DNA of 33,120 nt, from positions 1 through 33,120 of the IMG/VR virus record IMGVR_UViG_3300043539_002065. One strand, written 5' to 3'. This document shows, one piece after another, positions 1 to 33,120 of this stretch. Source of the stretch: a virus. A program made the translations under genes and the position numbers. Below the pieces are notes generated by a model that was given only the letters and a program-made list of their open reading frames with translations, did no database searches and was not told where the DNA came from. The number at the start of each line of letters is the position of its first letter. Position 1 is the first letter of the stretch.

Positions 1-1
1 C

Positions 2-2614
2 GATAATAGAGCTGAAATTCTTACTGTTTTTACTGAAAACAGGAGCGAAGTTATACAAGCTGGAATAAGAGACAGAACAAAGTGGGCGTCAACTCCTAAT
101 TTTCAATCAATTCTTTTCCCAAGCACAGGATGCGTAGCTGGGAGAAGCATAACATTTCAATCCGGATTAATGTGGTGGTATAGTTCTGGTGGTCTTGTTT
201 CTTCTGATGCTGCAGCCTCTTCAAATTTAACTAGTCAGATTAATTTTAGAGACGCGGAGATGGCATTCAGCAAACAATCACTTGCCTCTGACCAGTCTGG
301 AATATGCTCTTTAAGTTTTGAGAATTATTTGCTGGTTTCTGCACCTGTCAATGAGAATCTAAATTCAGAAACATTCGTTCTTGACTATGCCACAATGAGC
401 GAAGCTTCTGCTGAAAAAATACCAGCGTGGTCAAGTGTGTGGACAGGAATAAGACCTGTGCAATGGGTTTCTGCAAACATAGCAAACAGACGTAGGGCAT
501 TTGCAGCTTCTGTGGACTACAGCGCACTATCCGACGGAAGTCACAATCATATCTGGGAAGCGTTCATGCCAGAGCGAGAGGATTCATTTTTTGAACTTGG
601 GGCTGATAATGAATTGCAGAACTTTCGTCGTCCAATTTATTGTGAATTTGAAACAAGGTTGATGGGCGATGGCCACGATTTAAAAGTTTTTCTATACTCC
701 GACATAAATTTAATTGAAATTGCCGGAGATGTTTCTTTAAGGGTCGATTATAGGGGACTGCGCGGTTCTTACAAAAATGTTTTATGCAAAGAAATCATTG
801 CGCCAATTTCAATTGAGGATGCAGGAGCAAACATAACAGAAGACTTAAGTCAAGAGCTTGGCGAATTAAGAAAACAAAGTCGCAGAGTCATTACTGAATA
901 TGGCAACTTAGAAAAAAATTGCCCAACTTGTGAAAATGAAAATGTAGAAAGTATTGATAAAGCATTTAGTCTTCTTATAAGGTGGTGTGGACAACTTGCT
1001 GTTGAATCCATAAGACTTTTTATGGAACCGCATCCAGAGCGTTCAGACGGAAGATGTGAAGAAAATGAAACAAAAGTTTGCATCGTCGATGAGCAAGGCG
1101 TAAACCATTCTTATAAAAGAGCAGACGATTTTATAACAACAAGAGATAGATACGAAAAATCAGTGGCTTCGATTTTTATTTCCACGCAGTCTTATAGAGC
1201 AGAAAGACTTTGTCCTTCTCCTTCTGTTACTGGGCCAGTTGTTGTTAATGCCGTGGCAACATACAGATCAAAAGTTTCGCAAGATGACGCAGATTTGCAA
1301 GCCCTTGCTATAGCACAAAAAGCTGCAGAAGATCAACTTGCGGTCGTTTCTCAAGGGTATCCTTGTTACTACGATTCTGTAAAATTTGCTCCTGGGACGT
1401 GCTCAAGTGTGTTAAATGAAGAAGTTAATTCAATAGCCGCAATTTCAGACAAATTTGTTTTAGTTGGCAACTTTTGGTTTGACAACACAAGGCTCCAAGG
1501 AAAAATAACAGCAAAAGAATTAGTAAATGGCGGAAGACTTACTAATTTTACTCCTGTGAATATTGTTTCAAATGGATTTGTAAATACACCATTCAATCCG
1601 TTGGATCCTTCTGCAAGTTACAATGTATATTCAATTGCCAGCTATTCTGATGGGTCTTCAATATGTGTCGGTGATTTTCAGAAATACGCTGGAGAAAATA
1701 GGATTGGGATAGTAAAAATAACATCAAGTGGAACACTATCCACAGCTGTAACTTTTGGAGCAGGATTTCCTTCTGGGACTGCCAGAAAAGTAAAAATAGC
1801 AAATGATGGCCAGTCAATTTTTGTTTCTGGAACTTTTACGAGCTACGATGGAAATTCAGGAATTTCTCCAATTATAAAATTAAATGCCAATGGGACAGTC
1901 GCAAAAACATATAGCATCCCATTTGTTTCTATTAGAGATTTTATTGAGCAACCAGACGGAAAACTGGTAATTGCTGGATTTACGACGAATTCTAAAATAT
2001 CCGTCCGGCGTTTGAATGTAGATGGAACAGACGATTCTTCATTTACACACTATGAACACAATGCTCCAGACAATAATTTTTATGCTTTAGCTCTCCAAGC
2101 AGACGGAAAAATAATATTTTCTTCCATTGGCATAAATTCAAACAAGAACATAGTTCGGTTACTTGCAAATGGCACAGTCGACTCCACATTCAATGTTGGC
2201 TCTGGATTTGGCTCTGGTGTTGCGGCAAGATCTATAACAATTGACGCAACTGGGAATGTATATGCTGTTGGATCTTTTATTTCATACAATGGAACTCCAA
2301 GAAATAGGATTGTCAAAATTCTTCCAAATGGAGCTATCGATTCTTCATTTATTGTCGGGTCTGGATTTGATGATGTCGCGAACCAGATAATTATAAATAG
2401 CGCAAAATTAATCGTTGTTGGAAAATTCACTGAATACGACGGAGAGGCTTCAAGTCGATTCGCAAGATTAGATTTCAATGGCACTTTTATAGATTCATTT
2501 TTTTCTTATTCAATTGGCGGTGTTTATCGGAGTGAGATAAGCCAAGCTGATGCTGATGCGCAAGCATTGATTATAGCACAGGATTATGTAAACTCGGGAG
2601 TAATTTGCGAATAA
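2..2614 (+). CDS. Tail protein with delta-60 beta-propeller, 5'-partial
   Basis: The reading frame is open from base 2 with no stop, so the gene starts left of the window; the ATG at 170 is internal. About 870 residues are visible. The N-terminal part (to about nt 800) resembles a tail-nozzle-like protein family of podovirus-type phages, with WEAFMPERED and GDVSLRVDYRGLRGSYK. From about nt 1380 to 2510 there are repeated units such as QPDGKLVIAGF, QADGKIIFSS and NGTVDSTFNVGSGF, typical of delta-60 repeats (DUF5122), which form beta-propellers. Two DUF5977-like segments, YRSKVSQDDADLQALAIAQ (about 1259-1340) and YRSEISQADADAQALIIAQ (2522-2605), bracket the propeller. It probably sits in the virion tail and may contact the host surface. 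The domain calls are from motif recognition; the exact tail position is inferred. Confidence 0.75.
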   Translation, partial: DNRAEILTVFTENRSEVIQAGIRDRTKWASTPNFQSILFPSTGCVAGRSITFQSGLMWWYSSGGLVSSDAAASSNLTSQINFRDAEMAFSKQSLASDQSGICSLSFENYLLVSAPVNENLNSETFVLDYATMSEASAEKIPAWSSVWTGIRPVQWVSANIANRRRAFAASVDYSALSDGSHNHIWEAFMPEREDSFFELGADNELQNFRRPIYCEFETRLMGDGHDLKVFLYSDINLIEIAGDVSLRVDYRGLRGSYKNVLCKEIIAPISIEDAGANITEDLSQELGELRKQSRRVITEYGNLEKNCPTCENENVESIDKAFSLLIRWCGQLAVESIRLFMEPHPERSDGRCEENETKVCIVDEQGVNHSYKRADDFITTRDRYEKSVASIFISTQSYRAERLCPSPSVTGPVVVNAVATYRSKVSQDDADLQALAIAQKAAEDQLAVVSQGYPCYYDSVKFAPGTCSSVLNEEVNSIAAISDKFVLVGNFWFDNTRLQGKITAKELVNGGRLTNFTPVNIVSNGFVNTPFNPLDPSASYNVYSIASYSDGSSICVGDFQKYAGENRIGIVKITSSGTLSTAVTFGAGFPSGTARKVKIANDGQSIFVSGTFTSYDGNSGISPIIKLNANGTVAKTYSIPFVSIRDFIEQPDGKLVIAGFTTNSKISVRRLNVDGTDDSSFTHYEHNAPDNNFYALALQADGKIIFSSIGINSNKNIVRLLANGTVDSTFNVGSGFGSGVAARSITIDATGNVYAVGSFISYNGTPRNRIVKILPNGAIDSSFIVGSGFDDVANQIIINSAKLIVVGKFTEYDGEASSRFARLDFNGTFIDSFFSYSIGGVYRSEISQADADAQALIIAQDYVNSGVICE

Positions 2615-2615
2615 T

Positions 2616-3137
2616 ATGCCTTCTGCAATAGACATAAAAAATTATAAAAAAACTTTTCCAAGTGCATTTATAAGTCCATTTTCTGACAAACCTCCAATTG
2701 CGTTATATTCTTCTCTCACAATCAAAGGGATAAATGATGACGATTGTCTTCCTTGCTCGTTGACGTCTTTAAATTCGAACAAATTGCTGCGGTTCGTAAT
2801 TCAACTTGCAGAAGAAAAAATAATACTCCCTCAAAATTCTATCTCGACTTCTTCGGAAACTCCTATCATACCGCCTATTCCTTCAGGATCGCTTGAAAGC
2901 ATCACAGTAGAATTTGAAGGGGAGATAAATAACTTCGGGTTATTGCAACAAATAACATGGGAGAGATTTGACTTTGTTTCATCTCAAATATTCTGGACAT
3001 TCGATGCTGCAGCAGGAACTTTAATATCTAATATGATTTTTACAACAGACGGGCAGCAAAATTCCATAGATTGGGGAGACAATACGACTCCTTTGGCGAT
3101 AACATCCGGAGTTCCTTTCTCAAAAACAATTATTTAA
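2616..3137 (+). CDS. Putative small tail-associated protein
   Basis: A 173-residue protein whose ATG lies one base after the stop of the large tail gene, so it is translationally close-coupled to it. I do not recognise the family. The C-terminal third (DGQQNSIDWGDNTTPL) has the WGDN pattern seen in PKD-like and other immunoglobulin-like beta-sandwich domains, preceded by an LESITVEFEGEIN strand-like stretch. There is no signal peptide or membrane segment. Its position between two tail proteins suggests a tail accessory or fibre component. Function is inferred from context only. Confidence 0.6.
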   Translation: MPSAIDIKNYKKTFPSAFISPFSDKPPIALYSSLTIKGINDDDCLPCSLTSLNSNKLLRFVIQLAEEKIILPQNSISTSSETPIIPPIPSGSLESITVEFEGEINNFGLLQQITWERFDFVSSQIFWTFDAAAGTLISNMIFTTDGQQNSIDWGDNTTPLAITSGVPFSKTII

Positions 3138-3181
3138 TTCTGTTTTCTTTTTAAAATTATACAACAAATTATCAAAATAAC

Positions 3182-4414
3182 ATGGCTCTAAATTTCGTAA
3201 TAACAAATGTCGGAAAAGCTGCAATTGCGCAAGCCGGAACACTTGGGCCAGTTGTCCTTTCTACGATTCAACTCGGCAATGCTGGTTACACTCCGTCTCC
3301 AACACAGACAGCACTTCAAGCCCCAATCAAGTCCATAACTCCTTCTGGATTTTCAAATCCAACTCCAGAAACAATTCATTTTACAGTTTCTGATGAGACA
3401 ACCGATACCTACACGTGTCAAGAGATTGGCATCATAACAAGCACCGGAATTTTATTTGCAGTTTATTCTCAACCAAGTCCAATCCTTGTTAAAGTTAGCA
3501 CTACTGCAGCATTCTTTGCTATAGACTTGGTGATAACTGGAATACCTCCAGGATCGTATACGCTTGGCGGAACTGGATTCTCATATCCACCAGCTTCTGA
3601 AACAGTGAAAGGTGTTTCATTTCTTGCGACACAAGCAGAAGTAAATTTAGGAACAGATACTTTAAAAGTTGTAACGCCAGCAACACTTCGCAATAGAACA
3701 TATAGCGTAGAATATTCAAATTTAAGCAATGATGCCGACTACACGAAAAATACCCGCAAGCGTGTAAATTCAGCTTCAATAAATTTTGATCCTGCATTTC
3801 TTGAAGCTGGAAATTTAACTTGCACTGCTGGAGTAATTCCTGTCAATGGAACGATTGTTGCTGCAGCAGGATCAACACTTGCTGTGACTGCGTTAAGTGA
3901 CCTTGGAACTTGGACAATGACAAATGCGACAACATTTGAAGGAGATCGTTTTGTCGGCATGATTTTTAAAATAACTAGCATCTCAGGTGTGGCGAATGCG
4001 ACGCTTGGTGGAGTGAATGTTTCGACGCTTGGCGTTCAAATAACACGCGCAATTTCGGCAACACAACTTGAGTTTAAAATGCTTTCTGGAGCAGCCATCA
4101 CAACTCAAACTGGCGTAAACACATTTATTCTAAATTCTAATGGCATTAGATCAATTTATGGTTGCGCGTTAACAAGGTTGGCAGCATTTGATTATCGATT
4201 GACATTCACAACGCCATTCACAGATACTTCTTATTCCTGGACAGGATCTGTTGGAACGGCATCAACAGGATCGTTGTGGATTGGAAGTCCGGCTCTTCCG
4301 TATAACCAATGGAAAACTCCTTCCTCCCTTAGATTCAGAGCTGTTTCTGCAACGGCAACTGTTTCTACGAATATTATGAATGATATCTCAATTGTAGTTA
4401 CCGCCACGCGATGA
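3182..4414 (+). CDS. Tail fibre protein (DUF3751-like N-terminus)
   Basis: A 410-residue protein. The N-terminus (ALNFVITNVGKAAIAQAG, then LGNAGYTPSPTQTALQAP and CQEIGIITSTGILFAVYSQ) fits the phage tail-collar fibre N-terminal family (DUF3751, gpH-like), which docks fibres to the baseplate or tail. Residues near 150-170 (TQAEVNLGTDTLKVVTPATL) match the short repeat motif common in tail fibres before the distal shaft. The rest is Thr/Ser/Gly-rich and beta-strand-like, as expected for a host-binding tip. No Shine-Dalgarno is obvious before the ATG; the 44-base AT-rich gap upstream holds nothing else I can name. The stop overlaps the next start (ATGA). Confidence 0.8.
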   Translation: MALNFVITNVGKAAIAQAGTLGPVVLSTIQLGNAGYTPSPTQTALQAPIKSITPSGFSNPTPETIHFTVSDETTDTYTCQEIGIITSTGILFAVYSQPSPILVKVSTTAAFFAIDLVITGIPPGSYTLGGTGFSYPPASETVKGVSFLATQAEVNLGTDTLKVVTPATLRNRTYSVEYSNLSNDADYTKNTRKRVNSASINFDPAFLEAGNLTCTAGVIPVNGTIVAAAGSTLAVTALSDLGTWTMTNATTFEGDRFVGMIFKITSISGVANATLGGVNVSTLGVQITRAISATQLEFKMLSGAAITTQTGVNTFILNSNGIRSIYGCALTRLAAFDYRLTFTTPFTDTSYSWTGSVGTASTGSLWIGSPALPYNQWKTPSSLRFRAVSATATVSTNIMNDISIVVTATR

Positions 4415-4794
4415 AAACGAAATTCGTAGAAGTATCTACATTTAGTGACGACTTTGTTAGGATGCAGCAATTTGCGGCTAGCTTTGATCATGTTATCGTG
4501 CCACAACGCAATGCCAAGCTATTCGCATTTGAGCGCGACGATAAAACATTCGGGTATGCAGACATATTTTATCTTCCGGTGGCTTTTCCCGCTTTTCATC
4601 CGGAAGTCACGACGCCAAGAGGTGTTATTGAAGTTGTTCAAGGTTTTAAAGCGCACTGCCAATTTGTTAGTGCTGGCGAAGGATTTATCGGTGTGCCGCT
4701 TGATGAGACAAGGATCACATTTCCAAAATCAATGATAGAGGGACAAGGATTTCAAAAAATGCAACGAGAAATATACACAGCCACAGGAGAATAA
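4411..4794 (+). CDS. Conserved small phage protein of unknown function
   Basis: A 127-residue protein whose ATG overlaps the fibre stop by four bases (ATGA). It has a mixed alpha/beta composition with the run FYLPVAFPAFHPEVTTPRGV and a later GEGFIGVPLDETRITF. I recall similar proteins next to ejection-protein genes in other phages, but I cannot assign an activity; a degenerate acyltransferase-like fold is possible and unproven. It is co-transcribed with the fibre gene upstream and the Ala-rich protein downstream, which could mean fibre assembly or a minor virion part. Confidence 0.6.
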   Translation: MKTKFVEVSTFSDDFVRMQQFAASFDHVIVPQRNAKLFAFERDDKTFGYADIFYLPVAFPAFHPEVTTPRGVIEVVQGFKAHCQFVSAGEGFIGVPLDETRITFPKSMIEGQGFQKMQREIYTATGE

Positions 4795-4796
4795 TT

Positions 4797-5609
4797 ATGG
4801 GAGGAGGAACACCAAAAGTGCATCTTGACAAGACAACTGGACCTGCTGATCCAGGAGACCCACGTCTTACACAAAATATGATTGCGGGTTTAGGTTTAGG
4901 AAAAGGAATAACCGACCTATCAATCAAGATGACGCCAGAAATGCGAGCGCAGCAAACAGATGCTCTTCAGAGGACTGCTGCACGCGAGGCAGAAATAAAT
5001 GCTCTGAAATCTAGAGGTCTTGAAGAGAGGATGGATCCTCGTTTGGCACAGGTAAGGAAAGCACTTTCACGACAGACAGCTGAAGATCTTGAAGGTGGCC
5101 CAAGCAAAGAGTTGTCAAATATGTGGCTAAAACAAGGTTTGGCTGATATCGTTTCGACAGGAGCCAATCTTCGCTCTGGATTTGCTCGTTCTGCACTTGC
5201 AGACAGAACTCGCGAAGACTATTACCTGGCCCGTGCAGCTGCTCAGGATCGTGCAGCTAGGCTTTTGGCTGCAAATCCAATGCAACTCGCAGGGCTTGAT
5301 CCTGGAGCAATTGCAAGCTATGAGGCACAAATGGGTGCAGAAAATGCAAACGCACGAGAAGGATACCAAACAAGGAATCTGGGCTTGATGTCAAACCAAG
5401 CTGAAAATGCAATGGGTGGTTTTCAGCAGTTTGCTCAAATGGATGCTCAGCGGAGAGCCAATAACGCACAAATTGAAGCCAATAGGCGTTCTCAAAATCT
5501 TCAAGCTAAGAATGCGGGTTCGGCAGCTGGAGAAGGAAACAAAACGGCATTGATGGGCGCGGGAATAGGTGCCGCTGGAGCTTTAGCAGGTGCAGCGATT
5601 ATTTTCTAA
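4797..5609 (+). CDS. Ala/Gln-rich internal virion (ejection) protein
   Basis: A 270-residue protein starting MGGGTPK, two bases after the previous stop and preceded by the purine-rich ACAGGAGAAT. Residues 45-240 are almost entirely helical and rich in Ala, Gln, Arg and Glu (DALQRTAAREAEINALKSR, AQDRAARLLAANPMQLAG). The last 17 residues (GAGIGAAGALAGAAIIF) form a glycine-zipper-like hydrophobic segment that could insert into a membrane. This architecture resembles the T7 gp14-type internal core or ejection proteins that build the DNA conduit through the cell envelope; sequence similarity to gp14 is not evident, so this is inference. Its stop overlaps the next start (TAATG). Confidence 0.6.
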   Translation: MGGGTPKVHLDKTTGPADPGDPRLTQNMIAGLGLGKGITDLSIKMTPEMRAQQTDALQRTAAREAEINALKSRGLEERMDPRLAQVRKALSRQTAEDLEGGPSKELSNMWLKQGLADIVSTGANLRSGFARSALADRTREDYYLARAAAQDRAARLLAANPMQLAGLDPGAIASYEAQMGAENANAREGYQTRNLGLMSNQAENAMGGFQQFAQMDAQRRANNAQIEANRRSQNLQAKNAGSAAGEGNKTALMGAGIGAAGALAGAAIIF

Positions 5610-6412
5610 TGATAACATTAATAGAAAAAACAATCGAGTCTTTGCTTTTAGTTTTTGAGAAATCAAAACGACCTGCATTGCTTTGGTCTGGAGGAAAAGA
5701 CAGCACTGTTTTGTTTTTCATGATAAAAGATGTTCTTAAAAAAGACATCGACTGCATTCAGTGGACGCTGCCGTGGATGAAAGCAAAATGGGCTTTTCAG
5801 AATAAAATTTCTCAAGACTTTAATTTGACAGCATATGATTCTTCACCAAAATCAATATCACTTTGCTATGGTAATGATCGCATCGATTTCATGGAATCAT
5901 ACTCCATAGGACAAGAAAATATCATCATCGCTCGTGGGACAGAACCACACGAAGCTGAAAAAGATTATGTATGTGGTGTTGAATGGCTGTTGCGTCCTAA
6001 AATTGACAACACAGAGTTTGTTTGGGATAGTTTGATCTGTGGCCACAAAAGCTGCGATGTTGATCCGTTGAGTGGGCCAATTCCACTTCAGGTCGATGTT
6101 CAGAGAATTCCAAATTCTGCAGACATTTGGTTCCCTTTGAAGGAGTGGACTGAGAAAAACATTTCAGACTATACGCTGAATAATGATATTCCATTTGACA
6201 GAAATAGATATGAAGTGATTGATGGCATCATCAAGACAAAGCAAGACAAGCACCTGAATAGCGACTATTATCACACATGCACAAATTGCATAAATAAAAA
6301 TTCACCTGAATATGTCAAATGCCCAAAGTTAAATGGCATGGTAATCCCAAACATATCAGAGTCAGTTCAGACCTGTGAGCCTAAAATTCCATATTGTGGA
6401 CTAAGGAGCTAA
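5609..6412 (+). CDS. PAPS reductase-like PP-loop enzyme
   Basis: A 267-residue protein with the PP-loop SGGKDS at residues 27-32, diagnostic of the ATP-pyrophosphatase/PAPS reductase family (PF01507), followed by RGTEPHEAEKDYVCGVEWLLRP and PLKEWTEKNISDYTLNNDIPF, the usual substrate-side region. It ends with five cysteines at 224, 227, 238, 256 and 263; the CxxC-x10-C group could bind an iron-sulfur cluster or zinc. The family includes sulfate-assimilation reductases and DndC of DNA phosphorothioation, so reduction of PAPS, or thiolation of DNA or RNA, are all possible. It is embedded by TAATG overlap in a virion-gene operon, a recurrent place for such enzymes in phages. The substrate is unknown. 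Confidence 0.8.
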   Translation: MITLIEKTIESLLLVFEKSKRPALLWSGGKDSTVLFFMIKDVLKKDIDCIQWTLPWMKAKWAFQNKISQDFNLTAYDSSPKSISLCYGNDRIDFMESYSIGQENIIIARGTEPHEAEKDYVCGVEWLLRPKIDNTEFVWDSLICGHKSCDVDPLSGPIPLQVDVQRIPNSADIWFPLKEWTEKNISDYTLNNDIPFDRNRYEVIDGIIKTKQDKHLNSDYYHTCTNCINKNSPEYVKCPKLNGMVIPNISESVQTCEPKIPYCGLRS

Positions 6413-6413
6413 A

Positions 6414-6560
6414 ATGAAAAAAGGACTTTATGCCAACATACATGCAAAGCGAGAGCGGATTGAAGCTGGCAGTGGAGAAAAGATGAGACCCAAAGGAGCA
6501 AAAGGAGCACCAAAGGCGAGTGCATTTCGTGAAGCACTCAAAACAGCAAAAAAATTGTAA
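6414..6560 (+). CDS. 48-residue basic phage protein (MKKGLYANI type)
   Basis: A short ORF with the ideal ribosome site AAGGAG five bases before the ATG, ending by TAATG overlap with the next gene. The protein begins MKKGLYANIHAKRERIEAGSG and continues with MRPKGAKGAPKASAFREA. It is strongly basic (Lys/Arg). This opening is one I recognise as a conserved microprotein of many tailed phages, often beside virion or ejection genes. It may bind nucleic acid or be packaged, but its function is unknown. It is below common ORF length cut-offs. Confidence 0.75.
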   Translation: MKKGLYANIHAKRERIEAGSGEKMRPKGAKGAPKASAFREALKTAKKL

Positions 6561-6802
6561 TGGCAACTCGCTTCGCAAAAATATTTAAGAATCCTGAAAC
6601 TGGCAGAATGAATACAGTTAAATTTGGACAATCTGGAAAAGCATCAGATGGAAAAGACAGAATTCGTCCAGGGACTGCCAAAGGCGATTCGTATTGTGCT
6701 AGGTCTGCAAAAATAAAAGGAGATTGGAAATCTGATCCAAATTCTCCTAACAATCTTTCACGTAAAAAATGGAAATGCCGAGGAAGCAAATCCATGAAAT
6801 AA
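6560..6802 (+). CDS. 80-residue basic protein (DPNSPNNLSRKKWKC type)
   Basis: An 80-residue basic protein overlapping the preceding microprotein by one base. It contains KFGQSGKASDGKDRIRPGT, GDSYCARSAKIKGDWK and DPNSPNNLSRKKWKCRGSK. This pattern recurs in small phage proteins next to MKKGLYANI microproteins (I believe DUF6321-like, not verified). The two cysteines (in YCARS and KWKCRG) are widely spaced and are not a standard zinc motif. The tight pairing with the previous gene suggests that the two act together, perhaps as packaged DNA-associated proteins; that is inference. Confidence 0.7.
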   Translation: MATRFAKIFKNPETGRMNTVKFGQSGKASDGKDRIRPGTAKGDSYCARSAKIKGDWKSDPNSPNNLSRKKWKCRGSKSMK

Positions 6803-6841
6803 AAGTTTGAAAATAACAATAAACTAGAAGGAAATAAAAAT

Positions 6842-7183
6842 ATGGGAGGAGCAGGAGCATCAGCGGGAGCAGGAGCAGCGGGAGCAGCCGGAGCGTCAGC
6901 CGCGTCATCAGCCGCCACGCAACAAGCCACGCAACAAGCCGCCACGCAATTAGCGCAAAGACAAGCACTCGCGTCAGGAGTGACAGACGCATTTGGCAAA
7001 ATCGGAGAAGGATTTGCAAATCAAAAATCAGCATACTCTCCAGGCATGTTTCAACCTCAAAAAATAAATATGCCTGTTATTGCTCCCTATAAATATAAAT
7101 TCGGTGCTACGACCGACGCAGATCTTCGTGGCAGAATGTATTCTGGAACAGATTTTTCAAATCCTGCACAACGCAGGTTTTGA
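6842..7183 (+). CDS. Gly/Ala-rich MGG protein, putative virion component
   Basis: A 113-residue protein preceded by AGAAGGA nine bases before its ATG. Residues 1-30 are almost only Gly, Ala and Ser. Residues 25-45 are a Gln/Ala/Thr helix encoded partly by a perfect 12-bp tandem repeat (6914-6937). The C-terminal half is unlike the rest (INMPVIAPYKYKFGATTDAD) and looks folded. It belongs with the neighbouring MGG-starting proteins, which I read as small internal virion or ejection-associated proteins. There is no recognisable enzyme motif. The GC-rich codons of the first third contrast with flanking genes. Confidence 0.6.
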   Translation: MGGAGASAGAGAAGAAGASAASSAATQQATQQAATQLAQRQALASGVTDAFGKIGEGFANQKSAYSPGMFQPQKINMPVIAPYKYKFGATTDADLRGRMYSGTDFSNPAQRRF

Positions 7184-7215
7184 TATAACAAAAAACAAAA
7201 TAAGGAGGAATAATT

Positions 7216-7695
7216 ATGGGTGGAGGAGGAAGACGCAGAAGTAGTAGCAGCAAGCCGCAAGCTCCGGCTCCGGCGCCAGTTGATAATTCAATGCAACTTT
7301 GGGCTGCTGAAATGGATAAACAGCGCAAGTATCAAACAGAGCAATACGACGCGCAGACCAAAAGATATGATGATCTTCGCAAAGAAGAGCAAGCCAAAAT
7401 TGCCGCTGATAATGCAAAGCGCGAGCAAGAGCTCTGGAATGAGAAACAAATGGTAAAAGATGCAGCGGCACTGGACCAGTATAAAGGAGCAACAGAAAAT
7501 TATGCACAGCAAGTTGGATCGGCACCAATGGATATTTCAATGGAAGACTCGACAACTTCTGCAATCAACAAGCGCATAGGAGACAAGTCTAAGTCTTCTG
7601 CTCCTGCTCCTGGCTTGACGCCATTTGGAACAAATATCGTTAAGCCAGCAAATCAAATTTATCAAGCTCAACAAGCAAGAATGGGAGGAATGTAA
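7216..7695 (+). CDS. MGGGG coiled-coil protein, putative virion component
   Basis: A 159-residue protein with a strong AAGGAGG site seven bases before the ATG. It opens MGGGGRRRSSSSKPQAPAPAP, a basic and then proline-rich tail, followed at about residues 27-85 by a highly charged helix (MDKQRKYQTEQYDAQTKRY, EEQAKIAADNAKREQEL) likely to form a coiled coil. The C-terminus ends ARMGGM; the codons for these last residues (GGGAGG at 7683-7688) double as the ribosome site of the next gene. This suggests that the block is strictly co-translated. Probably an internal or ejection-associated protein; no family recognised. Confidence 0.6.
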   Translation: MGGGGRRRSSSSKPQAPAPAPVDNSMQLWAAEMDKQRKYQTEQYDAQTKRYDDLRKEEQAKIAADNAKREQELWNEKQMVKDAAALDQYKGATENYAQQVGSAPMDISMEDSTTSAINKRIGDKSKSSAPAPGLTPFGTNIVKPANQIYQAQQARMGGM

Positions 7696-7696
7696 T

Positions 7697-8290
7697 ATGG
7701 GAAAATCTGTCAAAGAGCAACTTGCCATTTTAGAGAAGACTCGTGCAAGAGATTTTCAAAACTATCAGAACACTGGACAAGGGCCAGATTGGGTAAAAAA
7801 ACAATCCGGTCAAGCTCCTGGCGCAAGCGCACAAGAACTTGCACAACGAAGTGTTTCTGGCAATTGGTCACAACCTCAATCTCAATCTCAGCCAAAACCT
7901 CAGTCTTTCACGCCACCTCCTTCTGCCAATGTTCCTTCTGGAGCAGACAGAGCAGCAGCAGAAGAGCAAGATCGTGTTGATGCTGAGAATCGTGCGCGAG
8001 AAACTGCTCGCCTTGCCGATATAGAGAAAAATAGGTATCAAAGAGTCAGCGGCAAAGAAGGAGAGCAGAGGCGCAAAGAATTCGAATCAAAGTCTTCGGC
8101 GGCTGCTTCAAGGGCAACTGGAGCAATGGGCCAAAAATTACCAAGACCTTCAATCAATATAGTCTCTCCGCAGAAAAGTATTCTTGGAATTCCTAAAGAC
8201 TCGCGACAATTCACAAAATTTGGCGAATCAATTAATCGTGCTGCAAATTTAACCTTCTCAAATCCAGAAGCAAGAGTTGGAGGGATGTAA
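7697..8290 (+). CDS. Gln/Ser/Pro-rich protein, putative virion component
   Basis: The start was chosen at the ATG 7697 because GGGAGG lies eight bases upstream; the frame is open further upstream to 7625, but that part overlaps the preceding gene. The 197-residue product begins MGKSVKEQLAILEKTRARDF. It has a disordered Gln/Ser/Pro segment (SQPQSQSQPKPQSFTPPPS), then a charged helix (RAAAEEQDRVDAENRARETA), and ends EARVGGM. Like the previous protein, its last codons (GGAGGG at 8279-8284) form the ribosome site for the next gene. No enzyme motif is visible. The context argues for an ejection or internal virion role. Confidence 0.6.
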   Translation: MGKSVKEQLAILEKTRARDFQNYQNTGQGPDWVKKQSGQAPGASAQELAQRSVSGNWSQPQSQSQPKPQSFTPPPSANVPSGADRAAAEEQDRVDAENRARETARLADIEKNRYQRVSGKEGEQRRKEFESKSSAAASRATGAMGQKLPRPSINIVSPQKSILGIPKDSRQFTKFGESINRAANLTFSNPEARVGGM

Positions 8291-8293
8291 ATT

Positions 8294-9685
8294 ATGGAAA
8301 CAAGAGGATTTCAGTTTAATGCTCCTGCTGCAGCAAGACTTGAAAATATTCAAGCTCCAAAATTCGATTTTGTGAGCGGTGCGAGTCTCGTTGCAGCTCC
8401 AGCACTTGTTGATCCAGGAATTGACATTTGGCTTAAAGGTCAGCAGCAAGCATCTGAAAATCTCTTGTCTGGCATAAATATTGGCGTTAAAGGTCTTTCG
8501 GAAGGAATATCCAAAAGATTCGAGTACGAAAACGAAAAAGAACTGTTAAAAGAAGAAGCAAAATTAGAAGAAGCAGAGGATCTTAACAAATTTTTGCAAG
8601 ACGTCTATCTCGCTGATTTGAAGTCTGAGGATAATACGCTAAAAGATGATTTTACACGACTTCAAATAGCTGAGAAAAAACGCGAGCTTGCTGCTGCTAA
8701 TTTATACGATCCTCTTCCAGAGACTGATACAACCGGAGTTCCACTGGCAGGAGCTCCTTCCCCAGAAAAAGGATTTGGGGCAGGCACAGGGACAGGAGGA
8801 AGATTTTCAATGAGACTTTCTGATTTAAAATCTCCAGATCAAGCAACTGACGGACAACAGCTCACAGCAGAATTCTCTGATGCTGCTCCTGCTGCTGTGA
8901 CAAGAACGAGGTATTCTGAAAAAGAAATTGGAGGAGGAAAAGTTGCAATTTACGATAATTTAAAGAGACAGATAGTTCCTGGGACAATTTCTGATAAAGA
9001 AACTTCAGCTGAAGTTCCAACTCCAGAAGGATTCACAAGAAAAGGATTCACAAAGAAAACAAAGACAGGCACTGAGACCTATGAGAAAGAGGGATCAGGA
9101 AGTCAAATGTCAGATACGATGGTGACAAAACTTGCTGCATATTCATCATTAAAAGATTCTATTAAAGACATTGAAGAGCAGGTAAAAGACATGACTCGTG
9201 GTCCAATAGTTGGCGTTTTAAGAGAAAAAAATCCTTATGATGTTGCTGCCCAAAAATTGAATAAGCTAGTTGAAAGTGTTGTGCCTGGATTGGCAAAAAC
9301 TGTTTTTAATGAAGTTGGTGTTCTTACCGATGCAGATGTTCTTAGATATAAAGCTATGGTTCCAAATGTAAAAACAGAGGCTGAGCTTGCCGATGGATTG
9401 CTGGATATGCTAAATAAAAAAATAGCTTCTGGATACGAATCAACTCTTAATGCAGCAGAGGATGCAAAAATTGATGTCTCTGGATTTAGAGCAAGACAAG
9501 CAAAAGAAAAAGCAGCAACAGACAAAACAACAGAGCAGGCTGGGCTTCTTGATGAAATCAAAGCACTAAGAGAAAAAGTAAAAACAACTGGGCTTGTTGA
9601 TACAACTCGTCCAGCACTCATTCAATCTATTGCTGCAAAAACTAAAGAATATATCCAGAAAACTGGACAATCTCCTAAATTCTAA
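8294..9685 (+). CDS. Ejection-type virion protein (LAKTVFNEVGVLTDADV)
   Basis: A 463-residue, mostly helical protein. Residues 60-130 are a long charged helix (KRFEYENEKELLKEEAKLEE). A disordered Gly/Pro/Thr region follows, and a C-terminal helical domain carries VESVVPGLAKTVFNEVGVLT and DADVLRYKAMVPN. I recognise the pattern of a lumen-side helix plus GEVGVLTDxDI-like motif from large internal and ejection proteins of many podoviruses and some myoviruses, where it precedes the biggest ORF. Its stop overlaps the giant gene (TAATG). It probably enters the cell with the DNA; the biochemical activity is unknown. Confidence 0.6.
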   Translation: METRGFQFNAPAAARLENIQAPKFDFVSGASLVAAPALVDPGIDIWLKGQQQASENLLSGINIGVKGLSEGISKRFEYENEKELLKEEAKLEEAEDLNKFLQDVYLADLKSEDNTLKDDFTRLQIAEKKRELAAANLYDPLPETDTTGVPLAGAPSPEKGFGAGTGTGGRFSMRLSDLKSPDQATDGQQLTAEFSDAAPAAVTRTRYSEKEIGGGKVAIYDNLKRQIVPGTISDKETSAEVPTPEGFTRKGFTKKTKTGTETYEKEGSGSQMSDTMVTKLAAYSSLKDSIKDIEEQVKDMTRGPIVGVLREKNPYDVAAQKLNKLVESVVPGLAKTVFNEVGVLTDADVLRYKAMVPNVKTEAELADGLLDMLNKKIASGYESTLNAAEDAKIDVSGFRARQAKEKAATDKTTEQAGLLDEIKALREKVKTTGLVDTTRPALIQSIAAKTKEYIQKTGQSPKF

Positions 9686-12600
9686 TGACACTTCCGTCAA
9701 TCCCGATGGTTCCTCAGTCGATGCTAAACTGGGGAAAGAGAGTTTCTGATAAGCTAAAAGAAGATGAAGTTCCAGTGCCAACTGGATCTCCATTGACGCC
9801 AGAAGAAGAGCAGCAAATTGCTGATGAGTTGGATGATGATCCTATTTTTACAAAAGAAGAAAATGCTCTTCTTCGCAAAGCTAAAAAAGAGGCTGAAGAA
9901 AAGCGTAAGCAGGACGAAGCAGACTTGGCAGATGCTCAGAAGATTGCAGAAATTCAGACAGAGAAAGATCCTTCAAAGCTAAAGCAATACAAAGAAGAAG
10001 GAGTTCCATTAGACAAGGAGCAAGAAAAGATTGCATGGAAGTATGAGCGAGACATGCCAGCTACTCGTAAAGTTGGCGACTTTATGCGTCGTGCAGGAAA
10101 AGGTCTTGAGGATATAGCGACAGACATTCCAGTTGGAATTTATAAAGGTGTCAAGTATGGAGTTTTTGATCCGATTGGTGCAATGGATGCATCTCCAGAA
10201 GAAGAGGCTAAAGCACTTAAGAAAGCTGAGCAAGTGGCAAGATCATTTGGTTCTGGTGCTGTAGGAGGAATTGAAGATATTGTTTATAAATTGCCAAAGA
10301 CTGTTTACAAAGGTGGCACACCAATCACTGATTGGGCAAAGGAGCTTGTCGGTGCACAGACAGAAGAAGAATCGTATCAGAACTATTTAAAACGCAAAGC
10401 TGTTGGCGAAGAATTTGCCAAAGAGCAAGAGCGGATGCCAGAGCGCAGTTCTGCTCTTCTTGAGAATGTTTCTCTTGGCCTTGGAAAAATTGGAGCTCTT
10501 GATAAAACATTTTCTGAAGGTCTTGCTCAGCAATTCAGAGAGCGAGCTCTCACGAAAGAGCAATTGATTCCTGAAGTTGCAACACTTGGCGATATTGTCG
10601 CTCCTGACATTCCATTGATGAACAGAGTTGCTCCTCTGACAGCAAAGGCTACAGGAAAGATTGGGGAAGTAGCTTTAAAAGGTCTCACAGGTGTCCAAGT
10701 TGGCAATCGTCGCATTGGTGTTGCTCCAGCAGTTGAGAAAGTTGGCTGGGCTGGTCGTCGTCTTGGAGAAAAAATAAATGAATATTCTGCAAACATAGAT
10801 CGAGCAATCAGCGGAAGTGACGATTGGATTTTCCGCAATGCTGTTGGAAAAACATCAAATTTCCTTGGCAGAGGTTCTGGTTTGATTGAAGGTGTTGGTC
10901 GTTTTGGCACAGACATTGGTCGCGTCATCGACACTGGTATTGCTGGACGCAAAGGTATTGCTGAGCGTCTTGGTCAAAGTCCAACAACTGGCCGTCTTGG
11001 CAATGTCCTTTTCGGAGACGGAAGCCAAGGATTGCGTAAAAAACTTGGTGAGATGTCGCCTGTCGAGGCTGCTGCAGAGGCTGAAAAGGCTGCTGAAAAG
11101 ATGGAAAAAGGAGCACGCCAAGGGCTGGCTCGTGCGCGTGCTGTCGATTCTGCTTCAAGGCTTGCTCAGTATTATGCCAAAGCTGGCATCAATGGTGCAG
11201 CAGTTCAAGTTATGCTTGGATTGCCAAACATGGAAACATGGGGTGATGTTGGCGAGGCCACTGGTTATGGAGGTGGCATGGGATTCATTTCAGCTTCTTC
11301 GCCAAAGAGCTTGCTCGTTGATCGTGTTCGTGCAGACCAGCGTGTTGCTGCTGAAGCTGACATCAACAGGATGATGCAGGATCTTGACGATTCGACAAAG
11401 GACAAATTAAAGTCTCTTGCTGATCCTGTTAATTTTGTTAATCAATTGAACAAACGCAAAGAGGTCGTAGATTCAAGACTTGGTCTTCTTAAAGACATTG
11501 TCAATTCTGCCAAAAAACGCACAATTGGCAATACAACAATAACTCCTCGTGATGCTCAAGCTGAAATAGATCACATTGAGAATGAAATTCTGCCAAAGAT
11601 AAATTCAAGTATCACAAGTGCATCAAAAACTGATCCAAAGACCCAGAAAGAAATCGAGTTCATAATTAACAAAGAGTTCATGGACTCTCTCGGCAACTTG
11701 AAAGCTGTTGCTGATCAATCTGGAATTGGTGGCGACATTGATGTGCGAATGCTAAGCACAGATGAAATAAAAGCTGCCATTGATGAAATGTATGCTGGTC
11801 AGAAGCAAGCTGCTGATGAAGTTATCAAAACTCTTGGTGGCCAGGAAAACTTGTCTCCTGAAGACAAGAAGCTGGTTGATGATGCGATTGCTTTTCAAGA
11901 ATTCCTTGAGACAGAAAAAGAAAATAATTCAAGTCAGCGAGGATTTGCTCTCACGCCAGCAAGAGAAAGAACTCAAACTGGTTGGTGGCAAGGTGGTGGT
12001 GCTCCTGTCAACAAGCCGACAATCATAATAAATTCTGATGATCTCAAGAATTCCAGAGGACTGGATCTTTCCTCTGTTATGCGTCATGAAATGTTCCATG
12101 GGCTTCTGCAATTTAGCGAGGTTCAGGACATGATGAAAGAATATACTGATGTTCTTTTTGATCAATATACAACAGACGCTGAAGGGAATCAGGAAAAATT
12201 CAGTGATGGAATTATCAGTGATGAGAAACTGCGCCAGATGGCTGACAAATACAGCGCAAAATACAATCCTTTGGAAAAAGGAATGTGGCGTTCGATGTTT
12301 GAAACAGACGCAGATCTTCTAAATGCAATCAAAGAAGAGTTTCTTGCTGAAACATTTACTCAGAGTGGTGGCGCCAGTGGAATGACAAGCAATGTTGAAG
12401 ACTCTGTTGTTGAGACTGTGCTTGATTATGCTCGTGCGCAAAATTCCTCTTCAGCTCTTGGCAGAATTAGGGACTCGTTAGGAAAGTTTGGCATTAGCAT
12501 TGATGACTCTGGCCGAAGCAATGTGCTTGAATCAGAGATTCCAAGCCAAGCCATTGCTCTCATGCGCCAATTCCGCAGAACTTTGCGTGACTACAATGGA

Positions 12601-15600
12601 ACGCTAAATCAGATCGGCCAAGCCGAACTAAATGCTCCTGGTGCAATTCCAATAACAAAAATCGCTTCAAGCAAGGCATTGTTCAATCGCTACAAAGATG
12701 CAGATTTCTGGGAGCGCGAGGCTGCTACGACGATTACTGCTCCTGATGGGACTGTGATTAGTGAGGAAGTGCTTCCAAAGTCCGCACAAGCCAAGTTGGT
12801 TGCTGGAGAATGGACAGTTCAAAATGGCAAATTAGTCCCTGTTGATCCAGAATATTCGTCCGTGGCGCCAAAAGCACTTCAACGCATGGCCAAAGGCAAG
12901 CCAGACGGCACTAAAATCGTCGCAGGTGTGCGTGTAGCTCGCAATGCGGACGGAACGCCTAGGATCTTAAGCAAAGGAGCTATAGACGCCATTTCTCGCA
13001 AAAGAAATGATCTCCTGAAGCAAGCCATAGACACAGCTCCAGAGGACGGAACTCCAAATCGTCTCAAAGACACAGGAAATGGCAATTATCGTGGCGTCAT
13101 GTCGCCAAGCCAACTCATTGCTATTTCTCAGATTCCTGACATTGTTCTTCCTCCGAGGATGAAAGTTCTCATTCGCAAGATCAATGAGATGCTCTTGCGC
13201 AATGATGGATCACGCTTTAACACAGAATATCAGGCAGCTTTGCGTGGTGGTGGATATCGAGCAATGGCGCCAAGGTTCAGCGACGATGTTCCGATCGGAT
13301 TCCAATTCAGCAAAGATGGTAACTTCTTGGTAACGACTGTTTCTGTCACTCGTCTTAACAACAAGTTGAATGCTTGGGCAAAAGAAATGCCAGGAAGATT
13401 GGCTCTGTGGAATGGGAGCAAGTATGATTTCTGGGCAGATTTTGTAAAAGTCCTAGATAACCAGAAGAAAAATATCGCAGGAGAAACTGATCTTGATGGT
13501 GATCCACAGGTTGCGCTTGAAAAGAAGAATGTCATCAATGACTTGCTGAACCTTTACAACAAAGAAACAGAACTTCTGAATCCAAGCCGAACAAAGTTGA
13601 AGCAGAAACGTGGTCAGGACAGCAGAGATCGCACGATTGTTTCTCGTCGTTTGGATCGCATGTTGCGTTTGGACGAAAACAATGCTGAGAAGTTGCCAAT
13701 CAACTATGGCAAAGTGATCGCCAATGCCTTGCCACAAGAAGAATTTGATTTCACAGACGCTGATCCAGCGACTCAAAAATTCTACCAAGACTTTGAAATC
13801 CTAAACAAGAAATCAGGCGAATATGCTGGCCAGCCAGTCAGGATTTCTGTTGAAGCAAATACTGCTGAAGAAGCAGAGCAAATGATCCGCAACACGCCGG
13901 AGTATCAACGCTACAACAATGCGTATCGTTTTAACTCCATCGGCAAACCATACTCAAGGCCAGAAGAGTCTGATAGACCAACTCCTGAAGATTTCTTAAA
14001 AATAAAAACAAGTCTTGGAACTGCTGCCAAAGCTCTTCCTGCAGCAGTTTATGGAGAGTTCTATCATGGGACAAACAATCCTGAAAATCTTTTAGAGCAG
14101 CCAGAAGATTTTTTTGAACAAAAATTTTATGGAAGATTCGATCCTATTGAAGTCATTTATGTTGCTCCAGATAAAAATGATGCTACAAAATTTGGAAATT
14201 CAGTTTTAAAAACCAAACTTAAAAGTTCAAATATTTTTGATCCAGGGAGTGATGAAGATCTTAAAAAATTCAAAGATTCTGCACTGGCTTTCATCGATGA
14301 AAGGTATGAATCTTTTGATGATCTTCCTATAAAGGAATTAAGTTATCTTGTAAACCCAGACGGATCTCCAATGGATAGCCCAGATTGGAGAAATAAATTG
14401 GCAGACGCATATGCTAATGAAATAGCAAAAAGGAGATATGACAAGTCTGGCAGCTGGATATTCACAGAGATTAATGCCGACATAATTAAAGATGCAGGAT
14501 TTGATGGATATATTGCTTGGGAGTATGGAAATCCTCAGATTGGATTTTTCCCTGATAGGACTGGTTATGAGTTTAAGTTAGACAAATCTGGATTTCCTGC
14601 AAAAAAATCTGGCAAAGTTGATTTTGCCAAAGCACTGCCAGATATATCTAATCCAGACGACGTTAGAAATGAAGTAAGTTCTATTTTTGGAAGACAATTT
14701 GGGTACCCAGAAATTAAAGATTGGTTTGTTAAATCATATTTGAAAAACTTTATTAAATCTTCCATTGAAGATGCAGAAAGTCGTGCAGATTTGGAAGATT
14801 ATAGATTTGTTGCTGGCGATCCAGAATATAAAAAGAATATGAAGAATTTTTTAGGATTCAAAGATTCTGAAAAAAGCTGGCTTGCTCATGTCATAGACTG
14901 GACAAACTCAATATCACAAACAGACAGAGACAAACTTTATAAACAGCCATATTCAGAAATAAATAGAAAAGTTTTCGAATGGTCTGAAAGTATGGCTAAA
15001 AAATCAGAAAAGGCTGAGAAGGAAAAGATAAAATACAAAGATGAAGGAAAAGATTTTAAAACATTAGTTGGCCTTCAAGATGGCTACTCCGCTGTTGAAC
15101 TTTTAAGTCCTGAAGCATATTCAGAAGAAGGAGAAAGAATGGGCCATTGTGTTGGTTCATACTGCAGACCTGGAACTAAAAACAACAAGTTTTTAAAAAT
15201 TTATTCTATTAGAGATCAGAATAAAATTCCTCGTGCAACAATAGAAGTCATAAATGATCTTAATAAATATATAGAGGAAGAGTTAAAAATTCGCTGGAAA
15301 GAAAACTCTTCTGAATTTTCTAAAAAAGAATATGACGAAAATTTCCGTGACGAAATAACTCAAGATATATTTGGAGGAATTGATCCTTACGAATATGATG
15401 ATTCTGACAAAAGTGCTGTTGTTTTTCAAATAAAAGGAAAAGCGAATGAAGCTGTTTCTGAAAAATATGCACCATATGTTCGTGAATTTTTAAAATCAAA
15501 AATTGGATCTAAATTTGCAATATATGCAGACGGAGAAAATATTGGTCTTGTAAAAAGAGATCCGACAGCAAGACCATCTGAATACAGCAAATATTATTCT

Positions 15601-18378
15601 GGTGATGTTTATGTATTTCCAGATGAATTAGGAGCCATTAGTTCTTCCTCCAAAGCTCTGCCAAAAGACCTCAGCCAAGTCACGCTCGACGAACGCAAGG
15701 CAAAGTTGCCAAAAGTTAAATTTGAAACAACTCTCAATGAAGACGGGTCAGAAACAGCAATTGTTTATGCTGAAAATGGCGAAGAGGCTGGTCAAGCAAA
15801 ATTCATTACAGACATCGATGCTGGCATACAAGTTCTTGGAACCTTAATAAATGGAAAATATAGAGGGAAAGGATATGGAGAGCAGCTTTATAGAGAGTTG
15901 GCAAAACAAGCACAAATGACAGATTCTGGCCTTTTGGTTGGCGATTCTGTGACTGAGGCTGCTGCAAAAGTTAGGAATAAATTGTTCGAGCAGGAGTCTG
16001 ATGATTTTGCTTGGGTTGAGTCTGGAGATCCAATGATTAGTCGTGTAAACAGAACGACAAAATACCTGCCAAAAGACCTCAGCCAAGTCACGCTCGACGA
16101 ACGCAAGGCAAAGTTGCCAAAAGTAAATTTTTACGCACCAAGAACAACTCCATTTGGCGAAATACGGATGGCAGACGAATATGGGAATCCTGTTGGATTC
16201 GCTTATTATGCAATTGGTGAAGATGTGATGCCATGGGCCACTGTTGGTAGGCAAATGAGAATTGATGAATCTTATATAGATGAAGAATACAGAGGCAAAG
16301 GTTATGGAGAGGCTCTTTATAGAGAGTTGGCAAAGATAGCACAAGAAAATGGAGTTGAATTATTAACAAGTGATGGAACCTCTTCTGATGCAGCAAAAGT
16401 AAGAAAAAAATTATTTGAACAAGTGCCAACACATGGAGATCTTTGGACGGAGGATAATGATGTGATGACAAGCATCGTAAATCCAACGACAAAATACCTG
16501 CCAAAATCCGACCAAGATTTCTACTCTCGTCTTCAGCAAGGCATCGCAGCCAGCCAACAGAAAACATTTTCGCCAGAACAAGCGAAGTCACTGGCTAAAA
16601 AATCCACAAACCAAGAGGAGCTGAAGTGGTCTGGAATTGAGCAAGCTATTGATGATATTGCTAAGGAAAACAATGGCAAAGTGCCAAAGCAAGCATTGAT
16701 GGACTACATGGATGCTGCTGGCAATGTGCAGTTTGAAGAGATTGTGCTGGCTGAAGAAAAACCAGAATCAATGTCATTTGTTCCTTTGATTGCGATGGAA
16801 GAAGAACTTGACTCTCTTCTTTTGAAAGAAAATTTAAATGATGAAGAAAAAGCCAGGATCCGAGAACTAAAATACGCAATTCGTAATGCTCCAAAGCCAG
16901 AAAATCCAAAGTATGGCCCAAAAGGAATGAACAAAGTCCTTCCTGGTGGCAGAAACTATCGCGAGGTTGTGATGACGATGCCGATCAAAACAGAAGACGA
17001 GATTGCTGAATTAATTTTGAAAAAGGCTGGGTTGTCTCTGCAGGCAGAAAATCTAAACAGATATGCTGTTGACAAAAATGGAGTTCGCGTATATTCTTCT
17101 GATGCAGATTCGGATTTGATAAAAGCAGGAAGCAGAATGGCAACACCTGAAGAGAACGCTGCAATAAAAGCTGCACGCGCAGCAAAAGCTCCTGAAATTT
17201 ACACCTCATCCCACTTCAGAAACACCCCAGACTATGTTGCTCACTATCGCACAGACGAGCGCACCGACTCTGAAGGAAAAGAAGGATTATTTATTGAAGA
17301 AATTCAGTCCGACAGGCACCAACAGGGAAGGAAGAAAGGGTATTCTGGAGATGTAAAATTTAAAGTTATCACCAAAGATAATCATTTTGAAGTTGTCGAT
17401 ATTAAAAATGGAGAAAACTACAATATAATTCCTAAAGAATTTATATCTGAGCAAGCTGCCAAAGATGCTGTTGCTGATTATATAAAAAGAAGCCCAGATC
17501 AGGCTTGGGCTTTCTACAGAGAAGGCATTCCAGACGCACCATTCCGCAAAGATTGGCCACTGCAAATGTTCAAGCGTGCATTGCGCGATGCTGTTGCTGA
17601 TGGCAAAGACTGGATTGGTTGGACAGATGGAGCAACGCAGGCTGATCGGTATGACTTGAGTCGGCAGGTTGATGCTATCAAAGTTTATAGTGATCAAGAA
17701 GCTGACAAATACTCAATTTGGGCGAAAGAAAAAGGAAGCAACAATCTGCGAAAAATTGCAGCAAATGTTTCTGCCAATGAAATGGCAAATTACATTGGAA
17801 AAGATCTCGCTGAAAAAGCAGCAAAAGATGTTGCTAGCAGAAAAGGATATTCTCCTGAATATTCTGGACTCGACCTAAAAGTTGGCGGCGAAGGAATGAA
17901 AGGATTCTACGACACTATGTTGCCAAAAGAAGTTGGAAGATATGTTGACAAGATGGGCGGGAAAGTTGAACAGTCAGCTCTAAGAATCGGAGAAGAATAT
18001 CCTGATCCAGTTTTTGACATTCCTGAGGGAATACAAGATGAAATTGCATACAAGGCAGAACAAAGAGTAAGAAGGGCAAATCCTGCACTTGATGATGAAT
18101 CTAGTGATTTCAGAGATGCAGTCCAAGAACTTCAATATAATTTATCAGAAGATTGGGCAAAAGAAAATGGAGCAAAAGATTATAAAATCTGGCGCATCAA
18201 TATCACTCCACAAATGCGCGAGACTGTCCTAAAACAAGGCCAGCCAAAGTTCCTGCCGAAAGCTGAACAGCAGCAGCAAGAAGTTCGTGCTCCAAAAGAG
18301 CGAGGACTTCAATTCCTCAAATATGCCGAGGAAGAAGAAGAGCGTCCTGCACCTCTTTCCAGCCTGATGCTGAATTGA
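9685..18378 (+). CDS. Giant polyvalent virion protein (zincin, ART, PcfJ, two GNAT)
   Basis: 2897 residues, typical of phage polyvalent proteins that carry several effector enzymes into the cell. Visible parts: a charged N-terminus and helical Gly/Ala-rich region (1-560); a zincin-like site HEMFH (801-805) with EEFLAETF about 80 residues later as possible third ligand; an uncharacterised segment to 1448; an ADP-ribosyltransferase-like domain (YHGT with His1461, YVAPDKNDATKFG, Glu1613); a PcfJ-like domain (MGHCVGSYC 1819-1827, FQIKGKANEAV); two GNAT acetyltransferases with YRGKGYGE at 2059 and 2202; a helical linker (2274-2416); and a polyvalent-associated domain (GGRNYREV, FIEEIQSDRHQQGR, ATQADRYDLSRQV). 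KALP, KYLP, KVLP or KFLP marks each boundary at 1449, 1649, 1990, 2126, 2270, 2417 and 2855. The enzymatic activities and targets are inferred from the motifs. Confidence 0.85.
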   Translation: MTLPSIPMVPQSMLNWGKRVSDKLKEDEVPVPTGSPLTPEEEQQIADELDDDPIFTKEENALLRKAKKEAEEKRKQDEADLADAQKIAEIQTEKDPSKLKQYKEEGVPLDKEQEKIAWKYERDMPATRKVGDFMRRAGKGLEDIATDIPVGIYKGVKYGVFDPIGAMDASPEEEAKALKKAEQVARSFGSGAVGGIEDIVYKLPKTVYKGGTPITDWAKELVGAQTEEESYQNYLKRKAVGEEFAKEQERMPERSSALLENVSLGLGKIGALDKTFSEGLAQQFRERALTKEQLIPEVATLGDIVAPDIPLMNRVAPLTAKATGKIGEVALKGLTGVQVGNRRIGVAPAVEKVGWAGRRLGEKINEYSANIDRAISGSDDWIFRNAVGKTSNFLGRGSGLIEGVGRFGTDIGRVIDTGIAGRKGIAERLGQSPTTGRLGNVLFGDGSQGLRKKLGEMSPVEAAAEAEKAAEKMEKGARQGLARARAVDSASRLAQYYAKAGINGAAVQVMLGLPNMETWGDVGEATGYGGGMGFISASSPKSLLVDRVRADQRVAAEADINRMMQDLDDSTKDKLKSLADPVNFVNQLNKRKEVVDSRLGLLKDIVNSAKKRTIGNTTITPRDAQAEIDHIENEILPKINSSITSASKTDPKTQKEIEFIINKEFMDSLGNLKAVADQSGIGGDIDVRMLSTDEIKAAIDEMYAGQKQAADEVIKTLGGQENLSPEDKKLVDDAIAFQEFLETEKENNSSQRGFALTPARERTQTGWWQGGGAPVNKPTIIINSDDLKNSRGLDLSSVMRHEMFHGLLQFSEVQDMMKEYTDVLFDQYTTDAEGNQEKFSDGIISDEKLRQMADKYSAKYNPLEKGMWRSMFETDADLLNAIKEEFLAETFTQSGGASGMTSNVEDSVVETVLDYARAQNSSSALGRIRDSLGKFGISIDDSGRSNVLESEIPSQAIALMRQFRRTLRDYNGTLNQIGQAELNAPGAIPITKIASSKALFNRYKDADFWEREAATTITAPDGTVISEEVLPKSAQAKLVAGEWTVQNGKLVPVDPEYSSVAPKALQRMAKGKPDGTKIVAGVRVARNADGTPRILSKGAIDAISRKRNDLLKQAIDTAPEDGTPNRLKDTGNGNYRGVMSPSQLIAISQIPDIVLPPRMKVLIRKINEMLLRNDGSRFNTEYQAALRGGGYRAMAPRFSDDVPIGFQFSKDGNFLVTTVSVTRLNNKLNAWAKEMPGRLALWNGSKYDFWADFVKVLDNQKKNIAGETDLDGDPQVALEKKNVINDLLNLYNKETELLNPSRTKLKQKRGQDSRDRTIVSRRLDRMLRLDENNAEKLPINYGKVIANALPQEEFDFTDADPATQKFYQDFEILNKKSGEYAGQPVRISVEANTAEEAEQMIRNTPEYQRYNNAYRFNSIGKPYSRPEESDRPTPEDFLKIKTSLGTAAKALPAAVYGEFYHGTNNPENLLEQPEDFFEQKFYGRFDPIEVIYVAPDKNDATKFGNSVLKTKLKSSNIFDPGSDEDLKKFKDSALAFIDERYESFDDLPIKELSYLVNPDGSPMDSPDWRNKLADAYANEIAKRRYDKSGSWIFTEINADIIKDAGFDGYIAWEYGNPQIGFFPDRTGYEFKLDKSGFPAKKSGKVDFAKALPDISNPDDVRNEVSSIFGRQFGYPEIKDWFVKSYLKNFIKSSIEDAESRADLEDYRFVAGDPEYKKNMKNFLGFKDSEKSWLAHVIDWTNSISQTDRDKLYKQPYSEINRKVFEWSESMAKKSEKAEKEKIKYKDEGKDFKTLVGLQDGYSAVELLSPEAYSEEGERMGHCVGSYCRPGTKNNKFLKIYSIRDQNKIPRATIEVINDLNKYIEEELKIRWKENSSEFSKKEYDENFRDEITQDIFGGIDPYEYDDSDKSAVVFQIKGKANEAVSEKYAPYVREFLKSKIGSKFAIYADGENIGLVKRDPTARPSEYSKYYSGDVYVFPDELGAISSSSKALPKDLSQVTLDERKAKLPKVKFETTLNEDGSETAIVYAENGEEAGQAKFITDIDAGIQVLGTLINGKYRGKGYGEQLYRELAKQAQMTDSGLLVGDSVTEAAAKVRNKLFEQESDDFAWVESGDPMISRVNRTTKYLPKDLSQVTLDERKAKLPKVNFYAPRTTPFGEIRMADEYGNPVGFAYYAIGEDVMPWATVGRQMRIDESYIDEEYRGKGYGEALYRELAKIAQENGVELLTSDGTSSDAAKVRKKLFEQVPTHGDLWTEDNDVMTSIVNPTTKYLPKSDQDFYSRLQQGIAASQQKTFSPEQAKSLAKKSTNQEELKWSGIEQAIDDIAKENNGKVPKQALMDYMDAAGNVQFEEIVLAEEKPESMSFVPLIAMEEELDSLLLKENLNDEEKARIRELKYAIRNAPKPENPKYGPKGMNKVLPGGRNYREVVMTMPIKTEDEIAELILKKAGLSLQAENLNRYAVDKNGVRVYSSDADSDLIKAGSRMATPEENAAIKAARAAKAPEIYTSSHFRNTPDYVAHYRTDERTDSEGKEGLFIEEIQSDRHQQGRKKGYSGDVKFKVITKDNHFEVVDIKNGENYNIIPKEFISEQAAKDAVADYIKRSPDQAWAFYREGIPDAPFRKDWPLQMFKRALRDAVADGKDWIGWTDGATQADRYDLSRQVDAIKVYSDQEADKYSIWAKEKGSNNLRKIAANVSANEMANYIGKDLAEKAAKDVASRKGYSPEYSGLDLKVGGEGMKGFYDTMLPKEVGRYVDKMGGKVEQSALRIGEEYPDPVFDIPEGIQDEIAYKAEQRVRRANPALDDESSDFRDAVQELQYNLSEDWAKENGAKDYKIWRINITPQMRETVLKQGQPKFLPKAEQQQQEVRAPKERGLQFLKYAEEEEERPAPLSSLMLN
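15658..15716 (+). repeat. 59-bp direct repeat, copy 1 (GNAT linker)
   Basis: Identical over 59 bases to 16066-16124, in the same reading frame, 408 bases (136 codons) apart. It encodes LPKDLSQVTLDERKAKLPKV just before the first GNAT domain. It uses C-rich codons (CTC, GTC, CGC, ACG) that stand out from the AGA-rich domain bodies on both sides. Confidence 0.95.
16066..16124 (+). repeat. 59-bp direct repeat, copy 2 (GNAT linker)
   Basis: Second perfect copy, just before the second GNAT domain. A shorter related unit, ACGACAAAATACCTGCCAAA, is present at 16054 and again at 16486, so the second GNAT module is itself flanked by a 21-bp repeat (offset 432 bases). Confidence 0.95.
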
Positions 18379-18745
18379 TGTTCTCAATGCAGAGAACTCG
18401 GTTCTTTGTAATGATGGATTCAACAGATGCCTCACCACAACAAGAGACAATCTTGTCATTGATTAAATAGGCAGAATTGTCTTCATCATTCCAAACAAGG
18501 ACGATGGCTTTTCCTCCAGCCAGCATATGGTCGCGAATCCACTTTTGTTGACCATTGCGGAAAGGAATCTTCTGACGGATGTTCTTGATGAACTTTAGCT
18601 CAATCCAAAATGGACCATGAATCTTGCTGATGCAATAAAGGTCTGGCGTGGAAAAATAGCCTGAGAATTCAAATGACCAGAATCTCAATCCTTTGCTGGT
18701 GCACTTTTTGCGCAAAGTCTGACTGAGCCAGCGTTCATTCCTCAT
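18317..18745 (-). CDS. PD-(D/E)XK nuclease (VRR-NUC or resolvase-like)
   Basis: A 142-residue protein with the order expected of a PD-(D/E)XK nuclease: Glu5 in the first helix, Pro34-Asp35 (STPDLYCI), Glu49-x-Lys51 (FWIELKFIK) and Gln67 in NGQQKWI. This places it near VRR-NUC and Hjc-type enzymes that cut branched or flapped DNA. Its ATG overlaps the end of the SNF2 helicase gene by 11 bases, and nuclease-helicase pairs of this type are common in phages. Its 3' end runs 62 bases antisense into the end of the giant virion gene. The family call is solid; the exact substrate is unknown. Confidence 0.75.
   Translation of the reverse strand: MRNERWLSQTLRKKCTSKGLRFWSFEFSGYFSTPDLYCISKIHGPFWIELKFIKNIRQKIPFRNGQQKWIRDHMLAGGKAIVLVWNDEDNSAYLINDKIVSCCGEASVESIITKNRVLCIENINSASGWKEVQDALLLPRHI
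18390..18408. terminator. Weak hairpin past the giant gene, possible terminator
   Basis: An 8-bp stem (CAGAGAAC / GTTCTTTG, one G-T pair) with loop TCG, twelve bases after the stop of the giant + strand gene and inside the opposite nuclease gene. It lacks a T-run, so it is not a standard intrinsic terminator. It is the only structure seen that could stop the rightward transcript at the convergence point. Confidence 0.25.
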
Positions 18746-20519
18746 ATTTCAGGAAGAAGTTCTCTGGATCTTGCATGATCAAATTGGCAAGGTCTTTTTT
18801 CCAACGGAAAGCTGTAATGATCTTGTGATCCTGAGTTTTCCTTGCCTTAAGATCCCAGACGATGAGTTTATGCTTCAGGCCAGTCCTGTGTGCTCGTTTT
18901 TCGCATTCCTCGCGCAAGCGTAGCGAAGGATCATTGCTATAGAAAATGACATGCTTGGCAGCAGTGAGTGTGTGGCCAATTCCAGCAGATCTTGGCTGGC
19001 CAATGAAATACTTTGTTTTTTCGCACTCCATAAATTTCCTCTTGGCCAGTGCTCTGTCCTCTTCATTGATGCCACCATGGTAGCTGACAGCAGCCTTGCC
19101 AAGTGTCTTTTGGATGATCTCAAGATCTGCACGAAATCTTGCAAAAATGAGTGCTTTGCCAGGATTGGCTTCCAAGAGCATCAAAAGTGCCTTCAGGCGA
19201 CTTGGCATTTCGTCTTCCAGTTGCTTGATCCCGTCCAATGGCCACCATCCGCTGGAAATTTGCTGCAACCTTAGGTTTTTAACCATTGCAGAGTGCTCCT
19301 CTATGCTGTCAGAACTAGAAGATCTAGTGTCAGGGGATTCGAAATCTTCTTCGACCATTTCTAGGCCTATCCCTGTGGTTTCTGCATGTGGTTCCTGCTT
19401 GGAAAAGAACGCAAGATTCTTCAGATTAAGCTCGTCGAACACTCTACGCTCGTTTTCAGCCAAGTCGAATGGCCATTCCTTGTAAATTCTATCAGGGAGA
19501 TCCAAACAATCGTCAGCCAGCACCCTGTAGCAATGGCCATCAATCCTGCGACGCAATTCGTCAAGATTCTTGTAGCCTTTGATCTCATTGAAATAGCCAA
19601 TCTCACAGAACTCTGCTTTGAAGCCAGTCCACGTGTCATGGCCAATAATCCAAGGATCCAGGAATTTGAATTGGCTAAAAAGCTCGTCCGCACCTTCAGC
19701 CACTGGTGCTCCATCCAGCACCCTGCGATACTTGGCAAGCTTGCTGCACTTGTCAATCAAAAACTTGGTGCGCTTAGCTTGAGGATTCTTAATGCTCGCA
19801 CTCTGATCAATGACGAGCATGCATCGCCATTTTCCGAGCATCTTCATTATCATGTTCTGAGCATGCTCGCCGACAAATGCCTCGACATTAAATGTCATGA
19901 CACGGAATTTGTCTTTTTCTTCAAGGAGCTTGGCGAATGCCTCTTGCTTAAACTTGGCTTTGTAGTTTCCTGACCAATATTCAGCAACATAAGGAATGCT
20001 CATGTCCTTGGGGAATTCATAGTCAACCCAGTTGCGATGAACACCATTCGGCCAAGCCACAATAATCAGAGCATCAATCTTGTCCTGTTGGTGAAGCCAG
20101 CAAGCATTATCAATGACAACTTTTGTCTTGCCAGTGCCTTGTTCCATGAACAATCCAAAACACTGAAGCTCTCGCGATATGGCAAATGCCTTGCGTTGAT
20201 GATCCATCGGATCACGCTTGTATTTGTAGTCGCTGTCGTCTGGAATGATAGCAGGATCGGATTTTGCTCTTACGATTTCTTCTCCTCGCTCTTCCTTGAG
20301 CAAATACTGCTTGCGAATGGACTCGGATCCACCAATCCACTCGGCATCTGGCCACTCGTTGAGAATCCGACGAATATTTTCGCCAGAAACTCTAACGATA
20401 GCATTTCTTCCCTGCCACTTGAAATAGCCAGGAAGCCCAGAGATCTTGGCGAAGTTTCCTCCACCAAGACTCTCTGGGATAAGTAGAATGTGATTTTCTC
20501 TATGTGGAGAAATTATCAC
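18735..20519 (-). CDS. SNF2-type superfamily 2 helicase
   Basis: 594 residues. Walker A EQGTGKT is at 126-132. A helicase core follows, with LDGAP in the place of motif III (LTGTP), FARFRADLEIIQKTL, QPRSAGIGHTLTAAKHVIFY (motif V) and RAHRTG at 542-547 (motif VI), the SNF2/RapA-like pattern. The first about 95 residues form a separate N-terminal domain. Motif II reads DQSASIKN (238-245) where DESxxIKN is expected, so the catalytic Glu is Gln239. The start is GTG at 20519, overlapping the previous stop (GTGA). It may remodel forks or displace DNA-bound proteins, partnering the nuclease immediately downstream. Confidence 0.8.
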   Translation of the reverse strand: MIISPHRENHILLIPESLGGGNFAKISGLPGYFKWQGRNAIVRVSGENIRRILNEWPDAEWIGGSESIRKQYLLKEERGEEIVRAKSDPAIIPDDSDYKYKRDPMDHQRKAFAISRELQCFGLFMEQGTGKTKVVIDNACWLHQQDKIDALIIVAWPNGVHRNWVDYEFPKDMSIPYVAEYWSGNYKAKFKQEAFAKLLEEKDKFRVMTFNVEAFVGEHAQNMIMKMLGKWRCMLVIDQSASIKNPQAKRTKFLIDKCSKLAKYRRVLDGAPVAEGADELFSQFKFLDPWIIGHDTWTGFKAEFCEIGYFNEIKGYKNLDELRRRIDGHCYRVLADDCLDLPDRIYKEWPFDLAENERRVFDELNLKNLAFFSKQEPHAETTGIGLEMVEEDFESPDTRSSSSDSIEEHSAMVKNLRLQQISSGWWPLDGIKQLEDEMPSRLKALLMLLEANPGKALIFARFRADLEIIQKTLGKAAVSYHGGINEEDRALAKRKFMECEKTKYFIGQPRSAGIGHTLTAAKHVIFYSNDPSLRLREECEKRAHRTGLKHKLIVWDLKARKTQDHKIITAFRWKKDLANLIMQDPENFFLKYEE

Positions 20520-20965
20520 TTCAACTCAATGTGTCCTGCTTTAAGATCCCAAGCGAGATCAACACGACGGCCACCAGCAGCAACATACTGCTCATATGTC
20601 ATGCCTGCTTTGATAAGATTCCAGCTCTTCCAGCCATTGGTGCCTTCACGACGTGGATTTTCAGCAGAGATTTTAACGATCGTTTTTCCAGCAAGTGAGC
20701 TAGTGCGTCCACGAGTGGATTTTTCAGTTTTCGGTGCGATTGGTGCTTCAGTCATTTTTTTGGTTTTCGTTTCTTTGCTGGTTGGGCCAGACAATTCATT
20801 GTGTGCAGCAATTAATTCGGAAACTCTACGCTCTGCAGTTAAACGATCACTGAATTTAAGGATTCGCTTGCTGCCGGAGTTTTCATTGTAGAATTTGACA
20901 AGATCAGCTGTTGTTGCTGATTTAATGTCGATGTTAATTTTACCGCTTACATTAATGTATTTCAT
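20516..20965 (-). CDS. Basic phage protein, possible DNA-binding
   Basis: A 149-residue protein. Residues 15-55 (SATTADLVKFYNENSG, KFSDRLTAERRVSELI) match a short conserved phage and bacterial motif that I recall from proteins often labelled as DNA-binding or DUF3489-like. A basic, Lys/Thr/Pro-rich linker follows. The C-terminal segment (WNLIKAGMTYEQYVAAGGRR) looks like a small helical DNA-binding unit and ends VDLAWDLKAGHIELK. It is the first gene after a promoter-like element and palindrome (20992-21043), with CAGAAAG ten bases before the ATG. It heads a three-gene unit with the SNF2 helicase and the nuclease. Its role is inferred. Confidence 0.6.
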   Translation of the reverse strand: MKYINVSGKINIDIKSATTADLVKFYNENSGSKRILKFSDRLTAERRVSELIAAHNELSGPTSKETKTKKMTEAPIAPKTEKSTRGRTSSLAGKTIVKISAENPRREGTNGWKSWNLIKAGMTYEQYVAAGGRRVDLAWDLKAGHIELK

Positions 20966-20975
20966 TTTAGTTTTT

Positions 20976-20982
20976 CTTTCTG
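20976..20982 (-). promoter_or_regulatory. CAGAAAG start-site heptamer
   Basis: CAGAAAG ten bases before the ATG at 20965, in the place of a Shine-Dalgarno; one of six identical elements before leftward genes. Confidence 0.55.
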
Positions 20983-20991
20983 TATGTTTGT

Positions 20992-21018
20992 TTGTTTAAG
21001 GAACCATTCCTTGAACAA
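20992..21018. promoter_or_regulatory. 27-bp palindrome, operator or leader hairpin
   Basis: An inverted repeat on the - strand of TTGTT(C)AAGGAA, loop TGG, TTCCTT(A)AACAA: eleven pairs with one mismatch. It overlaps the -10-like hexamer at 21015-21020, so it could be a repressor site, or a hairpin at the 5' end of the transcript. Confidence 0.5.
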
Positions 21019-21043
21019 TATTGACTATGCTGTCATTATTCAA
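21015..21043 (-). promoter_or_regulatory. Candidate sigma70-like promoter, leftward
   Basis: TTGAAT (21038-21043) and TATTGT (21015-21020) on the - strand, separated by exactly 17 bases. It reads into the basic protein, SNF2 helicase and nuclease genes. It is the best promoter match found in the intergenic regions. Confidence 0.5.
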
Positions 21044-21068
21044 AATAGGCAACAAAATAATTCATCAG

Positions 21069-21141
21069 TGGAGGTGGACGGATTCGAACCGACAACCAAT
21101 CAGTTATGAGCCGACTGCTCTGACCATTGAGCTACACCTCC
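21069..21141 (-). tRNA. tRNA with anticodon CAT (Met, or Ile2 if lysidinylated)
   Basis: The 73-base - strand sequence folds as a cloverleaf. The acceptor stem GGAGGTG/CACCTCC is perfect. The D stem is GCTC/GAGC. The anticodon loop CTCATAA gives CAT, on a stem with two G-U pairs. The T arm has TTCGAAT and one U-U mismatch in its stem. The discriminator is A and CCA is not encoded. It lies between the polymerase gene and the promoter-like site. Its first ten bases overlap the end of the polymerase reading frame. CAT can specify Met or, after lysidine modification, Ile (ATA); the sequence alone does not decide. Confidence 0.92.
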
Positions 21142-23969
21142 AAAAACTGACTGTTGCCAGTAAGTTTTTTCCAGCGATGAATGTGGATCTTTCTAAATCC
21201 TTTTTTGTTGTCGCCTTTAATCAAATACCACTCTCCAATTTTTCCTTCTTCAACGATTGGCAAACCATATTGAATATAGCGATGCTTGTTAATTGTGCAG
21301 ATCATGGAGCTTGTATCATCTTCAACAGTGATGTTTAAAAACAGCGTTTGGCCTTCCATGCGTTTTCCTCCACGCTTGGCCAAGTTCTGAATTTCATTAT
21401 GATCACGAAGATTCTTCTCAGTTAGCTTTGCAATGAAAACAAACATGCCATCGCTGTCTTGTTTTATGTCATCAAGATTGACGATCTTGCTTTCAATTCC
21501 ATATTTTGCAGGATCACGCTTAATATGTCCCCAACGATCTCTTGCTTCAAAAACAGAATCCCAAGGTGTTGTCCCTTCTGCAAGCAATCGCTCTTCACGA
21601 GCTGTCATCTTTGCTCCTGATTCACGCTTACGGATTATGCTTTCTGCCAGTTTGGCACCAACACCCTTAATGCTGATCAATCCACCAATGAGTTTCCCTT
21701 CCTGAACAGACCAGTTTATTTTTGAATATTTAGCGTCGTATGGCTTGTAGTCATAACCTTCATTGACCAGTTCGCGAAGGATTTTAATGGACTGATCGTC
21801 GTCCTTGGCATTGCGCAGACAGCTGGCTGCAAATTCCAGCGGAAAGTGTGCTTTCATGACGCAGCACCAGTAACTCATCAATCCATAGGCAACAGCATGC
21901 GAGCGATTGAATGCCCAAGAACCCATCGTGTTGATGTTGTCCCAAATAACCTTTGCTTGAGATTCTTCAATTTCATTCTTTTTGGCGCCAACTTTAAACT
22001 TCTCCCAGTATTTGTCGAAGAACTCTTTCCCAAGCGATTTGCTCATTGCTTTGCGTAGCTGGCTAACATCCTCCCAGCTCAGTCCACCAATCTCACGGGC
22101 AATCTGCATGACTTGCTCTTGATAAACGATAACACCAAAAGTGACCTTTGTAATTCCTTCTGCCATTGGGTGAAGGTAGGTTGTTTCGCTCAAGTTCATG
22201 CGACGCTTAAGGAATTCAGTTGCACCACCAGAACTTAGTGGTCCTGGACGAGCCAAAGCTGTGATACTGACGATGTCTTCAAGGCTGCTAATTTCCATCT
22301 GCTTCGTCACAGACTGAAGAGCATATCCCTCAAACTGGAAAATCCCGCTGAATTTGCTCTGGTTAAGAACATCGAATCCCTTTTGGTCTTTAAGGTTATA
22401 ATTCTGCAGGTCTTTGCGTGTCCATCCAACCTGATCGAGCGTGTCTTGAATAACACTAAGTGTTCTCAATCCAAGAGCATCAATCTTAAGAAGGTTCAAC
22501 TTCTCAGCATCATACTTGTCTAACATGACAGCACCAGTTTGCTGGTTTACTGCACAATAATTGGTAATTGGGTGTGCTGTGACCACAATTCCTGCAGCGT
22601 GAACTCCTGTGTGGCGAGCATGCCCTTCAAGGTCTGCCGAGTAGCGAAGTTCTGGGTATTTTTCAAGTGTCTTTCTGCCAATGTCAAGTTGCTCAAATGT
22701 GTCAAGGATGCAGAATGCTGCTCGTGAGTCGCCAGTGCTGCGCTCGATGATTGAATCTTTAAGATCCTGAACCTCCCAAGCTGGGATTCGCAATTGTTTT
22801 GCCACGTCTGTGATGGCAGACTTTGCCTTGAAAACGCTGATTGTTCCAAGACGGCTAACACGATCATGGCCGTATTTCTGACGCATATATTCAAACACCA
22901 TCTCACGCTTGTCATCCTGAAAATCAATGTCAATATCAGGATAGTCTTCACGATTAATATCAATGAATCGTTCAAAGAGCAGATCGTATGGAATTGGATC
23001 GATGCCTGTAATTCCGATCAAGTAGCAAACCAAGCTACCACAAGAAGAACCACGTGCTGGGCCAACAAGCATGTGCTCACGCGCATAATTGACCATATCA
23101 GCAACAACATAAAAGTAGTCCTCAAACTTCTTTTCTTTGATCAAGTCCAACTCGCGTTTTAGACGCTGCTTGTAAACTTCATCCTTCAAGTCGATGTTGA
23201 GTTGCTTGGCGCCAATAACACACATTTCTTGCAGTGTTTTATCAACAATAGGATGAACCATTTCAGCACTTGGAAGATTCGCACAACAAATCTCAGCAAT
23301 CTCATCTGCAACAGCTATTGCATCTTCCTGATCTGGCCATATTTCTTGCCACTCCCAAATGTTAAGAATATGACCAGGAGCTGTTCTGCTTGTGCGATTT
23401 TCACCTATAACAATTTCATATGCAGCCTTGTCATCTGGCCTAGGATAAAGGTTATCACAAGAAGCAACCAGTTTGTATCCGAGCTTCTTAGCATTGCCGA
23501 TGAAGAATTTTGGACACAATTGATTCAACTCAATGTAGAAATTCTTCATTCCTGATTTGATTAGTGAAAAGTCTGGTGCTGATCCACTCAAACAGACAAG
23601 ATTCCCTGTCTTCAAAAGATCCGCAACACAGTTGTAGTCAAGTCTTGGGAAATAGTAGAATTTCTCTGTTGAAAGAGTAACAAGCTCGTAAAGTTCCCTA
23701 AGACCATCATTGTTTATGGCAAGAAATGTCATGCCATTTGCTGGCTGCTTTTCCCGAAGTTCCATATCTCGGACGACAGAAATTTCTGCTCCGAAAATTG
23801 GCTTTATTCCTTTTGACTTGCAGAGCTTGCTCCATCGCACATGTCCCCAAGTCCCATTCTTGTCAGTTATGGCTGCAGCATTTGTCTTTTGGCACTCAAG
23901 GACGCTTTCAAGTTTTCCGTAAGCAATCCTGTGAGAGTGTTCAGTTCTGTTCCTGATTTGTGTTAGCAT
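21132..23969 (-). CDS. dnaE: DNA polymerase III alpha-like replicative polymerase
   Basis: 945 residues, shorter than bacterial DnaE (about 1160). The polymerase core is clear: GPARGSSCGS (303-312), LLFERFIDINRE, the catalytic PDIDIDF (344-350), ARHTGVHAAGIVVTAHPIT, FQFEGYALQSV and LARPGPLSSGG, with a C-terminal OB-like region (GQTLFLNITVEDDTSSM). The N-terminal PHP domain is degenerate: the usual His-x-His at its start reads RNRTEHS here, so a metal-dependent PHP activity is unlikely. The ATG overlaps the upstream exonuclease gene by 29 bases. The final codons and TAG lie within the tRNA gene. It would copy the phage genome with the DEDDh exonuclease, FEN, helicases and primase encoded nearby. 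Confidence 0.9.
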   Translation of the reverse strand: MLTQIRNRTEHSHRIAYGKLESVLECQKTNAAAITDKNGTWGHVRWSKLCKSKGIKPIFGAEISVVRDMELREKQPANGMTFLAINNDGLRELYELVTLSTEKFYYFPRLDYNCVADLLKTGNLVCLSGSAPDFSLIKSGMKNFYIELNQLCPKFFIGNAKKLGYKLVASCDNLYPRPDDKAAYEIVIGENRTSRTAPGHILNIWEWQEIWPDQEDAIAVADEIAEICCANLPSAEMVHPIVDKTLQEMCVIGAKQLNIDLKDEVYKQRLKRELDLIKEKKFEDYFYVVADMVNYAREHMLVGPARGSSCGSLVCYLIGITGIDPIPYDLLFERFIDINREDYPDIDIDFQDDKREMVFEYMRQKYGHDRVSRLGTISVFKAKSAITDVAKQLRIPAWEVQDLKDSIIERSTGDSRAAFCILDTFEQLDIGRKTLEKYPELRYSADLEGHARHTGVHAAGIVVTAHPITNYCAVNQQTGAVMLDKYDAEKLNLLKIDALGLRTLSVIQDTLDQVGWTRKDLQNYNLKDQKGFDVLNQSKFSGIFQFEGYALQSVTKQMEISSLEDIVSITALARPGPLSSGGATEFLKRRMNLSETTYLHPMAEGITKVTFGVIVYQEQVMQIAREIGGLSWEDVSQLRKAMSKSLGKEFFDKYWEKFKVGAKKNEIEESQAKVIWDNINTMGSWAFNRSHAVAYGLMSYWCCVMKAHFPLEFAASCLRNAKDDDQSIKILRELVNEGYDYKPYDAKYSKINWSVQEGKLIGGLISIKGVGAKLAESIIRKRESGAKMTAREERLLAEGTTPWDSVFEARDRWGHIKRDPAKYGIESKIVNLDDIKQDSDGMFVFIAKLTEKNLRDHNEIQNLAKRGGKRMEGQTLFLNITVEDDTSSMICTINKHRYIQYGLPIVEEGKIGEWYLIKGDNKKGFRKIHIHRWKKLTGNSQFLEV

Positions 23970-24864
23970 GATTTGTGATATTTTTGAATTGTTGTATTCT
24001 TTCTTTATGTCTTATGAGATTGTATCTTGAGAATTCTTCAAGCAGAGCATCTTCTTGAAAATTGCCAACTCTAAGATTTGCCAAGATCTTTTCATTATCG
24101 GCTATAGAGGCTGCATATTCAAGACTCATCATATTATAATTTCGCATGACGATTGATGAAAATGTTTCTCGGGTTAGCTGGCTAATTGCTTTGCCAGCCT
24201 TTTTAGCTTTAGCGAGGACTTCCTCTGAAGAAAGTTTATGGATCGTTTTTGGATCGAAATTCTTTATGAATTTTAAAGCAGTCGGAATCCCAACTCCTCG
24301 AAATCCAAATATGTTGTCTGATGAATCGCCAGCCATGCATTTTGCATAAAGATAATGTCTAGCAGAGCATTCGTATTTTTTCAGAACTTCAGTTGGCTCG
24401 TCATTTTTTGGGTTAATGACAGAAACTCCAAAATCAACAAGCTGAACAAAATCCTCGTCACTGGAATAAATTTTGATGTTGCTGTAGTTTTCTTTAAGAG
24501 CAAACACACGAGCAGCAATAAGATCATCTGCTTCATATCCGATAACATGAAGTGTCTGAACATTGTTTAACATATCGCAAATTTTCCGAATGGCTTCAAG
24601 TTGTGGATAGAAAAGATCAGCAGATTCACTTCTGATGCGATTGGCTTTATATTCAGGATATAGCTCTTTACGCCAAGCTGCTCTGCCACCATCCCAACAG
24701 ACAACAAACTCGTCTGGCTTGAATTTGTTGTTAAGTGATAGAAGTGTGTTGAAAAAACCATAAATTGCACCAGTTGGTTCTCCAGCACCATTGCTTAATT
24801 CTGGAAGTTTATGGAAATTACGCATTGCGATATTATTCCCATCAATTATTATGATATTTTTCAT
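23941..24864 (-). CDS. 5'-3' exonuclease (FEN / Pol I N-terminal type)
   Basis: 307 residues with the metal-binding acids of flap endonucleases: Asp8 (IIIIDGNNIA), Asp58 (VVCWDGG), Glu111/Asp113/Asp114 (YEADDLIA), Asp136/Asp138 (SSDEDFV) and Asp180/Asp183 in GDSSDNIFGFRGVG, the start of the helix-3-turn-helix. The size is like T5 D15 and T4 RNase H. It would remove RNA primers and flaps during lagging-strand synthesis. The ATG overlaps the helicase stop by ATGA, and its own stop lies 29 bases inside the polymerase gene, so helicase, FEN and polymerase form one translationally linked set. Confidence 0.9.
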   Translation of the reverse strand: MKNIIIIDGNNIAMRNFHKLPELSNGAGEPTGAIYGFFNTLLSLNNKFKPDEFVVCWDGGRAAWRKELYPEYKANRIRSESADLFYPQLEAIRKICDMLNNVQTLHVIGYEADDLIAARVFALKENYSNIKIYSSDEDFVQLVDFGVSVINPKNDEPTEVLKKYECSARHYLYAKCMAGDSSDNIFGFRGVGIPTALKFIKNFDPKTIHKLSSEEVLAKAKKAGKAISQLTRETFSSIVMRNYNMMSLEYAASIADNEKILANLRVGNFQEDALLEEFSRYNLIRHKERIQQFKNITNHANTNQEQN

Positions 24865-26114
24865 TGTGTGACTATGAGTTTCTTTTTAGCTCTTGTTACT
24901 GCAGTATAAAGCCACTTAGCTCGGAAATCTTTGTCCTCTTCACGCATCTTGTCATCTGCAACAATAACCTTGTCCCACTCGCTACCTTGTGCTTTATGGC
25001 AAGTTATGGCATAAGCATAATCACACTCAAACAAACCATCGCGCATTGTTATGTCGAGTTGTTCTGCATCTTTCTTGTAGTGACTCAAGCAATCGTATTC
25101 ATAAAATTCCTGACCATTGAAGTGAACACCTTCATATTCGGCAAATATTCCAATATGTCCTTCATCTGTTTCTTTACAATCGCCAGTAGTTCTAAATTGA
25201 ACGCCATTTATCCAGCAAGGCATTCTGTAGTGATCATTTTTCAGACATATCATTTTCTCATTAGCAACTGGCAATTCACTTTGCTCAAATCCTAGTCTTT
25301 TGCGGAAAAATCTATTTATCCTGTGGCGAGAGTTGTTGCTTCCAGTCAAAACCTGATCGCAGTCGAGCCAGTCTTCTGGCGAGAGTTGATCTTTTGTGCA
25401 AAGGATGCAATCGCCAGAGGTGAAATCTGATAGTTTTATGTATCGCTCTCTGATCTGAATGCTCAAGCGTATGATTGCTGAATCAAGTGCTTGACGCATA
25501 ACTTCTGTCAGGCAAGCATCGTGCTCACGATCTGCAAACCAAGACTTTGAATTTACTGGAGGGAGCTGAAATGGATCACCAACCATGAGCACTTTGCAGC
25601 CTATCCTCGAGAAATCCTCAAGCATTTTCTTGCTCACCATAGAGCCTTCATCAATGAATATAAGTTTGTTCCTTAGCTTCTCGGTATTTTCCTTCATGCT
25701 AAAAGACACCTTCATTGAAGCAATCCTATCTTTTTCTTGAGCAATTTCTGTGTCGAGCCTTTTGACAATTTTGATATCTGGCTCAGGATTCTCAGCGATA
25801 TAGGAAACCTTTGCTGCAACAAGTCTATCGAGTGTGTCTAGATTCTTCGAGGATGGCTTATAAAGGATCTGATGAATGGTTTGAACGGAAATCCCAGGAA
25901 GCTTGCTGCTCAAAACGCTAGCAGCCTTTCCTGTGGGAGCACAACAGATCGGTTTATCACCAAGGCTATTTATCAAATGTTGAAGAAGTGTTGTTTTTCC
26001 AGTGCCAGCAAAACCAGAAATGGTAAAAAGCCAATTTTCAGGAGTTATGGATCGTTCTTTTATCCACTTTCCAACACTTACGATGGCTTGCTCTTGTTGA
26101 ATTGTCAACTTCAC
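24861..26114 (-). CDS. RecD/Dda-like SF1B DNA helicase
   Basis: 417 residues from the chosen GTG at 26114. That GTG overlaps the exonuclease stop (GTGA) and has AGGAGG seven bases upstream; the frame is open further upstream to 26147, but the only alternative there is a TTG with no ribosome site. Motifs: Walker A GFAGTGKTT (34-42), CAPTGKAA, FIDEGSMVS (Walker B, 154-162), GDPFQLPP (180-187), and near the end AITCHKAQGSEWDKVIV and LYTAVTRAKKKLIV. This is the RecD2/Dda family of 5'-3' helicases. A roughly 60-residue charged insertion (around 92-150) follows the nucleotide-binding half. It probably acts at the fork or in recombination. Confidence 0.88.
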   Translation of the reverse strand: MKLTIQQEQAIVSVGKWIKERSITPENWLFTISGFAGTGKTTLLQHLINSLGDKPICCAPTGKAASVLSSKLPGISVQTIHQILYKPSSKNLDTLDRLVAAKVSYIAENPEPDIKIVKRLDTEIAQEKDRIASMKVSFSMKENTEKLRNKLIFIDEGSMVSKKMLEDFSRIGCKVLMVGDPFQLPPVNSKSWFADREHDACLTEVMRQALDSAIIRLSIQIRERYIKLSDFTSGDCILCTKDQLSPEDWLDCDQVLTGSNNSRHRINRFFRKRLGFEQSELPVANEKMICLKNDHYRMPCWINGVQFRTTGDCKETDEGHIGIFAEYEGVHFNGQEFYEYDCLSHYKKDAEQLDITMRDGLFECDYAYAITCHKAQGSEWDKVIVADDKMREEDKDFRAKWLYTAVTRAKKKLIVTQ

Positions 26115-26650
26115 AGCAATTCCTCCTTCTTCATCCAGCGAACGCAAACTGCAAGAGCCTTCACGTCGTTGATTGCTCGATGTGCGTCTTTAAATGCACC
26201 ACCATCGGTTGCCAAATTGTAAAGATCAGCCAATTTCAGCCTATAACCTTTGATGTGAGTTGTTGCCTCTACTGTGCAGAATCGCTTTATAGGCCAAGGG
26301 AAGTGGTATTGTTTGCCATTTCTGCGAAGGTTTATTTCAAGCAATTTGCAGTCAAACTCGCAGTTGTGTGCAATGATGATTCTTTCGCCAAGAAAGAATT
26401 CTTGCAATTTTGGGATCCAAGCACTAAATGGTTTTTTATCAGCAAGATCAGCGTCTGTTATTCCTGTTATTTTTATAATCTCATCTGGCAATCTCATCCC
26501 AGGATGTGAGAGAAATTCAATCTCGTCTGTTTGGACAAGAGTCTCGTCATCTAACTTAACAGCAGCAAACTCAATGATGTGAGGTTGCTTGTCAAGCAGC
26601 ATCGCGTCTGGTCCTGGGAGGCCAGTGGTTTCAGTATCAAATATTATCAT
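26111..26650 (-). CDS. DEDDh 3'-5' exonuclease (DnaQ-like)
   Basis: 179 residues from the ATG at 26650, which starts directly with the exonuclease fold and overlaps the SEC-C gene stop (ATGA). All DEDDh residues are present: Asp5 and Glu7 (FDTETTG), Asp100 (AHNCEFD), His157 and Asp162 (DAHRAIND). This is the proofreading-subunit family. As a separate polypeptide next to a DnaE-like polymerase whose PHP domain looks inactive, it probably supplies proofreading in trans, as epsilon does for E. coli Pol III. CAGAAAG lies eight bases before the ATG. Confidence 0.9.
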   Translation of the reverse strand: MIIFDTETTGLPGPDAMLLDKQPHIIEFAAVKLDDETLVQTDEIEFLSHPGMRLPDEIIKITGITDADLADKKPFSAWIPKLQEFFLGERIIIAHNCEFDCKLLEINLRRNGKQYHFPWPIKRFCTVEATTHIKGYRLKLADLYNLATDGGAFKDAHRAINDVKALAVCVRWMKKEELL

Positions 26651-26808
26651 GGTTTTGTCTTTCTGTCGTTTGGATTGTATTTTGCACAGCAGTGTTTTGC
26701 TCGCTTGCCACTGCCGCATTTGCAAGGTGCATTGCGTTTGATTTTTGGTTCGCGCCTGCTGGGTGAAAAGTTAAGCAGGAACTCTTCTTGTTCAGAATGG
26801 GTCTTCAT
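26647..26808 (-). CDS. 53-residue SEC-C zinc-motif microprotein
   Basis: A short ORF (ATG at 26808) starting inside the end of the HNH gene and ending by ATGA overlap with the exonuclease. The product starts MKTHSEQEEFLLNF, is basic in the middle (PSRREPKIKR), and carries APCKCGSGKRAKHCC at residues 27-41, the CxCGSG..K.CC signature of SEC-C zinc-binding motifs. SEC-C tails occur on SecA and on many nucleic-acid or chaperone-linked proteins; a free-standing copy of this size is unusual. The coding call rests on the motif and the tight coupling to both neighbours. Its partner is unknown. Confidence 0.78.
   Translation of the reverse strand: MKTHSEQEEFLLNFSPSRREPKIKRNAPCKCGSGKRAKHCCAKYNPNDRKTKP
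26659..26665 (-). promoter_or_regulatory. CAGAAAG start-site heptamer
   Basis: CAGAAAG eight bases before the exonuclease ATG at 26650. It lies inside the end of the SEC-C coding sequence. Confidence 0.5.
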
Positions 26809-27298
26809 TTTCTGTTGGGAGGTTGAATTTTCTGTCCTTGATGAATCTTTCTCTGTTTCCTTTTGCGATGTTCTCGGAACAAGTCAGGACTTGCAGATTC
26901 CGAAAGCAATAGCCTTGACTGGGATCAATGCGATCAATGTGGAGCGAGCCGCGAGATGTTCCTTTTTCAGAGATGTAGTTGGTTTTAGAAACCAGAGCTT
27001 CAAACTCTTGAAAATTGATATCAAATTGGATTTTTCGTTTTTTGGCTGACGATCTGAGTTGTCGGAATGCATCTTTAACAGGATTGTTGGCTCGATATAG
27101 TCTTGTGCGGCACTTGTTGCATATTTTTCTTTTGGTCTTGATAAGTTTTTCTCTGTAGAAATATACCTCTTCAGCACGATCATTCCTACAACATCGAACT
27201 GCACACAGCCTACGCTTTTCCTCTTTTGAGAAAACGAGTTTGAACTTGCCTGTCGATTCATCAACTCTGATCCCTTGCCAGTCGAGAATGATGCTCAC
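26792..27298 (-). CDS. HNH endonuclease, free-standing
   Basis: 168 residues from a GTG at 27298 with AGGAG seven bases upstream; the frame is open to 27331 with a weaker GTG and an ATG there. It contains a zinc-type pair CNKCRTRLYRANNP, then RGSLHIDRIDPSQGYCFRNLQV and LTCSENIAKGNRERF, the HNH pattern of phage endonucleases (His and Asp in HIDRID, Asn in RNLQV and ENIAKGN). It may be a homing endonuclease inserted in the operon or a working phage nuclease. It overlaps both neighbours, so insertion, if it happened, was precise. The N-terminal 30 residues are a separate short domain. Confidence 0.78.
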   Translation of the reverse strand: MSIILDWQGIRVDESTGKFKLVFSKEEKRRLCAVRCCRNDRAEEVYFYREKLIKTKRKICNKCRTRLYRANNPVKDAFRQLRSSAKKRKIQFDINFQEFEALVSKTNYISEKGTSRGSLHIDRIDPSQGYCFRNLQVLTCSENIAKGNRERFIKDRKFNLPTENEDPF

Positions 27299-27569
27299 GA
27301 GTAAGCTCCTCAAGAATTGCTGCATAGACACTCAAGTCATGAGCAGAATCAATGTGATCAAGGTTGTGACAAAACCTTGCTAGCTTTGTAACACAAGCTT
27401 GAATGACACCAAGCCTGTTCCATGTTTCAGCATCCTTGACGCAAATTCCATTCGGGAATAAACCCATCATGATAGTGCCATAGTTGCGATATGTTGGTCC
27501 GTAGGAGGACTGCCTCTCTCTGTATGTTTCAATGTTTTCTTCGAAGATTTCAGGTACTGTTTTATTCAT
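27261..27569 (-). CDS. DUF6378-like helical phage protein
   Basis: 102 residues: IETYRERQSSYGPTYRNYGT, MMGLFPNGICVKDAETWNRL, GVIQACVTKLARFCHN and DSAHDLSVYAAILEELTR. This fits a conserved phage family (DUF6378-like) in which K(L)xR and DSxxDxxxYA are invariant and the protein resembles all-alpha nucleotide pyrophosphohydrolases in outline; catalysis has not been assigned. It is linked by ATGA to the HAD phosphatase upstream and lies near ThyX, so a role in nucleotide pools is plausible. That role is inference. Confidence 0.68.
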   Translation of the reverse strand: MNKTVPEIFEENIETYRERQSSYGPTYRNYGTIMMGLFPNGICVKDAETWNRLGVIQACVTKLARFCHNLDHIDSAHDLSVYAAILEELTREHHSRLARDQS

Positions 27570-28000
27570 ACATTCTGCACCTTTGTTAATTTAGTCACCG
27601 AGTCTCTTAGTTGATGAATGTCGATTATTCCAACTTCATATTCCAGAACTATTCTTTTCAACTCTTCCTCAATGCAGATTCCAGAATTTGACAATACTTG
27701 CTTGGCTCTGTCATCATAACAAGCTATCATGTGTTGGTCTTTTTCAGAAGTAATTGGAAGCTCTAGCTCTATGTGTTTCTTGCACCAATCAATTATTGCT
27801 GTTCTGCATTCATCAATTTGATCAGGATAAACGCTACCAACACGAGCTGTAAATATCTTTATTCTGAATTTTTTTGATAAGTCCTTTAACTTATCAATCA
27901 TGTAAGGAATTGGCTCCCCAATATGACTAGCTCCACGCCAGTGGTCATAATGAGCAAGTGTTCCATCAAGATCAAACCCGATCCACAATTTGTCCTTCAT
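27566..28000 (-). CDS. HAD-superfamily phosphatase
   Basis: 144 residues with HAD motif I FDLDGT (9-14, nucleophile Asp10), motif II region KIFTARV, and a C-terminal CYDDRAKQV that carries the metal Asp of motif IV. The small cap-less size is like the 3'-phosphatase half of polynucleotide kinase and other phage HAD enzymes. The ATG has AGGAG nearby and overlaps the ThyX stop (ATGA). It could dephosphorylate nucleotides or DNA/RNA ends. The substrate cannot be told from the sequence. Confidence 0.8.
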   Translation of the reverse strand: MKDKLWIGFDLDGTLAHYDHWRGASHIGEPIPYMIDKLKDLSKKFRIKIFTARVGSVYPDQIDECRTAIIDWCKKHIELELPITSEKDQHMIACYDDRAKQVLSNSGICIEEELKRIVLEYEVGIIDIHQLRDSVTKLTKVQNV

Positions 28001-28728
28001 TTTACTCTCCTTTTGATTGTGTCAAAGGTTTTTAGAGCATTGAATCGCTCTTCCTTAGTGATTTTTCCTTCAGCAAGTAGTTGCTCGATAAATTCTTCGA
28101 GCTTCTTTACCTGCTTTGACACGTCTGGATACAGGAACAATTCGGCCCAAGGATGGACTTCAATGACAGCATCGGCCATAGCTTGCATAACTTGGCGATA
28201 TTCGCCTTGTGTGCGACCGCCAGTGCGGCTCTTTGCCATTTCGGAAAGCGTGCGTAAGCTGAATTGAGCAATAATGTTGGTGCAGATGTTTGTCGGCAAG
28301 ATGCCACGTGCATCTTCAACTTCAGCACCCATTTCAACAAGAGCTTGATAGGCTGCATTAATATCAGCCATGCACTTGTCATATATGTTCTTGCGAGCAG
28401 GATCTGATTCAATTGTTGGGCCAGTGACATATTTGAATCGCTCCATGTTCAGCATACGCATGGTTTGCTGCGCGTAGGAGCCTGTTCTAGTGCGCACAAA
28501 CTGGTGAGTGAATGCACGGGACACATCCAGGATTTCAAATGTGTAATTCACAAATTCCCAAGACGAGGGAATTGTTGCTGCCATATAGATCAACTCCTGG
28601 GATTGCTCGTATTCATCCATAGCTTGGATTTTTTCACGAGTGTCTTTGCCAAGTGTCAAACGAGTGGATTTTGTGTAGATTAATTTCTCTACAGCGTCTT
28701 GTGTGTAATCAATTAAATTAACTTTCAT
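27997..28728 (-). CDS. thyX: Flavin-dependent thymidylate synthase
   Basis: 243 residues. FTHQFVRTRTGSYAQQTMRM (74-92) is the ThyX signature region; the usual RHR reads RTR here (79-81), a variant I recall in phage ThyX proteins. EDARGILP (138-145) matches the second conserved block, and SLRTLSEMAKSR the C-terminal one. It converts dUMP to dTMP using methylene-tetrahydrofolate and FAD/NADPH, supplying thymidine for replication. It follows the FAD-type oxidoreductase gene by one base, so the two are probably made together. Confidence 0.88.
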   Translation of the reverse strand: MKVNLIDYTQDAVEKLIYTKSTRLTLGKDTREKIQAMDEYEQSQELIYMAATIPSSWEFVNYTFEILDVSRAFTHQFVRTRTGSYAQQTMRMLNMERFKYVTGPTIESDPARKNIYDKCMADINAAYQALVEMGAEVEDARGILPTNICTNIIAQFSLRTLSEMAKSRTGGRTQGEYRQVMQAMADAVIEVHPWAELFLYPDVSKQVKKLEEFIEQLLAEGKITKEERFNALKTFDTIKRRVK

Positions 28729-28729
28729 A

Positions 28730-29683
28730 TTAGTAGGTTGTTAAGCGTCTTTCGTAGTTGCAGCCATTAGTAATCATTTTTTCAATGTGCTTGATGTCAT
28801 CGACAAGATTGTCGAGCAGCAAAGATCGCCAAGTGGCAAATCGACCAAGGGAATAAATGTTCCACTTGTCTGTGAGGTGGAGGATGAATCTCCTACGAAG
28901 TCCCTCGTCTATTGAAGCAATCTTTCCGAATGGCTGGTGATTGATGGTTGGGTTTTCAGTTTCTATATGAACATGATTGCCATTAATGCCATGACCGATA
29001 ATGATCTCAAGTGCTTCCTGACAAACATTCCCTAGGCCTAAGTGACTTGGGTCTGCTGTGAATTCAAGAATCAAAAGGTCTTTCTGTAGTGTGGCGCGAT
29101 ACCAAGAATCGTCACATACGCTGTATATGGTTTGATAAACATGGCAGTGTGGATTGATGACTTTGCACCGAACAGTCCAAATTGGCTCAAATGCAAAATC
29201 TGGCATTTCCTCCCAACCGACCATCTTCATCATAACTGGCATTGGCATCGTTGAGATGACTGGATGATCTTGTCTTGGCCTATCGCAAGATTCGCCAAAT
29301 TTAATTTGGAGATTCTTTGCCATCTGTGCAACAAAATCATTCGGAGCAATGTAGCGAATCTCTGACTCAAGATTCTTGATGCTGCGCGAGTGAATGTGGC
29401 CATTAGTGACTCGGTAGGAATACAAATTGGCCTGTGCTAAGCTAACTGATGAGCAAATGCGTTCTCCATCCCAGAATGCCTTGTCAACTTTAACCTTGTC
29501 GAAAGGGATCCCAGTTGCATCGCTGACTGCTGTGCTACGGAAGCGTAGAACTGCTGTATGATTTTCTGGCAGAAACTGCTTCTTCTCAAGAATTGTAATC
29601 TGATGACGACGCAGCATATTGCCAGCAAGAAGGCCAGCCATTCCTGCTCCTATGATTGTAATTTCGTTTGTTCTTTGTTTCAT
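28730..29683 (-). CDS. FAD-binding oxidoreductase (Rossmann)
   Basis: 317 residues with an N-terminal dinucleotide-binding motif ITIIGAGMAGLLAGNML (GxGxxG at 12-17) and acidic ILEKK at the end of the second strand, and a C-terminal YSLGRFATWRSLLLDNLVDD that fits the second FAD-contact region of UDP-galactopyranose-mutase or amine-oxidase-like flavoproteins. The middle is diverged. It directly precedes thyX, so it could regenerate reduced flavin or act on a nucleotide or nucleotide sugar. The substrate is unknown. CAGAAAG lies six bases before its ATG. Confidence 0.72.
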   Translation of the reverse strand: MKQRTNEITIIGAGMAGLLAGNMLRRHQITILEKKQFLPENHTAVLRFRSTAVSDATGIPFDKVKVDKAFWDGERICSSVSLAQANLYSYRVTNGHIHSRSIKNLESEIRYIAPNDFVAQMAKNLQIKFGESCDRPRQDHPVISTMPMPVMMKMVGWEEMPDFAFEPIWTVRCKVINPHCHVYQTIYSVCDDSWYRATLQKDLLILEFTADPSHLGLGNVCQEALEIIIGHGINGNHVHIETENPTINHQPFGKIASIDEGLRRRFILHLTDKWNIYSLGRFATWRSLLLDNLVDDIKHIEKMITNGCNYERRLTTY

Positions 29684-29689
29684 TAATAT

Positions 29690-29696
29690 CTTTCTG
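29690..29696 (-). promoter_or_regulatory. CAGAAAG start-site heptamer
   Basis: CAGAAAG six bases before the oxidoreductase ATG at 29683. Confidence 0.55.
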
Positions 29697-29706
29697 TTTG
29701 TGTAGA

Positions 29707-29736
29707 TGCTGGCTGGTCATTTCTGGCCAGCCAGCA
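29707..29736. promoter_or_regulatory. Perfect 10-bp inverted repeat between two leftward genes
   Basis: TGCTGGCTGG and its exact complement CCAGCCAGCA, separated by ten bases, between the SSB-like gene and the oxidoreductase gene. A GC-rich hairpin with no T-run on either strand, so not a classical terminator. It could trim or stabilise the mRNA 3' end of the SSB-like gene, or bind a regulator. Confidence 0.6.
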
Positions 29737-29746
29737 CTAGGGCGTC

Positions 29747-30595
29747 CTACATGGGGGAATCTTCAGAATCGATAGCCACTTCTGAGGTGTCATCGCTCTG
29801 TTGAACCTTGACCGAACCAGCTGCGATCTGTTTGCGGAATTCACGCGCAGCCAAGTAGAGTTGTTCGCCGTCTGGCATCTCTACAGTGGCTTTGTCTGGG
29901 GTGATGTGCCAACCGAACCAACTGCCTTGCTCGTTGCGCTCTGGCTCTGTGCTCAACTTGTAGGTGCGATAAAACATCGCAGGATTAATTGTTCCTGAGC
30001 CAGAAGGATGTTGAATCCTCAACTGGTTGATCATGGTGTTCCAGCGTCGGCTCTTCTTCAGCTGAGTTCCGGACATGCCGAGCACATATGGGGTGTGCGA
30101 GCCAGTGGTCGGATCGACAACAAACACGAAATATTCCGCATTGATTGTGATCTGGTTGCCATTGGGCAAGATCGCACGGCCACGATCGTCCTTCTTGGTC
30201 TGATCCAAAATGGCACCATCGGCACCATGGTCGGCGACAATTCCGCCACCTTTCTCACGTGTGCGCCATTCGATGTGCGAGCGACGATATGAGATTGGGA
30301 TAACGAGCACGCCATGCTCGCCACTGAACACTTGCTCAGACACAGGATCGCAGATCATGCCTGCCTCTGCTCCTTTGATGTAGCCTTGTTCGGTTTTCTT
30401 GACCTGAGGAGACAAGTCTTGGAGGATGCGGATACGCGGAATGGCGTAATCGTTGCGATCCATGTTTTCCTGACCGACGCCAGCGTCCTCTGCGAACAGA
30501 GAGTTAATTGGTGCTGCAGTGGCCAGCGTTTGCTGGACAGGAGCGAGTTGTTTTTCTTCGGTTTTCACTTTTTGTGGTTTTGTTGCCTGAGGCAT
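29747..30595 (-). CDS. Conserved phage protein, possible ssDNA-binding protein
   Basis: 282 residues. The core begins NDYAIPRIRILQDLSPQVKK and EQGYIKGAEAGMICDPVSEQ, then GVLVIPISYRRSHIEWRTRE, a pattern I recognise from a widespread phage family near replication genes. The middle is rich in short strands, and the C-terminus is acidic (QSDDTSEVAIDSEDSPM), as in SSB and T7 gp2.5 tails that recruit partners. An SSB-like role is therefore plausible but not proven. It is preceded by CAGAAAG six bases before the ATG and is the third gene of the leftward block after two other conserved phage proteins. Confidence 0.65.
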   Translation of the reverse strand: MPQATKPQKVKTEEKQLAPVQQTLATAAPINSLFAEDAGVGQENMDRNDYAIPRIRILQDLSPQVKKTEQGYIKGAEAGMICDPVSEQVFSGEHGVLVIPISYRRSHIEWRTREKGGGIVADHGADGAILDQTKKDDRGRAILPNGNQITINAEYFVFVVDPTTGSHTPYVLGMSGTQLKKSRRWNTMINQLRIQHPSGSGTINPAMFYRTYKLSTEPERNEQGSWFGWHITPDKATVEMPDGEQLYLAAREFRKQIAAGSVKVQQSDDTSEVAIDSEDSPM

Positions 30596-30601
30596 ATTTT
30601 A

Positions 30602-30608
30602 CTTTCTG
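30602..30608 (-). promoter_or_regulatory. CAGAAAG start-site heptamer
   Basis: CAGAAAG six bases before the ATG at 30595. The 65-base gap here also holds a 6-bp hairpin (TCTGAC/GTCAGA) but no promoter that I can support. Confidence 0.55.
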
Positions 30609-30660
30609 ATGTTGGACGTATCGCCCAGTGGTTTTTGCAAGGTCTGATCTGACACTTTGG

Positions 30661-31290
30661 TCAGAATCCCTTCTTGCTCTTTGGTTGCTTCACTTCGGCT
30701 TTTGAGCCAGAGTAAATTTTAAAAATATCGTGATCAATGTCAGCACCAGAGGCGATGCGCTCCTTGATCCATGCATTTAGCGACATTGGATTGACACCAC
30801 GAGTCACGGATGGATCGATTCCAAGATCACGCAGAGCTTCAACTGCAGCACTAGCCAGATCATTGCTGTCTTTTCCAAGCTCGGCAGAAACCAGATTCTT
30901 GATCATTGCACCTGCACCACTCTTGCTAAGGAAAATCAATCCTTGCTCAAATCGTTCGCGCAACTCTGCCCGTTTTTCTGGGTCTGTTTCTTTTTGTATG
31001 GAAGACTCAGTTGGCAATCCACCTTTGATGATGGGTTTGACGATGACTGTCTCACCTGTGCTCAGCGTGAAGGTCTTTAAACCAATTTGATCCATCAATC
31101 CTGGCAAGTCTGCCGACTGAATGCGGTCGTATTCCTCGTCGAGCTTTGCTATCTGCTCGTAAAGGCTCGTCTTGGCTGTGTCAATCTGAATCAGACGATT
31201 GGCCAGTGCGCTAACTTGCACAAGCTCTCCGGAGCTTGGCTGTTGATTTTCCGCTGAGTCTTCAGCGAAGTCCACTATTTGTTTGCTCAT
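30661..31290 (-). CDS. Conserved phage protein beside the SSB-like gene
   Basis: 209 residues. An N-terminal helical, probably coiled-coil region (ANRLIQIDTAKTSLYEQIAK) leads to DLPGLMDQIGLKTFTLSTGE and TVIVKPIIKGGLP, then a helical region and NPMSLNAWIKERIASGADID, with a Lys-rich tail (KQPKSKKGF). I have seen this arrangement in phage genomes next to SSB-like genes, but it has no established activity. Partnering with the neighbouring ssDNA-binding candidate is an inference from gene order and from the basic tail facing that protein's acidic tail. CAGAAAG lies six bases before the ATG. Confidence 0.62.
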   Translation of the reverse strand: MSKQIVDFAEDSAENQQPSSGELVQVSALANRLIQIDTAKTSLYEQIAKLDEEYDRIQSADLPGLMDQIGLKTFTLSTGETVIVKPIIKGGLPTESSIQKETDPEKRAELRERFEQGLIFLSKSGAGAMIKNLVSAELGKDSNDLASAAVEALRDLGIDPSVTRGVNPMSLNAWIKERIASGADIDHDIFKIYSGSKAEVKQPKSKKGF

Positions 31291-31296
31291 TTTTGT

Positions 31297-31303
31297 CTTT
31301 CTG
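31297..31303 (-). promoter_or_regulatory. CAGAAAG start-site heptamer
   Basis: CAGAAAG six bases before the ATG at 31290. Confidence 0.55.
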
Positions 31304-31315
31304 CTGTTTTGTGTT

Positions 31316-31705
31316 TTAACGAGAAATGCTCGTCACATCCAGTTCAACTGGGAAATAGAATCCATTATCATTGCTCATGCCAGTGGCCGACTTGCCACGT
31401 GACCAGTAAAGATATTTGATTTTTGTGCGACCTGTGGCAACGAGTGCCATAATAGTCATCCAAAGGCACGCTGGATCGCCAAAATTTGCCCAAAGTAAAA
31501 AGTCCTTATCGCAATCAAAATTGGCTAGTTTGCTGATGATCTTTTTGCGTGCTGCAGTGGGATCAGCATACGCACGATCACCAGCATCGAAAACTGTCGT
31601 TAGCTTTCCGTATTTTGTGGCTGGCTCGAAATTAGGAGTCCAACCATTTTCCTTAGGACGTGGTTGCTGTATGATGTATACTGTCGATTGATCTATTTCA
31701 GTCAT
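31316..31705 (-). CDS. Conserved phage hypothetical protein (first leftward gene)
   Basis: 129 residues from the ATG at 31705 (MTEIDQSTVYII); the frame extends upstream to 31777, but that part runs through the control region and the CAGAAAG element, ten bases before this ATG, supports the shorter form. Conserved features are TTVFDAGDRAYADPTAARKK, CDKDFLLWANFGDPACLWMT and KIKYLYWSRG. Similar short proteins open early operons of other phages; no function is known. It is the leader gene of the long leftward block, so it is probably expressed early. Confidence 0.65.
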   Translation of the reverse strand: MTEIDQSTVYIIQQPRPKENGWTPNFEPATKYGKLTTVFDAGDRAYADPTAARKKIISKLANFDCDKDFLLWANFGDPACLWMTIMALVATGRTKIKYLYWSRGKSATGMSNDNGFYFPVELDVTSISR

Positions 31706-31715
31706 GTCTGTTTTT

Positions 31716-31722
31716 CTTTCTG
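31716..31722 (-). promoter_or_regulatory. CAGAAAG start-site heptamer
   Basis: CAGAAAG ten bases before the ATG at 31705 and directly after the TAA of the possible 41-residue ORF. Confidence 0.55.
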
Positions 31723-31848
31723 TTAGTTTGGGTTTGTGGATTCGCATGATGCTCGACTTTTTATTTCTCGGCAACAATAAATTTTTTTATTTTTTTCGTC
31801 TTGCTCTGCGCGAAAATAAAGATCCATGATATCCGTCCTGGTATTCAT
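31723..31848 (-). CDS. Possible 41-residue early ORF
   Basis: ATG at 31848 to TAA at 31723, encoding MNTRTDIMDLYFRAEQDEKN and a Cys-containing basic end (KIYCCREIKSRASCESTNPN). It fills most of the divergent control region. No ribosome site is visible and no family is recognised, and the only promoter-like match for the leftward block lies inside it. The composition looks protein-like, but it may be chance. Confidence 0.28.
   Translation of the reverse strand: MNTRTDIMDLYFRAEQDEKNKKIYCCREIKSRASCESTNPN
31746..31774 (-). promoter_or_regulatory. Weak leftward promoter candidate in divergent region
   Basis: TTGCCG (31769-31774) and CATCAT (31746-31751) on the - strand with a 17-base spacer, each four of six to consensus, next to T/A runs at 31781-31796. 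It lies in the 157-base divergent region (31706-31862) that must hold the start signals for both the leftward block and the primase. I see no convincing + strand promoter. Confidence 0.3.
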
Positions 31849-31862
31849 AAATACAAAAAGAC

Positions 31863-33120
31863 ATGAAACAAAGATCCACAATAAGAGAAAAATTAAAAAT
31901 TCAAAACATTTCGAAAACATCCAAAGGAGTCGAGCTTGATGTTGTTTACGAAACGCTGATTGGCAAACTCGAATTATCCCAAGACAGCCTTCAAACGCTG
32001 ATCTCCCGTGGTTTTTCGAAAAATGAAATTGAGATTCTTCAATACAAAACTTTCCCAACACGACGCAGAGAAATTGTTGAAAAAATCGTAGCTGAAATTG
32101 GGCGTGATGCTCTGATTGCTTCTGCAGTTCCTGGATTTTATATCAATCAGTCTGGCGAAATTGATCTTGCTGGCAGAAGTGGAATTGCAATCCCATTGCG
32201 CGATTCTGATGGAAAAATTCACGGAATAAAAATCCGCGTTGACAATCCATCAACACCAGCTTCAAAGTATCTTTTGCTAAGCAGCAATCCTTCGCCAAAC
32301 AAAAAGACAGGCGAAGTTAAATATGTCAATGGAACAGCAGCAAAGGCGAAAATACATTGGCCATTAGCTCGTCCGAAGGTTATTCAAACTCTGAGAATAA
32401 CAGAAGGTGAATTCAAGGCTGACATTGCCACATCGATGACTGACACATATACGATTAGTCTTCCTGGCATTTCAGTTTGGCGTTTGGCCATTGATGCCAT
32501 TAAGCTTGTCAAGCCACAGCGTGTTTTGCTGTCATTTGATTCTGACAAGGGAAAGGGAACAAACATCGCTTACGACAAAAATGCAGGCTCTGGGGAGTAT
32601 TTAGAGGACGAACCTATAGCCAAGGAAGAATACATCGTAGGAAAGGCTGTAAGCTCGCTCTATTTGTCCCTCCGATCAGAGCTTGCCAATCTTGGAGTCA
32701 AAGAAATCTGCATCGAGGACTGGCCGGATGATGCAGGCAAGGGTATTGATGATGTGTTGTTGAATGGCGCCACAGATCAAATCCGAATACTGTCTGGCGA
32801 GGACGCTGATGCTTTTGCTCATTCGATGCTTGCTGACGATCTGCCGGATGGATGGGTGTATGTCATAGGGGTGAAACGATTTTATCACGCTCGAACTTTA
32901 ATCGAACTCGACAAGGAGCAATATTCCGATCGCTATGCTCATAGTGAGAAGGGCAATCCGTCCGGAAATGCACTGCGCAATCCTGCACTGCCAAAGGTTG
33001 ATCTTCCGATATACATGCCAAACAGAGAAATTATCTTTGAAGAATATGACAAGAAATTCTTCAACACTTGGCGTCCTGGAAATCTTGTGCCAGAAGAAGG
33101 CGATGTTCAGCCATTCCTTG
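31863..33120 (+). CDS. Primase-helicase with toprim (DUF3854-like), 3'-partial
   Basis: ATG at 31863, open to the window edge (about 419 residues seen). Residues 90-130 have IPLRDSDGKIHGIKIRVDN. The toprim fold follows: TEGEFKAD (Glu181), then LSFDSDKGKG (Asp226 and Asp228) and DDAGKGIDDVL, as in DUF3854 toprim primase domains. The last visible stretch, FFNTWRPGNLVPEEGDVQPF, is the typical lead-in to a DUF5906/D5-like superfamily 3 helicase, which would lie beyond the window. It would make primers and unwind DNA for the DnaE-like polymerase. It is transcribed away from the leftward block; no clear ribosome site precedes the ATG. Confidence 0.85.
   Translation, partial: MKQRSTIREKLKIQNISKTSKGVELDVVYETLIGKLELSQDSLQTLISRGFSKNEIEILQYKTFPTRRREIVEKIVAEIGRDALIASAVPGFYINQSGEIDLAGRSGIAIPLRDSDGKIHGIKIRVDNPSTPASKYLLLSSNPSPNKKTGEVKYVNGTAAKAKIHWPLARPKVIQTLRITEGEFKADIATSMTDTYTISLPGISVWRLAIDAIKLVKPQRVLLSFDSDKGKGTNIAYDKNAGSGEYLEDEPIAKEEYIVGKAVSSLYLSLRSELANLGVKEICIEDWPDDAGKGIDDVLLNGATDQIRILSGEDADAFAHSMLADDLPDGWVYVIGVKRFYHARTLIELDKEQYSDRYAHSEKGNPSGNALRNPALPKVDLPIYMPNREIIFEEYDKKFFNTWRPGNLVPEEGDVQPFL

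Follow-up and report, generated by a model that had tools for sequence, protein, structure and literature searches.

A delta-60 beta-propeller between DUF5977-like elements at the C-terminal end of a predicted podovirus tail nozzle

The gene at the 5' edge of the IMG/VR virus record IMGVR_UViG_3300043539_002065 most likely encodes, as judged from structure prediction, the tail nozzle of a short-tailed phage from an uncultured group, which is built round a propeller of its own and has a delta-60 beta-propeller as a second one behind it. We give about an even chance to the fuller reading that the nozzle carries the delta-60 propeller within a second copy of DUF5977, that the propeller was gained probably once, and that it serves as an accessory surface-binding domain. 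Architecture, presence or absence, exchange and rates were read from sequence, and the folds of the nozzle core and of the propeller are predictions. The window, by which we mean the entire 33,120-base record, begins inside this gene, so that the open reading frame at 2-2614 is open at its 5' end with 870 codons remaining. In the near-identical contig L002/L027, the whole gene encodes 1106 amino acids, the first 236 of which lie outside the window. The parts of the gene and its two downstream neighbours are as follows.

2 to 1030, plus strand: C-terminal part of the predicted tail nozzle core of the P22 gp10/T7 gp12 type (predicted structure, Foldseek and VIA)
1031 to 1174, plus strand: linker from the nozzle core to DUF5977 copy 1, lying after the end of the nozzle match (model residue 579) and diverging faster than the nozzle
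about 1175 to 1366, plus strand: DUF5977 copy 1, a complete hairpin and helix (PF19404), and the end point of propeller-less relatives
about 1367 to 1402, plus strand: possible first strand of DUF5977 copy 2, YYDSVKFAPGTC (model strand 93-103, with a conserved Cys)
about 1403 to 2503, plus strand: delta-60 (DUF5122) beta-propeller, predicted to be seven-bladed (PF17164, model and VIA)
2504 to 2611, plus strand: rest of the putative DUF5977 copy 2, with the second strand, the helix and the terminal Cys (PF19404 profile 31-64; model strand 470-480 and helix 484-500)
2612 to 2614, plus strand: stop codon of the nozzle gene
2616 to 3137, plus strand: small neighbour gene (blastp homologs beside the nozzle in relatives)
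3182 to 4414, plus strand: tail collar fibre gene (Pfam PF12571, E 3.7e-5; PHROG tail fibre families)

An earlier reading of this DNA from sequence alone had described a delta-60 propeller bracketed by two DUF5977-like segments, and this arrangement was confirmed. The open reading frame matched Pfam DUF5122 (PF17164, the delta-60 propeller) over six stretches (E 3e-33, 114.2 bits against a cut-off of 27) and DUF5977 (PF19404) over two (E 5.6e-9, 36.9 bits against a cut-off of 25). The bracketing segments, YRSKVSQDDADLQALAIAQ at residues 421-439 (nt 1262-1318) and YRSEISQADADAQALIIAQ at residues 842-860 (nt 2525-2581), are identical at 14 of 19 positions. Chance likeness between them was ruled out, since none of 2000 shuffles of residues 460-870 reached 14 identities and the best gave 8.

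The nozzle core was modelled from the 696 residues before the propeller, taken from L002, with 36 sequences; the model is of moderate confidence (mean pLDDT 72.5, pTM 0.65). When it was compared with the PDB by Foldseek, ranks 1-8 were all podovirus tail chains (TM by target 0.23-0.59), and the matches include Pa223 9nwi_Y (E 4.3e-12), P22 9jg6_a and 8eap_D, SU10 7z4f_G, Sf6 7sg7_S and T7 gp12 7boy_s. VIA placed a tail chain of phage VP1, 8zkm_E, first (Z 22.7, rmsd 4.2, 420 aligned), with model residues 21-579 aligned on residues 10-515 of that chain, and the Pa223 chain tenth (Z 21.4, 421 aligned). In the same comparison, Z 20-22 was also reached by many unrelated propellers, but over only about 270-310 residues, so that the phage chains stand out by aligned length. 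As in solved nozzles, the predicted core has a central beta-propeller with further domains (model residues ~21-579), and it covers nearly the entire VP1 and Pa223 chains; the neighbouring genes match tail families. In its predicted propeller-centred core, the protein thus resembles the podovirus nozzles P22 gp10, T7 gp12, SU10 gp17, Pa223 and VP1, and the predicted fold supports the earlier assignment of the gene to a tail protein. At the sequence level, no PDB chain matched the nozzle profile at E 10, and the nozzle of L014 gave a weak PHROG match to phrog_511, 'internal virion protein' (E 0.00051). A sequence match of the core to solved chains was not to be expected, because the nozzles of SU10 and T7 lack detectable sequence similarity, according to the SU10 report (PMC9509320). 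What sets the present protein apart from all of these nozzles is the DUF5977-like domain at its C terminus and, in the lineage of the window, the additional propeller behind the core. The SU10 report also describes extra Ig-like domains in the SU10 nozzle between propeller blades 2 and 3, that is, not at the C terminus, unlike the propeller added here (PMC9509320).

Structure prediction of the C-terminal region, the check that had been proposed for this architecture, placed the propeller between DUF5977 elements. The model (window nt 1094-2611, 506 residues, 17 sequences; mean pLDDT 85.0, pTM 0.72) gives DUF5977 copy 1 strands at 28-38 and 49-59 and a long helix at 63-88. These are followed by a strand at 93-103, seven blades by our own strand count, a strand at 470-480 and a helix at 484-500. 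The predicted propeller, at about model residues 104-470, matched CylK 7fh6 in VIA (Z 28.1 over 320 residues) as well as many seven-bladed chains at Z of about 26-27, which is consistent with a seven-bladed fold. With six recognised repeats and this predicted fold, it is like other delta-60 (DUF5122, PF17164) propellers.

Copy 1 of DUF5977 is also recognisable from relatives that lack the propeller. A profile of 60 distinct propeller-less ends found copy 1 in the window and in ten relatives at 31-61 bits; in the window it matched residues 28-80 of the C-terminal region at 30.7 bits. Copy 1 covers most of the Pfam profile (PF19404) in propeller-bearing relatives; the propeller-less ends of L012 and L014 scored 22.4 and 11.6 bits, both below the cut-off of 25. 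Here, in contrast to DUF5977 as otherwise described, the domain caps a predicted tail nozzle, and an entire propeller probably interrupts its second copy. DUF5977 is listed among the stalk domains of fibrillar adhesins in PMC8286594, a listing that would, by analogy, fit a spacer role in this protein.

From the modelled order of strand, propeller, strand and helix, we consider it probable that DUF5977 copy 2 is a whole domain with the propeller lodged in its hairpin loop. The four cysteines expected of two DUF5977 copies were all present in 20 of 20 distinct 3'-complete propeller proteins. In copy 1, one follows the first strand and one stands at the domain's end; in copy 2, one lies 12 residues in, and the last is among the three final residues of the protein. 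A single such Cys pair was found in 64 of 71 propeller-less ends. In a splice test with 500 controls for each protein, the joined copy 2 beat all controls in two of ten proteins (L034 and L035); the controls matching it numbered 3 in L032, 4 in L037, 10 in L042, 11 in L038, 22 in L047, 47 in the window's protein, 221 in L109 and 467 in L029. With Pfam DUF5977, splicing of copy 2 in four pairs raised the score only for L035; the window (24.1 vs 24.7 bits) and L042 showed no rise, and L047 gave no match either joined or unjoined.

We collected relatives by single-protein and profile scans of viral contigs, with nozzle cores 40-100% identical to the queries; in two of these scans, the best 80 of 151 and the best 80 of 363 relatives were read. 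Without exception, the 71 distinct propeller-less proteins with an intact 3' end terminate after a single DUF5977-like domain, and those complete at both ends have 695-717 amino acids; the counts of 71 and 20 leave out the 3'-complete fragments L209 and L111, which fall outside the length filters. For the trees, we excluded 5'-cut rows and rows more than 98.5% identical to one kept, and we counted L009 and L033, both cut inside the propeller, as propeller-bearing. In the first tree (77 rows), which keeps three rows cut before the C terminus, a long branch separates all 14 rows with a propeller from all 60 rows without one. The second tree, which drops such rows, has 77 nozzle representatives, 14 with the propeller and 63 without it, the latter including L194 from a later scan. 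The 63 representatives without a propeller rule out that it is an ordinary colinear domain in all relatives. Rather than being colinear throughout and diverging at the same rate as the rest of the gene, the propeller is absent from most representatives and mostly diverges faster than the nozzle. It is likely that the ancestral form ended in one DUF5977-like domain.

The history on the propeller side depends in part on L194, a protein of 695 amino acids with no propeller and one DUF5977-like end. It groups with the propeller side (support 100), and the quick tree puts it inside that side (support 81, for the branch leaving out L047), where two changes are needed. This placement favours an alternative in which the propeller is ancestral and was lost both from the larger group and from L194. 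We regard this alternative as quite unlikely, because two or more clean losses would be required, each with its end point directly behind copy 1, because an AU test did not reject a single propeller clade (p 0.494), and because the propeller-less form is commoner among the fetched relatives, in a tree that is unrooted. A single gain of the propeller is the simplest and most likely history, and L194 may have lost it. Movement of the propeller to a separate downstream gene in L194 was ruled out: gene order is kept there, with homologs of the small gene, a 127-aa gene and a 270-aa gene immediately after the nozzle.

Where present, the propeller usually, though not in every comparison, outpaces the nozzle in divergence. 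The nozzles of L027 and L032 are 86% identical and their propellers 71%; the corresponding values are 93% and 90% for L027 and L028, and 88% and 87%, or nearly equal rates, for L027 and L029. Between clades, propellers are 29-44% identical as against 59-69% for the nozzles, or up to 71% with L004, a 5'-cut row. The dN/dS ratio of the propeller was 0.05-0.24 in 43 pairs, and that of the nozzle was 0.01-0.09 in 38 pairs, with five of the 43 undefined owing to saturated dS; many of the dS values behind these ratios lie above 1, which makes them unreliable. Judged by these ratios, the propeller is under purifying selection that is somewhat relaxed, and a signal of diversifying selection is absent at the dN/dS level.

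Comparison of the same locus among relatives, which the sequence-only reading had also recommended, revealed other inserts. Proteins of a sister clade (L034-L040, L043 and others) reach 1219 or 1342 amino acids through a nested domain of 113 amino acids within the propeller, which in the longer form itself encloses a homologous segment of 123 amino acids (38% over 94 residues). Nucleotide divergence in 150-column windows reveals exchange within this clade. Between L035 and L040 it is 0-5% for most of the nozzle, 15-28% across most of the propeller and 2-7% at the end; between L035 and L043 it is 7-21% in the nozzle, 12-24% at the propeller start and 0-4% from column 2551 to about 3600. Walks along four triples of the sister clade, which like the 12 tests in the window's clade were picked after the divergence tables had been viewed and whose permutation counts carry no correction for this, pointed to exchange in all four cases (0 of 20,000 permutations in each). 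Two of the tracts are confined to the DUF5977-propeller part. In L040 (with L035 and L034), the tract spans amino acids 666-1144 in L034 numbering, with L034-like versus L035-like sites at 217:2 inside and 44:138 outside. In L035 (with L040 and L043), it spans 743-1204 in the same numbering, with L043-like versus L040-like sites at 150:12 inside and 22:266 outside. The other two walks of L040, with L039 and either L034 or L036, gave tracts at amino acids 175-1184 and 130-1191, which extend far into the nozzle. The confined tracts have four ends, of which one falls in DUF5977 (amino acid 666 of L034, where copy 1 spans 624-690) and three fall inside the propeller, which lends little weight to the proposal that the DUF5977 segments act as hinges.

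In the window's own clade, the propeller was colinear in all six members compared, and divergence was even along the gene apart from shorter exchange tracts, which suggests largely vertical descent. One such tract, in L028 at window positions 1867-2249, has L029-like versus L004-like sites at 56:12 inside and 45:400 outside (0 of 20,000 permutations). Among the 12 walks in this clade, five stood at 0, one at 1 and four at 18-135 of 20,000 permutations, and the remaining two, at 2175 and 13567 of 20,000, clearly lacked significance. The earlier idea of a swapped module therefore holds in part: the propeller is missing from most representatives and segments of it have been exchanged in the sister clade, but in the window's clade it is colinear with shorter tracts.

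The exchange could also be explained if the propeller were an ordinary, slightly relaxed decoration and its apparent swapping reflected the general homologous recombination of these phages. Exchanged tracts are indeed found beyond the propeller, in the collar fibre gene and the genes downstream of the nozzle as well as into the nozzle itself, and the purifying dN/dS values would suit such a decoration. However, dS in the nested domain is 1.53 for L035/L040 and 1.30 for L039/L040, whereas nozzle dS in the same pairs is 0.12 and 0.17, which indicates that distinct alleles are kept there. Furthermore, the propeller has been retained at 29-44% identity where the nozzles are about 59-71% identical, with L194 as the sole known exception on that side. 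We consider this explanation unlikely.

Homologs of the small gene adjoin nozzles with a propeller in L034, L042 and L109 and nozzles without one in L050, L058, L078, L082 and L194; in L109, at 7480-8853, the small gene is present as two adjacent homologous genes after the nozzle. Variability is also seen in a second module, the tail collar fibre gene: over 200 columns near 3593, L028 is 34% different from the window and 2% different from L007. Homologs of this gene (window 3182-4414) were found at E 0.01 in neither L034 nor L194. After the tail genes, window 5609-6412 has a PAPS-reductase-like match (phrog_424, E 1.7e-5), and L006, L010, L034, L042 and L109 have homologs of this gene in the same arrangement. 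Beside the virion genes, window 9685-18378 is an open reading frame of 2897 amino acids with two near-repeated stretches which, by a motif in the translation, resemble GNAT acetyltransferase domains. Upstream of the L006 nozzle, an open reading frame at 2-2512 contains five PATR (Pfam passenger-associated-transport-repeat) stretches and matches a tail fibre PHROG (E 1.9e-8), and a 180-aa gene matches a PHROG of unknown function; our guess is that the latter is an adaptor.

Instead of binding a surface, the propeller could be a docking or reinforcing part for a fibre, a collar protein or adjacent nozzle subunits, in which case its exchange would follow that of the appendage held. Precedents are found in two structural reports: the T7 fibre dock joins the nozzle propeller to the platform (PMC6702177), and the short fibre of SU10 is held by a dock loop of the nozzle propeller (PMC9509320). 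The collar fibre gene varies among the window's relatives as well, and two genes upstream of the L006 nozzle match tail or fibre families. Against a dock, the presence of the propeller does not follow that of the collar fibre gene, since L034 has a propeller and no homolog of that gene at E 0.01. We therefore judge a docking role to be rather unlikely, while it is the main rival of an accessory surface-binding domain.

Nozzles, delta-60 propellers and DUF5977 are each known already, and the new element, as far as we searched, is a nozzle with an added propeller; no description of one was found in the literature searched, which comprised titles, the beginnings of abstracts and passages. The same literature yielded nothing on the delta-60 repeat in phages, and DUF5977 and DUF5122 were each mentioned there in a single paper. 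The statement in the sequence-only reading that delta-60 repeats are known mainly from secreted bacterial proteins needs correction, because they also occur in other phage proteins: in the viral contig L026, in Stenotrophomonas phages CM1 and RAS14, and in a BFVD entry named 'Delta-60 repeat'. Those in L026, CM1 and RAS14 belong to different proteins, whereas the propeller described here forms part of a predicted nozzle chain, between DUF5977 elements. The L026 example, at 6102-14147 of a 140-kb contig, is an open reading frame of 2682 amino acids with delta-60 and DUF285 repeats and long Thr/Pro-rich linkers. Two queries against 50,697 cultured phage records found no relative of the nozzle, and among cultured phage records the propeller was found only in CM1 and RAS14. 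None of the 32 and 23 pattern matches in GTDB genomes was a relative; as two and one short patterns were used, this does not imply absence.

By homology, the nozzle would be a hexamer that gates DNA beneath a dodecameric adaptor. The lineage of the window would have added to it, most likely once, a further DUF5977 copy and a delta-60 propeller with seven predicted blades, so that the virion would bear about six extra propellers extending from the ends of the nozzle chains. In T7, the C-terminal end of gp12 is the platform near the fibre dock, as stated in PMC6702177, and by analogy with gp12 the propellers and DUF5977 would leave the nozzle at the collar, round the tail rather than at its tip. 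We propose that the propeller is a putative accessory domain binding a surface, either a glycan or the envelope, because it is exchanged between close phages, carries nested domains in some of them, mostly diverges faster than the nozzle and is under purifying selection. An exposed and exchangeable propeller would most simply be such an accessory binding domain.

The search for determinants of phage specificity usually centres on fibres and spikes. A more tentative reading, which we favour less than not, is that the nozzle, and not a separate fibre, is the platform for stacked, swappable surface modules, a domain within a domain within a propeller within a duplicated DUF5977, whose exchange as cassettes among close phages would change what the collar binds. 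The locus offers a natural series, from no propeller (L194) through the propeller alone to the propeller with one and with two nested domains. If the nozzle does carry an exchangeable propeller of this kind, host-range prediction and the assignment of receptor-binding proteins in metagenomes would miss it.
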